A stretch of DNA of 64,000 nt from contig JAPZRO010000004.1 in assembly GCA_027531395.1 (NCBI GenBank), positions 682,001-746,000 of the forward strand, written 5' to 3'. Below the pieces are notes generated by a model that saw only the letters and a program-made list of their open reading frames with translations, ran no database searches and had not been told where the DNA came from. Position numbers and translations under genes: made by a program. The DNA is from Porphyrobacter sp. (GTDB taxonomy: Bacteria; Pseudomonadota; Alphaproteobacteria; Sphingomonadales; Sphingomonadaceae). Positions 1-64,000 of the stretch are shown in pieces. Every line of letters begins with the position of its first letter. The stretch's first letter is position 1.

Positions 1-1
1 C

Positions 2-208
2 GGTGTGCCTGCGGTGCTGCTGTCGAGCGCCTTCGGCAGCCGCGAGGTGCTCCAGCCCTTCCTCCAGAGCGGCTATCACCGCCCCTCGGACAAGGCTGAT
101 GCGGTGGAGCTGGGCGGGGCGATCGACGATCTGCTGCTGCACGAGCGGCTGGTGCGGATTCTCGCCGATGCGGCGCGCTATCCCGTCGCCGCTGCCCCGC
201 GCCCCTAG
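2..208 (+). CDS. M28-family zinc peptidase, C-terminal end (partial)
   Basis: This is the last 68 or so codons of a gene that begins before the window. The tail carries a YHRPSD segment followed by a helix-rich end (ELGGAIDDLLLHERLVR). That is how M28 aminopeptidases (bacterial leucyl/PSMA-like peptidases) finish; the His of the YHxPSD motif is normally one of the zinc ligands. Most family members are secreted or lipid-anchored, but the signal region is not visible here. The frame is open from the first base and stops at TAG. About 90 bases separate it from guaB, so the two need not be co-transcribed. The family call rests on one motif only. Confidence 0.65.
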   Translation, partial: GVPAVLLSSAFGSREVLQPFLQSGYHRPSDKADAVELGGAIDDLLLHERLVRILADAARYPVAAAPRP

Positions 209-1750
<1,542 letters not shown>

Positions 1751-1759
1751 GGCCTCGAA

Positions 1760-2938
1760 ATGACCCCCGCCGCTAGAATACAGGCGGCGATCGAGCTGCT
1801 CGACGCGATCATTCCCGCCGCGCGCTCCAAAGGCGCGCCGGCTGACCGCATCATCGCCGACTATTTCCGCGCTCGCCGCTATGCCGGTTCCAAGGACCGG
1901 CGCGCGGTCCGCGATCTGGTCTATCAGGCGATCCGCCTCTGTGGCCCCGTGCCCGAAAGCGGGCGCGCGGCGATGCTGGCGGTGGCGGGACAGGATGCGG
2001 GTGTGGCGAGTCTGTTCGACGGCTCCCCCCATGGCCCCGCACCCCACGCAGAGGGCGAGCCGGTCGCCAAGACCGGGCTTGCGCCCAAGTGGCTCGCGGC
2101 GGCTCTGCGCGCCTCAGGGCTTGGCGGACGCGAGATTGCCGCGCTGCTGGACCGCGCCCCGCTCGACATCCGGGTCAATGCCCTGAAGGCGGACCGCGCG
2201 GAGCTGACGCTGCCCGAAGCGGGTGAACCGCTCGCCTCTGCGCAGGGCCTGCGCTTCCCCTCCGGCACGCAGATCGAGCAGTGGGCTGCTTACACCGACG
2301 GCCTCGTCGAAGTGCAGGACCTTGGCAGCCAGCTGATCGTCGAGGCGCTGCCGGTCAGCCCCGGCGACACCATCATCGACCTGTGCGCAGGCGGCGGGGG
2401 CAAGACGCTGGCGCTCGCTGCAAGGCTGGGCAACGCCGCCAGCATCATCGCTGCCGACACCGACAAGCGCCGCCTCGGCAACCTCGCGCCGCGCGCCGCC
2501 CGCGCTGGAGCGGCGATCGACCATATCGTGCTGCTCGATCCGGGCCGCGAGATGCGTGCGCTTACGCCCTTCGCGCAGCGGGCCGATCACGTGCTGGTCG
2601 ATGCCCCGTGCTCGGGCAGCGGGACATGGCGGCGCAGCCCCGAGGGGCGATGGCGACTCGACCCGGCCGAGCTCGCCCGGCTTAACCAACTTCAGGACCA
2701 TGTGCTCGATCTCGCCGCGCAGCTGGTGCGCCCCGGCGGCTCGGTGAGTTTCGTCACCTGCTCGCTGCTCGATGCCGAGGGGGCCGATCGCATCGTCGCC
2801 TTCCTCGCGCGCCATCCCGGCTGGCGCGCCGAGGCCCTGCCGCTTCCTCTCGGCCGCGCGCATGGGCCGGGCTGGCGACTTGACCCGTTCCATGACGCCA
2901 CGGATGGTTTTTTCGTCGCGGGCTTGCGTTCACCATGA
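1760..2938 (+). CDS. rsmB: 16S rRNA m5C methyltransferase, RsmB/NOP2 family
   Basis: SAM-dependent 5-methylcytosine methyltransferase of the RsmB/NOL1/NOP2 group, which in E. coli methylates C967 of 16S rRNA. The protein has 392 residues. An N-terminal NusB-like helical region (GSKDRRAVRDLVY, about 35-50) precedes a Rossmann core with the SAM loop DLCAGGGGKTLALAA (about 208-222). The two catalytic cysteines are visible: DAPCSGSGTW (Cys about 284) and FVTCSLL (Cys about 334), the PC and TC motifs that define m5C RNA methyltransferases. The N-terminal domain is shorter than in E. coli, as usual for alphaproteobacteria. It sits 9 bases after guaB. Exact target cytosine is inferred from the family. 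Confidence 0.9.
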   Translation: MTPAARIQAAIELLDAIIPAARSKGAPADRIIADYFRARRYAGSKDRRAVRDLVYQAIRLCGPVPESGRAAMLAVAGQDAGVASLFDGSPHGPAPHAEGEPVAKTGLAPKWLAAALRASGLGGREIAALLDRAPLDIRVNALKADRAELTLPEAGEPLASAQGLRFPSGTQIEQWAAYTDGLVEVQDLGSQLIVEALPVSPGDTIIDLCAGGGGKTLALAARLGNAASIIAADTDKRRLGNLAPRAARAGAAIDHIVLLDPGREMRALTPFAQRADHVLVDAPCSGSGTWRRSPEGRWRLDPAELARLNQLQDHVLDLAAQLVRPGGSVSFVTCSLLDAEGADRIVAFLARHPGWRAEALPLPLGRAHGPGWRLDPFHDATDGFFVAGLRSP

Positions 2939-2999
2939 TAATGTGAACTCTATGGCTCAGCCTTCCGGTTCCCGGTCTCTTGCACTGAAGGAGCTTTTG

Positions 3000-3497
3000 A
3001 TGCGTTTCGCGCCCGCTGCCGCTGCCCTCTCGCTGTGTCTGGCCATGTCGGCAAGCGTGCTCAATGCCAGTGCAGGCGAGACCCCCGATCCCCGCGCGGC
3101 CGCGCTGATCGCGCAGGGGCGCGCGGCGCTCAACGCGGGCGAGACCCAGGCGGCGGTCGACGCCTTCGAAGCCGCGCTGGCGGTCGATCCGGGTTACACG
3201 CCGATCTTCATCGACCTTGCCGCAGCCGCGCGTCAGGCGGGCCTGCAGGGCAAGGCGATCACCTACTACCGCGAGGCGCTCGAGCGCGATCCGGGCAACT
3301 TCGCCGCGATCTCGGGCGAAGGCGCGGCGCTGGTGGAGAAGGGCGCGGTCGAAAAGGCGCGGCGCAATCTCGCCAAGCTGCAATCGCTGTGCGGGGACAA
3401 TTGCCCCGAGACCGTGGCCTTGCAGACCACCATCGCGCGGGGCCCCTCGGCCCGGCTGGCGGCGGATACAGCAGCCGACGCTCCGGCGAGCAACTGA
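3000..3497 (+). CDS. Secreted/periplasmic TPR-repeat protein
   Basis: A 165-residue protein with a convincing signal peptide (MRFAPAAAALSLCLAMSASV, cleavage near ASA-G at residue 25) and two to three tetratricopeptide repeats (about residues 30-125), with the typical pattern of A-x3-G helices such as AALNAGETQAAVDAFEAALAVDPG. A C-terminal pair of Cys (LCGDNC) could form a disulfide. The ATG at 3000 is chosen because GAAGGAGC sits at the right distance upstream and the signal peptide begins there. TPR proteins act as protein-protein scaffolds; no specific partner can be named. It converges on rppH with only three bases between the stop codons. Confidence 0.8.
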   Translation: MRFAPAAAALSLCLAMSASVLNASAGETPDPRAAALIAQGRAALNAGETQAAVDAFEAALAVDPGYTPIFIDLAAAARQAGLQGKAITYYREALERDPGNFAAISGEGAALVEKGAVEKARRNLAKLQSLCGDNCPETVALQTTIARGPSARLAADTAADAPASN

Positions 3498-3500
3498 GGC

Positions 3501-3980
3501 CTAGATCAGGTCGCGGAACTCCGCCACCAGCGCCTCGTAGACATCGCGTTTGAACGGCACGATCAGCTCGGGCAGCAGCTCGGGCGCGACCCATTTCCAC
3601 GCGTTGAATTCGGGCGGATCATGGGCTTCGAGATCGATATCCGCGTCCTCGCCGAGGAAGCGCCCGAGGAACCAGTGCTGTTCCTGCCCGCGATACTTGC
3701 CCTTCCACACGCGCCCGAGCAATTCGGGCGGCAGGTCGTAGAGATACGGCCGGGCCGACTGCGCGATCACTTCGACCAGGTGCGCCGCGACGCCCACTTC
3801 CTCCTGCAATTCGCGCAAGGCGGCCTCGCGCACGTCCTCGCCTTTGTCGATCCCGCCCTGCGGCATCTGCCAGAAGCCGTGGGCCGAGGGGTCGATCCGC
3901 TGGCCGACAAAGACAAGGCCCTCGCGGTTCACCAGCATGAAGCCGGCGCAGGGGCGATAGGGCAGGTGATCGTGGCTCAT
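3501..3980 (-). CDS. rppH: RNA 5'-pyrophosphohydrolase (Nudix)
   Basis: Removes pyrophosphate from the 5' end of triphosphorylated mRNAs, exposing them to 5'-monophosphate-dependent RNase E (encoded near the end of this window). The protein has 159 residues. It starts [12 protein letters not shown], followed by the Nudix box from GGIDKGED to REL-x-EEVG (about 45-67) with all acidic metal ligands present. The [11 protein letters not shown] context and the [14 protein letters not shown] segment are those of RppH/IalA rather than a generic Nudix hydrolase. The start overlaps the stop of the upstream esterase gene by four bases (ATGA), so translation is probably coupled. Confidence 0.92.
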
Positions 3981-4927
3981 GCGGGGTTCGCCAGCATGAA
4001 CTGCATCGCCGCGATGACGCGTTCGAGATCGCGTTGCGTGCTCGGCACCATCTGGCGCAGGTTGGTGAAGGAGTGCGTCACCCCGCGCATTTCGAGGAAC
4101 ACGCAGTCGCGCCCGGCATCGACCAGCGCCTTGGCATAGGCGCGGCCCGAATCGCGGATCGGATCGAGACTGGCGGTGACGACGATGGTGGGGGGTGCCT
4201 CGGAGTGGTCGCCGAGGATCGGGAAGCCGCGCGGGTCGCTGCGGTCGGCGCCATAGGCGGCATCGAAGAAGCCCATGGTGTCGGCGGTGAGGAGGAAGCC
4301 TTCGCTGAAGGCCGCCATGCTGTCCGAGCCATTGGCGTCGGCCACCAGCGGGAAGATCGGGACTTGCAGCACCACGGGGACAGCGGCGGGGTTGGCGCCC
4401 AGCAGCTGGCCGACGACCACGGTGGCATTGCCGCCCGCCGAATCGCCGATGGTGATGATCCCGCTGGCGGTGCGGCCAAGCTCGGCGGGGCTGGAGGCAA
4501 CCCAGCGCGTCGCCGCCTCGCAATCGAGGATCGCGGCGGGGAAGGGGGCTTCGGGCGCGAGCGCGTAATGCACCGCGACCAGCGGCAGATCGATCAGCGC
4601 GGCGATCTCGGTGCACAGCGCATGGTGCGTGTCGAGATCGCCGATCACGAAGCCGCCGCCGTGGAAGAAGGTGATGATGGGGGTGGGGCCGTCACGGGTC
4701 TCGCGCGCGTCGTAGAGGCGCAGCGGAATGTCACCTTTCGGGCCGGGGCACGTCAGATCGCGGATCACGGGGAGGGCGCGCGCCGGACGGTCGGCGATGC
4801 CATGCATCTTCACATAGGAATCGCGCGCCTCGGCCAGCGTCATGTCGACCATCTTCGGCCCGTTCACCTGCGCCATCATGTCCAGGAAGGCCTTCATGTC
4901 GGGGCGGATATAGGGCGCGTCGGTCAT
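3977..4927 (-). CDS. alpha/beta hydrolase of the HSL (hormone-sensitive lipase) family
   Basis: A 316-residue esterase/lipase-type enzyme. The oxyanion motif HGGGFVIGD and nucleophile motif GDSAGGN are the diagnostic pair of family IV/HSL esterases, and the family's two remaining triad residues fit an Asp in [10 protein letters not shown] and a His in GVTHSF. It lacks a signal peptide, so it should be cytoplasmic, acting on short acyl esters; the real substrate cannot be deduced. The ATG at 4927 follows a GGAGAG ribosome-binding site. It is co-directional with rppH and overlaps it by four bases. The pairing is positional and does not imply a shared pathway. Confidence 0.88.
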
Positions 4928-5035
4928 CGTGGGTCTCTCCGGTGTGTTTGGCGGTGCGATAGGCGAGGGAGAGGCGGATTTCCAAGCGCATTTCCGCTCG
5001 CATGGGGCAATCGGGCGCGCTAGACCCTCAAACAT

Positions 5036-5953
5036 ATGGACAATCTGACACATAGCCTCGTCGGCGCGGTCATGGGGCAGGCGGGGCTGAAGCGCACGAC
5101 CGGGCTCGCCATGCCCGCGCTGATCATCGGCGCGAACCTGCCGGATGTGGACGCGGCGTGCTTCTTCTGGCTGGAGGGCACCGAGCATCTCGCCTTCCGC
5201 CGCGGCATCACCCACGGCCCGCCCGCGCTGGTGCTGCTGCCGCTGGTGCTGGCGGGGCTGCTGTGGGGCTGGGACCGCTGGCAGACCCGGCGCGGCACCC
5301 GGCCCGAGGGGCGGCTGCCGGTGCGGTTTGGCTGGCTCTATGCAATGGCCTTCGTCGGCTGCCTCAGCCACCCCTTCTTCGACTGGCTCAACGTCTACGG
5401 CATCCGGCTGCTGGAGCCGTTCTCCTCGCAATGGTTCTACGGCGACACGCTGTTCATCATCGACCCGTGGCTGTGGGCGCTGCTGATTGCGGCGGTGTGG
5501 GTGTCGCGGCGGCGGGAGAAGGCGGGGGCTGATTGGTCGCGTGCGGGGCAAGTCGGAATTGCGGCGCTGCTGGCCTATATCGGGGCGAACGCTGGATCAA
5601 CCTGGGCCGCCAGGAACTATTTCGACTTCACCCCGGTCAGCGGATCGACGGTCATTGCCAGCCCCTTGCCTCTGTTTGGCCCGTTGGGGCGCGAGTTGAT
5701 CAGCGGAGAGGACGGGCGCTATGCCATCGACAGCGACGTTGTAGGCGACTGCCGCCTCCCCGACCTGACCGAGGCCCGCCGCACCAATTCCCAGCTCGAC
5801 GCCTTCCTGTTCTGGTCGCGCGCGCCCTTTGCGGTGCGGGCGGCGGACGGCTCGGTGCTCCTTTACGACGCCCGCTTCTACGATCCGCGCGCGCGGGACC
5901 GGTTCTCGGTCGCGCTGCCCGATGTGAAGTGCGAGGAACTTCCCCGCCCCTAA
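5036..5953 (+). CDS. Inner-membrane metal-dependent hydrolase, DUF457/YdjM family
   Basis: A 305-residue integral membrane protein. The start MDNLTHSLVGAVMGQAGL and the segment ANLPDVD, followed by HGP, match the YdjM/LexA-regulated hydrolase family (DUF457), in which conserved His and Asp residues are thought to bind metal. Four hydrophobic segments are visible in the first 190 residues (about 60-80, 100-120, 135-155, 165-185). The C-terminal third is soluble and probably extracytoplasmic. The biochemical activity of this family is not established. The stop codon abuts the palindromic repeat element that follows. Confidence 0.75.
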   Translation: MDNLTHSLVGAVMGQAGLKRTTGLAMPALIIGANLPDVDAACFFWLEGTEHLAFRRGITHGPPALVLLPLVLAGLLWGWDRWQTRRGTRPEGRLPVRFGWLYAMAFVGCLSHPFFDWLNVYGIRLLEPFSSQWFYGDTLFIIDPWLWALLIAAVWVSRRREKAGADWSRAGQVGIAALLAYIGANAGSTWAARNYFDFTPVSGSTVIASPLPLFGPLGRELISGEDGRYAIDSDVVGDCRLPDLTEARRTNSQLDAFLFWSRAPFAVRAADGSVLLYDARFYDPRARDRFSVALPDVKCEELPRP

Positions 5954-6044
5954 TTCGTCATTGCGAGCGAAGCGAAGCAATCCATCGACCGCACCGTTTG
6001 GCCATGGATTGCCGCGGGGACTGCGTCCCCTCGCAATGACGAAT
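5953..6044. repeat. 92-bp imperfect palindrome, REP/MITE-like intergenic repeat
   Basis: The outer 15 bases form a perfect inverted repeat: ATTCGTCATTGCGAG at 5953-5967 and its complement at 6030-6044. A second perfect 9-base pair of arms, GCAATCCAT at 5977-5985 and ATGGATTGC at 6004-6012, lies inside. The core resembles, from memory, a repeat (GTCATTGCGAG...GCAATCC) scattered through intergenic regions of many proteobacterial genomes. It starts at the last base of the DUF457-family gene and ends 15 bases before the photolyase start, so as RNA it could form a long stem-loop between the two genes. No second copy was seen in this window. Confidence 0.8.
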
Positions 6045-6059
6045 GATTGAAAGACCATA

Positions 6060-7445
6060 ATGACCCAACTCGTATGGCTGCGGCGCGATCTGCGCCTTGC
6101 CGATAACCCTGCGCTCTATCACGCTGCCAAGGCTGGCCCTGTGGTGGCGGTCTATGTCCTCGACGACGAAAGCCCAAAGCACCACGCCTATGGTGGGGCT
6201 TCGCGCTGGTGGTTGCATCACTCGCTGGTGAGCCTCGCCAAGAGCCTTGAGGCCAAGGGCAGCCGCCTGATCCTGCGGCGCGGGGAGGCTGTGGCGGAGC
6301 TGACCAAGCTGGCGGCAGAGGTTGGCGCGACCACCATCCACGCCAATTGCCACTACGAACCGTGGTGGCTCAATGCCGAGAGGAAGCTTGCCAAGAACCT
6401 CGATCTCAAACTCCACCACGGCAACTACCTCATGCCGGCGGGCAGCATCACCACCGGCACCGGCGGGCAGTACAAGATATACACCCCCTTCAGCCGCGCC
6501 GTGCGCGCCGAATTCCCCCCGCGCGCCGAAGTGCCTGCGCCCGAGCGGCTCGAAGCGCCTGCCCAATGGCCCGCCTCCGACGACCTCGCCGCATGGAACC
6601 TGCTCCCGACCAAACCCGATTGGGCTGGGGGGATGCGCGACTTCTGGCAGGTGGGCGAGGACGCCGCTCATGCCCGCCTCGCCGCATGGGAATCGGACGT
6701 CGACGACTATGACGACAAGCGCAATCTGCCGAGCGTGGACAAGGTCTCGCGCCTCTCGCCGCATCTGCATTTCGGGGAAATCTCGCCGATCCAGATCTGG
6801 CACCGCTTCAAGGACCGCCGCTCCAAGGGCTGGGAAACCTTCGAGGGCGAGCTGATCTGGCGCGACTATTCGGCCAACGCGATCCTGCAATTCCCCGCCT
6901 ATGCCACGCAGAACTACCGCGCGGATTTCGACCGCTTCCCCTGGCGCGATCCCGCCAATGATCCGGCCGCCGCGCGCGACCTCAAGGCATGGAAGGAAGG
7001 CCGCACCGGCTATCCCATCGTCGACGCCGGGATGCGCCAGCTGTGGCAGACCGGCTGGATGCACAACCGCGTGCGCATGATCACCGCCAGCTTCCTCATC
7101 AAGCACCTGCTGATCGACTGGCGCGAAGGCGAGAAGTGGTTCTGGGATACGCTGTGCGATGCCGACTATGCTTCCAACGCCACCAACTGGCAGTGGACCG
7201 CCGGGACGGGGGTGGACAGCAATATGTTCAGCCGGATCATGGCCCCATTGAGCCAGTCCGAGAAGTTCGACGCCGCGCGCTATATCCGCACCTATGTCCC
7301 TGAACTGAAGGGGATCGACGAACCCTACGTCCACGATCCCGAGGAGTTCGCACGCAGGCCCGCAGGCTATCCGCGCAAGATCGTCTCCCACAAATTCGCC
7401 CGCGAACGTGCGCTGGCGGCGCTCAAGACCTTGAAGGAGGCTTGA
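6060..7445 (+). CDS. phr: Deoxyribodipyrimidine photolyase (cryptochrome/photolyase family)
   Basis: Light-driven repair of cyclobutane pyrimidine dimers. The protein has 461 residues, the usual length for class I CPD photolyases. The N-terminal antenna-binding Rossmann domain begins TQLVWLRRDLRLADNPAL. The C-terminal FAD domain contains the hallmark segments GYPIVDAGMRQLWQTGWMHN, with the following R-x-R-M-I (about 317-342), and NWQWTAGTGVD (about 379-389), with N-M-F-S-R-I-M just after. These keep the Asn, Trp and Asp residues that hold FAD and the flipped-out dimer. Translation begins at an ATG immediately after the palindromic repeat. A role against sunlight damage suits a surface-water alphaproteobacterium, but that is inference. 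Confidence 0.93.
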   Translation: MTQLVWLRRDLRLADNPALYHAAKAGPVVAVYVLDDESPKHHAYGGASRWWLHHSLVSLAKSLEAKGSRLILRRGEAVAELTKLAAEVGATTIHANCHYEPWWLNAERKLAKNLDLKLHHGNYLMPAGSITTGTGGQYKIYTPFSRAVRAEFPPRAEVPAPERLEAPAQWPASDDLAAWNLLPTKPDWAGGMRDFWQVGEDAAHARLAAWESDVDDYDDKRNLPSVDKVSRLSPHLHFGEISPIQIWHRFKDRRSKGWETFEGELIWRDYSANAILQFPAYATQNYRADFDRFPWRDPANDPAAARDLKAWKEGRTGYPIVDAGMRQLWQTGWMHNRVRMITASFLIKHLLIDWREGEKWFWDTLCDADYASNATNWQWTAGTGVDSNMFSRIMAPLSQSEKFDAARYIRTYVPELKGIDEPYVHDPEEFARRPAGYPRKIVSHKFARERALAALKTLKEA

Positions 7446-7511
7446 GCAAGGCTTGCCCGCCGCCCCCGCTCGCGCCTATGCCTTGCGCACAGAACAGGAC
7501 GGGAGAGAGCA

Positions 7512-8714
7512 ATGGGCGGGTTCAAGAGCTTCGTTTCGGGCGCGGCGCTGGCATTGATGCTGGCGGGATGTGCGGGCAGCTATGCCGAGAGCGCGCCTGC
7601 CGCGAGTGGCCCGCCAGCGCCCGCGGTGCGCCTCGTCCAGCCTCCCGCGCGCGACCAGTCCGAATTGCAGGTGCTGTTCTGGAACGATGCCCAGCGCTCC
7701 GAACGCTTCCGCGCGATGGAGCAGTGGTTCGCCGGACACGAGGTCCCCGCCGCCAAGTCCCCGCGCGCGCTGCCCAAGGGCTCGTCGCTCAGCCCCGTGC
7801 TCAAGGCCGAAATCACTGCGCTGATGCAGGCGACCAAGACTGCCGGCGTGATGGTGCTGGTGGACGGCAAGGTCGTGCACGAGGAATACGGCCTCGGTCT
7901 CAAGCCCACCGACCGCTGGACCAGCTTCTCGGTCGCCAAGAGCTTCACCTCGACCCTGCTTGGCGCGGCGGTGAAGGACGGCTTCATCACCTGCCTCGAT
8001 GATCCAGTGACGAAGTATATCCCCGGCCTCAAGGGCTCGGCCTACGAGGGCGTGACCGTGCGCCAGCTTGCCACCATGACCAGCGGGGTGAAGTGGAACG
8101 AGGATTACACCGATCCCAAGAGCGACGTCGCGCAGATGAACCGCTTTGTGGTCGAATATGGCGCGGATGCGATCGTGGCGCAGATGAAGGCGCTCCCGCG
8201 CGAGGCACCGGCTGGCGTGAAGTGGGTCTACAAGACCGGCGAGACCAACCTCATCGGCGTGCTGGTGGAAAACGCGGTCGGCAAGCCGCTCGCCGAGTAT
8301 GCCAAGGCGAAGATCGTCGATGCGGCCGGGTTCGAGGGCGGGCTATTCTGGATGGTCGATCCGCGCGGCGGCAATATCGGCGGGTGCTGCCTGTCGATCA
8401 CGCTCTCCGACTATGCGCGCATGGGCCAGTTCGCGCTGGAGGGCGGTAAAGGCGCGGTGCCGGAGGGCTGGTTTGCCGAGGCGACCGACAGCGCGGTGGA
8501 CTTTGGCACCAGCGGCTTCGGCTATGGCTACCAGTGGTGGACCTATCCGCAAGGCACCTATGGCGCGCAGGGGATCTTCGGACAGGGGATCACCCTGTTC
8601 CCGGACAAGCGGATGGTGTTCGCTTATGTCGGCAACTGGGCGACCGCGAGCGGCGGGCCGGAGCGCGGGCAGTTCCTCGATCTCGCCCGCAAGGTCGCCG
8701 CCGAGGTCAAATAG
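7512..8714 (+). CDS. Serine hydrolase lipoprotein, class C beta-lactamase fold
   Basis: A 400-residue penicillin-binding-protein/beta-lactamase-like hydrolase. It begins with a lipoprotein signal sequence ending in a lipobox (LMLAGC, Cys at residue 20), so it should be lipid-anchored in the envelope. The catalytic S-x-x-K is SVAK (Ser about 140, Lys about 143) in the context DRWTSFSVAKSFTS. A TGETN segment and a GFGYGYQWW stretch near the end agree with the EstB/6-aminohexanoate-dimer-hydrolase type of family VIII esterases rather than a true resistance enzyme. Substrate is unknown. GGGAGAGAGCA precedes the ATG. Confidence 0.82.
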   Translation: MGGFKSFVSGAALALMLAGCAGSYAESAPAASGPPAPAVRLVQPPARDQSELQVLFWNDAQRSERFRAMEQWFAGHEVPAAKSPRALPKGSSLSPVLKAEITALMQATKTAGVMVLVDGKVVHEEYGLGLKPTDRWTSFSVAKSFTSTLLGAAVKDGFITCLDDPVTKYIPGLKGSAYEGVTVRQLATMTSGVKWNEDYTDPKSDVAQMNRFVVEYGADAIVAQMKALPREAPAGVKWVYKTGETNLIGVLVENAVGKPLAEYAKAKIVDAAGFEGGLFWMVDPRGGNIGGCCLSITLSDYARMGQFALEGGKGAVPEGWFAEATDSAVDFGTSGFGYGYQWWTYPQGTYGAQGIFGQGITLFPDKRMVFAYVGNWATASGGPERGQFLDLARKVAAEVK

Positions 8715-8733
8715 ACCGGGCGGCAGTCCTGCC

Positions 8734-9081
8734 TCAGATCACCTGACGGTAGACCCCGACATTGCTGTAACGCTGCAGGATGTTGTCGTGCACGATCGGG
8801 CTCAGCAGCTCCGAAAAGGCGCAGCCGACGATGCAGTTGTCCCACCACACCACCTCGGCCTGAAGCGATTCGAGGCCGGGCAGGGTGAGCCAGCACAGCT
8901 GGCCTTCGTGCATGCGGTTGATCGAAGCGGCCGAGAAGCCCGAGATCGACAGATCATGGACCACGCTCTGGAAGGCGCGGCCACCCGAAGCGCGCAGCGT
9001 TGCGGGGATCGTCAGCCGCGTGCGCGGGCTGCAGCGATCTTCCTGCGCGGCCAGACGATAGGCATCGGTTTCCGGTGGCAT
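8734..9081 (-). CDS. PilZ-domain protein, putative c-di-GMP receptor
   Basis: A small PilZ protein of 115 residues from this start. The two c-di-GMP-binding signatures are both present: RCSPRTR (the R-x3-R element) and HDLSISGFS (the D/N-x-S-x2-G element), about 30 residues apart. It consists of little more than the PilZ barrel, so it would act as an adaptor that transmits c-di-GMP level to another protein, possibly motility or polysaccharide machinery. The ATG at 9081 (MPPETD) is chosen because GAGG lies about 9 bases upstream. An in-frame ATG at 9141 would add a basic 20-residue extension but has no visible ribosome-binding site. Confidence 0.8.
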   Translation of the reverse strand: MPPETDAYRLAAQEDRCSPRTRLTIPATLRASGGRAFQSVVHDLSISGFSAASINRMHEGQLCWLTLPGLESLQAEVVWWDNCIVGCAFSELLSPIVHDNILQRYSNVGVYRQVI

Positions 9082-9221
9082 GGCTTTCAACCTCGTGTCA
9101 GACGCAAGCCGCTTCGCGCGGCGTGGACTGCCGATTTTCATGCCAGTAAAATCCCTAAGGAGCCGTTACCGGGCTTGGTAAACAACCCTGTGAGGAACTG
9201 GAAAAGCGCAGGAAAAAATTT

Positions 9222-9938
9222 TCAGCCGATGCGTTCGCGGTGGAGCTTGTCGAAGCCTTCCACCAGCAGATCGACCAGCCGGTCGGCGACCACTTCGGGG
9301 GCCTTGACGGTCTGGGGATCCTCGCCCGGGAAGGCGCGGGCGCGCATCTCGGTGCGGGTCGCGCCGGGATCGATGATCGCGACGCGCAGGCGGCTGAGCT
9401 TTTCGACTTCGGCGCCATAGGTTTCGAGCAGGTTCTCGAACGCCGCCTTGGTCGCGCCATAGGCGCCCCAATAGGCGCGCGGCGCGCTGCCGAGGCTGCT
9501 GGTAAGGCCGATCACGCGGCCGGCGTCGGCATTCCGAAGCATGGTATCGAAGGCGGAAATCAGGGCCTGCGTGGCGACCAGATTGGTCAGCAGGGCCTGG
9601 TTGAACTGCTTGGGCTCGATCTGCGCAACCGGTGTGAGCTCTGGCAGATAGGCCGCTGAAAGAACGAGAATATCGAGTTTGTCCCAGCGCCCGGCAATCG
9701 CCGTGGCGAGGCGCGTGACCGAGTCCGGCTCGGTCAGATCGAGCGGGGCGATGGTCGAGGTGCCGCCGGCGGCATGGATTTCATCCTCGACCGCCTCCAG
9801 TGCCTTGACCTTGCGCGCCACCAGAATGACGTGTGCCCCGGCCGCGGCGAGCGCCTTGGCGGTGGCGGCGCCGATGCCACGGCTCGCGCCGGTGACGAGC
9901 GCGGTGCGCCCGGAAAGCGGTTTTACATTCTCGGTCAT
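9222..9938 (-). CDS. Short-chain dehydrogenase/reductase
   Basis: A 238-residue NAD(P)-dependent SDR. The cofactor motif TGASRGIG lies near residues 15-22, and the active site includes S-S-L-G-S and Y-G-A-T-K (the Y-x3-K motif). DPGATRTEMRARAF near the C-terminus is typical of classical SDRs of the KR/FabG-like group, but length and the N-L-V-A-T-Q segment do not identify the substrate. It starts four bases after the purF stop, with no good Shine-Dalgarno of its own, so it is probably the second gene of a purF operon. Confidence 0.85.
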   Translation of the reverse strand: MTENVKPLSGRTALVTGASRGIGAATAKALAAAGAHVILVARKVKALEAVEDEIHAAGGTSTIAPLDLTEPDSVTRLATAIAGRWDKLDILVLSAAYLPELTPVAQIEPKQFNQALLTNLVATQALISAFDTMLRNADAGRVIGLTSSLGSAPRAYWGAYGATKAAFENLLETYGAEVEKLSRLRVAIIDPGATRTEMRARAFPGEDPQTVKAPEVVADRLVDLLVEGFDKLHRERIG

Positions 9939-9942
9939 GGAG

Positions 9943-11430
9943 TTACGCGGCCTTGGGGTCAGCGAAGGGAAGCTCGGCGCTCTTGGCCTCGGCCAGTGCG
10001 AGGTCGGTGAGCGAGGTCGGATAGTCGCCGGTGAAGCAGGCGTCGCAGAATTGCGGGCGGGAGGGATCGCGCTTTTCCTGCCCGACCGCGCGGTAGAGCC
10101 CGTCGATCGAGATGAAGGCGAGGCTGTCGGCCTTGATGAACTCGCGCATCGGCTCCAGCTCCATGCGCGCGGCGAGCAGCTTCGAGCGTTCGGGCGTGTC
10201 GACACCGTAGAAGCAGGAATGGGCGGTCGGCGGGCTGGCGACGCGGAAGTGGACTTCCTTCGCGCCCGCCTCGCGCATCATCTCGACGATCTTGAGCGAG
10301 GTGGTGCCGCGCACGATCGAATCGTCGATCAGCACGATGCGCTTGCCTTCCACCAGCGCGCGGTTGGCATTGTGCTTGCGCTTGACGCTGGAGTGGCGCG
10401 CGCCGTCGCCCGGCTGGATGAAGGTGCGCCCGACATAGTGCGAGCGGATGATGCCGAGCTCGAAGGGAATGCCCGAGGCCTGCGCAAAGCCGAGCGCGGC
10501 CGGCACGCCGCTGTCGGGCACCGGCACGACCAGATCGGCCTCGCACGGTGCTTCCAAAGCGAGCTGCATCCCGATCGCCTTGCGCGCTTCGTAGACCGAA
10601 CGGCCGGCAAAGACGGAATCGGGGCGGCTGAAATAGACGTGCTCGAAGATGCAGGGGCGCGGAGCCGGGCTGCCGAAGGGACGCACCGAGCGGATCTGTC
10701 CGGCGAAATCGACCAGCACCAGCTCGCCCGGCTCGACTTCGCGGATGACCTCGGCGCCGACCACGTCGAAGGCCACGGTTTCCGAGGCGAACATGATCGA
10801 TTCGCCCATCCGGCCCATCACCAGCGGACGGATGCCCAGCGGATCGCGGCAGGCGATCATGCCTTCGGGCGTCATCACGATCAGGGCATAGGCGCCCTCG
10901 ACAAGCCGCAGCGCGTCCACCAGCCGGTCGGCAATGGTGGGATAGCGGCTGGTGGCGACGAGGTGGATGATCACCTCGGTATCCGAGGTCGACTGGAAGA
11001 TCGAACCCTTGTTCACCAGATCGGCGCGCAAGGTCATGGCGTTGGAAATATTGCCGTTATGCGCCACGGCAAAGCCGCCGCTGGCAAGATCGGCATAGAG
11101 CGGCTGGACGTTGCGCAGGCCCGAACCGCCGGTGGTGGAATAGCGCACGTGGCCGGCGGCCATGTGGCCGGGCAGTTCGGCAATCGCGTCGGAGGAGGAG
11201 AAATTCTCGGCAACGTGGCCAAGGCCGCGCCGCACATAGAATTCCTTGCCGTCCCAGCTGACGATTCCCGCCGCTTCCTGCCCGCGGTGCTGGAGCGCAT
11301 GGAGGCCCAGCGCCGTCATCGCAGCGGCATCCGACGCGTTGATCGCGCCAAAGATTCCGCATTCCTCGCGCAGCTTGTCGCCATCGGCATCGAGGAAGGG
11401 GTGAGTCACATTGAGGGGTGTCATCGGCAT
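9943..11430 (-). CDS. purF: Amidophosphoribosyltransferase, propeptide and Fe-S type
   Basis: First enzyme of purine synthesis: PRPP plus glutamine gives phosphoribosylamine. The protein has 495 residues. The glutaminase nucleophile is Cys24 (EECGIFGAI), so a 23-residue leader must be removed to expose it, as in the Bacillus subtilis type. The glutaminase domain (HALQHRGQEAAGI, AVAHNGNI) is followed by the PRPP-binding loop VLIDDSIVRGTT (about 365-376). Cysteines in RPCIFEHVYF, SCFYGVDTP and FCDACF match the four ligands of the structural 4Fe-4S cluster of that type. The ATG at 11430 is favoured over 11424 by AGGT spacing. It diverges from the lipoprotein-export permease gene. Confidence 0.94.
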   Translation of the reverse strand: MPMTPLNVTHPFLDADGDKLREECGIFGAINASDAAAMTALGLHALQHRGQEAAGIVSWDGKEFYVRRGLGHVAENFSSSDAIAELPGHMAAGHVRYSTTGGSGLRNVQPLYADLASGGFAVAHNGNISNAMTLRADLVNKGSIFQSTSDTEVIIHLVATSRYPTIADRLVDALRLVEGAYALIVMTPEGMIACRDPLGIRPLVMGRMGESIMFASETVAFDVVGAEVIREVEPGELVLVDFAGQIRSVRPFGSPAPRPCIFEHVYFSRPDSVFAGRSVYEARKAIGMQLALEAPCEADLVVPVPDSGVPAALGFAQASGIPFELGIIRSHYVGRTFIQPGDGARHSSVKRKHNANRALVEGKRIVLIDDSIVRGTTSLKIVEMMREAGAKEVHFRVASPPTAHSCFYGVDTPERSKLLAARMELEPMREFIKADSLAFISIDGLYRAVGQEKRDPSRPQFCDACFTGDYPTSLTDLALAEAKSAELPFADPKAA

Positions 11431-11656
11431 CACCAGACCTGCCCGCAATCCTGCCGCGGGGTGGGCACAGCCCCAATGGCGATGTGACGGATCAATTACA
11501 AGGGAAAGCAGGCCTGCGATGCCCGCCTTTTTGCTGACCCGAGTGTGACAGGAGGCGGGTGCAATCGGGCGGGGAAGGCGCGTCACCTTGGGATTGCGGC
11601 TGGTTGGCGCGCATTCTACAGGCAGCGTTCACCATACAGGCAGCACGCAACCTCTC
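11431..11656. promoter_or_regulatory. Divergent promoter region purF / lipoprotein-export permease, with a 10-bp direct repeat
   Basis: This 226-base gap lies between two divergent genes and so must hold promoters for both. The only clear structure is a perfect direct repeat, TACAGGCAGC at 11617-11626 and 11635-11644, with an 18-base period, just upstream of the permease start. It could be an operator but may be chance. No confident -35/-10 pair was seen on either strand. Confidence 0.35.
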
Positions 11657-12910
11657 ATGCTCTCCCCGTTCGAATGGATGATCGCCAAGCGCTACCTCTG
11701 GCCCGGCAAGGGCGAGGCCTTCATCGCGCTGGTCGCGGCGATTGCGGTGGGCGTGGTGTCGCTCTCGGTCGCGCTGCTGGTGGTGGTGATGAGCGTGATG
11801 AACGGCTTTCGCGCCGAACTGCTCGACAAGATAGTGGGTTTGAATGGCCATGCCATCGTGCAGGCCTATGGCGGCAAGCTCGACAACTGGCAAAGTGTGC
11901 TCGCCAATGTCGAGCGCACCCCGGGCGTCGTCGAAGCCTCGCCGCTGATCGAGCAGCCGCTGCTGATCAGCTTCGACGGGCGGGTGGAAGCGGTGTTCGT
12001 GCGCGGCGAGACCGACAAGAATATCGGCGCGCTGGGCGACAAGGTGGTGATGGGCGACATCCGCACGCTCTACCAGGCCTCGGCGGTCGGGGCGGCGGGC
12101 CGTGTGGCGATCGGTTCGCGGCTGGCGCAGAACCTCGGCATCCGGGTGGGCGATACGATCACGATCATCAACCCGCAGGGCCGCGCGACCCCGTTCGGCA
12201 CCTCGATCCGCCAGATCGGCTACGAAGTCGGCGCGATCTTCGAGGTCGGCATCTACGACTATGACGAGAAGTTCGTCGTCCTGCCGATCAGGGAGGCGCA
12301 GACATTGTTGCTGATGGGCGACAAGATCGGGATGATCGAAGTCACCGTGGAAGACCCGGACAAGGTCGGCGAAATCCTCCAGCCGATGGCCGACAAGCTG
12401 GCGGGGCAGGCGGTGGTGTCGGACTGGAAGACCATCAACTCGGCGCTGTTCGAGGCCTTGCAGGTTGAACGCGTGGCGATGTTCTTTGCCTTGAGTTTCA
12501 TGGTGGTGGTGGCATCTTTCAACATTCTTTCGAGCCTGGTCATGCTGGTGCGCGCCAAGACCCGCGACATCGCGATCATGCGCACCATGGGCGCGACGCG
12601 GCGGAGCCTGCTCAAGATCTTCGTCACCACCGGCACCACCATCGGCGCGATCGGCACGGCGTCAGGGCTGGTGCTGGGCGCGGTGGTGCTGTTCTTCCGC
12701 GAGCAGATCGTTGCTGCCATCGCCTTCACCACCGGCCAGCAGATCTGGGATCCGGAGGTGCGTTTCCTTTCCACCCTGCCGTCGCGCACCGATCCGTGGG
12801 AGATCCTCGGCATCGTGTGCCTCGCGCTCGGGATGAGCTTCCTCGCGACGCTCTATCCCGCGCTGAAGGCAGCCAATACCGATCCGGTGCAGGTGCTGCG
12901 CTATGAATAG
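11657..12910 (+). CDS. Lipoprotein-releasing ABC transporter permease (LolC/LolE family)
   Basis: Inner-membrane subunit of the Lol exporter, which extracts mature lipoproteins from the inner membrane for delivery to the outer membrane. The protein has 417 residues with the LolCE architecture. The start [11 protein letters not shown] is typical of the family. Transmembrane helix 1 spans about 22-47, a large periplasmic domain about 50-260, and three FtsX-type helices lie in the C-terminal 150 residues (around [18 protein letters not shown], then about 325-350 and 380-400). The end DPVQVLRYE is characteristic. Only one permease gene accompanies lolD here, which suggests a homodimeric (LolF-like) exporter. 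The reading frame extends upstream, but the ATG at 11657 fits the family start. Confidence 0.9.
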
Positions 12911-13583
12911 CCTCCAGCCGATCGTCTCGCTCAAGGGGCTCAAGCGCTCCTTTGAACAGGGTGGGCAGCGCATCGACGTGCTGCGCGGCGTGAACCTCGA
13001 CATCATGCCGGGCGAGATCGTCGCGCTGCTGGGGCCGTCGGGCTCGGGCAAGTCGACCATGCTTCAGGCGATCGGCCTGCTCGAAGGCGGGTTCGAGGGT
13101 TCGATCGCCATCGCCGGGCAGCAGGCGGAACATCTCGCCGGTGACGAGCGCACGCAGCTGCGCCGCGAGCATCTCGGCTTCGTCTACCAGTTCCACCATC
13201 TGCTGCCCGATTTCGACGCGCGCGAGAACGTGGTGATGCCGCAGATGATCCGCGGCGTGGCGCGCGAGGCGGCCGAGGCGCGCGCCGATGCGCTCCTGAC
13301 CGGCCTCGGCCTCGGCGAGCGCCTGACCCACCGGCCCAGCCAGCTTTCGGGCGGCGAGCAGCAGCGCGTCGCGGTCGCCCGTGCGCTCGCCAACCGGCCG
13401 ACGCTGGTGCTGGCGGACGAGCCGACCGGCAATCTCGACGAGGCGACCTCGGACGTGGTGCTCGGCCAGTTCCTCGCGCTGGTGCGGGGCGAGGGCAGTG
13501 CGGGGCTGGTCGCCACCCACAACGAACGCCTCGCCGCGCGGATGGACCGGGTGGTGCGGTTGAAGGACGGCGTGCTCGTCTGA
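12903..13583 (+). CDS. lolD: Lipoprotein-releasing ABC transporter ATPase LolD
   Basis: ATP-binding subunit that powers lipoprotein release together with the preceding permease. It has 226 residues. Walker A GPSGSGKS is at 44-51, the Q-loop region [10 protein letters not shown] at about 95-104, the ABC signature LSGGEQ at 148-153, and Walker B VLADEP at about 169-174 followed by TGNLDEAT. This combination is that of the LolD/MacB-like o228 family. The start codon lies inside the permease gene (8-base overlap), so the pair is translationally coupled. Confidence 0.93.
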
Positions 13584-13673
13584 CGCGGGCCAGCGCGCGC
13601 GCCTTTTTCGGGCAATCGGATGTTGATCCGCCGCCCGCCTCGTGCGAACCATTTGCCAGACAAGGGGGTAGAT

Positions 13674-13907
13674 ATGGCGGGACTTGATTGGGATGCCGAG
13701 GCAACCCTTCACGAGCGTGACGATGGCGGCTCCGAGCTCCAGTACAATTTCGCCGTCCTCAAGAAGGGCCCCTTGCGCGAGCTGGTGGCCGCTGTGGTCG
13801 GCATGGACGGCGCGCAGCGCGCGCGCGTCGTGATCGAGGTTGCGGGCGGCAAGTCGCTCAATCTCGGCGAAATTCTCGAACTTGCGGCCAGGGAGGGCAT
13901 GGCATGA
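13674..13907 (+). CDS. Small hypothetical protein upstream of glutathione peroxidase
   Basis: A 77-residue soluble protein with no family I recognise. It is charged and mixed alpha/beta in character (AGLDWDAEATLHERDDGGSE, then a hydrophobic core and an ARVVIEVAGGKSL segment). A strong AAGGGGG ribosome-binding site stands ahead of the ATG at 13674. Its stop overlaps the start of the peroxidase gene by four bases (ATGA), so it is very likely translated. A link to peroxide defence is suggested only by this coupling. Confidence 0.72.
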   Translation: MAGLDWDAEATLHERDDGGSELQYNFAVLKKGPLRELVAAVVGMDGAQRARVVIEVAGGKSLNLGEILELAAREGMA

Positions 13908-14383
13908 CCACGATTGCCGATTTCACCGTCACCACCAATCGCGGGCAGGAGCTCGCACTGAAGGAAAAGCTCGGCAAGGTGCTGCTGGTGGTCAACACCG
14001 CCAGCAAGTGCGGCTTCACCCCGCAATATGACGGGCTGGAGAAGATCTACCAGCAGTTCAAGGACAAGGATTTCGAGGTGCTGGGCTTCCCCTGCAACCA
14101 GTTCGGCGCGCAGGAGCCCGGCAGCGCCGACGAGATCGCCGAGTTCTGCAAGATCAACTTCGGCGTGACCTTCCCGCTGATGGCCAAGGTCGACGTCAAC
14201 GGCGACAATGCTTCGCCGCTGTTCGACTGGATGAAGAAGGAAGCCAAGGGGCTGATGGGCTCGACCTCGATCAAGTGGAACTTCACCAAGTTCCTGATCG
14301 ACCGCGAGGGCAATGTGGTGAAGCGCTACGCGCCGACCGACAAACCCGAGAGCATCGCGAAGGACATCGAGAAGCTGCTGTGA
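13904..14383 (+). CDS. Glutathione peroxidase (cysteine type)
   Basis: Thiol peroxidase of the GPx family that reduces peroxides with glutathione or thioredoxin. The protein has 159 residues. The peroxidatic residue is an ordinary Cys at position 36 (NTASKCGFTPQY), not selenocysteine. The family signature GFPCNQFGAQEP is at about 61-72, and the Trp-Asn pair (KWNFTKFL) at about 124 completes the active site. The extra Cys in FPCNQF resembles the resolving Cys of thioredoxin-dependent GPxs, so the reductant is uncertain. It is coupled to the small upstream gene by an ATGA overlap. No signal peptide, so cytoplasmic. Confidence 0.92.
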   Translation: MTTIADFTVTTNRGQELALKEKLGKVLLVVNTASKCGFTPQYDGLEKIYQQFKDKDFEVLGFPCNQFGAQEPGSADEIAEFCKINFGVTFPLMAKVDVNGDNASPLFDWMKKEAKGLMGSTSIKWNFTKFLIDREGNVVKRYAPTDKPESIAKDIEKLL

Positions 14384-14393
14384 TGCGGCGGCG

Positions 14394-14678
14394 ATGAGCG
14401 CCGAAGCCGAGAGGACGACCGTCTGGCACAGGCTCCTGTGGGTGCCGGCCTTCGCCGCGCTCGTGGCGGCGGTGCTGTTTCTCGCCGGAGCGATCGGAAA
14501 AGGGGCCGCCGGCCTTGTCTGTTCGGCCAGCTGGCTTGCGTGGTGGATCCCCGCGGCGGTCCTGGCGTGGCGGTCGCGCGGGGGTGTCCCTCCGCTGCCG
14601 AAATCCGTTGGCTATTCCTTCGTGATTGGCTGTGCGGCCTCCTACGGCGTGATTTGGGGCGTGACGCTGATCGACTGA
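14394..14678 (+). CDS. Small hypothetical membrane protein
   Basis: A 94-residue protein with three predicted transmembrane segments (about 13-33, 38-57 and 71-91) and the short basic loop WRSRGGVPPLPKS between the second and third. The family is not recognised. It starts 10 bases after glutathione peroxidase and may belong to the same transcript. The hydrophobic pattern and G+C-rich third positions support a real gene, but there is no distinctive ribosome-binding site. Confidence 0.6.
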   Translation: MSAEAERTTVWHRLLWVPAFAALVAAVLFLAGAIGKGAAGLVCSASWLAWWIPAAVLAWRSRGGVPPLPKSVGYSFVIGCAASYGVIWGVTLID

Positions 14679-14747
14679 GCGCCCGCCTGTGGAGAATTAA
14701 CCCGCACGGGAGCTTCCGAAATCGGCGCAAATTCCTAAACTGCGCGC

Positions 14748-17700
14748 ATGGCCTTCGCTCCCTTTGTCCCCCTGCGCGTGCTGTCGTCCTATTCGATGCT
14801 CGAAGGGGCGATCGATCCCAAGGCGATTGCCAAGCTGGCCAAGGAGCGCGGCTTTCCCGCGATCGCGATCTGCGACCGCAATGGCCTCTACGGCATCATG
14901 GCCTTCGCCAGCGCCTGCAAGGGCGAAGGCGTGCAGCCGATCATCGGCACGCTGCTGGGCGTGGCGCGCGAGGGCGTGGAAGGATCGGGCGCGCGGGCGA
15001 TCGACTACCTGCCGCTCTATGCGCAGGACGACGAGGGCTATGCCAACCTCTGCCACCTCGTCAGCAAGGCGCATCTCGACCGCCCGCTCGAGCTTGATCC
15101 GCACGTGACCCTCGCCGATCTCGAAGGCCGCACCGGCGGGCTGATCGCGCTCACCGGCGCGGGCGAGGGCGGGCTGACCCGGCTGCTCGCGGACGGGCAG
15201 CACGAGGCGGCGGCGCGGCTGGCGGACCGGCTCGAAGCGCTGTTTCCGGGGCGGCTCTATGTCGAGATCGCGCGCGGCGGCGATCCGGTGGCAGAGCGGG
15301 CCGAGGAGGCGCTGATCGACCTGGCCTATGCCCGCGACCTGCCGCTGGTCGCCACCAACCCCGCCAACTTCGCCGAGCCGCACGAATACAAGGCGCATGA
15401 CGCGATGCTGTGCATTGCGCATTCGACCCAGATCGAGGCCGAGGACCGCCCGCGCTCCAACCGCGAGGCCTATGTCAAGTCGGCCAGCATGATGGAGGAG
15501 CTGTTCGCCGACCTGCCCGAGGGGCTGGCCAACACGCTCGTCATCGCCCAGCGGTGCGCCCTCGCGCCGCCCTATCGCAAGCCGATCCTGCCGAGCCTTG
15601 CGGGCGATCTGGCGGGCGAGGCGCGGATGCTGGCGGAGGATTCGCGCGCCGGGCTCGAGGCGCGGCTCGCGGCCTATCCCGATCTCACCGAGGAGGAGCG
15701 CCGCGCCTACTTCGAGCGGCTCGAATTCGAGATCGACGTGATCGTGAAGATGGGCTTTCCCGGCTACTTCCTGATCGTTGCCGACTTCATCAAGTGGGCC
15801 AAGGATCAGGGCATTCCGGTGGGGCCGGGCCGTGGTTCGGGCGCGGGCTCGGCGGTGGCCTGGGCGCTGACTATCACCGATCTCGATCCGATCCGGCTGG
15901 GGCTGCTGTTCGAGCGCTTCCTCAACCCCGAACGCGTGTCGATGCCCGACTTCGATATCGACTTTTGCGAAACGCGGCGCGGCGAGGTGATCCGCTACGT
16001 GCAAGCGAAATACGGCGCCGACCACGTCGCGCAGATCATCACCTTCGGCAAGCTGAAGGCCCGCGCGGTGCTGCGCGATTGCGGGCGCATCCTGCAGATG
16101 AGCTACGGGCAGGTCGACCGGCTGTGCAAGATGGTGCCCAACCATCCGACCGACCCCTGGACCCTGCCGCGCGCCCTGAACGGAGCGGCCGACTTCAAGC
16201 GCGAATACGACAATGACAACGAGGTGAAGCGCCTCGTCGATCTGGCGATGCAGCTCGAAGGCCTGCCGCGCAATTCCTCGACCCATGCGGCAGGCGTGGT
16301 GATCGGGGATCGCCCGCTGGCCGAGTTGGTGCCGCTTTACCGCGATCCGCGCTCGGACATGCCGGTGACGCAGTTCGACATGAAGCATGTCGAATCCTCG
16401 GGCCTCGTGAAGTTCGACTTCCTCGGTTTGAAGACGCTCTCGGTGCTGCGCAAGGCGGTCGATCTGCTGGCGCGGCGCGGGATCGCGATCGATCTGGGCG
16501 CGCTCGCGCTCGATGATCCGGCGGTCTATGATCTGATGAAGGCGGGTAACACGGTCGGCGTGTTCCAGCTGGAATCCGAAGGCATGCGGCGCACGCTGAA
16601 GGCCGTGAAGCCGACCAATTTCGGCGACATCATCGCACTCGTCTCGCTCTACCGCCCCGGCCCGATGGACAACATTCCGCTGTTCGGCCAGCGCAAGGCG
16701 GGGCTGGTGCCGATCGAATATCCGCACCCCAAGCTCGAAGGCATCCTCGCCGAGACCTACGGCATCTTCGTCTATCAGGAACAGGTGATGCAGGCCGCGC
16801 AAGTGCTGGCGGGCTATTCGCTCGGCGATGCGGACCTGTTGCGCCGCGCGATGGGCAAGAAGGTGCAGGCCGAGATGGACGCCCAGCGCGGCCGCTTTGT
16901 CGAGGGCTGCAAGGCGGTCTCCGACATCGACGCCAAGCGCGCCAATGAGCTGTTCGACTTGATCGACAAGTTTGCCGGCTACGGCTTCAACAAGTCGCAC
17001 GCCGCCGCCTATGCCCTGCTCGCCTACCAGACCGGCTGGATGAAGGCGCATTATCCGGAGGAATTCTACGCCGCCTCGATGTGCTTCGACATGCACCAGT
17101 CGGACAAGCTCAGCGTGTTCGTTGACGATGCGCGGCGCTATCCCAACGGGCAGGGCGGGGTCGAGGTGCTGCCGCCCTGCATCAACGCTTCCGAGGCCCG
17201 CTTCAGCGTCGAGCAGACCGATCACGGCTATGGGTTACGCTATGCGCTCGCCGGGATCCGTAATGTCGGCGAGAAGGCGATGGAGGCGATCGTGGCCGAA
17301 CGCGAGGCGGGCGGGCCCTTCACCAGTCTCAAGGACTTCTTCGAACGCCTGCCGCAGGGCACGATGAACCGCCGCCAGCTCGAAGGGCTGATCTGCGCCG
17401 GCGCGCTCGACAGCCTCGAGCCTGACCGTGCGCTGCTTTATGCCAATGCCGAGCTGCTGCTGGCGGTGGCCGATGCGGCGATGCGCGAACGCAGCAGCGG
17501 GCAGGCCGGGCTGTTCGGCGGCGAGGATGCCGCCAGCGACGACCTGCGCCTTGCCGCCGCCGCGCCGTGGAGCAAGCCCGAGCGCATGGCCAAGGAGCGC
17601 GAGAATTTCGGCTTCTACTTCTCCGCCCATCCGGTGCAGCAATATCGCGAACTCGCCTCGGCCAATGGCGCGCGCACCTATCAGAGCCTGATGGAGGGCG

Positions 17701-18260
17701 GCGCGCCTGCGGGCGGGCGCGGGACGGCGGTGATGGCGGTGCTGGTTGAAGGCATGACCAAGGCGCGCACCCGCAAGGGCGGCACCTTCGTGCGCGCCGA
17801 TTTCTCCGACAGTTCCGGCCAGTTCTCCGCCGCCTGCTTCGAGGAAGCGCTGGTGCCCCAGTTCGAACGCTGGGCCGAGGATGGCGAGTGCCTGCTGCTG
17901 ACGGTCGAGCTCGACGCGCCCAACCCCGACGAGCCGCCGCGCCTCACCGTGCGCAGCGCCCGCCCGCTGAGCGCGGTGAGCGGGGCGACGCCGATGCAAT
18001 TGAAGGCCGACGTCTCCAGCCTCGATGCGCTGCTCGAACTCAAGATCGCGCTCGATGTCGAGGATGACTGCGATTTCGTCGGCAATGGCGAGGTGGTGGT
18101 GCGGCTGCTGCTGGACAGCGGCGGGCACGCGCAGATGCGGCTCGGGCGCGGCTTCCTGCTGTCGGGCGAAATGGCCGAGCGACTGGCCGAGGTGCCGGGC
18201 ATCAGCAACGTCGAGCTGGTGCCGGTGAAGAGCAAGGCGGCGCTGCGCCTCGTCGCCTAA
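14748..18260 (+). CDS. dnaE: DNA polymerase III subunit alpha
   Basis: Replicative DNA polymerase, C-family DnaE1, 1170 residues. The N-terminal PHP domain begins FVPLRVLSSYSMLEGAI. The palm carries PDFDIDF with Asp at 401 and 403, the same numbering as the catalytic aspartates of E. coli DnaE; GPGRGSGAGS just before it holds the incoming nucleotide. PMDNIPLFGQRK and the KSHAAAYALLAYQT fingers segment follow. A helix-hairpin-helix (about 835-860) and an OB-fold (about 990-1070) complete the usual order. The length and single PHP copy argue for DnaE1 rather than the error-prone ImuC/DnaE2. The ATG fits the family start; the gene stands about 70 bases after the preceding one. Confidence 0.96.
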   Translation: MAFAPFVPLRVLSSYSMLEGAIDPKAIAKLAKERGFPAIAICDRNGLYGIMAFASACKGEGVQPIIGTLLGVAREGVEGSGARAIDYLPLYAQDDEGYANLCHLVSKAHLDRPLELDPHVTLADLEGRTGGLIALTGAGEGGLTRLLADGQHEAAARLADRLEALFPGRLYVEIARGGDPVAERAEEALIDLAYARDLPLVATNPANFAEPHEYKAHDAMLCIAHSTQIEAEDRPRSNREAYVKSASMMEELFADLPEGLANTLVIAQRCALAPPYRKPILPSLAGDLAGEARMLAEDSRAGLEARLAAYPDLTEEERRAYFERLEFEIDVIVKMGFPGYFLIVADFIKWAKDQGIPVGPGRGSGAGSAVAWALTITDLDPIRLGLLFERFLNPERVSMPDFDIDFCETRRGEVIRYVQAKYGADHVAQIITFGKLKARAVLRDCGRILQMSYGQVDRLCKMVPNHPTDPWTLPRALNGAADFKREYDNDNEVKRLVDLAMQLEGLPRNSSTHAAGVVIGDRPLAELVPLYRDPRSDMPVTQFDMKHVESSGLVKFDFLGLKTLSVLRKAVDLLARRGIAIDLGALALDDPAVYDLMKAGNTVGVFQLESEGMRRTLKAVKPTNFGDIIALVSLYRPGPMDNIPLFGQRKAGLVPIEYPHPKLEGILAETYGIFVYQEQVMQAAQVLAGYSLGDADLLRRAMGKKVQAEMDAQRGRFVEGCKAVSDIDAKRANELFDLIDKFAGYGFNKSHAAAYALLAYQTGWMKAHYPEEFYAASMCFDMHQSDKLSVFVDDARRYPNGQGGVEVLPPCINASEARFSVEQTDHGYGLRYALAGIRNVGEKAMEAIVAEREAGGPFTSLKDFFERLPQGTMNRRQLEGLICAGALDSLEPDRALLYANAELLLAVADAAMRERSSGQAGLFGGEDAASDDLRLAAAAPWSKPERMAKERENFGFYFSAHPVQQYRELASANGARTYQSLMEGGAPAGGRGTAVMAVLVEGMTKARTRKGGTFVRADFSDSSGQFSAACFEEALVPQFERWAEDGECLLLTVELDAPNPDEPPRLTVRSARPLSAVSGATPMQLKADVSSLDALLELKIALDVEDDCDFVGNGEVVVRLLLDSGGHAQMRLGRGFLLSGEMAERLAEVPGISNVELVPVKSKAALRLVA

Positions 18261-18265
18261 AAAAA

Positions 18266-18287
18266 GGGGGCGGACAGCGCCGCCCCC
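18266..18287 (-). terminator. Rho-independent terminator for the ompA-like gene
   Basis: A perfect 8-bp G+C stem (GGGGGCGG at 18266-18273, CCGCCCCC at 18280-18287) with a 6-base loop. Read on the minus strand it is followed at once by seven T residues (complement of the A run at 18259-18265), the standard intrinsic-terminator form. It lies about 30 bases past the ompA-like stop codon. The T run overlaps the dnaE stop codon. For the plus strand there is a hairpin but no good T run. Confidence 0.85.
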
Positions 18288-18316
18288 AGTTTCAGGTGCT
18301 TTCTGAAAGGTAAGGC

Positions 18317-19456
18317 CTACATCCCCGAGCCGGGGCCGTAGGTCACCTCGACGCGGCGGTTCTGCGCCTCGCGCACGCCGTCGGCGGTGGGGACGCGCGG
18401 CTGGCTCTCGCCAAAGGCCTCGGCCATGATCCGCGCATCGGGGATGCCGCGCCCGGTCATGTAGCTGCGCACCGCGGCGTTGCGGCGCTCGGCAAGGCCC
18501 ACGTTGTAGCGCGCGCTGCCCGAGGTGTCGGTGTGACCGGCCAGCATCACCCTCGCCATGCCGCAATTGCCATAGGCGGTGATCGCGTTGTCGAGGATGG
18601 TCGCGGCCTCTGCGGTGATCTCCGACTTGTCGAAGTCGAAGAACACGATGAACGGCCCCGTGGCGCAAGCCGGCTTGGGCGGCGGCGGCGGGGGCGGCGG
18701 TGCAGGCGGCGGCGGTGCCGGCGGCGGGGGAGCAGGCGGCGGCGGAGGGGGCGGCGGCGGCGGAGCCTCCTTGCCGCCAAAATTGTAAACCAGGCTCGCG
18801 AGAACCGAATGCGCGGTGTAGCCCGCCTCGATCGGCACGCCGTTCGCTGCTTCGAGCTCGAACCCGTCGGCCACGAAATAGCGGTACTTCACCCCGATAT
18901 CGACGCGCTCGCTCACCGCCACCCGCAGGCCGCCCAGCAGCTGCCAGGCGAAATCGGTCGCGCTGTCGTCGATCACCGTGCCGACGCCCGCGACCTCGAC
19001 CGGCAGATCGAGATTGGCGATGCCGACCCCGCCACCGGCGAAGAACTGCACGCCGCCGTCCTTGCCAACTTCGAGAAGGCCGTTGAGCATCCCGCTCCAG
19101 ATCGACAGGTCTTCCTCGTTCTGCACCACCGTGCCCGGCGGCACCGTGAGGCCGCCCGGTAGGATGCCGGAATTGACCACTGTCAGCCCGTCATAGCCGT
19201 TGCGCTTGTAGCCGCCCTCGGCCTCGAGCCGGAGCGCGCCGAAGTCGTAACCGACCACGACATCGGCATCGATCCCGCTGTTGGTGTCGGCAAAGGCGCC
19301 GTTGGTCTGCGGGTCGGTGTTGGCGAGATCGACATCGACCTGGTCTTCGAGGCTGACGCCGCCGTTGACCCCGATGTAGAACTGCCCGTCGCGGGCCTGT
19401 GCGGGCATGGCAATGCCCATCGCCGCGCCTGCCAGAAGAACTGCCGTAAACCTCAT
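18317..19456 (-). CDS. OmpA-like outer-membrane protein with proline-rich linker
   Basis: A 379-residue outer-membrane protein that probably tethers the membrane to peptidoglycan. A signal peptide ends near AQA-R (residue 21). An eight-strand-type beta-barrel covers about 22-225 (FYIGVNGGVSLED, then alternating aromatic strands up to LVYNFGG). A linker of about 33 residues, almost all Pro with Ala (about 229-262), leads to an OmpA/MotB domain (about 265-375) with FFDFDKSEI, GHTDTSGS and NRRVEV, the peptidoglycan-binding features. GGAGGGCGGAG precedes the ATG. It is transcribed toward dnaE and ends in its own terminator. Confidence 0.92.
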   Translation of the reverse strand: MRFTAVLLAGAAMGIAMPAQARDGQFYIGVNGGVSLEDQVDVDLANTDPQTNGAFADTNSGIDADVVVGYDFGALRLEAEGGYKRNGYDGLTVVNSGILPGGLTVPPGTVVQNEEDLSIWSGMLNGLLEVGKDGGVQFFAGGGVGIANLDLPVEVAGVGTVIDDSATDFAWQLLGGLRVAVSERVDIGVKYRYFVADGFELEAANGVPIEAGYTAHSVLASLVYNFGGKEAPPPPPPPPPPAPPPPAPPPPAPPPPPPPPKPACATGPFIVFFDFDKSEITAEAATILDNAITAYGNCGMARVMLAGHTDTSGSARYNVGLAERRNAAVRSYMTGRGIPDARIMAEAFGESQPRVPTADGVREAQNRRVEVTYGPGSGM

Positions 19457-19690
19457 CTCCGCCCTCCGGGTGGTTGATAATGCTCCATTCTTTAGGCGCG
19501 CTGCATGGCAAGCTTGTGACAGCCAGTGCGATGGTTCGCGCCGGGTGTTGCGCGGCGGGGCCGGGCGAGATTGCGAATGCTGCGCAAGGGCGATTGCCAA
19601 GCGCAAGAGGCGAAGGCATGGAAGCGCGCTGGATACATCATCACCCGCGCGAAAATGCGCAGCGGGTCACCATCGAGGAGAGAGACGACA

Positions 19691-21298
19691 ATGGCCGGAA
19701 CCAGGCTCGGGGCAATGCAGGACTGGACCATGCGGGTGACCGCGGTGATCGATCACGCCGCGCGCGAGGCGCCGGAGCGCGAGATCGTCAGCCGCTGGGC
19801 CGATGGCAGCGAGACCCGCACCAACTGGGCCGGGATCCGCCGCGATGCGCTGAAGATGGCGCAGGCCTTGAAGGCGCTCGGCCTCAAGCCCGGCGACAAG
19901 GTCGCGAGCCTCGCGATGAACCATTCGCGCCACCTCGTCAGCTGGTATGGCGTGGCGGGCATGGGCGGGGTGCTGCACACGGTGAACCCGCGCCTGTTCG
20001 ACGACCAGCTCGAGTATATCGTCAACCACGCCGAGGACCGGGTGCTGTGCTACGATGCGGCGTTCCAGCCGATCGTCGACCGGATGAAGAGCCGCTGGCC
20101 GACGGTCGAGCACTACATCTGCTACGACAGCGGCGCGAATGCGCCCGCCTTCGAGGACTGGATCGGCGCGCAGGACGGCGATTTCGAATGGGTGACGGGT
20201 CCCGAAACCGACCCCTGCATGATCTGCTACACTTCCGGCACCACCGGCAATCCCAAGGGCGTGCAATACGAACACCGCTCGACCGTGCTCCACGCGCTCG
20301 CCGGGCTGCAGCCGGCGGCGTTCAATTTCTCCAGTTCCTCGGTGATGCTGCCCGTCGTGCCGATGTTCCACGCGGCGAGCTGGGGCCTGCCCTATGCGGG
20401 CGCGATGGCGGGGATCAAGTTCGTGTTCTCGGCGGTCAATGATCCGGCGGTGCTGCACGATCTGATGCTGCGCGAGGGCGTGACGGACAGCGCGGGTGTG
20501 CCGACCGTGTGGCTGGCGCATTTCCAGTATTGCGACGCCAACGGCCTCGACCTTCCGCCGCTCAAGGCCGCCACCATCGGCGGCTCGGCCGCGCCCAAGT
20601 TCATGATCGAGCGGCTGATGAAGAACGGCACCCGCGTCCAGCACGCCTGGGGCATGACCGAGACCAGCCCCATCGGCACGGTCGGCGGGCCGACCTGGGA
20701 CTGGGACCAGCTCACCCTCGAACAGAAGGTCGAGAAGACCGCGATGCAGGGCCGCCCGATCTTCGGCGTGCAGCTGCGCACCGTCGATCTCGACGACATG
20801 GCGACTGAACTGCCGCGTGACGGCAAGACCTCCGGCGCGCTCCAGATCCGCGGGCCGTGGGTGATCCGCCGCTACTTCAAGGCCGAGAAGGACGCGACCA
20901 ACAACGAGGGCTGGTTCGACACCGGCGATGTCGGCATCATCCATCCCGACGGCACGCTGCAGCTGACCGACCGCACCAAGGACGTGATCAAGTCGGGCGG
21001 CGAGTGGATCAGCTCGGTCGAGCTCGAAAACGCCGCCTGCGGCCATCCCGCGGTGGCCGAAGCCGCCTGCATCGGCATCTACCACCCCAAGTGGGACGAG
21101 CGCCCGGTGCTGTTCGTGGTCAAGAAGGCGGGCGCCGAGGTGACCGGCGATGACATCATCGAGCACCTCAAGCCGTTGATCGCCAAGTGGTGGCTGCCCG
21201 ATGCGGTCGAATTCGTCGACGACATCCCGCACACCGCGACCGGCAAGATCTCCAAGAAGGACCTGCGTGACCGTTTTGCGGACTACAAGCTTGCCTGA
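19691..21298 (+). CDS. Fatty-acid-CoA ligase (AlkK/FadD-like, medium- or long-chain)
   Basis: AMP-forming acyl-CoA synthetase of 535 residues that activates fatty acids for degradation or lipid use. The P-loop-like motif [10 protein letters not shown] is near 180-190. [11 protein letters not shown] (motif A5), WFDTGDVG and [15 protein letters not shown] (motif A8), and the C-terminal catalytic lysine in [12 protein letters not shown] are all present. The start [14 protein letters not shown] matches AlkK-type medium-chain ligases. The frame is open upstream, but GAGGAG just ahead of 19691 supports this ATG. It probably heads an operon with the following GNAT and DUF1330 genes. Confidence 0.9.
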
Positions 21299-21299
21299 T

Positions 21300-21800
21300 G
21301 TGGGCGTCCGGCCTGCGCGTGTCTCCGACGCGCAGGCTATCGCCGCGATCTACGCCCATCACGTTGCGCACGGCACCGCCACCTTCGATACCGAAGCGCC
21401 CGATGCAGCGGCGTGGGAGGAGAAGATCGCGCATATCACCGCGCGCGGCTGGCCGTTCCTCGTCGCCGAGCGCGAGGGGCAGGTGGCCGGCTATTGCTAC
21501 GCCACCCAGTTCCGCGAGCGCGCCGCCTATGCCCGCACCTGCGAGGACAGCATCTATATCCGCCCCGGGCTGGAGGGCACCGGCATCGGCACCCGGCTGC
21601 TCACCGCGCTGATCGCGGCGGCGCGGGCCTGCGGGTTCGAACAGATGATCGCGGTGCTGGGCGGGGCCGGGCCGGTCTCGGCCGCGCTCCACGCCAAATG
21701 CGGCTTTGCCGAGGCCGGGCGGCTGCGCAATGTCGGCTTCAAGTTCGGGCGCAGGCTCGATACGCTCTATATGCAACGCGATCTGACTGGAGAGGACTGA
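21300..21800 (+). CDS. GNAT N-acetyltransferase, Pat/MnaT-like
   Basis: A 166-residue acetyltransferase resembling the phosphinothricin/methionine-sulfoximine acetyltransferase branch: GVRPARVSDAQAIAAIYAHHV at the start, Y-A-R-T-C-E-D-S-I-Y-I in the centre, and G-T-G-I-G-T-R-L as acetyl-CoA-binding motif A. Such enzymes acetylate toxic amino-acid analogues, though natural substrates vary. The start is uncertain: GTG at 21300 (reading MGVRPAR) lies two bases past the ligase stop, while TTG 21291 or GTG 21267 would overlap the ligase gene. None has a clear Shine-Dalgarno, so coupled translation is likely. Confidence 0.82.
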   Translation: MGVRPARVSDAQAIAAIYAHHVAHGTATFDTEAPDAAAWEEKIAHITARGWPFLVAEREGQVAGYCYATQFRERAAYARTCEDSIYIRPGLEGTGIGTRLLTALIAAARACGFEQMIAVLGGAGPVSAALHAKCGFAEAGRLRNVGFKFGRRLDTLYMQRDLTGED

Positions 21801-21805
21801 GGCCC

Positions 21806-22243
21806 ATGACCTGCGAAACCTATATCGATCCCTCGCCCGCCAACTTCCAGGCCTTCAAGGACCTGCCGCGCGACACGCCGATCAACATGCTGAACCTGCT
21901 GCTCTACCGCGATGTGGCCGAATATCCCGAGGGCCACGAGCACGCCGGCAAGGGCTGGAGCGGGCGGCGGGCCTATGAGGAATACGGGGTGACGAGCGGC
22001 CCGATCTTCCGACGGCTCGGCGGGCAGATCATCTGGCGCGGGCGCTTCGAGACCGTGGTGACCGGCCCCGAGGGCGAGCGCTGGCACGATGCCTTCATCG
22101 CGCAATACCCCAACGCGGGCGCCTTCTTCGCGATGATCAAGGACCCGGATTACCAGCTCGCCGTGGTCAATCGCACCGCCGCGCTGGTCGACAGCCGGCT
22201 GGTGCGCTTTGCCCCGGGCGAGGTAGGGGAGGGGTTCGGCTAG
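21806..22243 (+). CDS. DUF1330-like protein
   Basis: A 145-residue soluble protein whose pattern fits the DUF1330 ferredoxin-like fold: PINMLNLLLYRD near the start, then A-Y-E-E-Y-G, G-x-I-I-W-R-G-R-F, and FIAQYPNAGAFFAMIKDPDYQ. Its function is not known; structures of relatives resemble small stress-responsive dimeric alpha+beta barrels. It follows the acetyltransferase by five bases and is co-directional with the acyl-CoA ligase. It converges on the radical SAM gene, leaving one base between stops. Confidence 0.7.
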   Translation: MTCETYIDPSPANFQAFKDLPRDTPINMLNLLLYRDVAEYPEGHEHAGKGWSGRRAYEEYGVTSGPIFRRLGGQIIWRGRFETVVTGPEGERWHDAFIAQYPNAGAFFAMIKDPDYQLAVVNRTAALVDSRLVRFAPGEVGEGFG

Positions 22244-22244
22244 G

Positions 22245-23330
22245 CTAAAGCAGCCTGAGCTGCCCGCCCACTTCGGGTGCCCGGAACCGCGAGCAATCGA
22301 GCTCGAAGCGCGCTTTCCCGATCCCGGCTTTCTTGCATGCCAGATTGAAGCGTGACCGGATCAGATCTGCCCAGACGCCTTGCGGGTTCATGCGGCTGTG
22401 GAAGTTCGGATCATTGTCACGCCCGCCGCGCATTTCGCGCACGATGCTCATCACCTTTCCTGCGCGCTCGGGGTAGTGGACGGCGAGCCATTCGCGGAAC
22501 AGTGGTGCGACCTCGTGAGGCAGGCGCAAGGGAATCCACCCGACGCTGCGCACCCCCAGCTCTGCCACGCGGGCGATGGTGCCTTCGATGAATTCGTCGG
22601 TGATCGCCGGGATGATCGGCGAGAGCGAGCAATGCACCGGCACGCCGCGTTCCACCAGCTTGCCCAGCGCCGCGAGCCGCTTGGCCGGCGCAGCGCAGCG
22701 CGGTTCGAGCTTGCCCGAGAGCACCGGATCGAGGCTCGTCACCGAGATCGAGACCGCGACCAGTTTCTCCCGCGCCATCTCCTCCAGCAGGTCGGCGTCC
22801 ATCAGCACCCGGTCGGACTTGGTGGTGATGGTGACGGGGTGGCGGGCCTCCAGACAGACTTCGAGCAGCTGGCGGGTGATCCGGTAGGTGCGCTCGATCG
22901 GCTGGTAGGGATCGGTGTTGGTGCCAAGCGCGATGGGCCGCGGCTGGTAGCCCTTCTTCGCCAGCGTCTTGCGCAGCAGCTGTGCCGCCTCGGGCTTGGC
23001 GAAAAGCTTCGTCTCGAAATCGAGGCCCGGCGAGAGATCGTGATAGGCGTGGGTCGGCCGCGCAAAGCAGTAGACGCAGCCATGCTCGCAGCCGCGATAG
23101 GCATTCACCGAGCGGTCAAACGGCACATCGGGCGACTGGTTGAAGGTCAGGATCGACTTGGGCCGCTCCTGCGTCACCGTGGTGCGCAGCTTGACCGGCG
23201 GGCCCCCATGTTCTTTGGCGAGCGATTCCACATAGTCGCGCCAGTCCCCGTCGACCTCGCGCGAGGGCAGGTCGAAACGGGTCGATGTCGCCCCCGACTG
23301 GGCGCCGCGTCCGTGGATTCGCTCCGGCAT
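22245..23330 (-). CDS. Radical SAM protein, PA0069/Rv2578c family
   Basis: A 361-residue radical SAM enzyme. The cluster motif C-x3-C-x2-C is at residues 81, 85 and 88 (RGCEHGCVYCFARPTHAY), which is exactly the PA0069 family form. T-N-T-D-P-Y-Q-P-I-E and the segment VSISVTSLDPVLSGKLEPR are also typical; the latter resembles spore photoproduct lyase-like radical SAM proteins. The reaction is not known for the family. There is no signal peptide and no partner gene at hand. The start is the first ATG of the frame, giving MPERIHGRGA, as in relatives. Confidence 0.85.
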   Translation of the reverse strand: MPERIHGRGAQSGATSTRFDLPSREVDGDWRDYVESLAKEHGGPPVKLRTTVTQERPKSILTFNQSPDVPFDRSVNAYRGCEHGCVYCFARPTHAYHDLSPGLDFETKLFAKPEAAQLLRKTLAKKGYQPRPIALGTNTDPYQPIERTYRITRQLLEVCLEARHPVTITTKSDRVLMDADLLEEMAREKLVAVSISVTSLDPVLSGKLEPRCAAPAKRLAALGKLVERGVPVHCSLSPIIPAITDEFIEGTIARVAELGVRSVGWIPLRLPHEVAPLFREWLAVHYPERAGKVMSIVREMRGGRDNDPNFHSRMNPQGVWADLIRSRFNLACKKAGIGKARFELDCSRFRAPEVGGQLRLL

Positions 23331-23391
23331 AATCGGAACATATAAAGAACGAAACGCGCCATGTCACCCGGGCGCGGCGTGTCTGCGGCCG

Positions 23392-23892
23392 CTATTCGCC
23401 CTGTTCGGGGTAAAGATAGCCGAAGAAGTCGACCACCGAGGCGAACCACAGGCCGATCTGGCTGGAATAGTTCTCGCGGGTGATCCCGCCATCTGCGATG
23501 ATGTACATCCGAACCGCGATCACGCCGTCGGGATCGACATAGGCGCGGCCGAAATTCTCGTTGTAGTTGTACTTGTTGACCGCCTCCATCACCTGTTCGG
23601 GGGTGGTGCCGGTGTCGGCCTCGAAGGTGGCGAGCATAGAGGAACCGAGGCACCGCGTCTTGGTCTTCTCGTCCTCGCAGGCGAGCAGCAGGGCATCGGC
23701 CGTCACGCCGCCCTCGAAGGTGAAGTCGATCCGCTCGGAACCGGCGGTGGAGGTGATGGTCGCCCCGGCCTCGGTCAGCGCGCGTTCGAAATCGGCGCGG
23801 GTGAAGTGCGACAGTGTCTGCGCGCTTTGGGCCTGGGCCGCCGTGCTTCCCAGAGCCAGTGCGGCCGCTGCCGCGAGTATCGTCCAACGCAT
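23392..23892 (-). CDS. Secreted YbjN-domain protein
   Basis: A 166-residue exported protein: signal peptide MRWTILAAAAALALGSTAAQA, cleavage near residue 21, then a YbjN-type domain (DFERALTEAGATI, FTFEGG, NKYNYNENFGRAYVDPDGVIAVRMYI). The N-K-Y-N...F-x-R-A-Y-V-D-x-D-G pattern is the most conserved part of the family. YbjN proteins in enterobacteria influence motility and stress responses by an unknown mechanism, and secreted versions are common in Sphingomonadales. GGGAGA stands ahead of the ATG. It appears to be transcribed alone. Confidence 0.78.
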   Translation of the reverse strand: MRWTILAAAAALALGSTAAQAQSAQTLSHFTRADFERALTEAGATITSTAGSERIDFTFEGGVTADALLLACEDEKTKTRCLGSSMLATFEADTGTTPEQVMEAVNKYNYNENFGRAYVDPDGVIAVRMYIIADGGITRENYSSQIGLWFASVVDFFGYLYPEQGE

Positions 23893-23963
23893 TTGTGGTC
23901 TCCCCATCCAAGGGAGCCTTGCTAGCACAAATCCGGCGACGGGCCAGCGCGCTTGTGCCGCCC

Positions 23964-24494
23964 TCAGACTTCCTTGAGGCGCGGCATCAGCTCGACGAAG
24001 TTGCAGGGCCGGTTGCGGCTGTCGAGCTGTTCGGCGAGGATGCCGTCCCACCCGTCCTTCACCGCGCCGTTGGAGCCGGGGAGGGCGAAGATATAGGTCC
24101 CGCGCGCCACCACCGCGAGCGCGCGCGACTGCACCGTGCTGGTGCCGATGGTCTTGAAGCTGAGCCAGCGGAACAGCTCGCCGAAGCCGGGGATCTCGCG
24201 CGCGCCGTCAATCATCGCCAGCGCCTCGGGGGTGACGTCGCGCCCCGTCAGGCCGGTGCCGCCGGTGCTCACCACCGCGTCGATCGCCGGATCGTCGATC
24301 CATGCGTCGAACTGCGCGGCGAGCGCCTTCGCGTCGTCCTTCACGATCATGCGCGCGGCGAGATTGTGGCCTGCGTCCGTCACCCGCTGAGCGAGAATAT
24401 CGCCCGAAGTGTCGGTCTCGGGGGTGCGGGTGTCCGACACGGTCAGCACCGCGATGTTGATCGGCTTGAAGGTGCGGGTTGTGTCGATCGCCAT
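23964..24494 (-). CDS. moaB: Molybdopterin adenylyltransferase MoaB
   Basis: A 176-residue MoaB/Mog-fold protein that adenylylates molybdopterin in molybdenum cofactor synthesis. Visible features are IAVLTVSDTRTPETDTSGD at the start, the substrate-binding loop STGGTGLTGRDVTPEA (about 90-105), and the end region FALPGSNGAVKDGWDGIL. The length agrees with MoaB. The start overlaps the stop of the lytic transglycosylase gene by one base (TAATG), so it is the last gene of that minus-strand run. No other moa gene lies in the window. Confidence 0.92.
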   Translation of the reverse strand: MAIDTTRTFKPINIAVLTVSDTRTPETDTSGDILAQRVTDAGHNLAARMIVKDDAKALAAQFDAWIDDPAIDAVVSTGGTGLTGRDVTPEALAMIDGAREIPGFGELFRWLSFKTIGTSTVQSRALAVVARGTYIFALPGSNGAVKDGWDGILAEQLDSRNRPCNFVELMPRLKEV

Positions 24495-26269
24495 TACGGG
24501 TCCAGTCGGGCAGAGCGCAGCGATTGCGGGCGCGGAAACTCGGGCCAGAGCCCCTGCGCCAGCGCGCGGCGGCTGGGCGAGGGCACGCCCGCAGCGCGTT
24601 CATACATCCAGTAATTGCGCATCACGATCGCGACATAGCCGCGGGTTTCCCAATAGGGGATCGATTCCATCCACAGCAGCGGATCGTTCTGGTCGTTGAT
24701 CTCGACATTCCAGCGTCCGACCGGGGTGAGGCCGGCGTTGTAGGCCGCCATGATCTTGGGCAACGCGCCGCCGGTCGCCGGGGAATCGCGCAGCATTTCG
24801 AGGTGGCGCTGGCCATAGGCGAGGTTGACCTGCGGATCGTTGAGGTCCTCGTAGGACGCGCCGAGGCTGAGGCGGCCGGCATGGTCGCGCGCGGTGCCCG
24901 GCATGATCTGCATCAGGCCGCGGGCATTGGCGGGGCTCACAGCATTGGCGCGGAAGTTCGATTCCTGCAGCGCGTGGGCAAAGGCAAGGCTGGGATCGAC
25001 CTGCCACCCGCCGACCGGCTGCCAATAGGCGACCGGAAAACGCAGGGCGGGATCGCTGCGGGTGCCATAGGGCGCGTTGCTGGCCATGAACAGCTGGGTC
25101 GAAGGCAGGCCCATCTCGCGCGCCAGCCGGGCGAGGGCCTCGTACTGGCTCGCCGGGCCGATCTGCGCCTCGTGCCGCAGCACCTCGTCGGCAAGACCCG
25201 CGCGGCCGATTTCGGCGAGCGCAATCGCCACCCGGACATTGCTGCGGCGCGCGAGCTGATCCCAGTCGCTGCGGCCGAAGCGGGCCGGCGGAGCATGTGC
25301 AGGCAGTTCGATCCCGAGCTGGTCGGCCGCGAGCATCCCGTAGAGCGTCTCGTGCATCTGCGCGGCGGCGGACAGGTGCTGCTGCGCGGCTCCCGGCTCG
25401 CGGCAGCGCACCAGCGAACGGTGCGCCCAGTAATGGCCGGCTGCCGCCAGTTCGGGGTTGGAGGCGCGCGCCGCAGTGCGGGCAAAGGCCTCGCCCGCCA
25501 GCGAGCAATGACCGAGCCGCCAGGCGGCCAGCCCCTCGACCCACGCGCCCTCGGCGACCCACTCGCCGCTGCCCTCGGCCACGGTGCGCGCCAGTTCGAG
25601 CGCGGTGGTGTCGTTGTTCTCGATATAGTAGCTCCAGGCGACCCGCTGGCGCCATTCGGCGCGGGCATCGCTCGAAAGCTGCCAGTCGGCCTCGGCGAGA
25701 AGGCGCTGGGCCTCGGCCGGATTGTCACCCTTGATCGCCTCGAGGATTGCGCTGGCGGTGGCGGGCGGCATGGTCCCGTCATTGACGGTGCGCGGCAGGA
25801 TGCGCTTGGGCGCGGAAGGCTGGCGCGCAAAGCCCTGCGCGCCGGGCAGCGGCGGCAGATATTCGACCCCACGCTTGGCCCCCATGCGGGCGATCTGTTC
25901 GGCCTGCGGCAGTTCGACCCCGGCATTGAACCACGCGGCGATCTGCTCGGCGGAAACCTTGGGGCTGTTGGCGTGGGTGTAATATTCGGCGCGCGCAATC
26001 TGGGTCAGCACGCCATCGGGCCGCGCGGCAAGCAGGCTTTCGACCTCGCCCCATTGCTCGGCATCGATCATCGCGAAGAGCTGGCGATAGAAGGTCCGCT
26101 CTTCTGCCGAGAGCACTTTGCCCAGGGCGCTGTCCTGCTGCCCGGCATCATCCCAGCGCGCCACGAGGTCGCCTGACTGCGCGCCCGCCGCCGCCGGCAC
26201 AGCCGCCGCCGCCAGCGCGATCACCGCGATTGCCGGACGAAGCCCGCGCTTCAGGTTGAGGCCGACCAT
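24494..26269 (-). CDS. Soluble lytic murein transglycosylase (Slt70-like)
   Basis: Periplasmic muramidase-like enzyme that cleaves peptidoglycan with formation of 1,6-anhydromuramic ends. 591 residues from this start. A signal peptide (PAIAVIALAAAAVPAAAGA) is followed by a long alpha-superhelical domain (about 35-410) and a C-terminal Goose-lysozyme-like domain. The catalytic Glu is about residue 436 (AHALQESNFRANA), followed by ARGLMQIMPGTA and IMAAYNAG, the ES/GLMQ/AYNAG motifs of family 1 LTs. The ATG at 26269 has GGAG at good spacing. The ATG at 26278 is possible but sits directly on that site. The 5' end overlaps the UDG-like gene. Confidence 0.9.
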   Translation of the reverse strand: MVGLNLKRGLRPAIAVIALAAAAVPAAAGAQSGDLVARWDDAGQQDSALGKVLSAEERTFYRQLFAMIDAEQWGEVESLLAARPDGVLTQIARAEYYTHANSPKVSAEQIAAWFNAGVELPQAEQIARMGAKRGVEYLPPLPGAQGFARQPSAPKRILPRTVNDGTMPPATASAILEAIKGDNPAEAQRLLAEADWQLSSDARAEWRQRVAWSYYIENNDTTALELARTVAEGSGEWVAEGAWVEGLAAWRLGHCSLAGEAFARTAARASNPELAAAGHYWAHRSLVRCREPGAAQQHLSAAAQMHETLYGMLAADQLGIELPAHAPPARFGRSDWDQLARRSNVRVAIALAEIGRAGLADEVLRHEAQIGPASQYEALARLAREMGLPSTQLFMASNAPYGTRSDPALRFPVAYWQPVGGWQVDPSLAFAHALQESNFRANAVSPANARGLMQIMPGTARDHAGRLSLGASYEDLNDPQVNLAYGQRHLEMLRDSPATGGALPKIMAAYNAGLTPVGRWNVEINDQNDPLLWMESIPYWETRGYVAIVMRNYWMYERAAGVPSPSRRALAQGLWPEFPRPQSLRSARLDP

Positions 26270-27057
26270 TCCATCCATCTCCGCCAGAACCGCGCCTTGA
26301 GCGCGGGCGAGTGCAACATTGCTTCGAGCGTTTCGCTCGCCATAACCGGAACCTTGCGGTCCGCATGGTTGATTTCCCGTAAACCATCCGCGCCGCCCGC
26401 GCCCAGCATCGCCGCCAGCGCTGTCCCCAGCACCAGCACCTTCTGCGGCGCGGCGAGTGCGATGTGATGCGCGGTCACCGCCGCCATCCCGCCCGCGGCC
26501 AGAGCCGGCAGATCGGCCATCGGCGTGTGGCAGGGCAGGGCAGCGGCGAGATAGACCGCGCGCTCCTCCAGCCCCATCGCGGCGAGGATATTGGTCAGCA
26601 ACCGCCCCTGCGGCCCGCCAAGCAGGTGCTCGCGGTCGCCCTCTTCGGGCTGCGGCACCAGCACCAGCAAGGCCGCGCCCACGTCCCCGCGCGGCGCAAT
26701 CCGGGGATAGGCCTGCGCAGCCGCGATGCCGGGCGCGCTCATCCACCAGTCGCGGAAGGCGGCGAGATCGGCCGGGGGCGATTCGCCCAGCAGGTTCGTG
26801 CGCGGGGCGGCAGGGGCTGCGGCGGGCGGCGCGGTGCGTTCCCGCAGATTTGCGGTTGCGGGGGCTGCGGAGGTTCCCGCCGCCGGTGTACGCCGGACAG
26901 CGGCGGGCCGGGCGCTCTCGGCCCCGACGGGCGCAAGCGGCGCCTCGGCCAACCACGCCGTAGCGTCATCGTGGAAATCGTGGGTAACCCCCGCCGCCTG
27001 CCAGAAGGCAAGCGCCGCCTCGAGTTCGCGGGCAAGGGAGGTTTCGGGACGGGTCAT
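26251..27057 (-). CDS. Uracil-DNA-glycosylase-superfamily-like protein, divergent
   Basis: A 268-residue protein. An N-terminal Ala/Pro-rich, probably disordered part (about 40-105) is followed by a domain of about 160 residues whose pattern recalls family 4/5 uracil-DNA glycosylases: an LVPQPEE stretch where GEAPG is expected, G-G-P-Q-G-R-L-L-T-N-I-L-A-A-M-G-L, Y-L-A-A-A-L-P-C, and VLVLGTALAAML. The four Cys ligands of the family 4 iron-sulfur cluster are not evident and the catalytic motifs are degenerate. Glycosylase activity is therefore doubtful. Similar proteins seem common in sphingomonads. It is first in the slt-moaB run and overlaps the slt start by 19 bases. Confidence 0.6.
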   Translation of the reverse strand: MTRPETSLARELEAALAFWQAAGVTHDFHDDATAWLAEAPLAPVGAESARPAAVRRTPAAGTSAAPATANLRERTAPPAAAPAAPRTNLLGESPPADLAAFRDWWMSAPGIAAAQAYPRIAPRGDVGAALLVLVPQPEEGDREHLLGGPQGRLLTNILAAMGLEERAVYLAAALPCHTPMADLPALAAGGMAAVTAHHIALAAPQKVLVLGTALAAMLGAGGADGLREINHADRKVPVMASETLEAMLHSPALKARFWRRWMEWSAST

Positions 27058-27180
27058 CTGGGCGGGTGCTATCCAATGCGGGTCTTGACTGTCAGAGCCC
27101 CGCTTAGCAAGTGAACCGGCATATCAATTCGCCGGAATGTGCGCAGCGCGCGCCCAAAGCATCAAGGATCAGGAAAGCCC

Positions 27181-28830
27181 ATGAGCGAACGTGAATCTAT
27201 GCCCTGCGATGTCGTGATTGTCGGCGGCGGGGTGGCGGGCCTTGCTGCGGCGATCCGGCTCAAGCAGATCAATGCCGAACTCGAAGTGATCGTGCTCGAG
27301 AAGGGCTCGGAAATCGGCGCGCACATCCTTTCGGGCGCGGTGGTCGACCCGAAGTCGCTGGACGAGCTGCTGCCCGAATGGCGCACCATGGGCTGCCCGA
27401 TGGCCGAGACCCCGGTGACCGACAACTGGCACTGGGTGCTCTCCAAGACCGGCAAGACCTCCTTCCCCCACGCGATCATGCCGCCGCTGATGAGCAACCA
27501 CGGCTGCTACACGGGCAGCCTCGGCAACCTCGCGCGCTGGCTGGCCGAGCAGGCCGAGGGCCTCGGCGTGATGGTGTTCCCTGGCTTCCCCGCTGCCGAA
27601 GTGATGTTCGACCAGAGCGGCGCGGTCGCGGGCGTGATCACGCAGGACATGGGCGTGGCGGCGGATGGCAGCCACAAGGGCGATTACCAGCCCGGCATGG
27701 AGATCCATGCAAAGTACACCCTGTTTGCCGAAGGCGCGCGCGGGCATCTGACCAAGCAGATGAAGGCCCGTTACGACCTTGAGGCCAACTGCCAGCCGCA
27801 GGTCTATGGCCTCGGCATCAAAGAGCTGTGGGACATCGATCCCAAGAAGCACAAGCCCGGCCGTGTGATCCACACGCAGGGCTGGCCGCTCACGGAAAGC
27901 GACAGCTGGGGCGGGGGCTTCCTCTACCATCAGGCGAACGGTCAGGTGGCGCTCGGCTTCGTGACCGCGCTCGACTACAAGAACCCCTGGGTTTCGCCCT
28001 ATCAGGAATTCCAGCGCTGGAAGCAGCATCCGGCGATCCGCGAATATCTCGAAGGCGGCAAGCGCGTCAGCTACGGCGCGCGCGCGATCAACGAGGGTGG
28101 CTGGCAGTCCGTCCCCAAGCTCGCCTTCCCCGGCGGGGCGCTGATCGGCTGCGCGGCGGGCTTCGTCAACGTGCCGCGCATCAAGGGCAGCCACACCGCA
28201 ATGAAGAGCGGGATGCTGGCGGCCGAGAGCATCGCGGCGGCGATTGCGGCAGGCAATGCCAACACCGAACTCGCCGATTACGATGCGGCGGTGCGTTCCA
28301 GCTGGATCGCCAAGGAATTGCAGCTGGTGCAAAACGCCCAGCCGGCGGTCGCCAAGTATGGCGGCGACATCGGCACCGCACTCGCGGGCATCGACATGTG
28401 GATGCGCACGCTCAAGATCGGCCTGCCCATCAGCATGAAGCACAAGCCCGACTACACCTACACCGGCCGCGCCGATCTCTACCCCAAGATCGACTACCCC
28501 AAGCCCGACGGCGTGATCAGCTTCGACCGCCTCACCAACGTCGCCTACAGCTACACCAACCACGCCGAGGACCAGCCAGTCCACCTGCAGGTGAGCGACC
28601 TCGGCCTTCAGGCGGATAGCGAGCTGGCGGTGTTCGGCGGTCCCTCGTCGCGCTACTGCCCGGCGGGGGTCTATGAATGGCTGACCGACGAGAAGACCGG
28701 CGAGCCCAAGTTCCAGATCAACTCGCAGAACTGCGTCCACTGCAAGACCTGCGACATCAAGGACCCCAACCAGAACATCAACTGGGTGACGCCGGAAGGC
28801 GGCGGTGGGCCGAACTATCCGAATATGTGA
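27181..28830 (+). CDS. Electron transfer flavoprotein-ubiquinone oxidoreductase
   Basis: Membrane-associated FAD and 4Fe-4S enzyme that passes electrons from ETF (fatty acid and amino acid oxidation) to ubiquinone. The protein has 549 residues. The FAD-binding dinucleotide fold VVIVGGGVAGLAAAIRLKQ starts at about residue 11, GAHILSGAVVDP follows, and the C-terminal ferredoxin-like part carries NCVHCKTCDIKDP with the Cys ligands of the cluster. The end region WVTPEGGGGPNYPNM is that of ETF-QO. It has an AGGAAAG site before the ATG. It fits functionally with the acyl-CoA ligase of the window, but no ETF genes are nearby. Confidence 0.94.
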   Translation: MSERESMPCDVVIVGGGVAGLAAAIRLKQINAELEVIVLEKGSEIGAHILSGAVVDPKSLDELLPEWRTMGCPMAETPVTDNWHWVLSKTGKTSFPHAIMPPLMSNHGCYTGSLGNLARWLAEQAEGLGVMVFPGFPAAEVMFDQSGAVAGVITQDMGVAADGSHKGDYQPGMEIHAKYTLFAEGARGHLTKQMKARYDLEANCQPQVYGLGIKELWDIDPKKHKPGRVIHTQGWPLTESDSWGGGFLYHQANGQVALGFVTALDYKNPWVSPYQEFQRWKQHPAIREYLEGGKRVSYGARAINEGGWQSVPKLAFPGGALIGCAAGFVNVPRIKGSHTAMKSGMLAAESIAAAIAAGNANTELADYDAAVRSSWIAKELQLVQNAQPAVAKYGGDIGTALAGIDMWMRTLKIGLPISMKHKPDYTYTGRADLYPKIDYPKPDGVISFDRLTNVAYSYTNHAEDQPVHLQVSDLGLQADSELAVFGGPSSRYCPAGVYEWLTDEKTGEPKFQINSQNCVHCKTCDIKDPNQNINWVTPEGGGGPNYPNM

Positions 28831-28859
28831 GTTAGTTGCTCCAATTTTTGAGGTGAACT

Positions 28860-29138
28860 GTGTCTTGGTTTAGCAAAAAAAATCAGGATCGTTCGTTCAA
28901 ATATTGCGGTATTATTGGCGCAACTGCAGGCCTACTTTGGGGTTTCTCGCTAGGTGGTTTAGGGGGAGCAATTCTTTTCCTCATTTTGGGGACGATTGCA
29001 GGGTGGATTGTTGGTGCTTTTGTTAGCATCATATTTGATAAGCGAGAGATGGAAGATATTGGGGCAGGCTGCCTTTTAATTGGGATCCCGATCCTCTTGA
29101 TGGTCATAATTGGATTGCTCTGGGGTGTAGGAAACTAG
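28860..29138 (+). CDS. Small Gly-rich membrane protein in an A+T-rich islet
   Basis: A 92-residue protein with a charged N-terminus (MSWFSKKNQDRSFKY) and three hydrophobic segments (about 16-33, 33-58, 69-90). It contains the glycine-zipper-like runs GATAGLLWGFSLGGLGG and GTIAGWIVGAF. The GTG start at 28860 has GAGGTG just upstream. Codon use is very different from every neighbour: A/T in the third position is common and the segment looks roughly 45% G+C against well over 60% around it. This points to recent acquisition. It resembles short channel-like, toxin-like or holin-like membrane proteins in general character, but I recognise no family. Confidence 0.65.
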   Translation: MSWFSKKNQDRSFKYCGIIGATAGLLWGFSLGGLGGAILFLILGTIAGWIVGAFVSIIFDKREMEDIGAGCLLIGIPILLMVIIGLLWGVGN

Positions 29139-29142
29139 GGCA

Positions 29143-29940
29143 TTGACCGAAACCGCCTACGCCAAGATCAACCTCGCGCTGCATGTCCGCAGGCGGCGGG
29201 AGGACGGGTATCACGAGCTTGAGACCCTGTTCGCCTTCGTCGATTCGGGCGATAGGCTGACCGCAGAGCCGGCCGCGCAGGACAGCGTCACCACGCTGGG
29301 CGAGTTTGCGGGGGTGCTGGACAATCCCTTCGACAACCTCGTCGCCCGCGCGCTTAATGCCCTGCCGCGCCCGCAAGGGCTTGCGGTGACGCTGGAGAAG
29401 AACTTGCCGGTAGCGGCTGGCCTCGGCGGCGGGTCGGCGGATGCGGGGGCGGTGTTCCGGATTGTCGAGGCGCTCCACGGGTTGCCTGACGAATGGCAGG
29501 CGCGGGCCGCGAAACTCGGCGCGGATGTGCCCGCCTGCGTCCTCAGCCGCACCCATATCGGCCTTGGCACCGGCACCGAGCAGGAGAGCGTCGAGGACGA
29601 CCTCGCCGGAACCCCCGTCCTGCTGGTGAACCCCCGCGTGCCGCTATCCACCGGCCCGGTGTTCAAGGCGTGGGATGGCGTGGACAGGGGTGCCCTCCCG
29701 CAAGGCCCCGCGAGCTTGATCGCGAGGGAAGGGCGCAACGACCTCGAGGCCCCCGCCATTTCGCTCTGCCCGGTGATCGCCGAGGTGCTGGCGGCCCTCC
29801 AAGCCACCAAGCCGTGGCTCGCCCGCATGTCCGGCTCTGGCGCGACCTGCTTTGCGCTCTACGACACGCCCGAGGCCCGCGATGCGGCCGCGGCGGCGAT
29901 GCAGTCCGGCTGGTGGACGATGGCGGGGCGGCTACGGTGA
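29143..29940 (+). CDS. ispE: 4-diphosphocytidyl-2-C-methyl-D-erythritol kinase
   Basis: GHMP-family kinase of the non-mevalonate isoprenoid pathway (phosphorylates CDP-ME). The protein has 265 residues. The N-terminus AYAKINLALHV holds the catalytic Lys, and the ATP loop PVAAGLGGGSADAG is at about 89-102. LGADVPAC carries the catalytic Asp, and MSGSGATCFALY is the third GHMP motif. It begins with TTG at 29143, four bases after the A+T-rich small gene. No upstream in-frame ATG fits, and the natural upstream region may have been displaced by the islet. The last codons overlap the next gene by GTGA. Confidence 0.93.
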   Translation: MTETAYAKINLALHVRRRREDGYHELETLFAFVDSGDRLTAEPAAQDSVTTLGEFAGVLDNPFDNLVARALNALPRPQGLAVTLEKNLPVAAGLGGGSADAGAVFRIVEALHGLPDEWQARAAKLGADVPACVLSRTHIGLGTGTEQESVEDDLAGTPVLLVNPRVPLSTGPVFKAWDGVDRGALPQGPASLIAREGRNDLEAPAISLCPVIAEVLAALQATKPWLARMSGSGATCFALYDTPEARDAAAAAMQSGWWTMAGRLR

Positions 29941-30653
29941 GTGAAGCCTACCGCCAACTCGGCACGCCCATCCCCGGCGGGATTGTCTGCACCGCCGACC
30001 ACGCCTCGAACGCCGTGCCCGCCGACATCGACCTCGGCATCCCCGAGCACCTGCTCCACGAACACATCGCGGTCGATATCGGCACCGAGGCCATCGCCGA
30101 ACGGCTGGCCCGCGACCACGCCATCCCCGCCCACATCGCCGCTGTCAGCCGCCTCGTGTGCGATTTGAACCGCGAGGAGACTGCCCCCGGCCTCGTCCCG
30201 CCGGATAGCGACGGGCACCCCATCCCCGGCAATTTCGGCGCGGACCGCGAGGCGCGGCTTGCCCGCTTCCACCGGCCCTATCACACGGCCCTGGCCGAGT
30301 GGCTGGGAGCGGCGAAGCCCGCCCTGATCCTCTCGCTCCACTCCTTCACCCCGCGCCTTGCCACCTCCGAGGCGGCGCGGCCGTGGCAGGTGGGGGTTCT
30401 CTACAATCAGGATGATCGCGCGGCGCGCATCGCGATTCCCCTGCTCGCGGCCGAGGGGCTGAATGTCGGCGACAATCTCCCCTATTCGGGGCGCGATCTC
30501 AATTACACCATGAACCGTCATGCGGAAGGCGAGGGTCGTCCCTATCTCGGGATCGAGATCCGGCAGGACCTCGCGCAGGCACCCGAAGACCACGCCCGCT
30601 GGGCCGCATTATTGGCAGAAATTGCGCAAAGGGTTGCGTCGACGCTTCGCTAG
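29937..30653 (+). CDS. N-formylglutamate amidohydrolase family protein
   Basis: A 238-residue hydrolase of the FGase family (HutG-like N-formylglutamate deformylase fold). Features are [27 protein letters not shown], the DLNRE segment, FHRPYHTAL, and [10 protein letters not shown], the last holding the metal-ligand His pattern. In many alphaproteobacteria such stand-alone members occur outside hut operons, so a histidine-degradation role is not certain. It starts with GTG overlapping the ispE stop (GTGA), so the two are translationally coupled. Confidence 0.85.
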
Positions 30654-30694
30654 AGGCAAGGGCGTTTCATAAAACCCCCTCAGCAGGAAATCTT

Positions 30695-32416
30695 ATGTCG
30701 CAGAAGTTTGACAAGTCGAAGCTCCCCAGCCGCCATGTCTCGGTCGGCCCGGAGCGCGCGCCGCACCGTTCCTACTACTACGCGATGGGCATGACCGAGG
30801 AGGAGATCGCGCGGCCCTTCGTCGGCGTGGTCAGCGCCGGGAACGACTCGGCCCCCTGCAACACCACCCTGAATGCGCAGGCCGATATCTGCCGCGAAGG
30901 CGTGATCGCAGGCGGCGGCACCCCGCGCCGGTTCAACACCATCACCGTCACCGACGGCATCGCGATGGGCCACCAGGGCATGAAGTCCTCGCTGATCAGT
31001 CGCGAGATCATTGCGGATTCGGTCGAGGTTTCGGTCCGAGGTCATTGTTATGACGCGCTTGTCGGCTTTGCGGGCTGTGACAAGAGCCTGCCTGGCATGA
31101 TGATGGCGATGCTGCGCCTCAACGTGCCTTCGATCTTCGTCTACGGCGGCTCGATCCTGCCCGGCACCCACCGCGGCAATGATGTGACCGTGGTCGATGT
31201 GTTCGAGGCGGTGGGCCAGTTCGCCGCCGGCAACTGCCCGCTGACCGAGCTGATCGCGCTCGAAAAGGTCGCCTGCCCCGGCCACGGAGCCTGCGGCGGC
31301 CAGTTCACCGCCAACACCATGGCCTGCGTCGGCGAGGCTATCGGCTTGTCCTTGCCGAACAGTAATATGGCGCCCGCTCCTTACAGGTCGCGTGATGAAA
31401 TTGCGGTCGCCGCCGGCAAGCAGGTGATGGAGCTCGTCGCGATGAACCTGCGGCCGCGCGATATCTGCACCCGCGAGGCCTTCATGAACGCCGCCCGCGT
31501 GGTCGCGGCCACCGGCGGCTCGACCAACGCTGCGCTGCACCTGCCCGCCATGGCCAGTGAATGCGGCATCGACTTTGACCTGTTCGACGTGGCAGAAGTA
31601 TTTAAATCAACGCCTTACATCGCAGACCTCAAGCCGGGCGGGAAGTATGTCGCCAAGGACATGCACGAGGCCGGCGGGGTCTACATGGCGATGAAGACCC
31701 TGCTCGACGGCGGGTTTATCGACCCGAACCCGATCACCGTCACCGGCAAGACCATCGGCGAGAACCTCGAAGAGATCACCTGGAACCCCGACCAGAAGGT
31801 GTTCTACGATGTGAAGAGCCCGATCACCCCGACCGGCGGGGTCGTCGGCCTCAAGGGCTCGCTTGCCCCCGATGGCGCGATCGTGAAGGTCGCCGGCATG
31901 GCGCGGCTGCAGTTCTCCGGCCCGGCGCGGGTGTTCGATTGCGAGGAAGACGCCTTCGCCGCGGTCGAGCAGCGCGACATTGCCGAGGGCTGTGTCATCG
32001 TCATCCGCTACGAAGGGCCCAAGGGCGGCCCCGGGATGCGCGAGATGCTCTCAACTACCGCCGCGCTCTACGGGCAGGGCATGGGCGAGAAGGTCGCGCT
32101 GATCACCGACGGGCGCTTCTCGGGCGCGACGCGCGGCTTCTGCATCGGCCATGTCTGCCCCGAAGCCGCCGATGGCGGCCCGATCGCGCTGATCGAGGAT
32201 GGCGACATCATCAGCATTGACGCCGAGACCGGCAGCATCGAGCTCGAAGTGTCCGAGGACATTCTGGCGACACGTCGCAAATCGTGGCAGCCCCGCACAA
32301 ACGACTACCAGTCGGGCGCGCTGTGGCGCTATCAACAGGTCGTCGGAAAGGCGCGTTACGGGGCGATCACGCACCCGGGTGCCAAGGCGGAGACCCATGT
32401 GTTTGCGGACATCTAG
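30695..32416 (+). CDS. ilvD: Dihydroxy-acid dehydratase
   Basis: Iron-sulfur dehydratase of branched-chain amino acid synthesis. It converts dihydroxyisovalerate and dihydroxy-methylvalerate to the keto acids. 573 residues, normal for the 2Fe-2S/4Fe-4S IlvD type. The cluster cysteines lie in SAPCNTTLN (Cys55), [15 protein letters not shown] (about 128) and [13 protein letters not shown] (about 200). The C-terminal [19 protein letters not shown] is the family signature. AGGAAA stands upstream of the ATG. The last 20 bases overlap the lipoprotein gene in another frame. Confidence 0.95.
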
Positions 32417-32783
32417 CGCGTTCATCCTGCTTGCCGCCGCCGCCTGGCTGGCGGGCTGCGGCGGTGAGGGTGGATCGGCCCCTTCGCCCAACGCTTCGGC
32501 CTCGGCCTCGCCCTCGGGCGCGGTGATGACCTGCGCGATCGGGGCCGGGGCGGCGCTGTCGCCCGGCTGCTTCGTCGAGAAGGTCGCGAGCAGCAACGAG
32601 ATCATTCTCTACCACCCCGACGGCGGGTTCCGCCGGCTGACCCGCGACCCCGCCAATGGCACGCTTTCGACCCGTGACGGGGCCGAGCCACTGGTGCTGG
32701 AGACCAGCCCGCAGGACGTGGTGCAGTTTACCATCGGGGCCGACCGTTACCGCATCCCGCTCGCGCTGCTGGGCGGCGCCTAG
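32397..32783 (+). CDS. Small hypothetical lipoprotein
   Basis: A 128-residue protein with a lipoprotein signal: [21 protein letters not shown], lipobox LAGC with the acylated Cys at 21. A low-complexity Gly/Ser/Ala linker follows, then a domain of about 85 residues with three Cys (VMTCAIG and SPGCFVEK, plus the anchor). The remainder ([28 protein letters not shown]) looks like a small beta-rich module. Family not recognised. The ATG lies inside the 3' end of ilvD, and its stop overlaps the GTG of the next gene by one base, so it is embedded in the operon. Confidence 0.75.
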
Positions 32784-34171
32784 TGAGCGCGCGGCAGGTC
32801 CTTACCGCCGACCAGATGCGCGCCGCCGAACAGGCGCTGTTCGACGCGGGGACGAGCGTTTCCGAACTGATGGAGATTGCCGCTGGCGGTGCGACGGAGT
32901 GGATCCGGCGCGTTGCAGCGGGACGCTCCGTGACCGTGCTGTGCGGGCCCGGAAACAATGGCGGCGACGGCTATGTCATCGCCCGCCGGCTGCGCGAGGC
33001 GGGCAATGCGGTCACCGTGATCGCGCCGCTCGACCCGGCAACGGATGCGGCGAAAGAGGCGAAGCGCCGCTGGGACGGGCCGGTGGCGACGTCGGGCGGG
33101 GCGCAGGGCGATGTGTTTGTCGATTGCCTGTTCGGATCGGGCCTCGCGCGCCCGCTGGTGGCCGAACATGCGCTGCTGCTGCGCGATCTCGCCGCACGGC
33201 ACCGCTACAGGGTGGCGGTGGATGTACCCTCGGGCATTGCCAGCGATACGGGCGCGGTGCTCAACGAGAAGCTGCCTGCCTATGATCTGACGCTGGCGCT
33301 GGGGGCATGGAAGTTCGCGCACTGGAGCCTGCCGGGCCGCGCGCTGATGGGGCAGATGCGGCTCGTGCCGATCGGGATTGCGGGTGTCGGGGGCGCGGCG
33401 CAGCTGGTCGAACGCCCGCGTATCGCCGCGCCTGCCGCCGACAGCCACAAGTATCGCCGCGGGCTGCTCGGGATTGTCGGGGGCGCGATGCCGGGGGCGA
33501 GCCTGCTTGCCGCCGAAGCCGCGCAGCGCTCAGGAGCGGGCTATGTGAAACTGCTCGCCCGCACACCCGATCCGCGCACGCCCGCCGATGTGGTGACCGA
33601 AACCGCGCCGCTCTCAGAGGCTCTGGCGGACCTACGCATGGCCGCGGTGCTGATCGGGCCGGGCCTCGGGCGTGACGGTGCGGCGCGGGCGATGCTGGGC
33701 GATGCGCTGGCTCACGCGAAGGCGCTGGTGCTCGATGCCGATGCGCTGATGCTGCTCGCGCCGGCGATGCTCGCGCGCAAGCTGCCGATGCTCGCCACCC
33801 CGCATGATGGCGAGCTTGAGACCCTGTGCCGCGCCTTCGGGGTGATCGCCGAGGGCCGCCGTGCCCGCGCGGCCGCGCTGGCCAAGGTGAGCGGGATGGT
33901 GGTGCTCGCCAAGGGGCCCGACAGCATGATCGCCGCGCCCGACGGCAGGTTGGCGCTGGGCATCCCTGCGCCGAGTTGGCTGTCGGTGGCCGGCACGGGC
34001 GATGTCCTCGCCGGAATTGCCGCAAGCCGCATGGCTGGTGGCAGCGATCCCTTTACCGCCGCCTGCGAGGCCCTGTGGCTTCACGGCGAGGCGGCGCGGC
34101 GCGCTGGCCCCGCCTTTACGCCTTCGCAGCTTGCCGAAAGGGTATCCGAGGCGCTAGCGGCGGCTTTGTGA
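32783..34171 (+). CDS. Bifunctional NAD(P)H-hydrate repair enzyme (epimerase + dehydratase)
   Basis: Repairs hydrated NADH and NADPH. The protein has 462 residues with two domains. The N-terminal YjeF_N epimerase (about 1-210) has LTADQMRAAEQ and CGPGNNGGDGYVIARRL. The C-terminal ADP-dependent dehydratase of ribokinase fold (about 215-460) has KYRRGLLGIVGG, IGPGLGRD, LATPHDGE and the catalytic SVAGTGDVLAG. Both halves look intact. The GTG start overlaps the lipoprotein stop by one base and the stop overlaps the next start (GTGA). NnrE/NnrD is the usual name for this fusion. Confidence 0.92.
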   Translation: MSARQVLTADQMRAAEQALFDAGTSVSELMEIAAGGATEWIRRVAAGRSVTVLCGPGNNGGDGYVIARRLREAGNAVTVIAPLDPATDAAKEAKRRWDGPVATSGGAQGDVFVDCLFGSGLARPLVAEHALLLRDLAARHRYRVAVDVPSGIASDTGAVLNEKLPAYDLTLALGAWKFAHWSLPGRALMGQMRLVPIGIAGVGGAAQLVERPRIAAPAADSHKYRRGLLGIVGGAMPGASLLAAEAAQRSGAGYVKLLARTPDPRTPADVVTETAPLSEALADLRMAAVLIGPGLGRDGAARAMLGDALAHAKALVLDADALMLLAPAMLARKLPMLATPHDGELETLCRAFGVIAEGRRARAAALAKVSGMVVLAKGPDSMIAAPDGRLALGIPAPSWLSVAGTGDVLAGIAASRMAGGSDPFTAACEALWLHGEAARRAGPAFTPSQLAERVSEALAAAL

Positions 34172-35367
34172 GCCTTTCAGAACCCATCATCCGCCTCGCC
34201 GCCAAGGGCGACGGGGTCACCGCCTCGGGGCGTCATGTATCGGGCGCCGTGCCGGGTGATGTGGTGGACGAGGGCGGGGCGATCACGCCCGGGCCGCACC
34301 ACATCGCACCCGCCTGCCGCCATTTCGCAACCTGCGGCGGGTGCCAGTTGCAGCACGCCGACGATACGGTGCTCGCCGATTTCGTGCAGGACCGGGTGGT
34401 CAATTCGGCCAAGGGTCAGGGGCTGGAGCCCGAGGATTTGCTCCCCGTTCACCTCTCGCCTCCGCACACCCGTCGCCGCGCCGGGCTGCATGGTCTGCGC
34501 ACCGCCAGGGGCGCAGTGCTCGGCTACCGTGAGGGCGGATCGCACCGCGTGGTCGATCTGGCCGAGTGCCCCGTGCTGCACCCCGCGCTCGCCGCGCTGA
34601 TTGCGCCGCTGCGCAAGTTCGTCGCGGCGCATGGCCCCAAGGGAATGGTCGGGATCGACCTGACGCTGGCCGATCAGGGGGTCGAGGCGAACCTGACCAA
34701 CTTCCCGCTCGAAGGCCTGGGGCCGACCGAGGCGGCGCTCGATTTCGCGCGTGACCATGCGCTCGCCCGCCTGACCATCGATCAGGGCTATGGCCCCGAG
34801 ACGCTGTGGGAGCCCGAACCGGTGACGGTGACGCTGTCGGGCGTGCCAGTCAGCCTGCCGCCGGGGGCTTTCCTTCAGGCGACGCAGGACGCCGAAGTGC
34901 GCATGGCCGCCGATGCCGCCGCATGGCTGGGCGACGCGCGGATCGTGGCCGATCTGTTCGCGGGGCTTGGCACCTTCGCCTTTGCCTTGCGCGAGGGACG
35001 CAAGGTGCTGGGGGTGGAGGCCGAGCGTGCCGCGCACCTTGCCTGCAAGACCGCCGGAGCGCGGACGGGTGGCAGCGTGCTGGCGCTCCACCGCGACCTG
35101 TTCCGCTCGCCGCTCCAGCCAGAGGAGCTCAACCGCTTTGATGCCGTGCTGCTCGATCCCCCGCGTGCGGGCGCCCGTGCGCAGGTGGCGGAGATTGCCG
35201 CCAGCAGCCTCAAGCGCGTGGTCTATGTCAGCTGCAACCCCTCAAGCTGGGCACGCGATGCGGCGACACTGGTGGAGGCAGGCTTTCGCCTGACGAAACT
35301 GCGCCCGGTCGGCCAGTTCCGCTGGTCAACCCATGTCGAACTTGTGAGCCTTTTTATCCGGCCCTGA
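34168..35367 (+). CDS. Class I SAM-dependent RNA m5U methyltransferase (RlmD/TrmA family)
   Basis: A 399-residue RNA uridine-5-methyltransferase. An N-terminal TRAM-like region precedes an iron-sulfur motif, Cys at about 50, 56, 59 (CRHFATCGGC) and 134 (AECPVLHP), as in RlmD. The Rossmann core has VADLFAGLGTFAFALREG (about 268-285), LLDPPRAGA, and the catalytic Cys in YVSCNPSSW. The canonical C-terminal Glu lies in STHVELVSLF. It is slightly shorter than E. coli RlmD, as in other alphaproteobacteria; the rRNA or tRNA target is unproven. It starts GTG, coupled to the preceding gene, and its 3' end overlaps the convergent hydrolase gene by 14 bases. Confidence 0.88.
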   Translation: MSLSEPIIRLAAKGDGVTASGRHVSGAVPGDVVDEGGAITPGPHHIAPACRHFATCGGCQLQHADDTVLADFVQDRVVNSAKGQGLEPEDLLPVHLSPPHTRRRAGLHGLRTARGAVLGYREGGSHRVVDLAECPVLHPALAALIAPLRKFVAAHGPKGMVGIDLTLADQGVEANLTNFPLEGLGPTEAALDFARDHALARLTIDQGYGPETLWEPEPVTVTLSGVPVSLPPGAFLQATQDAEVRMAADAAAWLGDARIVADLFAGLGTFAFALREGRKVLGVEAERAAHLACKTAGARTGGSVLALHRDLFRSPLQPEELNRFDAVLLDPPRAGARAQVAEIAASSLKRVVYVSCNPSSWARDAATLVEAGFRLTKLRPVGQFRWSTHVELVSLFIRP

Positions 35368-36148
35368 GCGCCGCAAGGATCTGCGCTTCGAGCCACGCCT
35401 GATGTTCGGGCTCGACATAGGCATGGCCCGCACCCTCGCAGCGCCGGATGCGCGGATCGCTCTTGTCCCACGCGCTCTCGAACACCTGTGCGGTGCGATC
35501 GGCGGTGGCGAGGAGGATGCGCGTTTCGCCCGCAAAGCCCGCAAGCCCCTCGCGCATTTCCTGCGCGAGGCTTGACGGTGCAGGGGCGGGGCTGAGCGAG
35601 CGCATCAGCCCGCGCGCAAGCTTGCCGAGATCGACCCCGCCCGCGAGCAGGCGCGCGATCTCGCGCGGGTTCTTGAGCTTTTCGAGATAGCGCGCGCGGA
35701 TCGCGGCGGGCGGCGGGGTGGCATCGGCCTCGGCGCCGCTCTCGTCCTGCTCGATCGTCCAGGGGTTCGACAGCACCAGCGCATCGCACCCCGCGCCGCT
35801 CGCCAGCATCAGCGCCGAGGCCGCATCGCAATTGCCGAAAGCGACCACGCGCTGGATCTGCGGGGCGATGGCGCGGAAAGCCTCGATCGCGGCGGTAATG
35901 TCTCTGGCCGAGTGGCGGAAGCCGCGGTTCTCGCCCTCGCTGTCGCCCACCCCGCGGCGGTCGAAGCGGAACACCGGAAAGCCGGCCTTGGCGATCCGCG
36001 CGGCGAGCTTGGCCTGCCCGGAAAAGGCCCCGGCGCGCAGCTCGTTGCCGCCGGTGACGATCAGCAGGCCGGCGGTGCCCGGCGCGGTGTCGAGCGTTGC
36101 GGCAAGGCGGAAGTCCTTGCAGGCGAAGGAGAGCGGCAGGCGGCTCAT
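35354..36148 (-). CDS. Exosortase-A-system-associated hydrolase 1 (alpha/beta fold)
   Basis: A 264-residue alpha/beta hydrolase matching, from memory, the XrtA-associated hydrolase 1 family. Features are LLIVTGGNELRAG near the oxyanion position, FRFDRRGVGDSEG, and a nucleophile elbow VAFGNCDAASAL. There a Cys replaces the usual Ser of G-x-S-x-G. Such genes occur almost only in XrtA exopolysaccharide clusters, which is the situation here. A substrate is unknown; release of an acyl group from the nearby carrier protein is a plausible role. The start overlaps the stop of hydrolase 2 by four bases (ATGA). Confidence 0.85.
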   Translation of the reverse strand: MSRLPLSFACKDFRLAATLDTAPGTAGLLIVTGGNELRAGAFSGQAKLAARIAKAGFPVFRFDRRGVGDSEGENRGFRHSARDITAAIEAFRAIAPQIQRVVAFGNCDAASALMLASGAGCDALVLSNPWTIEQDESGAEADATPPPAAIRARYLEKLKNPREIARLLAGGVDLGKLARGLMRSLSPAPAPSSLAQEMREGLAGFAGETRILLATADRTAQVFESAWDKSDPRIRRCEGAGHAYVEPEHQAWLEAQILAALRAG

Positions 36149-36819
36149 GCCACGCTGCCCGCAATGATCGCGGCCAGCGCCTCGCTCTGGCGCGGGTCCT
36201 CGTCCGGTTCGGCGCGCAGCCACAGCCCGGGGCCGCCGAGCGCGCTCTGGGCGATCTCGCTCTGACCCTCGGCGAGCTCCGGTTCGGCGTGCTCGAGCTC
36301 GCGGATCATGCCTGCGCCGAGCGACCAGCCGCCAAGCACCAGCCCCTCGCTGCGGCCCAGCGCCAGCAGCGCCTCGGCCTTCTCCTCGCGCCCGGCCTCG
36401 CGTGCGGCGATGGTGCGGGCGCGGATCATGCCGCGCAGGGTCTTCGGGCCGGACTGGGCGGCATAGTGCCAGCCGGGGAGGTGGGCAGGGGCTAGCAGCG
36501 CTCCGGCCCGGACCGTCAGGACATGGGTCGCGCCGAAGGCCTGCGCTGCAGCCGACATGGCTTCGCGCCAGCTACCGAGGGTCTGGGTGTCGAGCGGGGC
36601 AAGGCTGTCGTTGCAGCCGGGCAGATCGGGCAGGAAGCTGTCGATCCCGGCCTTGTCGAGCCGCCGCATCACCTCGACGGTGAAGCGCCGCAGCTTGTTG
36701 GCCTCGTCGAACCATGCGGGGCACACCAGCACGCGGACGGGCCGCGCCTGATCGAAGGCGACGAGCAGTTCCTCGCCCGCCGCGTCGTCGGCTCTGGTGA
36801 TGGTCCAGGAGGCAATCAC
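36145..36819 (-). CDS. Exosortase-A-system-associated hydrolase 2 (alpha/beta fold)
   Basis: A 224-residue alpha/beta hydrolase. It has V-L-V-C-P-A-W-F-D-E-A-N-K-L-R-R at the start (normally P-P-F-x-E-E-x-N-K-x-R in this family), DLPGCNDS, and the nucleophile elbow LGGWSLGAGM (Ser around 170). The carrier-protein gene lies 12 bases upstream and hydrolase 1 overlaps downstream, so the three form one minus-strand operon with the GNAT-like gene. It acts in the cytoplasm (no signal). Its role in exopolysaccharide synthesis is known only by association. Confidence 0.84.
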   Translation of the reverse strand: MIASWTITRADDAAGEELLVAFDQARPVRVLVCPAWFDEANKLRRFTVEVMRRLDKAGIDSFLPDLPGCNDSLAPLDTQTLGSWREAMSAAAQAFGATHVLTVRAGALLAPAHLPGWHYAAQSGPKTLRGMIRARTIAAREAGREEKAEALLALGRSEGLVLGGWSLGAGMIRELEHAEPELAEGQSEIAQSALGGPGLWLRAEPDEDPRQSEALAAIIAGSVA

Positions 36820-36831
36820 GCCCGCGCGGGC

Positions 36832-37128
36832 CTAGCCGCCGGCAAGCTTGGCCCGGGCAAAGGCCAGCAGGCCGCCATAGGTCTCGAGCATCTCGCCATC
36901 GACGTCATCATCCTCGATCACGATGCCCAGCCGGTCTTCCATCTCGGTGAGCAGGCCCGCAACCGCCATCGAATCCAGTTCGGGCAGGTGGCCGAACAGG
37001 CCCGAATCCGGCCCGAAGGCCGCGGCCTGCGCCGGGTCGAGCCCGAGCACATCGGCGATCAAGCCCTTGAGTTCCTGATCAAGCGCAGCCTCGGCGGCTT
37101 CGCTCGGGAGGGTCGGATTAGCATTCAT
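36832..37128 (-). CDS. Acyl carrier protein of the exosortase A locus
   Basis: A 98-residue carrier protein. The phosphopantetheine attachment site is Ser53 in LPELDSMAVAGLL, the usual D-S-M/L motif at the start of helix II. The helices flanking it and the acidic surface (MEDRLGIVIEDDDVDGEML) fit an ACP. It is not the fatty-acid AcpP, which has a different length and neighbours. The gene is placed between the GNAT-like protein and the hydrolases and opposite the acyl ligase, so it probably carries an activated acyl or aminoacyl unit used on the polysaccharide. The ATG at 37128 is chosen; an ATG at 37140 would add four residues. Confidence 0.88.
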   Translation of the reverse strand: MNANPTLPSEAAEAALDQELKGLIADVLGLDPAQAAAFGPDSGLFGHLPELDSMAVAGLLTEMEDRLGIVIEDDDVDGEMLETYGGLLAFARAKLAGG

Positions 37129-37209
37129 CGGATCGCCCAAATCCCTGTCATCGGCGGTTGGCCGCGGGGCTTAGCCATGCCGGTCCCTGCGTGCAAGCGT
37201 TGCGGCGAC

Positions 37210-38205
37210 TCAGGCGCGAAGCCTGCGCAGCATCCGCTTGGCCAGCGGCGCCCAGGCTGCGGGCTGCCCCATGTCGAGACAGTCGATGCGGAAACGTGGA
37301 CGCACCGCCTCCATCCAATCGGCCTTGTAGCTCTGATCACCTGTGCCGAAGTCGACCAGATCAACCTTGTCGATGTCGATCACGTGCTGGAACAGCGCGG
37401 CGCTCAGCGTGGTGCCGGCGGACAGCGGCTTGTGGCTTTCGAGATGGGCGAGCTTGTGGATGTAGGCGACGCCGTTCTCGACCGTCCAGCATTGCGCCGC
37501 GACCGCGAGGCCCTCGGCCCGGGCGACGCCGAGCCGCAGCCGCCCGGCCGCGCCCTCGCTCTGGGCAAAGGCGCGCAGCATCGCGGGCTGGTCCTCGGCC
37601 GGTTTCCAGCTGGCGGCATAGATCGCCTCGTAATCGGCCCAGACATCGGCATCGAAACGGGTGAGCACCTGCGTCTCGACCTTCTTCGCCTTGCGCTTCA
37701 GCGTCGTGCGCAGCTGTCCGGGGCGGCTTTCCCAGTATTCGGCAAAGCTGCGCCCACCGACTTCGAGGATGTGATTGGTGTCGCAGGCCTCGACCGCGAC
37801 CCGCCAGCCGGCAGCGCGGAAGGCGCGGGCGAGGCGCTCGGCCGAGCCGTCCTCGCCCGGCACGGGTTCGAGCGTGACGCGGTGGCCGCGGGTCTTCAAT
37901 TGCCGCGCGATGGCTTCGAGCAGCCGGTCACCCGCTGCGCCCGCGGGGGCAAGTTGGCGCCAGGTGAAGGAGTACCAGTTGCGCAGCGGTGTGATACGCC
38001 CGCCATCCTCCGTCAGCGCGAGCGCGGCGGCGTTATCGGCATCGCTGGCAATCGCGATCAGCGGGGTGAGGCCGGTCTCGGCGAGCAGGGCATACCACTC
38101 CGCACGGTCGAACGGCGCGCTCGCCGCAGGCGCAGTCAGCGCTTGCAAGACGTTAACGCTATCGTGATACCGCGCTTCGATCACTGAAAGAATGCTCCCG
38201 TTCAT
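37210..38205 (-). CDS. GNAT/BioF2-like acyltransferase of the exosortase A locus
   Basis: A 331-residue protein of the CelD/BioF2-like GNAT group. Its central signature is R-T-T-L-K-R-K-A-K-K-V, then AIYAASWKP, GRLRLGVARAEGLAVAAQCWTVENGVAYIHKLAHLE, and the end region VDLVDFGTGDQSYKADWM. That layout is shared by FemAB-like aminoacyltransferases, so transfer of an acyl or aminoacyl group from the ACP to a saccharide or peptide is plausible. The ATG at 38205 (MNGSILS) overlaps by two bases the divergent start of the ligase gene. A GTG 21 bases further in (VIEARYHD) is an alternative. Confidence 0.78.
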   Translation of the reverse strand: MNGSILSVIEARYHDSVNVLQALTAPAASAPFDRAEWYALLAETGLTPLIAIASDADNAAALALTEDGGRITPLRNWYSFTWRQLAPAGAAGDRLLEAIARQLKTRGHRVTLEPVPGEDGSAERLARAFRAAGWRVAVEACDTNHILEVGGRSFAEYWESRPGQLRTTLKRKAKKVETQVLTRFDADVWADYEAIYAASWKPAEDQPAMLRAFAQSEGAAGRLRLGVARAEGLAVAAQCWTVENGVAYIHKLAHLESHKPLSAGTTLSAALFQHVIDIDKVDLVDFGTGDQSYKADWMEAVRPRFRIDCLDMGQPAAWAPLAKRMLRRLRA

Positions 38206-39751
38206 GTCCAGCCTGCCCGATCCTCTCCCGCGTGCGCTTGACCACCTTGCCGAACTGGCGGGGGCGGCGGGGCATGGCGAAAGGCCGGCGCTGGCGTTGC
38301 GCGAGGGCACGCTTAACCACAATCAGTTAAGACAGCGTGTTGCTGTGCTGGCCGGATGGCTGGCGCAGATGCTGCCCGAGAAGGGCGCGCGTGTGGCGAG
38401 CTGGGCGGCCAAGGGCGAGCTCACCTGCCTGCTGCCGCTGGCGGCGGCGCGGGCAGGGCTGGTGCACGTGCCGGTCAACCCGCTGCTCAAGCGCGCACAG
38501 GTGGCGCATATCCTTGGCGATAGCGGCGCGAAGCTGCTGATCGGCACGGGTTCGCGGTTGGCCTCGCTCGAGCCGGACGATCTGCCGCCCGGCTGCGCGG
38601 CGCTGGGCGAGGGCGAGGCACTGGCAGCGGCGGAGGCGGCGGGGCGCGAGCTGGGACCGTCGGCGGCCGATCCGGCGGACCTCGCGGCGATCCTCTATAC
38701 CTCGGGTTCCACCGGCAGGCCCAAAGGCGTGATGCTGAGCCATGCCAATATGTGGCTCGGCGCGGTGAGCGTGGCGCATTACCTTGGGCTTCAGAACGAC
38801 GACGTGACGCTGGCGGTGCTGCCGTTGTCCTTCGACTATGGCCAGAACCAGCTCCTGAGCACGTGGTTTGCAGGCGGCTGCGTGGTGCCGCTCGATTTCC
38901 TCTTCCCCAAGGATGTCGCCAAGGCCTGCGCAAAGCACGGCGTGACGACGCTGGCAGCGGTGCCGCCCTTGTGGGTGCAACTGACCGAGATCGACTGGCC
39001 GGCGGAGGCGTCGGCTCCCCTGCGACGGCTGACCAATAGCGGCGGGGCGCTGACGGTGGATCTGGTGCGGTCCCTGCGCGGGATGTTCCCGCAGGCACGG
39101 CTGTTCCCGATGTATGGGTTGACGGAAGCCTTCCGTTCGACCTTTCTCGATCCGGCGCTGGTCGATTTGCATCCGACTTCAATGGGTAAGGCGATTCCCT
39201 TCGCAGAGATTCTCGTTATCAACGATGCGGGCGAAGTCGCCGCCGATGACGAGGAAGGTGAGCTGGTCCATTGCGGCCCGCTGGTGGCGCAGGGCTATTG
39301 GCAGGACCCGGAGCGCACAGCCGAACGCTTCAAGCCCGCGCCGGCCGCCTCAAGCTATGGCGGGATGGCGGTCTGGTCGGGCGACCGGGTGCGGCGCTCG
39401 GCCGAGGGGCTGCTCTATTTCGCCGGACGGCGCGACGCGATGATCAAGAGCGCGGGCAACCGCATATCCCCTCAGGAGGTCGAGGAGGCGGCGCTTGCCA
39501 CCGGCCTCGTCGCCGAGGCGGTGGCGCTCGGCGTGCCGGACGCCCGCTTGGGCCAAGCGGTGCATCTTGTGGTGCGCGGCAGCGGCGACGAAGCCGCGCG
39601 CGCCGATCTGCCCAAGCGCCTCCAGCGTGACCTGCCCAATTTCATGCAGCCGCAGCATATCCACTGGCGCGCTGCCATGCCGATCAACCCCAACGGCAAG
39701 ATCGACCGCACGGCCCTGCAAGCCGAACTCAACAAGGAATTCGCCGCATGA
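38204..39751 (+). CDS. Acyl-CoA/acyl-ACP ligase (AMP-forming), exosortase A system-associated
   Basis: Adenylate-forming ligase of 515 residues. Core motif LYTSGSTGRPKG is at about 163-175, MYGLTEAFRST at about 305, then GDRVRRSAEGLLYF and GRRDAMIKSAGNRISPQEVE (A8), with the C-terminal Lys in NPNGKIDRTAL. The family (XrtA-associated ligase) is found in exopolysaccharide clusters. It most likely loads the ACP encoded on the opposite strand. An ATG at 38192 would add MLPF. The stop overlaps the decarboxylase start (ATGA), so the two are coupled. It begins the right arm of the locus and its promoter must lie within the divergent gene. Confidence 0.88.
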   Translation: MSSLPDPLPRALDHLAELAGAAGHGERPALALREGTLNHNQLRQRVAVLAGWLAQMLPEKGARVASWAAKGELTCLLPLAAARAGLVHVPVNPLLKRAQVAHILGDSGAKLLIGTGSRLASLEPDDLPPGCAALGEGEALAAAEAAGRELGPSAADPADLAAILYTSGSTGRPKGVMLSHANMWLGAVSVAHYLGLQNDDVTLAVLPLSFDYGQNQLLSTWFAGGCVVPLDFLFPKDVAKACAKHGVTTLAAVPPLWVQLTEIDWPAEASAPLRRLTNSGGALTVDLVRSLRGMFPQARLFPMYGLTEAFRSTFLDPALVDLHPTSMGKAIPFAEILVINDAGEVAADDEEGELVHCGPLVAQGYWQDPERTAERFKPAPAASSYGGMAVWSGDRVRRSAEGLLYFAGRRDAMIKSAGNRISPQEVEEAALATGLVAEAVALGVPDARLGQAVHLVVRGSGDEAARADLPKRLQRDLPNFMQPQHIHWRAAMPINPNGKIDRTALQAELNKEFAA

Positions 39752-40974
39752 AGCCCGTCGGTCCGATCCCCGCCGGTTACGAGACCATCGCCGGAGAACT
39801 TGCCATCGGCGGCAAGCGCGCGAGCGAGCTGGTGGCCGAGGCCGGGCGCACGCCGCTGTTCGTCTATTCGCGCAAGCACCTTGATGGCCGCGTGGCGCAG
39901 CTGCGCGCCGCGCTGCCGAAGCGCGTCGGGATCAACTACGCGGTCAAGGCTAACCCGCACCTCGCGGTGATCGGCCACATGGCTCCGCTGGTCGACGGGT
40001 TCGACATCGCCTCCTCGGGCGAGCTGGCGCTGTGCGTGGCGGTGGGGATCGACCCCGCGCGGATCAGCTTTGCCGGGCCCGGCAAGCGCGACGATGAACT
40101 CGAAGCCGCGATCGGGGCCGGGGTGACGCTCAACTGCGAGAGCGAGGGCGAGGGCCGCCGCGCGCTCGCCATCGGCCAGCGCCTCGGCAAGGCGCCGCGC
40201 ATCGCCATCCGCGTTAATCCGAGCTTCGAACTCAAGGGCTCGGGCATGAAGATGGGCGGCGGTGCCAAGCCTTTCGGCGTTGATGCCGAGCGGGTGCCCG
40301 ATCTTGCCCGCGAACTGATCGCTGGCGGGGCCGAATGGCGGGGCCTCCACATCTTCACCGGCAGCCAGGCGCTGAGCGCGGACGCGATCATCGAGGCGCA
40401 GGGCAACGTGCTCGACCTTGCCGCGCAGCTGACCGAGGCGATCGGCCATGGCTGTCCCAAGCTCAACATGGGCGGGGGCTTCGGCATTCCCTATTTCCCG
40501 GGCGACGAACCGCTCGATCTGGCGCGGGTCGGCGCGGCGCTGGCCGAGCGGGTCGAAAACCTGCCGGCGGCGCTCGCGGACAGCGCATTGTGCATCGAAC
40601 TCGGGCGCTATCTGGTCGGTGAGGCGGGGGTTTACCTCTGCCGCGTGATCGACCGCAAGGAGAGCCACGGCGTGGTCTACCTCGTCACCGATGGCGGGCT
40701 GCATCACCAGCTCGCTGCCTCGGGCAATTTCGGCACCGTGGTGCGGCGTAACTATCCTTCAGCGATTGCAAGCCATTACGGGGCAGAGCCGACAGAGGAA
40801 GTGAACATCGTCGGCTGTCTATGCACCCCGCTCGACCGGCTTGCCGACAATGCCGCGATGCCGCGCGCCGAGGTCGGCGATCTGGTCGCGGTGTTTTGCG
40901 CCGGGGCTTACGGGGCAAGCGCCAGTCCTGCCGCCTTCCTCGGCCACGGTCCGGCGGCCGAACTGCTGGTCTGA
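39748..40974 (+). CDS. PLP-dependent decarboxylase, exosortase A system-associated (fold III, DAPDC-like)
   Basis: A 408-residue group IV decarboxylase related to diaminopimelate and ornithine/arginine decarboxylases. The PLP Lys is residue 67 (NYAVKANPH). Others are GFDIASSGELAL, the phosphate loop LNMGGGFGIPYF, and CIELGRYLVGEAG, where most relatives have E-P-G-R. VGCLCTPLDRLADN supplies the second-subunit Cys/Asp. It would convert an amino acid to an amine for the polysaccharide or its decorations. Coupled to the ligase by ATGA. Substrate unknown. The lysA role is unlikely given context and the altered EPGR motif. Confidence 0.88.
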   Translation: MKPVGPIPAGYETIAGELAIGGKRASELVAEAGRTPLFVYSRKHLDGRVAQLRAALPKRVGINYAVKANPHLAVIGHMAPLVDGFDIASSGELALCVAVGIDPARISFAGPGKRDDELEAAIGAGVTLNCESEGEGRRALAIGQRLGKAPRIAIRVNPSFELKGSGMKMGGGAKPFGVDAERVPDLARELIAGGAEWRGLHIFTGSQALSADAIIEAQGNVLDLAAQLTEAIGHGCPKLNMGGGFGIPYFPGDEPLDLARVGAALAERVENLPAALADSALCIELGRYLVGEAGVYLCRVIDRKESHGVVYLVTDGGLHHQLAASGNFGTVVRRNYPSAIASHYGAEPTEEVNIVGCLCTPLDRLADNAAMPRAEVGDLVAVFCAGAYGASASPAAFLGHGPAAELLV

Positions 40975-41179
40975 CCGCAGCTCCCCGGCGCTGGCGTTAA
41001 CCCGCGCAAATCCGCTGTCCCGATCCGGGATGGGGGGTGATTTGGCGCTGTATAACTAACCAGATGTTCACCATTTCCGACGAGAAGGGACGCGTCGCCC
41101 GGAAGGCTCGGGTTGCAGGTCGCTCCTGCATCCGGCTCGTGCCTTGTGGCTGCGCACACAGGCCTAAGGATCCTCGTCA
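40975..41179 (+). promoter_or_regulatory. Leader/promoter region of the exopolysaccharide export genes, with a small hairpin
   Basis: A 205-base gap between the decarboxylase and the export lipoprotein gene. A perfect 6-bp hairpin (TGCAGG 41114-41119, CCTGCA 41125-41130, loop TCGCT) lies about 50 bases before the start codon. A TATAAC at 41051-41056 looks like a -10 element, but no matching -35 is found at the right spacing. An internal promoter here is inferred from the size of the gap. Confidence 0.35.
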
Positions 41180-41821
41180 ATGCCCCAATCGCTGTCTTTT
41201 GCCCGCCTTGCCACCCTCGGTCTCGCGCCGTTGGCGCTGGCGGCCTGCGTCAGCGGCGGGACGGAACTCCCCCCGGCTAACTACAGCGAAAATCCGATCG
41301 CGCCGTCCGAGGAATACACCATCGGGCCGCTCGACGAGATCACCATCCACGTCTGGCGCAACCCCGAACTCAGCGCCGACAAGGTGCGCGTGCGACCCGA
41401 TGGCCGCCTGACGATCCCGCTGGTGCAGGACATCCCGGCGGTCGGCAAGACCGCGACCCAGCTGCAGGAATACATCGCCGGCGAGCTGTCGAAATATATC
41501 GAGCAACCGATCGTCTCGGTGATCGTCAACACGCCCGAGGGCAACTTCACCCAGCAGGTGCGAGTGATCGGCGCGACCGCGCAGCCGGCCTCGCTGCCGT
41601 TCCGCGCCAACATGACCGTGCTCGATGCGATGATCGCGGTCGGCGGCCTCAGCGAATTCGCGGCCGGCAACTCGGCCAAGCTGATCCGTCAGAACCGCGA
41701 GACCGGCAAGCAGGAGGAATACCGCCTGCGCCTGTCCGATCTGATCCGGCGCGGTGATGCCAGTGCCAATGTCATGCTGATGCCGGGGGATACGATCATC
41801 ATCCCGGAAAGCCGGTTCTGA
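41180..41821 (+). CDS. Outer-membrane polysaccharide export lipoprotein (Wza-like, XrtA type)
   Basis: A 213-residue polysaccharide biosynthesis/export protein. The signal peptide ends with lipobox LAAC (Cys about 23). A Poly_export domain (EEYTIGPLDEITIHVWRNPELS, VRPDGRLTIPLVQDI) and SLBB-type repeats (RVIGATAQPASLPFR, VLDAMIAVGGL) follow, ending with VMLMPGDTIIIPESRF. This is the short EpsE/Wza-like form of XrtA clusters, forming a channel in the outer membrane for exopolysaccharide. The chain-length determinant gene follows after 17 bases. Confidence 0.93.
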   Translation: MPQSLSFARLATLGLAPLALAACVSGGTELPPANYSENPIAPSEEYTIGPLDEITIHVWRNPELSADKVRVRPDGRLTIPLVQDIPAVGKTATQLQEYIAGELSKYIEQPIVSVIVNTPEGNFTQQVRVIGATAQPASLPFRANMTVLDAMIAVGGLSEFAAGNSAKLIRQNRETGKQEEYRLRLSDLIRRGDASANVMLMPGDTIIIPESRF

Positions 41822-41838
41822 CGGGGGCCGCAGGCAGC

Positions 41839-43359
41839 ATGAGCGAGATCTTCGAGGAACTGCGCGCGGCGCTGTGGTCGGTCTGGCACCGGCGCTGGCT
41901 GGCGATCGCGGTCGCCTGGGGCGTGTGTCTGCTCGGGTGGCTGGTGGTCAGCATGATCCCCAACACCTACGAGTCCAAGGCGCGCGTCTATGTCGACGTC
42001 GAGGACGTGCTGTCCAAGCAACTCGGCATTGCCGGTGACGGCAAGGAAGAGATCATGCGTGTGCGGCAGACCCTGTCGAGCGCCAAGAATCTCGAAAAGG
42101 TCATCACCGCCACCCGTCTCGGCGAAGTCGTGACCGAGCGCGGCGCGCTCGACGCGATGATCGGCGAACTCGAGAAGAAGGTGAAGGTGACGAGCGAGCA
42201 GGACAACCTGTTCGAGATCACCGCCGAAATCGGGCGCAGCGATTTGTCCGATGCCGAAAATGCCGTGCTGGCGCGTGATGTGGTGCAGAAGCTGCTCGAC
42301 ATCCTGCGCGAGGAGCACGTGGTCGGCAACCGCGCCGGGATCAGCTCGGCGATCGGCGATCTCGACCGCCAGCTCGAAGAGCGCAAGCGCGAGCTTGAAG
42401 CAGCCGAACAGCGCCGCCTGACTTTCGAGGCCCAATATCCCGATCTGGTCGGCGGCTCTGACAGCCTGTCGAGCAAGGTGCAGTCCGCCCGCGCCGATCT
42501 GCGCGCGGTCGATGCCGATCTCGCCGCCGCCGAAAGCGCGCTGGCTGCGATCTCGGGCCAGCTGGCGAACACCCCGCGCACCGTCGTCGGCGGACCGCAG
42601 GCGACTGGCCCGCGCGCCGCGCTCCAACAGGCCCAGACCCAGCTTGCCGAGCTGCGCTCGCGCGGTCTGACCGACAGCCACCCCGATGTTGTCTCCACCA
42701 CCAAGCAGGTTGCTCTGCTGGCACGGCAGGCTGCGGCGGCCGGTGACGATGCCGGTGGAACGCCCAATCCGGCCTATGCCTCGCTGCTGGCGATCCGCAC
42801 CGAGCGGCAGGCGAATGTCGAGGCCCTGCAGGCCCGCCGCGCCGCGCTTCAGAGCGATTTCGCCGCGCTGATGGCGAGCCAGGCTTCCGAACCGGCGGTG
42901 GCCGCCGAAGCCAACCGCATCAGCCGCGACTACGACGTGCTGCGCGCCAATTACGAGAAGCTGCTGCAGGACCGCGAGGCGCTGCGCACGCGCGGCAAGG
43001 TCGAGGACAAGGCCAGCCAGTTCCGCTTCGACGTGATCCAGGAACCCAGCGTGCCGCGCAAGCCGGCCGCCCCCAACCGTCCACTGCTGCTGCTCGGCGT
43101 GCTGATCGTTGGCCTCGGGGCCGGGGCCGCGGCTGCCTATGTGCTGGCCCAGCTCAAATCGAGCTTCGCCACGCCGCAGAAGCTCGAACGCGCTTTCGAT
43201 CTGCCGGTGATCGGCGCGATCTCGCTGACCATGTCGGATGCCGCGCGCACGCTGGAGAAGAAGCGGCTCAAGCAGTTTGCCGGGGCCAGCGCCGGGCTGG
43301 TCGGCGTGTTCGTGATCCTGCTGGCGATCGAGATCGTCTCGATCGGGACGATTGCGTGA
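41839..43359 (+). CDS. Polysaccharide chain-length determinant (Wzz/PCP family, XrtA system)
   Basis: A 506-residue inner-membrane co-polymerase. TM helix 1 is at about 20-39 (WLAIAVAWGVCLLGWLVVSM), and the Wzz motif with YESKARVYVDVEDVL follows. A long periplasmic coiled coil covers about 170-400 (R-Q-L-E-E-R-K-R-E-L-E, then KLLQDREALRTRGKVED). The C-terminal part holds P-x2-P-x4-P (PRKPAAPNRP) with a TM helix at about 415-440 and another at about 480-503. The tyrosine-kinase partner is the next gene rather than fused, which fits a bipartite BY-kinase system. Controls chain length. Confidence 0.92.
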   Translation: MSEIFEELRAALWSVWHRRWLAIAVAWGVCLLGWLVVSMIPNTYESKARVYVDVEDVLSKQLGIAGDGKEEIMRVRQTLSSAKNLEKVITATRLGEVVTERGALDAMIGELEKKVKVTSEQDNLFEITAEIGRSDLSDAENAVLARDVVQKLLDILREEHVVGNRAGISSAIGDLDRQLEERKRELEAAEQRRLTFEAQYPDLVGGSDSLSSKVQSARADLRAVDADLAAAESALAAISGQLANTPRTVVGGPQATGPRAALQQAQTQLAELRSRGLTDSHPDVVSTTKQVALLARQAAAAGDDAGGTPNPAYASLLAIRTERQANVEALQARRAALQSDFAALMASQASEPAVAAEANRISRDYDVLRANYEKLLQDREALRTRGKVEDKASQFRFDVIQEPSVPRKPAAPNRPLLLLGVLIVGLGAGAAAAYVLAQLKSSFATPQKLERAFDLPVIGAISLTMSDAARTLEKKRLKQFAGASAGLVGVFVILLAIEIVSIGTIA

Positions 43360-43375
43360 GGACAGGGGAAACGCG

Positions 43376-44383
43376 ATGACCGATCAGGGCAAGATCAACC
43401 GTGAAGGCGCAAAGCCGGCCTCGCTGTTCGAGCGGGCCGACAGCGTTTTCGGGCTGGGCCCGGTGCGCACCGCGCCCAAGCTGCCGCCGGTACCGCCCGT
43501 GCCCGAGGCACTGCGCCGCGCGCCCGCGCCGCAACCCGCCGCGCCTGCACCCCAGCCTGTTATGGCCGCGCCGGTCGCGCCCGTCGCTGCTGCCCCTGTG
43601 AGCGCACCTGCGCCCGCACCGGCTCCGGCCCCGGAAGCCCCGCGCGCGGTCGCTTTCAGCGGCCCGTTTGCTGCGGTCGACCGCGATCACCTGCGCGACG
43701 GCGGCCTGCTGGTGCCCGAGGATCCGGTGACCGGGCTGCTCGAGGAGTTCCGGATCGTCAAGCGCGAGCTGCTCGCCGATGCCCGCGCTGGCGACAGCGC
43801 GCTTGCCCGCCGCATCCTCGTGTGTTCGCCCCATCCGGGCGAGGGCAAGACCTATTGCGCCACCAACCTCGCCATCGCGCTCGCTGCCGAACGCGATCTG
43901 GAAGTGCTGCTGGTGGACGCCGATGTGGTCAAGCCGAGCGTCACCGAGCGGTTCGGGATCGAAGCCGAGCAGGGCCTGATGGATGCGCTCGCCGATCCCG
44001 CGATCGCGCCCGAAAGCCTCGTGATCCGCACCGATATCGACGGGCTGTTCGTGCTGCCCGCCGGCACCGCCTCCTCGCGCGATGCCGAATATCTTGCCAG
44101 TGCCCGCACCGGCGCGGTGCTCGACCGGCTGACGCAGGGCGCGCCGAACCGCATCCTGATCTTCGACACGCCGCCCGCGCTCGCCGCATCGCCTGCCGCA
44201 GAGCTCGCCGCCCATGTCGGGCAGGCGCTGTTGGTGGTGCGTGCCGACGAGACCGCGCGCGCCGCGCTGGAGGACGCGCAGCAGCTGCTGTCGGCCTGCG
44301 CGGACATCAAGCTGCTTCTCAATGCCACGCGCTACAGCCCCACCGGGCGACGCTTCGGCACCTATGGCGCAAAGGGGAAATGA
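43376..44383 (+). CDS. P-loop tyrosine autokinase (BY-kinase-like), XrtA system
   Basis: A 335-residue cytoplasmic ATPase of the CpsD/CapB type. A Pro/Ala-rich segment (about 30-95) precedes an ATPase core with Walker A HPGEGKT (about 153-159), VLLVDADVVKP (Walker A'), and LIFDTPP (Walker B). The C-terminus has only two Tyr (RYSPTGRRFGTYGAKGK) rather than the dense Tyr cluster of classical BY-kinases, so autophosphorylation may be limited. Works with the preceding chain-length determinant. AGGGGAA stands upstream of the ATG at 43376; a GTG-like start at 43352 overlaps the previous gene and is less likely. Confidence 0.88.
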   Translation: MTDQGKINREGAKPASLFERADSVFGLGPVRTAPKLPPVPPVPEALRRAPAPQPAAPAPQPVMAAPVAPVAAAPVSAPAPAPAPAPEAPRAVAFSGPFAAVDRDHLRDGGLLVPEDPVTGLLEEFRIVKRELLADARAGDSALARRILVCSPHPGEGKTYCATNLAIALAAERDLEVLLVDADVVKPSVTERFGIEAEQGLMDALADPAIAPESLVIRTDIDGLFVLPAGTASSRDAEYLASARTGAVLDRLTQGAPNRILIFDTPPALAASPAAELAAHVGQALLVVRADETARAALEDAQQLLSACADIKLLLNATRYSPTGRRFGTYGAKGK

Positions 44384-44385
44384 CC

Positions 44386-46047
44386 ATGCGCGCTTCGATC
44401 CTGGCTCTGCCGTTCGCGCTGGCCGCGCTGGTCGCTGGCGCACCGGCGCTGGCCCAGCAACAGCCGATGGGCTCCGCTCAGGGGCAGGGGCAGGGCGCGG
44501 GCGCTTCCGGCAGCCAGCGCAGCAACCGCGTGGTGCAGCCCTATATCGAGGTCGGCCAGGTGCTCTCCGCCGAGCTTTCGCCCGGCGATGACGTGCTGAC
44601 CTTCACCACCATCGCGGCGGGGGTCGACATCAATGTGCAGGGCCGCAACAGCGGTGCTGCCGTCTCGCTGCGCTACGAGCGCAACATCGGCTACGGCAAT
44701 GACAGTGTCGATACCGACACCATCAGCGGTGTTGCGCGCGGCACGCTGGCGCTGGTGCCCAACACGCTGAGCCTCGAAGCCGGCGCGCTCGCGTCGCGCA
44801 CCCGGGTCGATGCCGGGGGCGGCACCACCACCAACCCGCTGGTGCGCGAGGATGCCGAAAGCCGCTTCTACAGCTTCTATGCCGGGCCGAGCCTCAACAC
44901 CCGCGTCGGCGACGTCGGCGTGCAGGGCGTGGCGCGGGTCGGCTACAACCGCTTCGAGAACGATGCGGTGCTGACCAATGCGCAAGGCGATCCGGTCGAC
45001 GTGTTCGACGACAGCGTGACCTACATGGGCCAGCTGCGCGCCGGCACGCGCGCGGGCGAAGTCTTGCCGGTCGGCCTCGCGGTCACCGCCGGCGGCTATC
45101 AGGAAGACATCTCCAACCTCGACCAGCGCGTGCGCGACCTCTTCGTGCGCGGCGACGTGACCGTGCCGGTCAGCCCGACCCTCGCGGTCGTTGGCGGCGT
45201 GGGTTACGAGAATGTCGAGATTTCCAGCCGCGACGCGCTGCGCGATGCCAATGGCGATCCGGTGATCGGCAATGACGGCCGCTTCGTCACCGATCCCACC
45301 TCGCCGCGCATTCTCGCTTTCGACGTCGACGGCCTGCTGTGGGACGTGGGCGTGATGTGGCGGCCCTCCTCGCGCACCTCGCTCGAGGCGCGGGTGGGCG
45401 AGCGTTACGATTCGACCACCTATTACGGCACCTTCACCTACACCCCCAACCAGCGCAGCGCCTTCGCGCTCAGCGTCTATGACGGGGTGACCGGTTTCGG
45501 CGGGCTGCTCAACAATTCGCTCGCCGGCCTCGACAGCGACTTCCAGGCGATCCGCAATCCCGTGACCGGCGATTTCGGCGGGCTCGTCAACGGCACCGAG
45601 GGACAGTCGATCATCGGCGGGCTCGGTTCGGTGCGCTCGGCAGCGTTCCGCGGCCGCGGCGTGCGCGCCTCCTACCAGCGCATCATGGGCCGCACCACCG
45701 CGGCGCTGGGCGCAGGATACGACCGCCGCACCTTCATCGCCGCACCCGGCACCGCGCTGGCACCACTCGATGGCCTGACCGACGAGAGCTACTACGTGAT
45801 CGGCGGGCTGACCCGCCAGATCGGGCAGAACGCGAACCTCACCACCAACGCCTACGTCAACTGGTTCGACAGCGCTTCGGCGAACGGCGACGTGACCGCG
45901 ATCGGCGGCTCGGCGGCCTACAACCAGTCGCTGACCCGGCGCCTCACAGCGCGCGCGGCGGTGGCGCTCGATTACTTCGATAGCGAATTCACCGCTGAAG
46001 ACTTCGCCTTTGCGACCGCGCTGGTCGGCCTGCGCTACGATTTCTGA
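44386..46047 (+). CDS. Outer-membrane beta-barrel protein of the XrtA/exopolysaccharide system
   Basis: A 553-residue exported protein. The signal peptide (MRASILALPFALAALVAGAPALA) is cleaved near residue 23. A Gln/Gly/Ser-rich stretch is followed by a long alternating beta-strand region that ends in the aromatic terminal residue of barrel proteins (ALVGLRYDF). The VQPYIEVGQVLSAEL start and many Y/F-rich strands match the XrtA-associated PEP-CTERM-system outer-membrane family. Probably assists secretion or anchoring of the polysaccharide. The second ATG, 44386, is used because AAGGGGAA is well spaced; ATG 44380 is possible. Confidence 0.86.
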   Translation: MRASILALPFALAALVAGAPALAQQQPMGSAQGQGQGAGASGSQRSNRVVQPYIEVGQVLSAELSPGDDVLTFTTIAAGVDINVQGRNSGAAVSLRYERNIGYGNDSVDTDTISGVARGTLALVPNTLSLEAGALASRTRVDAGGGTTTNPLVREDAESRFYSFYAGPSLNTRVGDVGVQGVARVGYNRFENDAVLTNAQGDPVDVFDDSVTYMGQLRAGTRAGEVLPVGLAVTAGGYQEDISNLDQRVRDLFVRGDVTVPVSPTLAVVGGVGYENVEISSRDALRDANGDPVIGNDGRFVTDPTSPRILAFDVDGLLWDVGVMWRPSSRTSLEARVGERYDSTTYYGTFTYTPNQRSAFALSVYDGVTGFGGLLNNSLAGLDSDFQAIRNPVTGDFGGLVNGTEGQSIIGGLGSVRSAAFRGRGVRASYQRIMGRTTAALGAGYDRRTFIAAPGTALAPLDGLTDESYYVIGGLTRQIGQNANLTTNAYVNWFDSASANGDVTAIGGSAAYNQSLTRRLTARAAVALDYFDSEFTAEDFAFATALVGLRYDF

Positions 46048-46065
46048 TTGGGGAGCGAGACGCTC

Positions 46066-47241
46066 ATGTACGAACAATATTACGGCTTCACCGCCCGGCC
46101 TTTCCAGCTGACGCCCGATCCGCAGTTCTATTTCGAGAGCACCAGCCACAAGAAGGCGATGAGCTATCTCGGCTATGGCCTCGGGCAGGGCGAGGGCTTC
46201 ATCGTCATCACCGGCGAGGTCGGCGCGGGCAAGTCGACGCTGGTCGCGCACCTGATGGAGCGGATCGACCCAGCGGCGTTGACCGTGGCGCAGGTCGTCA
46301 CCAGCGCGCTCGACGGGGCCGAACTGGTCCACGTCGTGGCGCAGGCCTTCGGGCTGGCGGTCGAAGGCCATGACAAGGCTGGCGCGCTGGGCGCGATCGA
46401 GCGCTTCCTTCAGGACGAGGCCCGCGCGGGCCGGCGCTGCCTGCTGGTGGTGGACGAGTGCCAGAACCTCGATCTGGAGGCGCTCGAAGAGCTGCGGATG
46501 CTGTCGAACTTCCAGCTCGGATCGCACCCGCTGCTCCAGAGCCTGCTGCTCGGCCAGCCCGAATTCCGCCGCACGCTCGCCCATCATCCGGGGCTGGAGC
46601 AATTGCGCCAGCGGATCATCGCCTCGCACCATCTCGAAGCGCTCGATGACGGCGAGGTCGAGGACTATGTCCGCCACCGCCTCGGCCATGTCGGTTGGAG
46701 CGGCCATCCCGCGCTCACCGAAGGGCTGCTGGGCGCGCTCTATCGCCGCACCGACGGCATTCCGCGTCGGGTCAATCAGGTGATGAACCGCCTGCTGCTG
46801 CTCGGCGCGATCGAGGAGCGGGACGAGTTGACGCTGGCGATGCTCGACGAGGTGGTTTCCGAAATGGCGGTCGACCAGACCCGCGGCGCGCATGGGCGCG
46901 GCGATCTGCGCGCCGCGCCTGCCGCTCCGGCCGCCCCTGACATGGTCGCCGGGGCCGACAGCCTGCCGGCCGCCGAAGTCGCCGCGCTGCTTGCCACCCG
47001 CGATGCCCGCACCGCCGAGCTCGAAGCCGCGATCAGCGCGCTGCAGGCCGCTGGGACCGAGCAGCGCGATGCGGGTGAGGAAACGCTCTCGCCCGAGGAA
47101 GTGCGCCTCGCCGAGGCCCGCTTCGCCGCCGAACTCGAACGCATCGAGGCCCGGCTCGAGGAGCAGGAGCAATCCTTCCGCCATGTGCTCACCATGCTGA
47201 TCGAGTGGCTCGAGGAAGATCCGTCGCGCGAGGCCGCGTGA
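46066..47241 (+). CDS. XrtA-associated AAA ATPase (ExeA-like)
   Basis: A 391-residue ATPase related to ExeA/GspA. It begins MYEQYYGFTARPFQLTPDP, the family opening. Walker A GEVGAGKST is at about 50-58, Walker B LLVVDECQNL at about 129-138, and the arginine-finger region GIPRRVNQVMNRLLLL follows. The C-terminal part (about 300-375) is Ala/Glu-rich and likely coiled coil, and it carries no peptidoglycan-binding domain. GGGGAG precedes the ATG at 46066. Role in the exosortase/EPS system is inferred from association; it may energise assembly of the export complex. Confidence 0.88.
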   Translation: MYEQYYGFTARPFQLTPDPQFYFESTSHKKAMSYLGYGLGQGEGFIVITGEVGAGKSTLVAHLMERIDPAALTVAQVVTSALDGAELVHVVAQAFGLAVEGHDKAGALGAIERFLQDEARAGRRCLLVVDECQNLDLEALEELRMLSNFQLGSHPLLQSLLLGQPEFRRTLAHHPGLEQLRQRIIASHHLEALDDGEVEDYVRHRLGHVGWSGHPALTEGLLGALYRRTDGIPRRVNQVMNRLLLLGAIEERDELTLAMLDEVVSEMAVDQTRGAHGRGDLRAAPAAPAAPDMVAGADSLPAAEVAALLATRDARTAELEAAISALQAAGTEQRDAGEETLSPEEVRLAEARFAAELERIEARLEEQEQSFRHVLTMLIEWLEEDPSREAA

Positions 47242-47242
47242 C

Positions 47243-48181
47243 GTGAACGCGCCGCACGGTCCCTTTCCCGAGGTCTCCGGCCACGGGTCCAGTGTCGTCA
47301 ACGGCCTGTCGGTCGACGTCGAGGACTGGTTCCAGGTCGGCGCCTTCGAGAACGTGATCGCGCGCGGCGAGTGGGACTCGATCCGCACCCGCGTCGAGAG
47401 CAATGTCGATCGTATCATCGACCTCTTCGCCGAGGCCGATGTGCGTGGCACCTTCTTCACTCTGGGCTGGGTCGCGAAGCGCCATCCGGCGATGATCCGC
47501 CGCATCGCCGAGGCCGGGCACGAGATCGCCAGCCACGGCTATGATCACGCCCGCGTCTTCACCTTCAGCCGCGCCGAATTTGCCGAGGATATCCGCAAGG
47601 CGCGGCAAATCCTCGAGGACAGCGCGGGCGTCGCGGTCACCGGTTACCGCGCCCCGAGCTTCTCGATCGATCACCGCACGCCCTGGGCCTTCGCCGAACT
47701 GGCCGAACAGGGCTATGCCTATTCCTCCAGCGTCGCGCCGGTGGTGCATGATCACTATGGCTGGCCCGAAGCCCCGCGCTTTGCCTTCCGCCCGCTGCCG
47801 TGGTCCTCGCTGGTCGAACTGCCGGTGACCACCGCTCTGCTTGGCGGGCGGCGGGTCGCGGCCGGCGGTGGCGGGTTCTTCCGGGTGCTGCCCTATGGGT
47901 TCTCGCGCTGGGCGATCCGGCAGGTGAACCGCAGCGAAGGCCGCCCGGCGGTGTTCTATTTCCACCCGTGGGAGATCGATCCCGATCAGCCGCGCGTCGG
48001 CCATGCCCCGCTGCGCTCGCGCTTCCGGCACTATACCGGCCTTGCCCGGATGGCCGACAAGCTGCGCGCGCTGGTCCACGAATTCCGCTGGGGCCGGATG
48101 GACATGATCGCTCACCGCGAGGCCGCGCGCGCCGGTGAACTGCCTGCGCCTGCCAGCCTCGGCGAGGAGTTTGCGGCATGA
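47243..48181 (+). CDS. Polysaccharide deacetylase, XrtA system (NodB fold)
   Basis: A 312-residue carbohydrate esterase family 4 protein. Motif 1 is the DVEDWF form (Asp about 25 and 28) typical of XrtA/PEP-CTERM deacetylases. Motif 2 is ASHGYDH with metal-ligand His at 98 and 102, and RAPSFSID is motif 3. C-terminal YFHPWEIDPDQPR belongs to the DUF3473-type extension. Would remove N-acetyl groups from polymer units, in the cytoplasm or periplasm (no signal peptide seen). Starts with GTG one base after the ATPase stop, and overlaps the FemAB gene by four bases. Confidence 0.9.
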   Translation: MNAPHGPFPEVSGHGSSVVNGLSVDVEDWFQVGAFENVIARGEWDSIRTRVESNVDRIIDLFAEADVRGTFFTLGWVAKRHPAMIRRIAEAGHEIASHGYDHARVFTFSRAEFAEDIRKARQILEDSAGVAVTGYRAPSFSIDHRTPWAFAELAEQGYAYSSSVAPVVHDHYGWPEAPRFAFRPLPWSSLVELPVTTALLGGRRVAAGGGGFFRVLPYGFSRWAIRQVNRSEGRPAVFYFHPWEIDPDQPRVGHAPLRSRFRHYTGLARMADKLRALVHEFRWGRMDMIAHREAARAGELPAPASLGEEFAA

Positions 48182-49239
48182 ACGCGCCGGTCAAGGCCGG
48201 CCACCAGGTGCGTGCGCTCGACTGGAACGATCCGGCCGAGCTGCGCCGCATCGAAGACTTCGTCGCTGGGGCGGGCGGAAGCCTGTTTCATCGCCCCGCG
48301 TGGCTGCAGGCGGTCGCCGCAGGCACCGGCCAGCGCGCGGCGGGCCTTGTCTGCGAGCAGCTTGGCGTAGTGACAGGCTGGTTCCCGCTCACCGAGGTGC
48401 GCTCGGCGCTGTTCGGCAAGGCGCTGGTGTCGAGCGGGTTCGGGGTCGGCGGCGGCATTCTCGCCGAGAGTCCCGAGGCTGGCCGCGCGCTCGCCGAGGC
48501 TGGAGAACGCCATGCGCTGGCGGGCGGCTTTTCCGGCATCGAACTGCGCGGCGGGCCGATCCCCGAACACTGGCACGCGTGGTCCGACAAGCATTGCGGT
48601 TTCGTGCGACCGCTGGCGGCGAGCGACGAGGCGGAGCTCAACGCGATCCCGCGCAAGGCCCGCGCCGAGGTGCGCAAGGGCCTGGCCTTTGATCACCGGG
48701 TGACCATCGGGCGCGCCCGCGCGGATCTCGCGGCGCATTACGCCTGCTACAGCGAGAGCGTGCGCAATCTCGGCACGCCGGTGTTCCCGCGGAGCCTGTT
48801 CGCCGCGATGCTCGATGCCTTTCCGGACAGCAGCGATATCCTCACCGTGTGGGATGGCGAGCGTCCGCTGACGAGCGTTCTGAGCTTCTATCACGATGGC
48901 GCGGTGATGCCGTTCTGGGGCGGGGGCGTGTTCGCCGCCCGGCCTGCGCGCGCCAACGAGCGGATGTATTACGAACTGATGCTCCACGCCCGGCGTCAGG
49001 GCATGACGCGCTTCGACTTCGGCCGCTCCAAGACCGGTAGCGGGCCTTTCGCTTTCAAGAAGAACTGGGGCTTCGCGCCCGAGCCGCTCACCTACGGCGC
49101 ATGGACCGCGCCGGGGGCGAAGGGGCGCAATATCGACCCCACCGACGCGGGCTACAGCCGCAAGATCGAGTTGTGGAAGAAGCTGCCGCTGCCCATCGCC
49201 AACACTCTGGGGCCGTGGATCGCACGCGGGTTGGCGTGA
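48178..49239 (+). CDS. FemAB-family aminoacyltransferase-like protein, XrtA system
   Basis: A 353-residue FemAB/GNAT-fold protein. It shows L-D-W-N-D-P-A-E-L near the start, LFHRPAWLQAVA, then IPRKARAEVRKGLAFD, VLSFYHDGAVMPFWGGGVFAARP, YYELMLHARRQGMTRFDFGRSKTGSG and FKKNWGF. The last two are hallmarks of the XrtA/PEP-CTERM-associated FemAB family. Relatives in peptidoglycan synthesis transfer amino acids from aminoacyl-tRNA; here the acceptor is probably the polysaccharide or its precursor. Start overlaps deacetylase (ATGA), and stop overlaps the glycosyltransferase start (TGATG). Confidence 0.9.
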   Translation: MNAPVKAGHQVRALDWNDPAELRRIEDFVAGAGGSLFHRPAWLQAVAAGTGQRAAGLVCEQLGVVTGWFPLTEVRSALFGKALVSSGFGVGGGILAESPEAGRALAEAGERHALAGGFSGIELRGGPIPEHWHAWSDKHCGFVRPLAASDEAELNAIPRKARAEVRKGLAFDHRVTIGRARADLAAHYACYSESVRNLGTPVFPRSLFAAMLDAFPDSSDILTVWDGERPLTSVLSFYHDGAVMPFWGGGVFAARPARANERMYYELMLHARRQGMTRFDFGRSKTGSGPFAFKKNWGFAPEPLTYGAWTAPGAKGRNIDPTDAGYSRKIELWKKLPLPIANTLGPWIARGLA

Positions 49240-50462
49240 TGGGCGACATCCTGTTCCTCGCCCACCGCGTGCCCTTTCCGCCCGATCGCGGCGACCGCAT
49301 CCGCTCGCACCATCTGCTGAAAGGCCTGGCGCGGCTTGGGCCTGTCCATGTCGGCTGCTTTGCCGAGGGCAAGGACAAGGCGGGCGAGGAAGCGCTGGCG
49401 CAGATCGCGGCCTCGCATTGCATCGCTCCGCGCACCAAGCCGCTGCCGCTGGCGGGGATCGAAGCGGTGTTGGCGGGCAAGCCGGTGAGCCTCACCGCTT
49501 TCCATTCGCGCCAGCTGGCCGGGTGGGTGCGCGACACCATCGCCCGCCACGACATTTCCGCGATCGTCGTGTTCTCGGGGCAGATGGGCCAATATGTGCC
49601 CGATGACTTCAAAGGCCGCGTTGTCATCGACCTGTGCGACGTCGATAGCGCCAAGTTCGCCAGCTATGCGCAGGGCGGCGAGTGCGTGTGGCTCAACGCC
49701 CGCGAGGCGCGGTTGCTGGCGGCGGAGGAGGAACGCCTCGGCCAGCGTGCCGATGCGACGATCCTGATCTCCGAGGCCGAGGCCGCGCTCTACCGCTCGC
49801 GGCTGCGCGATCCGGCCAAAGTGAATGTGCAGGTGATCGGCAACGGCATCAATGCTGCCTTCTTCGATCCGGCGACCGTTCGCCCGCATCCGGTGCTTGA
49901 AGGCCAGCCGGGGCCGCATTTCGTCTTCACCGGCCAGATGGATTACCGCCCCAATGAGCAGGCGGCGCTATGGGTGATCGAGGCGCTGCTGCCGGTGCTG
50001 CGCCAGCGCTTCCCCGATGCGCTGTTCCATGTCGTCGGACGTAATCCGACCGTGAAGCTGATGGCCCATGATGGTCAGTCGGGTGTGCGGGTCTGGGGCG
50101 AAGTGCCCGATGTCCGCCCCTTCATCGCCGCCGCCGACGCCGTGCTCGCTCCGCTGCTGATCGCGCGCGGGGTGCAGAACAAGGTGCTCGAGGCCATGGC
50201 GATGGCACGGCCCGTGGTGCTCACGCCCGAAGCCGCGACAGGCATCGCCGCCGTCGATGGCGAGCACTGGCTGGTGAGCGCACCCGACCCGCAGGCGATG
50301 GCCGGCAAGATCGCTGACTTGCTCGCCGATCCGCAGGCACAGGCGCACATGGCCGCGGCGGCACGGCGCTTCGTGCTCGATCACCATGGCTGGGAAGCGA
50401 TGCTGGCTCCGCTTGGCCAGCTGGTGGGCAAGGGCGGGGAGGCTGTCCGCCATGCCGCCTGA
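49239..50462 (+). CDS. Glycosyltransferase, XrtA/PEP-CTERM type (TIGR03087-like)
   Basis: A 407-residue GT-B (GT4-type) glycosyltransferase. It begins MGDILFLAHRVPFPPDRGDRIR, characteristic of this XrtA-linked family. The middle has DLCDVDSAKFASYA, a family feature, followed by HFVFTGQMDYRPNEQAALW. The donor-binding end has ARGVQNKVLEAMAMARPVV and a Glu in place (LTPEAATGI). Adds a sugar to the growing repeat unit in the cytoplasm. Its 3' end overlaps the exosortase start by 11 bases. Confidence 0.9.
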   Translation: MGDILFLAHRVPFPPDRGDRIRSHHLLKGLARLGPVHVGCFAEGKDKAGEEALAQIAASHCIAPRTKPLPLAGIEAVLAGKPVSLTAFHSRQLAGWVRDTIARHDISAIVVFSGQMGQYVPDDFKGRVVIDLCDVDSAKFASYAQGGECVWLNAREARLLAAEEERLGQRADATILISEAEAALYRSRLRDPAKVNVQVIGNGINAAFFDPATVRPHPVLEGQPGPHFVFTGQMDYRPNEQAALWVIEALLPVLRQRFPDALFHVVGRNPTVKLMAHDGQSGVRVWGEVPDVRPFIAAADAVLAPLLIARGVQNKVLEAMAMARPVVLTPEAATGIAAVDGEHWLVSAPDPQAMAGKIADLLADPQAQAHMAAAARRFVLDHHGWEAMLAPLGQLVGKGGEAVRHAA

Positions 50463-51462
50463 GCCTGCCGTCCTCAGTCTGTCCGACGCCGCACCGGTCT
50501 CGCGCATTCCCCTCGCATGGCGCAGCGCGCTGACAGCGCTCGCCGCCGCCGCACTCGCGCTGGTCGCGGTCACCGCGCAAAGCTGGGGCGAGATGCTGCA
50601 CCAGTGGTGGAACATCGACACCTATAACCACCTGCTGCTGGTGCCCTTCATCATGGGCTGGCTCGTGATGCTGAAGGCGGACGAGCTGGCCAAGATTACG
50701 CCGCGTCCCTTTGCGCCCGGCCTGCTGCTGGTCGCAGCGGCTCTCCCGCTGTGGTGGGCAGGGCGTGCGAGCGGGATCAACCTGCTCGCCCATGCCGGAG
50801 CGGTCGGCGCGCTTCAGGCGGCGGTGGTCAGCGTACTCGGCCTGCGCGCCGCGCTGCTGCTCGCCCTGCCGCTCGCCTTCGCGACATTCCTCGTGCCCTT
50901 CGGCGACGAGATCATCCCGCCGCTGCAATTCATCACCGCCGACATCGCCATCGCGCTCACGCACTGGAGCGGGGTCGAGGCGAGTATCGCGGGCATCCAC
51001 ATCCACACGCCTGCCGGCCTGTTCATCGTCGCCGAGGCGTGCTCGGGCGTGAAGTTCCTGATCGCGATGGTGACGCTCGGCGTGCTGGTGTGCTTCACCC
51101 GTTTCGACAGCTGGCGTCGCCGTGCCCTGTTCATGGCGGCCTGCGTGATCGTTCCGATCCTCGCCAACGGGGTGCGGGCCTGGGCGACGATCTATGTCGC
51201 GCAGTTCATCGGTGCCGAGCGCGCCACCGGCTTCGACCACATCGTCTATGGCTGGATATTCTTCGCCATCGTCGTGGCGCTGCTGCTGGGCGGCGCATGG
51301 CGGTTCTTCGAGCGCGAGCCGGAGGCCTATGGCTGGACCGCCGACAATCTCGCCCGCTCGGTCTCGCTTGCCAGCGCCGAGCAGTGCCGCTTTGCGCCCG
51401 TCGGCACCGCGCTTGCGGTGATTGCCCTTGCCGCGATTGCCGCGCTTGCGGCCATGCTCTAG
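50452..51462 (+). CDS. xrtA: Exosortase A
   Basis: Membrane-bound cysteine transpeptidase-like enzyme that processes PEP-CTERM proteins at the inner membrane. 336 residues with about eight to nine hydrophobic segments (for example 23-43, 90-105, 116-148, 190-214, 225-245, 263-282, 318-335). The catalytic triad is visible: Cys197 (EACSGVKFLIAM), Arg242 (NGVRAWATIYVA) and His263 (GFDHIVYGWIFF). The gene ends right after the last hydrophobic segment, so it lacks the EpsI/DUF3485 domain that often follows or is fused to XrtA. ATG 50452 fits the family. The amidotransferase gene follows after 12 bases. Confidence 0.93.
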   Translation: MPPEPAVLSLSDAAPVSRIPLAWRSALTALAAAALALVAVTAQSWGEMLHQWWNIDTYNHLLLVPFIMGWLVMLKADELAKITPRPFAPGLLLVAAALPLWWAGRASGINLLAHAGAVGALQAAVVSVLGLRAALLLALPLAFATFLVPFGDEIIPPLQFITADIAIALTHWSGVEASIAGIHIHTPAGLFIVAEACSGVKFLIAMVTLGVLVCFTRFDSWRRRALFMAACVIVPILANGVRAWATIYVAQFIGAERATGFDHIVYGWIFFAIVVALLLGGAWRFFEREPEAYGWTADNLARSVSLASAEQCRFAPVGTALAVIALAAIAALAAML

Positions 51463-51474
51463 GCCCGCAGCCCT

Positions 51475-53370
51475 ATGTGCGGGATTGCCGGGATCTTCCA
51501 TGCCGAAACCCCCAAGCCGGTCGATCCTGTCCGGGTCGAGCGGATGTGCGATGCGCTCGCGCACCGGGGGCCGGATGGGGCGGGGGTGTGGACCGATCAC
51601 GGGGTCGGCCTAGGGCATCGGCGCTTGTCGATCATAGACCTTGCCGGATCGCCCCAGCCGATGCACGCCGCCGATGGTCGCGCGGTGATCGTCTTCAACG
51701 GCGAGATCTACAATTTCCGCGAATTGCGCCGCGAACTGGAGCAGGCGGGCTTTACCTTCCGCACTCATGGCGACACCGAGGTCATTCTGGCGGCCTGGCA
51801 GCGCTGGGGCGTCGATTGCCTCAAGCGGCTCGACGGGATGTTCGCCTTCGCGATCTTCGACCGCGACAAGCGCCAGCTGTTCCTGGCGCGCGACCGCTTC
51901 GGGGTGAAACCGCTGTTCATCGCGCACCTGTCGGACGGCAGCATCGCCTTTGCCTCGGAATTGAAGGGTCTGCTGGCGCACCCGCTGCTGCGCCGCCGGG
52001 TCAACCCGCAGGCGATCGAGGCCTATATGGCTTGGGGCTGTGTCCCCGACAGCCACTCCATTCTGGCGGGGGTCGAGAAGCTGCCCGCCGGGCATTTCTG
52101 GCGGCTCGAACAGGGCAAGGCCCCGGGCCGTCCGCAGCGCTGGTGGGACATCGACTTCACCGCGCGCGAGAAGGGCTGCGAGGCGGATCTCTCCGCCCAG
52201 CTCGTCCACCTGCTGCGCGAGGGCGTGCGTTCGCGCATGGTCGCCGATGTGCCGCTGGGCGCGTTCCTTTCGGGCGGGGTCGACTCCTCGGGCGTGGTCG
52301 CGCTGATGAGCGAGGCCAGCGTCCAGCCGGTGCAGACCTGCTCGATCGGCTTCGATGTCGCTGCCTATGACGAGACCAGCTACGCGCGTCAGGTTGCCGC
52401 CAAGTTCGGCGCGGACCATCAGGAGCGGATCGTCGCGACCGACGATTTCGCCGCTATCGACACCCTCGCGGCGATGTTCGACGAGCCTTTCGCCGATGCC
52501 TCGGCCCTGCCGACCTGGCGCGTGTGCCAGCTGGCGCGCGAGCGGGTGACGGTGGCGCTGTCGGGCGACGGGGCGGACGAGGCCTTTGCCGGATACCGCC
52601 GGCAGGTGTTCCACCACCACGAGGAACGCGCGCGCTCTGTGCTCCCTGCTGGCCTGCGTGGGCCGCTGTTCGGCACGCTCGGGCGCGCATGGCCCAAGGC
52701 CGACTGGGCGCCGCGTCCCCTGCGCGCCAAGGCGACCCTGCTGGCGCTCGCGGAGAGCGGCGAGGAGGGCTATGCCCGCGGCCTTTCGGTGACCTTGCCG
52801 GGCGCGCGGCGGGCGCTCTATTCGGACGCCTTCGGCGCCAGCCTCGATGGTTTCCGCGCCGAGGACGAGCTGATCGCGCTGATGCGCGCGGCACCGGGGC
52901 GCTCGGGCCTCGACCGCGCGCAATATGCCGATCTCACCTTCTGGATGCCGGGCGACATTCTCACCAAGGTCGACCGCACCAGTATGGCGGTGAGCCTCGA
53001 AGCGCGCGAGCCGCTGCTCGATCACCGGTTGGTGGAGTTCGCCGCGCGATTGCCCGAGGGGATGCGGGTGCGGGGGAGCACCGGCAAATACCTGCTCAAG
53101 AAGAGCCTCGAACGCTATCTGCCCCACGATATTCTCTACCGGCCCAAGCAGGGCTTCGTCACGCCCATCGCCGAATGGTTCAAGGGGCCGCTGGCGGGCG
53201 CGGCGAGAGGGATTGCGACGGGCGGCCTCGCGCAGACCGGCTTCTTCCAGCCTCAGGCCATCAGCGCTTTGGCCGAAGCCCATATCGCCGGCCGCGCCGA
53301 TCACTCGCGCACGCTCTGGCAATTGCTGATGCTGGAGAAGTCGCTCGGCCAGCTCGGGGTTTCGGCCTAG
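51475..53370 (+). CDS. Glutamine amidotransferase/asparagine synthetase-like, XrtA system (amidotransferase 1)
   Basis: A 631-residue AsnB-like protein. The N-terminal Ntn glutaminase has nucleophile Cys2 (MCGIAGIF), AHRGPDG, and NGEIYNFRELR. The C-terminal ATP-pyrophosphatase synthetase domain has SGGVDSSG (about 265-272), ALSGDGADEAFAGY, and the KVDRTSMAVSLEAREPLLD segment. The XrtA-associated amidotransferase 1 family has this size and context. It would amidate a carboxyl group of a sugar or other polymer unit using glutamine. Last gene of the right arm; it converges on zapE with a four-base overlap. Confidence 0.92.
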   Translation: MCGIAGIFHAETPKPVDPVRVERMCDALAHRGPDGAGVWTDHGVGLGHRRLSIIDLAGSPQPMHAADGRAVIVFNGEIYNFRELRRELEQAGFTFRTHGDTEVILAAWQRWGVDCLKRLDGMFAFAIFDRDKRQLFLARDRFGVKPLFIAHLSDGSIAFASELKGLLAHPLLRRRVNPQAIEAYMAWGCVPDSHSILAGVEKLPAGHFWRLEQGKAPGRPQRWWDIDFTAREKGCEADLSAQLVHLLREGVRSRMVADVPLGAFLSGGVDSSGVVALMSEASVQPVQTCSIGFDVAAYDETSYARQVAAKFGADHQERIVATDDFAAIDTLAAMFDEPFADASALPTWRVCQLARERVTVALSGDGADEAFAGYRRQVFHHHEERARSVLPAGLRGPLFGTLGRAWPKADWAPRPLRAKATLLALAESGEEGYARGLSVTLPGARRALYSDAFGASLDGFRAEDELIALMRAAPGRSGLDRAQYADLTFWMPGDILTKVDRTSMAVSLEAREPLLDHRLVEFAARLPEGMRVRGSTGKYLLKKSLERYLPHDILYRPKQGFVTPIAEWFKGPLAGAARGIATGGLAQTGFFQPQAISALAEAHIAGRADHSRTLWQLLMLEKSLGQLGVSA

Positions 53371-54485
53371 TCCTCGGTCCCGTGGCCGAGCGCCATGTAG
53401 GTGTCGGACTGCATTTCGTTCAATCGGCTGACGGTGCGCTCGAATTCGAAGGCGCCGTCGCCTGACTGGTAGAGCTCCTCGGGCGCGGCGGCGGCGGTGA
53501 CGAACAGCTTCACGCGGTGCTCGTAGAGCGCGTCGATCAGCTTGGTGAAGCGGATCGCCTCGTTGCGGTTTTCCGGCCCCATCCGCGGGATGCCGACGAG
53601 GATCACCGTGTGGAACGCCCGTGCGATGGCGAGATAATCCGCCGCGCCGCGGTTCTCGCCGCACAGCTTTTTGAAGCTAAACACGCCCACGCCCTTGAGG
53701 CTCTTGGGGACGTGGAGCGTGCGCCCGCCGCCCAGATCGAGTTCGCCCGAGGGCACGTGGGCGGCATCCTCCGGTTCGAAGTCGGTGAGGCGGAAGAAGG
53801 CCTCGCGCACCTGTGCCGTCGCTGCATCGCCGATCGGCGCGTGCCACATGGCGAGCCCGCCGATACGGTCGAGCCGGTAGTCGGTCGGGCCGTTGAGGCT
53901 GAGCACGTCCATCCGCGCCTCGACCAGATCGATGAAGGGCAGGAACAGCGAACGGTTGAGCCCGTCCTTGTAGAGATCGCGCGGGGGGCGGTTGGAGGTG
54001 GTGACGATCACCGTGCCTGCCTCCATCAGCGCGGTGAAGAAGCGGCCCATGATCGCTGCGTCGGCGGTGTTGGTGACGACCATCTCGTCGAAGGCGAGAC
54101 ACTTCAGGCCCGCCGCCATGTCCAGCGCGACCGCGATCAGCGGGTCCTTCACCTGCGCCTTGCGCGCCTCCGCGATGCGGCGGTCCACTTCGAGCATGAA
54201 GGCGTGGAAGTGCACGCGGCGCTTGGCGGTAATGCCGAGTGTCTCGACGAACAGGTCCATCAGCATCGACTTGCCGCGCCCGACCCCGCCCCAGATGTAG
54301 AGCCCGCGCGGGGGCGGGGCGGGCTTGCTGCCGAACAGCTTGCCCAGCAGGCCGGATGAGGCCGGCGGGGCTTCGAGCTCGGTCTGAAGCGCTGCCAGTT
54401 TGACCGCCGCAGCGCGTTGGTCCGGGTCCGCGCGCAGCTCCCCGCTGGCGATCAGCGCATCATAGCGGGCGAGCAAGCCAGGCAC
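53367..54485 (-). CDS. zapE: Cell division protein ZapE (AFG1-like ATPase)
   Basis: A 372-residue AFG1/ZapE ATPase. Walker A GGVGRGKS is at about 66-73, CLAFDEM at about 135 is Walker B, and VTTSNRPPRDLYKDGLNR with SLFLPFI is the Sensor-1 region and family signature. The ending YQSGDGAFEFERTVSRLNEMQS is typical. In E. coli ZapE helps stabilise the FtsZ ring under stress; mitochondrial relatives act in protein quality control. It begins with GTG (complement of CAC at 54483-54485) one base after the thioesterase stop. It shares the minus-strand run with the PaaI-like gene and sdhB. Confidence 0.92.
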   Translation of the reverse strand: MPGLLARYDALIASGELRADPDQRAAAVKLAALQTELEAPPASSGLLGKLFGSKPAPPPRGLYIWGGVGRGKSMLMDLFVETLGITAKRRVHFHAFMLEVDRRIAEARKAQVKDPLIAVALDMAAGLKCLAFDEMVVTNTADAAIMGRFFTALMEAGTVIVTTSNRPPRDLYKDGLNRSLFLPFIDLVEARMDVLSLNGPTDYRLDRIGGLAMWHAPIGDAATAQVREAFFRLTDFEPEDAAHVPSGELDLGGGRTLHVPKSLKGVGVFSFKKLCGENRGAADYLAIARAFHTVILVGIPRMGPENRNEAIRFTKLIDALYEHRVKLFVTAAAAPEELYQSGDGAFEFERTVSRLNEMQSDTYMALGHGTED

Positions 54486-54486
54486 A

Positions 54487-54948
54487 TCAACCGCGCGGCA
54501 TCATCTTGCGCACGATGCCGGAGAAGCTGGCGACCGTGTCGTCGTCCTGCACCACCATGCCGCGCACGAACACCAGCTTGCCGGTTTCGCGCACGATCTC
54601 GGTCACTGCGTCGAGCGGGCGACTGCCATCGCCGCCGCCCACGAACTGCGTCGAGAGTTCGAGCGTCACCGAGGGGCCAGCGTTGCCGGTGCCGATGCGG
54701 TGCATGGTGACGAACAGCGCAATGTCGATCAGCGACAGCGTCACCGCGCCGTGGATCACGCCTTGCAGGTTCATGTGCTTGCGCTCGGGGAACATGCGCA
54801 AACGCGCCTTCCCGTCGGCGTCGACGCGGGTGATGAGCTTGCCCATCACCGCGCCGTTGAACAGCGTTTCGTCCTTGAGATTCCAGTAGTTCCAGCCCGG
54901 ATTGTCTGGGTCCGGCCCGTGTTCGAAGACGTCGTCCTTGAAACTCAC
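54487..54948 (-). CDS. PaaI-family thioesterase
   Basis: A 153-residue hot-dog-fold acyl-CoA thioesterase. NLQGVIHGAVTLSLIDIALF (about 59-78) is the G-x-x-H-G-G-x-x-x-x-x-x-D motif region with Gly-Ala replacing Gly-Gly, and SVTLELSTQFVGGG completes the hot-dog core. Probably hydrolyses small or aromatic acyl-CoAs; the substrate is unknown. It lies four bases after sdhB and one base before zapE, so it is the middle of a three-gene minus-strand operon. Confidence 0.85.
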   Translation of the reverse strand: MSFKDDVFEHGPDPDNPGWNYWNLKDETLFNGAVMGKLITRVDADGKARLRMFPERKHMNLQGVIHGAVTLSLIDIALFVTMHRIGTGNAGPSVTLELSTQFVGGGDGSRPLDAVTEIVRETGKLVFVRGMVVQDDDTVASFSGIVRKMMPRG

Positions 54949-54952
54949 CGGA

Positions 54953-55732
54953 TCAGATCGCGCGCTCGGCCATCATCTTCTTGGTCTCGGCGATCGCCTT
55001 GGCCGGGCTGAGCCCCTTGGGGCACACGTTCGCGCAGTTCATGATGGTGTGGCAGCGATAGAGGCGGAACGGATCTTCAAGATCGTCCAGACGCTCGCCG
55101 GTCATCTCGTCGCGGCTGTCGGCCAGCCAGCGATAGGCCTGGAGCAGGATCGCCGGGCCGAGGAACTTGTCCGAATTCCACCAGTAGCTCGGGCACGAGG
55201 TCGAGCAGCAAGCGCACAGAATGCACTCGTAGAGGCCGTCGAGCTTCTCGCGCTGCTCGGGGGACTGGAGGCGCTCCTTGCCGCTCGGCGTCGGGCTGAC
55301 GGTCTGCAGCCACGGGCGGATGCTGGCATACTGCGCGTAGAAGTGGGTGAAGTCCGGCACCAGGTCCTTGATCACGTCCATGTGCGGCAGCGGGGTGATG
55401 CGGATCTCGCCCTTGAGGTCCTCGATCGCGGTGGTGCAGGCGAGGCCGTTCTTGCCGTTCATGTTCATCGAGCACGAACCGCAGATGCCTTCGCGGCACG
55501 AACGGCGGAAGGTCAGGGTCGGGTCGATCTCGTTCTTGATCTTGAACAGGGCGTCGAGAACCATCGGCCCGCATTCGTCGAGATTGATCTCGAACTTGTC
55601 GTAGCGCGGGTTCTGGCCGCTGTCGGGATCATAGCGGTAGATCTTGAACGACTTCACGCGCCCGCCACTGGCCTTGTGGACCTTGCCGGCACTGTTGATC
55701 TTGGAGTTCTTGGGGAGAGTGAAGGTCGCCAT
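54953..55732 (-). CDS. sdhB: Succinate dehydrogenase iron-sulfur subunit
   Basis: Electron-transfer subunit of complex II, linking succinate oxidation to quinone. 259 residues. The 2Fe-2S ligands are Cys at about 79, 84, 87 and 99 ([14 protein letters not shown], then LAC). The 4Fe-4S and 3Fe-4S ligands are in [15 protein letters not shown] and [11 protein letters not shown]. The frame is open upstream, but [17 protein letters not shown] is the family start. No sdhA, sdhC or sdhD lies on either side within the window, so sdhB is at the edge of, or apart from, its operon. Confidence 0.95.
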
Positions 55733-55764
55733 TACGTGATCCCGCGTTGCAATGTGCACCCTAT

Positions 55765-55962
55765 CTAGCGCCATTGTCCGGCCACGCAAGCGGGCGGTGA
55801 CTGGCAATTCTTGCATGGTTTCGCACAGCCGTTGCCCAAGGCACAGCAGGCCGTGTTGGAGACACATGAGACACTGTCCAGAAGCAGAAAATCCTGCCCC
55901 TTGCACAGCGGCCCGGGGCGTCCGTTCGCAAGGGTGAAGAAATCGAGGAACCTGCGGGCCAT
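55765..55962 (-). CDS. Possible small Cys-rich protein upstream of sdhB
   Basis: An open frame of 65 codons with ATG at 55962. It holds eight Cys in its last 47 residues ([39 protein letters not shown]). The start [17 protein letters not shown] is amphipathic. The Cys pattern is not random-looking, and the frame ends 32 bases before sdhB on the same strand. There is no good Shine-Dalgarno, and I know no family. Cys-rich peptides of this size may bind metal or be oxidised in the envelope. It may also be a chance frame. Confidence 0.4.
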
Positions 55963-55980
55963 GCGGGCACTTTAGGCGCC

Positions 55981-56727
55981 ATGGATGATGTAGGACAGAC
56001 CGCCGCGCGCACCCCCCGAACGGCCTGCGTGTTCGGCGCATCGGGCGGGATTGGCCGGGCGCTGTGCGAGGCGCTGGCAGCGGCCGGGTGCGAGCGGATT
56101 TATACCGGATCGCGCCGGGGCGAGGGGCCTGAGGGCGCTGCCTTCCACCCCTTCGCCTTTGATCTCACGGATGAAAACACCATCGCCGCGGCCGCGCAGG
56201 CGATGCGCGATGATCTGCCCGAATGGGTGATCGTCGCCACCGGCGTGCTGACGCTTGCGGACGGCACCGGGCCGGAGCGGACCTACAAGCGGCTCGATCC
56301 AGCGACGATGGCGCAGGTCTTCGCGCTCAACACCATCGGTCCTGCGCTGATCGCCAAGCATATGCTGCCGCTGATGCCGCGGAGCGAGCGCTTCGTGTTC
56401 GCGGCGCTCTCGGCGCGGGTTGGCTCGATCTCCGACAACCGGCTTGGCGGGTGGCATTCCTACCGGGCGAGCAAGGCGGCGCTCAACATGCTGCTCAGGA
56501 ACTTCGCGCTGGAAATGGCGCGCACCCATCCATTGGGCGTGGTCGCGGGGCTGCATCCGGGGACGGTGGATTCGGCGCTGTCGCAGCCGTTCCAGTCGGG
56601 CCTTGCGCAAGGCCAGCTCACCGCGCCCGAGGCGGCCGCTGCCAACCTGCTCGGCGTGCTGTCAGGCCTTACACCCGCGCAATCGGGGCGGGTGTTCGAT
56701 TTCCGCGGAGACGAAGTTCCGGCCTAA
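55981..56727 (+). CDS. Short-chain dehydrogenase/reductase (CsgA/C-factor-like)
   Basis: A 248-residue SDR. The cofactor site [20 protein letters not shown] is at about 18-37, and the catalytic Tyr and Lys lie in [14 protein letters not shown], following a Ser (SARVGSIS). [15 protein letters not shown] is the closing loop typical of the C-factor-like subgroup. The substrate is unknown. Its 3' end overlaps the convergent small membrane-protein gene by four bases. The gene starts 18 bases from the Cys-rich frame on the opposite strand. Confidence 0.85.
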
Positions 56728-57020
56728 TCGAAAATGCCGACGGCAAGCTCGGCCCAGACCAGCAGGAAGGCCCCCACAGCCCCCGTCGCCAGAACGGCGC
56801 GCAGGCGCCATGAAGCGGGCAGGCGCAGCGCGATGTCGAGCCCCGCACCCAGCAGTGCGAACATCATCCCGGCTGCGAGAAAGTCGCCAACCCCCCAGTC
56901 GACCTCGGCGGTGAACTGCATTGCCACCAGCGGCACTGCCAGCAGCAGCGCCGCACAGGCGGCAAACAGCACGCGGAACGGGCGGGTATTGGCCGAAGGC
57001 AGGAGGGCAGGGAGGATCAT
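56724..57020 (-). CDS. Small hypothetical membrane protein
   Basis: A 98-residue protein with three hydrophobic segments (about 16-35, 45-65, 73-95), a short basic loop ASWRLRAV between the last two, and an acidic end (AVGIFD). It resembles generic small inner-membrane proteins of sphingomonads. The family is not recognised. It starts 29 bases after the ATP-grasp gene on the same strand, so may be part of that transcript. Confidence 0.65.
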   Translation of the reverse strand: MILPALLPSANTRPFRVLFAACAALLLAVPLVAMQFTAEVDWGVGDFLAAGMMFALLGAGLDIALRLPASWRLRAVLATGAVGAFLLVWAELAVGIFD

Positions 57021-57049
57021 CGGCAGTCTCCGGCTTCAACCGAGAGAGC

Positions 57050-58057
57050 TTACCCCAGCAGCCCGTGGCGCGAAAGGCTTTCGGCGAGCAGCGTCTCGAT
57101 CAATTCCGGGTGGCTCCAGCCCGCCAGCGCCGCAGCGCGCCCGAACACCTTCTGCGACCACAGGTTGCAGTTGAGATTGAGCTCGAGGAAGGTGATCTCG
57201 CCAGTCTCCTCGTTCACGCGGAATTCCCAGCGGCCGTAATCGAACGGGCGATATTCCTGCATCGCGGCCTTGGTGTATTCGGTGATCTTGGCGATCATCT
57301 CGGGGTTCTCGAACGGGTCGAGCGAGTATTTCTGGCTGCGGTCCACCAGATCGCGCTTTTCCTGATAGGTGCGCAGGTGCGACGGGTCGGCCTGACGGAA
57401 GATCATCATCGGCAGGATCACCGGCTCGCCGTTGATGGTGACGACCGGCACCTCGACATCCGAGCCGTCGATGAAGGGCTCGACCAGCGCGTCATGGCCA
57501 AGCTCGTGCACGCCGTGGATCGCCTTCTCGACGCTCGGCCAGTCGGTCGCGTCCATCACGCCCCAGCTCGCCGAGGAGTTGTTGGGCTTGACCACGAAGC
57601 GGCTGCCTGCCGGGCACTTGGCCGGATCGATCGGCGCGCCGCGGCGGTAGATCGCCCAGGGCGCGGTCGGCACGCCGGCATCGCGCACCGAGCGCTTGGC
57701 GAGGTGCTTGTCGTCCGACAACCCGCGCAGGATCGGGCTCGCACCGAGATAGGGGATGCCGGCGCGCTCGCACAGCAGCGGGCAGAGCATCTCCGAATTG
57801 AAGAACCCGGCGCGGTTGAGCAGCGGAAAGACGAAATCCACCTCGGGCTTGTCGAACAGCACCTCGAACTTGTTCTCAACCCGCAGGTTGAGGCCGAGCG
57901 CCTTGAGCGTCTCGCGCATCTCGACGTGGTAAGTCGCGTGATTGCCGTCCTCGGCGCTGCCGGAGCCGTCCCACAGCGCGTTCTTGGCGATGAACATGAT
58001 CTTGAGGCGCTGCTTGGCTTCCTCGGGAATGCGGAGCGGCGCGGGGTAAGTGGTCAT
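57050..58057 (-). CDS. ATP-grasp ligase, D-Ala-D-Ala-ligase-like
   Basis: A 335-residue ATP-grasp protein. A pre-ATP-grasp N-terminal part (LKIMFIAKNALWDGSGSAE) precedes the central domain with PYLGASPILRGLSDDKHLAKR, FVVKPNNSSASWGV (ATP lysine and loop) and FIDGSDVEVPVVTING. The C-terminal Mg-binding segment is ITFLELNLNCNLW, where Glu and Asn ligands fit. It resembles Ddl and peptide ligases, but the region expected to bind D-Ala is different, so it is not assigned as ddl. Divergent from the PLP-fold gene at 58201, which may be a functional partner. Confidence 0.82.
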   Translation of the reverse strand: MTTYPAPLRIPEEAKQRLKIMFIAKNALWDGSGSAEDGNHATYHVEMRETLKALGLNLRVENKFEVLFDKPEVDFVFPLLNRAGFFNSEMLCPLLCERAGIPYLGASPILRGLSDDKHLAKRSVRDAGVPTAPWAIYRRGAPIDPAKCPAGSRFVVKPNNSSASWGVMDATDWPSVEKAIHGVHELGHDALVEPFIDGSDVEVPVVTINGEPVILPMMIFRQADPSHLRTYQEKRDLVDRSQKYSLDPFENPEMIAKITEYTKAAMQEYRPFDYGRWEFRVNEETGEITFLELNLNCNLWSQKVFGRAAALAGWSHPELIETLLAESLSRHGLLG

Positions 58058-58200
58058 GGAGCGTCAGGCCTTCTAGCGGGAAGCGGCGCATTTAGTGCGC
58101 AGGGCACTGGTGCGCCAGATGCATTTTGCGGTTTTATTGGGACAGCGCTTTCTCTAGAGCGCGCGGACCCCGCCCATTGGCCGCGTGAAAGGTTGCCCCG

Positions 58201-59664
58201 GTGCCCCCTCTGAACCGCCCGCTTGCCGGGCTTGAGCCCTCCGAAGACGTTGCGGCGCTGGTCGCGGCCCTGGCCTCGGGCGGCGATGCGCGGATCACGC
58301 TGGATCCGGCGAGCGGGCTCAACCGCTATCTCTCCGCGCCCCATCCGCGCGACGTGCTGGCCTATTCCTCCTCCACCGTGAGCGACATTTCGGCGGACGC
58401 CTTCGCGCATCTGCTGGCGCGCGGCGGGGCGAGTGCGGGGGAGGCTTATGACGCGCGCCTCGAAGCCCTGCGCGGCCGTATCCGCGCGGCCTATGGCATT
58501 GGCGCGGATACCGAAATCGTGTTTGCGCCCTCGGGCACCGATCTCGAGTATGTCGCGCTGGCGCTGGCCTTGGGCCGGAGCGCGCAGGGTATTCACAACG
58601 TGCTGCTCGGCGCGGACGAGACCGGATCGGGCTGCATCCATTCCGCCCACGGACGCTTCTTCGCGAACGAGACCGCGCTGGTGGACGGGGTCGCCCCCGG
58701 TCAGGATGTCGCGGGCATGGGGGAGATCACGCTGGTCGATGTGCCGGTGCGCTGCCCCGATGGCGAGGCCCATGCCAGCGCCGGGATCGCTGCCGCGATG
58801 GCCGAAGGGATTGCCGCCGCCCGCGCTGCGGGCAAGCACAGCGTGGTGCACTGCGTGCATGGCTCCAAGACCGGCCTCGTCCTGCCTGCGCTCGCCGATC
58901 TCGACGCGCTGATGGCCGAATTCGGCGCGGACGCGACCTTCGTGGTCGATGCCTGTCAGGCGCGCATCACCAGCGCGGCGATTGCCGATTACCTCGCGCG
59001 CGGGGTGATCGTGCTGATGACCGGTTCCAAATTCGTCGGCGCGCCGCCGTTCAATGGCTGGGCGCTGGTGCCTGCCGCGCTGGCCGCGCGCGCGGCGCCG
59101 TTGCCGCATGGCTTCGCGCAGATATTCCGCCGCGCCGAATGGCCCGCCGGTTGGCCCGGTGCCGAAAGCCTCGAAGACAGCGCCAATCCCGCGCTCGCGC
59201 TGCGGCTTGAAGCCGCGCTGTTCGAGATAGAGCGGTTTCAGGCGATCCCCATGACGCGGATCGAGGCGATGATCGCCGCTTTCGAGGAAGCCTTGGAGAC
59301 CCACCTGCTCAGCCCCCTCGGCCTTGCCCGCGTCACGCCGGGCAGCGGGGACGAGGGCGATAGCCCGATCGAAATGCGCACGCTGGCGACGCTAGACCTC
59401 TCGGGCCTGTCGGGGCTCGAAAGCTTCGACGCGGCACAGGCGGCGCACAAGGCTATGGCGATGGACGGCATCCGCCTCGGCCAGCCGGTCAAGTGCGTGC
59501 GCGTCGACGGAGGCTGGGGCGGCACCATGCGCGTGGGCCTGTCGATGCCGCAGATCGCGGGGTGGAATGCCCTCTCCGCCGAGGCGCTCGCCGCCCAGCT
59601 CGCCGCCGACATGGCCCGCATCGCCGATGGCCTTGCGAGAGCCGCACAGCGCCAGACCAGCTGA
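58201..59664 (+). CDS. PLP-dependent enzyme of fold type I (aminotransferase class V-like), unassigned
   Basis: A 487-residue protein. The segment VVDACQARITSA (pyridoxal-N Asp) is followed by VLMTGSKFVGAPPFNGWAL, where Lys about 277 is the likely Schiff-base lysine. IVFAPSGTDLEYVALAL earlier fits the phosphate-binding loop. The pattern recalls class V aminotransferases (for example SufS/serine-pyruvate type) but with a long N-terminal region and an RVDGGWGGTMRVGLS end that I do not recognise. Starts GTG with AAAGG upstream. Faces the ATP-grasp gene across 143 bases and is followed by a methyltransferase; they may act in one small pathway, but this is inference. Confidence 0.7.
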   Translation: MPPLNRPLAGLEPSEDVAALVAALASGGDARITLDPASGLNRYLSAPHPRDVLAYSSSTVSDISADAFAHLLARGGASAGEAYDARLEALRGRIRAAYGIGADTEIVFAPSGTDLEYVALALALGRSAQGIHNVLLGADETGSGCIHSAHGRFFANETALVDGVAPGQDVAGMGEITLVDVPVRCPDGEAHASAGIAAAMAEGIAAARAAGKHSVVHCVHGSKTGLVLPALADLDALMAEFGADATFVVDACQARITSAAIADYLARGVIVLMTGSKFVGAPPFNGWALVPAALAARAAPLPHGFAQIFRRAEWPAGWPGAESLEDSANPALALRLEAALFEIERFQAIPMTRIEAMIAAFEEALETHLLSPLGLARVTPGSGDEGDSPIEMRTLATLDLSGLSGLESFDAAQAAHKAMAMDGIRLGQPVKCVRVDGGWGGTMRVGLSMPQIAGWNALSAEALAAQLAADMARIADGLARAAQRQTS

Positions 59665-59730
59665 TCTCGCTTTCCCCGAACGCGATTGCGGCTACAACTG
59701 GCGCAGGGTCGCAGGGGAAGGGACAGCCAT

Positions 59731-60363
59731 ATGAGCCTCAAGGGCTGGTACGAAGCGAACATCATGCCGAAGCTGATCACCTGCGCCTGTTCGCAGGGTC
59801 AGGTGATGAAGCGCCGCAGCGCGGTGGTGCCGCTGGCGCGCGGCGACGTGTTCGAACTGGGCTGCGGCGGCGGGATCAACCACGAATTCTACGACACCCG
59901 CGCGATCACCTCCTATGCCGGGATCGACCCGCACGAGGGTCTGCTCGATGCCACCCGCGCGGCGGCACGCGACAAGGGCTGGGCGGCCGACCTCCGGCAG
60001 GGGCGCGGCGAGGCGATCCCTTTCGGCGATGCCAGCTTCGACTGCGTGGTGTGCACCTTCACCCTGTGTTCGGTCGATGAACCTGCGCAGGTGATGCGCG
60101 AACTGCGCCGCATCCTGCGCCCCGGTGGGCAGATGCTGTTCCTCGAACATGGCCTCGCCCCTGACGCCGATGTGCGGCGCTGGCAGGAGCGGATCGAGCC
60201 CGTGTGGAAGCGGCTTGCCGGAGGCTGCCATCTCAACCGCCCGATCGCCAGCGCGCTCGATGGCGCCGGCTTTGCGGTCGACAAGCTGGGCGAGGGCTAT
60301 ACGCCCAAGACCCCGCATTTCGCCGGGTGGATGGAGTGGGGCATCGCCCGCAAGCCGCAATAG
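59731..60363 (+). CDS. Class I SAM-dependent methyltransferase (UbiE-like)
   Basis: A 210-residue methyltransferase. It has a short N-terminal part with QVMKRRSAVVPLA, a SAM-binding motif I VFELGCGGGIN (about 40-50), and a motif II/post-II region with GRGEAIPFGDASFDCVVCTFTLCSVD. PGGQMLFLEHGLA is typical of the Methyltransf_11/UbiE-like group, including mammalian METTL7-like proteins. Acceptor unknown. GGGAAGGGA is a strong ribosome-binding site ahead of ATG 59731. The gene ends just before a terminator hairpin shared with rne. Confidence 0.8.
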   Translation: MSLKGWYEANIMPKLITCACSQGQVMKRRSAVVPLARGDVFELGCGGGINHEFYDTRAITSYAGIDPHEGLLDATRAAARDKGWAADLRQGRGEAIPFGDASFDCVVCTFTLCSVDEPAQVMRELRRILRPGGQMLFLEHGLAPDADVRRWQERIEPVWKRLAGGCHLNRPIASALDGAGFAVDKLGEGYTPKTPHFAGWMEWGIARKPQ

Positions 60364-60367
60364 CAAA

Positions 60368-60395
60368 GGGCGGGAGAGGTTTCCCGCTCCCGCCC
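60368..60395. terminator. Terminator hairpin between the convergent methyltransferase and rne genes
   Basis: A perfect 9-bp G+C stem (GGGCGGGAG 60368-60376, CTCCCGCCC 60387-60395) with a 10-base loop. It lies five bases past the methyltransferase stop and 27 bases past the rne stop. T runs on either side are weak (TGTCTTTGTCTT on the plus strand, CTTTGCT on the minus strand), so efficiency is uncertain, but the position between convergent genes suggests it serves both. Confidence 0.65.
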
Positions 60396-60421
60396 TGGCA
60401 ATGTCTTTGTCTTAGAGCAGC

Positions 60422-63124
60422 TTACTCCCCGAAGGTGCGGCTCCACCAGCCCTTGCGCGGCTTGGTGTCACCCTCTTCAACCGGTGCTTCGGCTTCCGGC
60501 GCGGGCTGCGGTTCGGTGGCCTCGGCGGTTTCGACCGGTTCCGGATCGGCAACCTTGGCCTTGCGCGGCGCACGCTTGCGCTTGGGCTTTTCTTCCGCAG
60601 CAGGCGCTTCTTCCGCGACCTCGGCGGGCGGTTCCTCTGCGGGAGCCGCTTGGGGAGCGGCTTCGGCTTCCGGCTCGACGACCTTGGGCTTGCGCGGTGC
60701 GCGCTTGCGCTTGGGCTTTTCGGCGGGAGCTTCCTCGGCCACTTCGGCAGCGGGTGCTTCGGCGGCTTCGGCTTCGGGTGCGGCTTCGGGTGCGGCTTCG
60801 CTCACATCCGCATCCGCGCCTTCGTCACCGGCATCCTCGGCGCCTTCGGCATCCTGCGCCTCGTCACCACCGGCTTCGCCATCGCCGCGACGCTTGCGCC
60901 CGCGACCACCGCGACGGCGGCGCTTCTTCGGGCGGGCCTCGCCATCTTCCGAAGCTTCGGCAGCGACGGCCTCGCCAGCGTCATCGCCTTCGCTGTCGCC
61001 TTCGGCCTCGCCGTTTTCATCGCGAGCCTCGCCGTCCTCGCCTTCCTCGCGATCACGGTTGCGGCCGCGACCACCCCGGCGGCGGCGGCGCTTCTTGCGG
61101 CGGGCGCCATCCTCGTCGCTGTCGCTGCTCTCGCGGCGTTCGCGGCGCTGGCGTGGTTCGCGCTCGGCTTCCTCTTCCTCGTAGGCTTCTTCTTCCTCGG
61201 GGAGTTCCTCGTCCTCTTCCTCGTCGATGATCGGATCGAAGCGCGGGGCCTGTGCGGGGCGCGGGCCGGCACTGGAGACGCTCATCTTCGCGCCTTCCTG
61301 CTCGCCTTCGGGGACGACTTCGACGCTGACGCCGTAGCGCTGCTCGATTTCGACCAGATCGGCGCGCTTCTCGTTGAGGAGATAGATCGCCGCTTCGGTG
61401 CTGGCCGCCAGACGGATCTGGGTGCCCTTGCCCTTGGCCGCCTCGTCCTCGATCAGACGCAGCGCCGAGAGGCCCGCCGAGGAGGCGGTGCGCACCAGGC
61501 CCGTGCCGTCGCAATGCGGGCAGGGGCGGGTGGTCGCTTCGAGCACGCCGGTGCGCAGGCGCTGGCGGCTCATTTCCATCAGCCCGAACGAGCTGATGCG
61601 GCCGATCTGGATGCGCGCGCGATCATTCTTGAGCGCGTCCTTCATCGCCTTTTCGACCTTACGGACGTTGGAGGAATACTCCATGTCGATGAAGTCGATG
61701 ACGACCAGGCCGGCCATGTCGCGCAGGCGCAGCTGGCGGGCGATCTCGCGCGCCGCCTCGAGGTTGGTGTGCAGCGCCGTCTGCTCGATATTGTGTTCCT
61801 TGGTCGAGCGGCCGGAGTTGATGTCGATCGAGACCAGCGCCTCGGTCGGGTTGATGATCAGGTAGCCGCCGGACTTCAGCTGCACCATCGGATCATACAT
61901 CGCGCGCAGCTGGTCTTCCGCGCCATAACGCTGGAACAGCGGAACCGGATCGGAATAGGCCTTCACCCGCCTTGCGTGGCTGGGCATCAGCAGCTTCATG
62001 AAGGCCTTGGCCGACTTGTAGCCGTCCTCGCCCTCGACGACGACTTCCTCGATTTCCTTGTTGTAGATGTCGCGGATCGCGCGCTTGATCAGGTCGCTGT
62101 CCGAATGGATTAGCGCCGGCGCGACCGAGGCCAGCGTCTTTTCGCGGATCTCGTCCCACACGCGGGCGAGATAGTCGAAGTCGCGCTTGATCTCGGGCTT
62201 GGTGCGGCTCATGCCGGCGGTGCGGACGATCAGGCCCATCGACTTGGGCAGCTTGAGATCGGACACCATTTCCTTCAGGCGCTTGCGATCGCTGGTCGAG
62301 CTGATCTTGCGGCTGATGCCGCCGCCGCTGGAGGAATTGGGCATCAGCACGGTGTAGCGACCGGCGAGGCTGAGATAGGTGGTGAGCGCCGCGCCCTTGT
62401 TGCCGCGCTCTTCCTTGACGACCTGCACCAGCAGCACCTGACGGCGCTGGATCACGTCCTGGATCTTGTAGCGGCGACGCAGTGCCATGCGCTTGGCGCG
62501 CACTTCGTCGACCTGCTTGGCACGGCTGCGGCCCTTGTCGCTGCCACCCTTGCCCTGACGGCGACGACCGCGACGGCCACGGCCGCGCTCTTCCTCGCCG
62601 TTCTCGCCGGTCTCTTCGTCGCCGTTGTCGTCATCGCCATCGGCGAGGTCTTCGTCGGAGCTGCCGTCCTCGATGGTGGCGACATCGTCCTTGTCGGATG
62701 TGTCGACTTCCTCGACCCCGTTTTCGGCGAAATCTTCGGCGAGCGCCTCGCCGCTGTCGTCCTCGGCGTCATATTCCTCGCCGGGGGAAATACCTTCCTC
62801 TTCCTCTTCGGCGCGCAGACGCTCTTCTTCCTCGGCGGCCTCGGCCTCCTCGGCGAGCAGCGCGTCACGGTCTGCCTTGGGGATCTGGTAATAGTCGGGG
62901 TGGATTTCGCTGAAGGCGAGGAAACCGTGACGGTTGCCGCCGAAATCAACGAAAGCCGCCTGTAGCGAAGGTTCGACCCGGGTTACCTTGGCGAGGTAGA
63001 TATTGCCCTTGATCTGCTTGTGTTCGGCAGATTCGAAATCGAATTCCTCAATCCGGTTGCCCTGCAGGACCGCCACCCGGGTTTCTTCCGGGTGGCGCGC
63101 ATCGATCAGCATGCGCGTTGCCAT
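60422..63124 (-). CDS. rne: Ribonuclease E
   Basis: Essential endoribonuclease of mRNA decay and rRNA/tRNA maturation; 900 residues. It begins with MATRMLIDARHPEETRVAV. The S1 domain (about 38-250) is interrupted by a highly acidic-then-basic insert at about 90-215. The catalytic region has the metal-binding Asp pairs VVIDFIDME and SIDINSGRS, and the Zn-link CPHCDGTG is at about 533-540. The C-terminal half is a disordered scaffold rich in E/A/R with a duplicated K-R-K-R-A-P-R-K motif near 60550-60735, ending in GWWSRTFGE. GGAGAA precedes the ATG at 63124. The 5' leader is long. Confidence 0.95.
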   Translation of the reverse strand: MATRMLIDARHPEETRVAVLQGNRIEEFDFESAEHKQIKGNIYLAKVTRVEPSLQAAFVDFGGNRHGFLAFSEIHPDYYQIPKADRDALLAEEAEAAEEEERLRAEEEEEGISPGEEYDAEDDSGEALAEDFAENGVEEVDTSDKDDVATIEDGSSDEDLADGDDDNGDEETGENGEEERGRGRRGRRRQGKGGSDKGRSRAKQVDEVRAKRMALRRRYKIQDVIQRRQVLLVQVVKEERGNKGAALTTYLSLAGRYTVLMPNSSSGGGISRKISSTSDRKRLKEMVSDLKLPKSMGLIVRTAGMSRTKPEIKRDFDYLARVWDEIREKTLASVAPALIHSDSDLIKRAIRDIYNKEIEEVVVEGEDGYKSAKAFMKLLMPSHARRVKAYSDPVPLFQRYGAEDQLRAMYDPMVQLKSGGYLIINPTEALVSIDINSGRSTKEHNIEQTALHTNLEAAREIARQLRLRDMAGLVVIDFIDMEYSSNVRKVEKAMKDALKNDRARIQIGRISSFGLMEMSRQRLRTGVLEATTRPCPHCDGTGLVRTASSAGLSALRLIEDEAAKGKGTQIRLAASTEAAIYLLNEKRADLVEIEQRYGVSVEVVPEGEQEGAKMSVSSAGPRPAQAPRFDPIIDEEEDEELPEEEEAYEEEEAEREPRQRRERRESSDSDEDGARRKKRRRRRGGRGRNRDREEGEDGEARDENGEAEGDSEGDDAGEAVAAEASEDGEARPKKRRRRGGRGRKRRGDGEAGGDEAQDAEGAEDAGDEGADADVSEAAPEAAPEAEAAEAPAAEVAEEAPAEKPKRKRAPRKPKVVEPEAEAAPQAAPAEEPPAEVAEEAPAAEEKPKRKRAPRKAKVADPEPVETAEATEPQPAPEAEAPVEEGDTKPRKGWWSRTFGE

Positions 63125-63549
63125 TGAATGTTCTCCATGCGTCCGGCCTTGCCCGCTTGGGGACATGAAGGGGACGCCAATTGTGGGATGATCCGGCCAG
63201 ACCCGAAAGACGGCCGGAAGGGATTGTCACGCCGCGTCCGGAACGGACGGACAGCGCGAAGCTCGTGTCTGCAACGGCAAGACTGCGGCCGTACGCCGCG
63301 CTTCGGCCCGCAACGACACAGGCGGGCAAAGCGCGCGCTGTGCTGGATTGCGGGGAAAAGCGTCTTGTCACTACATCAACCTGTGCTGAAGCCGGGAGCC
63401 GTGAAAGAGAGGGAGCCCGGCGCGAGAGGCGGGCTGTTCGGGTGCCGGAGCACCAGATGCGACCTCTCTGGCAACACTGCTAGCACCGTGGGACAAACCC
63501 CGCAACTCTATTGCGTTAAAGACAGGCAAGAACGTAAGCCGGTGCCGAC
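63125..63549 (-). promoter_or_regulatory. 425-base gene-free region: rne leader and divergent promoters
   Basis: This is the only gene-free stretch over 300 bases. It separates rne (minus) from the amidase gene (plus). Perfect inverted repeats include CCGGCC/GGCCGG (63193-63198 and 63212-63217, 13-base loop) and CGTCCG/CGGACG (63235-63240 and 63244-63249, loop GAA). Both fall in the probable rne 5' untranslated region. RNase E of enterobacteria autoregulates through a structured leader; the same is possible here but unproven. I see no confident promoter boxes and no credible ORF. Confidence 0.5.
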
Positions 63550-64000
63550 ATGAGCTTTCGCACCCTGCTGCTGATCGTGCTTCTGGTTCCTGCTGCCGTG
63601 CTTGGCGGTGCGGCGGCGCTGGGCGTGCGGATTCCGGTGCCGGTGTTCGGGCGCGACTACGTGTTGCGCTTCCCGCTGGAGGAAGGCGCAATCCCGCTTG
63701 ATCTGCCCGAGATTTCCGGCCCCTCCGATGAAAGCCTGCCGCTGGTGGTGATCGATGCCGGGCACGGCGGGCGTGATCCGGGCGCGATCGGCGAGGATGC
63801 CGAAGGGCTGAAGGTGCAGGAGAAGGACATCACGCTGGCGTTGGCGCGGGCGCTGCGCACCGAGCTGCTGCGCACCGGCCGCATCCGTGTGGCGCTGACC
63901 CGCGATGACGACCGGATCGTGCCGCTGTCCTACCGCCCCGAAATCGCGCGCCAGCTGGGCGCTGATCTGTTCGTCTCGATCCACGCGGATTCGGCCGGCG
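63550..64000 (+). CDS. N-acetylmuramoyl-L-alanine amidase (Amidase_3), N-terminal part
   Basis: The first 150 codons of a gene that continues past the window. A hydrophobic N-terminus (MSFRTLLLIVLLVPAAVLGG) is a signal peptide or anchor. The zinc-binding amidase motifs are present: VVIDAGHGGRDPG (first His ligand), VQEKDITLALA (Glu) and FVSIHADSAG (second His). This is the AmiC/CwlM-type catalytic domain that cleaves the stem peptide from MurNAc during cell separation. The usual AMIN domain is missing ahead of it: only about 65 residues separate the signal from the first motif. ATG at 63550 is 425 bases from rne, divergent. Confidence 0.9.
   Translation, partial: MSFRTLLLIVLLVPAAVLGGAAALGVRIPVPVFGRDYVLRFPLEEGAIPLDLPEISGPSDESLPLVVIDAGHGGRDPGAIGEDAEGLKVQEKDITLALARALRTELLRTGRIRVALTRDDDRIVPLSYRPEIARQLGADLFVSIHADSAG

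Follow-up and report, generated by a model that had tools for sequence, protein, structure and literature searches.

A gene set for carrier-protein-dependent aminoacyl group synthesis predicted next to the exosortase A operon of Porphyrobacter sp.

Introduction

What is made by a group of genes whose ligase, decarboxylase and hydrolase belong to families with names that state only the company of exosortase A (XrtA)? This question is raised by a 64,000-nucleotide stretch of Porphyrobacter sp. DNA (hereafter the window), in which six genes, for an adenylating ligase, a decarboxylase, an acyl carrier protein (ACP), a transferase and two alpha/beta hydrolases, adjoin an XrtA operon. A previous description of this DNA made without database searches (the sequence-only reading) presented these genes as a possible carrier-protein line, and all six were found at this locus in our analysis. 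The same reading held that these families are known only from their association with exosortase and that their product is undefined, in agreement with the NCBIfam names and with our searches of the openly licensed literature, which found no function for the ligase or the decarboxylase.

Gene content of the locus

On the forward strand, the ligase gene (38204-39751; TIGR03098, 635.7 bits with a cut-off of 592.35) is followed by the gene for a BtrK-like fold-III PLP decarboxylase (39748-40974; TIGR03099, 588.3 bits, cut-off 478.45). The other four genes are encoded on the reverse strand: the tandem-GNAT transferase with a predicted FemX/MprF fold (37210-38205; PF13480, 57.4 bits, cut-off 22), the stand-alone ACP (36832-37128; PF00550, 29.6 bits, cut-off 20.8), for which the attachment Ser noticed earlier was located in the motif LDSM, hydrolase 2 (36145-36819), which is weakly similar to TIGR03101 (38.3 bits, far under the cut-off of 202.75), and hydrolase 1 (about 35354-36148; TIGR03100, 221.5 bits, cut-off 168.45), which has the alpha/beta hydrolase fold and for which an alternative, upstream GTG start would give 35354-36223. 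The shared start proposed for this cluster turned out to be literal: a single CATG (38203-38206) contains the ATG of the ligase on the forward strand and that of the transferase on the reverse strand, other starts being possible.

The neighboring XrtA exopolysaccharide operon (41180-53370, forward strand; NCBIfam TIGR03027, 03007, 03018, 03016, 03015, 03006, 03019, 03087, 03109 and 03108) encodes an export protein, a chain length protein, a Tyr kinase, an outer membrane protein, an ATPase, a deacetylase, FemAB, a glycosyltransferase, XrtA (50386-51462, forward strand, an NCBIfam match) and an amidotransferase. Eight of these families, including XrtA, FemAB and the export, chain-length, deacetylase and amidotransferase families, are over their cut-offs, and TIGR03018 and TIGR03016 are under theirs. 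The transferase of the six-gene set had been labeled GNAT/FemAB-like; the GNAT part of this label stands, with the correction that the protein has the tandem-GNAT fold seen in Fem and MprF proteins, whereas the FemAB of TIGR03019 is another protein (48178-49239, forward strand).

Predicted pathway

We propose, with moderate confidence, that aspartate is loaded via its beta-carboxyl on the ACP and decarboxylated there, and that a beta-alanyl-type group is passed on. Under this scenario, the ligase would adenylate L-aspartate, or a closely related compound, at its side-chain (beta) carboxyl and attach it there, through a thioester bond, to the phosphopantetheine of the neighboring ACP, the alpha-amino acid end staying free. 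The BtrK-like PLP decarboxylase would strip the alpha-carboxyl from the tethered residue, yielding a group of the beta-alanyl-S-ACP type with a free amine, to be moved by the GNAT with the FemX fold, by hydrolase 1 with its Cys nucleophile, or by both, to an acceptor that, in most species, is probably part of the XrtA exopolysaccharide system. We infer the substrate, the product and the order of steps from the gene set, the pocket residues, the decarboxylase kinship, the predicted folds and the co-occurrence of the genes, all of which can be read from the sequences. For macrolactam starters, adenylation, a stand-alone ACP and decarboxylation are given in this order in PMC10662134.

Genomic distribution and destination of the product

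A scan with the decarboxylase only, from which the best 80 of 588 confirmed relatives were kept (nearly all from Sphingomonadales by title), included 56 loci with full flanks. At these 56 loci among the best 80 of 588, the ligase and the ACP are each present in 56/56, hydrolase 1 and hydrolase 2 each in 53/56, the export gene in 49/56 and the GNAT transferase in 45/56; the clustering of the set is more than chance. In 28 of the 35 loci having both genes, that of the decarboxylase adjoins that of the ligase on one strand, separated by less than 400 bases, and in one genome (G102) the two are about 1.9 Mb apart. Within a sample of 299 genomes, the set is found over cut-off in eight families.

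One alternative competes on the destination and not on the chemistry: the product could be soluble or a lipid rather than a polymer, and the link with XrtA regulatory or secondary. The ACP/ligase/decarboxylase trio is indeed found without XrtA over the cut-off in G107, G146, L140 and L166, and at L140 (Sphingorhabdus sp. Alg239-R122) and L166 (Croceicoccus mobilis) it sits amid mostly housekeeping genes with no XrtA match; one of the nine neighbors scanned at these two loci, in L140, is type III polyketide synthase-like. The wider distribution argues the other way. XrtA is over the cut-off in 24 of the 26 genomes with the decarboxylase and, conversely, 24 of the 29 XrtA genomes have the decarboxylase; G295 retains both although they are about 420 kb apart; and some of the copies without XrtA, such as L040 and L048, are flanked by glycosyltransferases or a sugar transferase. 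We regard a non-polymer product as a distinct minority possibility. The decoration of a polymer, which the sequence-only reading had predicted, is a plausible destination, but an obligate role in polysaccharide modification has lost ground with the four occurrences of the trio outside XrtA genomes.

The adenylating ligase

VinN is an enzyme that adenylates (methyl)aspartate, handling it as a beta-amino acid, and D230, F231, S299, K330 and R331 are named as its key pocket residues (PMC11253843). When a profile of 21 decarboxylase-linked ligase pockets was compared to the PDB, VinN scored 94.7 bits and the next protein 64.6 bits; lower scores with this profile were obtained for CmiS6 (51.5), HitB (46.6) and DltA (37.8 bits). 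Four of the five named residues match in the window ligase, in which D, Y, S and R align to VinN D230, F231, S299 and R331 with no gap in the loop, which is one residue short as in VinN; one extra loop residue is present in L068 and L069. The Asp at the D230 position (ligase residue 235; FDYG in the window) is found at 35/35 loci with the decarboxylase in the retrieved stretch and at 11/17 others, and Arg 331 at 52/52 loci; R331 of VinN, the counterpart of this invariant Arg, presumably binds the alpha-carboxylate. The decarboxylase step cannot be taken as proven by these pocket residues, since Tyr 236 and Arg 331 are likewise shared by all 17 ligases whose retrieved stretch has no decarboxylase. 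The pocket is variable at other positions: among the 35 decarboxylase-linked ligases, 4 have Ala instead of Tyr/Phe at residue 236, and 10 lack Ser at residue 301, the place of VinN S299 (Thr in 9, Ala in 1). At the place of the fifth named residue, K330, the window ligase carries Phe, as do 31 of the 35 decarboxylase-linked ligases, and Lys is confined to 7 of the 17 others; accordingly, the likeness to VinN is claimed for the pocket and not as full membership. The ligase thus aligned appears to have an amino-acid-type adenylating pocket, nearest to that of VinN, and a fatty-acid ligase is not favored given that the amino-binding Asp is kept in all decarboxylase-linked loci.

Glutamate mutase is the maker of methylaspartate. 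A fused S-E form of this enzyme (450 and 431 bits, cut-off 390) is encoded near the ligase in 2 of 52 loci, which are distant relatives from different families: it adjoins the ligase in L051 and lies about 0.8 kb off, on the same strand, in L057. Three of the 299 genomes encode the E part, those of L051 and L057 being the ones with a full-length copy. In both mutase-linked ligases, residue 301 is Ala and not the Ser of VinN, and no decarboxylase is encoded near the ligase of L057.

The decarboxylase

The nearest PDB entries of the decarboxylase are those of BtrK (2j66/7ru7, 229.5 bits), compared to 136.4 bits for the best diaminopimelate decarboxylase (DAPDC). The motifs CTPxD, KMGG, DGGxHH and FLGH are common to the decarboxylase and BtrK, CTPxD replacing the CE(S/T)GD of DAPDCs, which reads CETGD in the two that were compared. 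Given that whole-sequence identity hardly separates BtrK (35%) from the DAPDC 2p3e (33%), the kinship with BtrK rests on the scores, the motifs and the tree, in which the enzyme and BtrK fall together, separated from LysA and a DAPDC, the branch order among the BtrK and decarboxylase groups not being firm; the paralogue L089, which the filter excluded, is not part of this tree. A role in lysine biosynthesis was rejected because lysA is a separate gene elsewhere in the genome (428.6 bits), grouping with a DAPDC in the tree. BtrK decarboxylates BtrI-S-glutamate, that is, an amino acid on a carrier protein (PMC7857480). By its relationships, the enzyme of the window is of the carrier-dependent kind, predicted to act on a carrier-bound amino acid.

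The same tethered chemistry could, in principle, operate on L-glutamate, loaded via its gamma-carboxyl and converted to a GABA-type group, which would be the true butirosin logic. The nearest characterized relative, BtrK, acts on Glu-S-BtrI, and chain length is not fixed by the pocket residues alone, VinN K330 not being conserved; the VinN pocket match and the glutamate mutase near two of the loci, however, both indicate aspartate-type acids, which makes glutamate unlikely. A reversed order, with the decarboxylase first making a free beta- or gamma-amino acid and the ligase then loading it, would parallel the VinN-like IdnL1, CmiS6 and HitB, which activate beta-amino acids without the alpha-carboxyl (PMC11253843), but it appears quite improbable in view of the invariant Arg 331, which corresponds to a VinN pocket residue, and the position of the decarboxylase with BtrK, away from LysA and a DAPDC. 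A Dlt-like function, in which a plain amino acid such as D-alanine would be loaded by the ligase and the decarboxylase would serve another purpose, shares with our locus the stand-alone ligase and ACP and finds DltA among the PDB matches of the ligase (133 bits), but is very improbable considering the 155 bits of the ligase against the DltA family TIGR01734 (cut-off 559.85) and the close linkage of the decarboxylase and ligase genes. The D-alanylation (DltA/DltC) logic invoked in the sequence-only reading was rejected on the same score and because the decarboxylase, having no place in Dlt, would be left unexplained.

Carrier protein, GNAT transferase and hydrolases

The proposed path from aspartate to a beta-alanyl-type group would call upon a carrier and a transferase. 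The nearest PDB sequence to the ACP is 2lki (E 5.8e-10), a carrier protein is encoded within the retrieved stretch at 49 of 52 relatives' loci, with one additional fused copy, and the genome has one phosphopantetheinyl transferase match (PF01648). The GNAT transferase gave no NCBIfam family at E 0.001 and only chance matches to PDB sequences in a phmmer search; in its AF2 model (mean pLDDT 89.7), the top Foldseek match is FemX (E 6.0e-14, TM about 0.63), pointing to a tandem GNAT fold as in the FemX/MprF aminoacyl transferases. This protein is a candidate aminoacyl transferase for which the carrier protein, instead of aminoacyl-tRNA, is the likely donor, as suggested by a single ORF in one species that includes both the GNAT and the ACP (an internal ATG could start a separate ACP). 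The GNAT cannot be the sole transferase because it is absent near the trio in 11 of the 56 loci; it was not found at L140 or L166 either, when the neighbors there were compared in alignments among themselves and to the GNAT.

In hydrolase 1, the triad C108/D218/H243 is invariant in 22/22 aligned members. Instead of the Ser nucleophile in GxSxG of a Ser hydrolase, this protein has a Cys (GNCDA in the window, motif GxCDxA) that all 22 aligned members share; among 64 further copies, 63 have this Cys and L173 has Gly. A fold search yielded feruloyl esterases and lipases, a general result that assigns no function. Hydrolase 1 is a candidate for an acyl-transfer or thioesterase step and, with its invariant Cys-Asp-His triad, could as well be a transferase. 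It is found in exactly 24 of the 31 searched genomes, namely those with both the decarboxylase and XrtA. This rule was retested on ten further genomes, comprising all seven full-length loci without a nearby export gene and three complete ones, among which L119 is apparently the same genome as G146 and so not independent; it held in nine of the ten, the exception being L108, a metagenome assembly in which hydrolase 1 is present with no XrtA match. Hydrolase 2 has no conserved nucleophile among 23 aligned sequences, and GxSxG is present in 10 of 64 further copies; the copy in the window carries GWSLG, and the protein is probably degenerate in most relatives.

Of the succession previously suggested for this locus (activate, load, modify, transfer, proofread), the first four steps are matched by the predicted amino-acid pocket, the ACP, the putative carrier-dependent decarboxylase and the aminoacyl-transferase fold. 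Proofreading by the two hydrolases is doubtful given the lack of a conserved nucleophile in hydrolase 2 and the possible transferase role of hydrolase 1.

Comparison with known systems

By analogy, the logic of the gene set appears to be that of the butirosin and vicenistatin lines and not that of Dlt. The butirosin system (BtrI/BtrK) likewise combines a stand-alone ACP with decarboxylation of a carrier-bound amino acid, and the decarboxylase has BtrK as its closest relative of solved structure; the butirosin system differs in the product, an antibiotic side chain, in its transferases and genomic setting, and in its ligase BtrJ, which has another fold, ATP-grasp. The vicenistatin starter line (VinN, the VinL carrier and the VinO decarboxylase) shares most of the pocket residues, the stand-alone ACP, the presence of a decarboxylase and the glutamate mutase, the latter only with two relatives of our locus; in contrast, Phe replaces VinN K330 here and the surrounding genes are for exopolysaccharide and protein sorting, no polyketide synthase being named among the scanned proteins of the window. 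In Dlt, too, a small carrier is charged by an adenylating ligase in order to modify the envelope, but our set includes a decarboxylase and a FemX-fold transferase and its ligase is far under the DltA cut-off; neither DltB nor DltD was named for any of the window proteins in the NCBIfam scan. FemX, MprF and the streptothricin peptide synthases resemble the GNAT transferase in predicted fold but use an aminoacyl-tRNA donor, in place of which a carrier protein probably serves here.

In the sortase system, the thioester is resolved by the pentaglycine amine. A beta-alanyl (or similar) amine on the exopolysaccharide or a lipid-linked precursor might, by analogy, be the acceptor of exosortase A that resolves the XrtA-PEP-CTERM thioester, an improbable extension of the proposed path. 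For the archaeosortase ArtA with PssA and PssD, an amine made by a decarboxylase (ethanolamine) is proposed to resolve the sortase thioester (PMC7157517); unlike here, this is a lipid amine in archaea, and the bacterial parallel is hypothetical. Sorting as the main reading lost weight because a decarboxylase match (at E 1e-75) and a hydrolase 1 match (at E 1e-25) are both missing from 5 of the 29 XrtA genomes, each of which does contain PEP-CTERM matches.

Implications

For a hitherto uncharacterized neighborhood, the path proposed here offers a concrete substrate (aspartate, via its side chain), a mechanism (decarboxylation on the carrier) and a product (beta-alanyl-S-ACP). If this is true, the chemistry of antibiotic assembly would also serve a bacterial surface system, where it was not expected, and the amine that is made would be a candidate for the nucleophile drawn as unknown in the 2006 exosortase model (PMC1569441).

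Gene set and layout

The sequence-only reading had grouped six genes around one shared start, and all six were found where it placed them: on the forward strand, an adenylating ligase (TIGR03098, 38204-39751) and a decarboxylase (TIGR03099, 39748-40974), which overlap by 4 bases, and in the opposite orientation (-) a tandem-GNAT transferase (37210-38205), a stand-alone acyl carrier protein (ACP, 36832-37128) and two hydrolases (hydrolase 1, TIGR03100, approximately 35354-36148; hydrolase 2, weakly TIGR03101-like, 36145-36819). As annotated, the two divergent start codons share the CATG at 38203-38206. Downstream of the decarboxylase lies the exosortase A (XrtA) operon, with export, chain-length, kinase, outer-membrane, ATPase, deacetylase, FemAB (TIGR03019), glycosyltransferase, exosortase A and amidotransferase genes; near its end, a protein encoded at 57050-58057 (-) weakly resembles D-Ala-D-Ala ligases (79.4 bits against a cut-off of 245.65). 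The genome is 3.2 Mb in size; judged by the decarboxylase, Erythrobacter fulvus (92% identity) and E. longus (79%) are among its near relatives that are named to species level.

Decarboxylase and ligase specificity

The top PDB-sequence matches of the decarboxylase are two BtrK entries (229 bits), compared to 136 bits for the best diaminopimelate decarboxylase. In an alignment, it carries the BtrK forms CTPxD, KMGG, DGGxHH and SPxxFLGH; the diaminopimelate decarboxylase 2p3e and the LysA of the same genome, which is encoded on a different contig, have CETGD and no FLGH. Whole-sequence identity scarcely discriminates between the two (35% to BtrK, 33% to 2p3e). In a tree of 36 sequences (35 loci and the window) plus references, LysA and 2p3e stand apart and BtrK falls among the decarboxylases of these loci, the internal order not being firm. 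PMC7857480 describes the decarboxylation of BtrI-S-glutamate to BtrI-S-GABA by BtrK and a BtrK clade that includes enzymes of citryl-amino acids, MccE, diaminopimelate decarboxylases and D-ODC. The window's genome also encodes two further diaminopimelate decarboxylase relatives, both distant, about 3 kb apart (G000:C19:1129553-1134505; L088, L089).

For the whole ligase, no single-domain protein in the PDB scores better than VinN (172.9 bits); linear gramicidin synthase outranks it only by summing two domains (151 + 108 bits), and 8xjz, a two-module protein, also scores higher (188.3 bits). A pocket profile built from 21 decarboxylase-linked ligases gave 94.7 bits for VinN when run against PDB sequences; the score fell to 64.6 for the protein ranked next, and CmiS6 and HitB, which are beta-amino-acid enzymes, reached 51.5 and 46.6. 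The review PMC11253843 ascribes the specificity of VinN to D230 for the amine, the bulky F231, S299, the loop residues K330 and R331, and the shortening of the loop by one residue. In the profiled ligases, D, Y, S and R align without gaps with D230, F231, S299 and R331, and the window ligase has Phe at the K330 position.

Pocket residues were counted in 52 relatives' loci of 12-20 kb. In 35 of these the stretch includes a decarboxylase; in the other 17 it does not, and five of them (L035, L043, L047, L062, L063) have one elsewhere in the genome. The Arg is kept in 52 of 52. The Asp is present in 35/35 decarboxylase-linked ligases versus 11/17 others (Fisher p 6e-4, uncorrected for kinship); the respective counts are 31/35 and 17/17 for Tyr/Phe at 236, 25/35 and 4/17 for Ser at 301, and 31/35 and 5/17 for Phe at 330. 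Thus, most of the pocket type is family-wide, and it is the amino-binding Asp that tracks the decarboxylase. A second class of loci (L052-L056, L059, L061, L062, L066, L068, L069) combines ligase and ACP without the decarboxylase, in the stead of which there are one strong and one weaker asparagine-synthetase-like match; in L061, L062, L066, L068 and L069 the ligase has Gly, Ser or Ala in place of the Asp.

Substrate

A glutamate mutase whose S and E parts are joined in a single polypeptide is encoded in two distant lineages, adjoining the ligase at L051:7245-9176 and about 0.8 kb from it, on the same strand, at L057:5702-8305 (450 and 431 bits, respectively; cut-off 390). The order in L051 is decarboxylase, mutase, ligase, ACP, flanked on both sides by glycosyltransferase-like genes; no decarboxylase was found in the L057 stretch. 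Only 3 of 299 genomes encode the E part, two being those of L051 and L057; in the third (204 bits), the 18 kb examined contain no ligase of this kind. The product of glutamate mutase is 3-methylaspartate, the acid that VinN activates. PMC10662134 describes the combination of mutase, adenylation, stand-alone ACP and decarboxylation for macrolactam starters. Both mutase-linked ligases depart from VinN in having Ala, not Ser, at position 301, which may give space for the methyl group. The window's genome yielded no glutamate mutase match, so that the simplest reading is unmethylated aspartate as substrate and a beta-alanyl group as product. We infer that ligase, decarboxylase and ACP, the trio, form an independent unit that makes a beta-amino acyl thioester, and we lean modestly towards tethered decarboxylation of an aspartate-type acid.

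Several loci show further variants. In L049 (12038-14763), decarboxylase and ACP are separated by a B12-binding radical SAM protein, after which comes an aminoglycoside-3-N-acetyltransferase-like protein; L070 has a sulfotransferase (10970-11899) between ligase and decarboxylase. L064, L065 and L067, with two or three ligase matches plus ACP and decarboxylase matches, and in L065 also a weak ketosynthase-III-like protein, look like small natural-product pathways.

Carrier protein and TRANSFERASES

The carrier protein is a separate ORF in 49 of the 52 ligase loci, at most 2 kb from the ligase in 43, that of L057 being weak (40 bits); none was found in the L035 and L037 stretches. Among the best 80 of 588 decarboxylase relatives, all 56 named loci with full flanks encode it. 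The genome has one phosphopantetheinyl transferase match (PF01648). The structural model of the GNAT protein (mean pLDDT 89.7) best matches FemX, aminoacyl-tRNA peptide synthases of the streptothricin pathway and MprF-type synthases. In one species, the sole such case seen, GNAT and ACP form a single 442-codon open frame (G125, L077:7972-9297; also Alteraurantiacibacter aquimixticola, L127:5164-6489), within which an ATG might serve as a separate start for the ACP. In 11 of the same 56 loci, no GNAT gene lies close to the trio, so another transferase must act there.

Association with exosortase A

In 299 genomes of the phylum scored against family cut-offs, the ligase was detected in 25, the decarboxylase in 26 (including all 25 with the ligase) and XrtA in 29. 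Decarboxylase and XrtA co-occur in 24 genomes; 2 have only the decarboxylase, 5 only XrtA, and both are missing from 268 (Fisher p 2e-28; kinship inflates this figure, one family supplying 16 of the 26). The 26 genomes span eight families, seven of them with XrtA. The decarboxylase occurs without XrtA over the cut-off in G107 and G146, the latter with an exosortase match of 127.7 bits, below the cut-off. Among these 31 genomes, FemAB tracks XrtA (29/29, one slightly below the cut-off; 0/2 others).

Hydrolase 1 is the part that links the trio to XrtA: it is present in exactly the 24 genomes with both decarboxylase and XrtA (one slightly below the cut-off) and missing from all 7 that have just one of them. 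Of ten more genomes, nine obeyed this rule, including L119, which repeats G146, and L108 broke it. Its Cys, Asp and His are invariant in 22/22 copies; of 64 further copies, 63 have Cys as the nucleophile and one (L173) has Gly. With a Cys nucleophile, the protein might act as an acyl transferase or as a thioesterase. Most copies of hydrolase 2 have no nucleophile motif (GxSxG in 10/64), but that of the window has GWSLG.

G146 retains the trio, ATPase and deacetylase, but gave no FemAB match, and its stretch contains no export gene. In L140 and L166, the trio alone is kept of the families looked for, and the surroundings are mostly housekeeping genes (9 neighbors scanned), one L140 neighbor being type III polyketide synthase-like. 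In L166, one pirin-like gene is followed by those for AFG1/ZapE and the iron-sulfur subunit, which in the window lie past the operon, as if the operon had been lost and the trio retained.

Destination of the product

In XrtA genomes, the most likely destination of the group would be the exopolysaccharide or its precursor. A bolder reading takes the amine made by the trio as the acceptor for the exosortase: an unknown periplasmic nucleophile is drawn in the exosortase model of PMC1569441 (figure legend), and ethanolamine made via a decarboxylase is proposed for archaeosortase in PMC7157517. This reading is weakened by the five XrtA genomes that have PEP-CTERM matches but no decarboxylase (G007, G015, G218, G249, G286). 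At E 0.01, PF07589 PEP-CTERM has one match in the window's genome and none in G024, G189 and G201, although XrtA is present; the signal on the sorted proteins of these four genomes may have diverged.

The gene families and their exosortase company are already known from NCBIfam names, and in the open-licence literature we found no paper giving these families a substrate. Butirosin and vicenistatin-type macrolactams provide precedents for the chemistry; what would be new here is chemistry of this type in an unexpected place.
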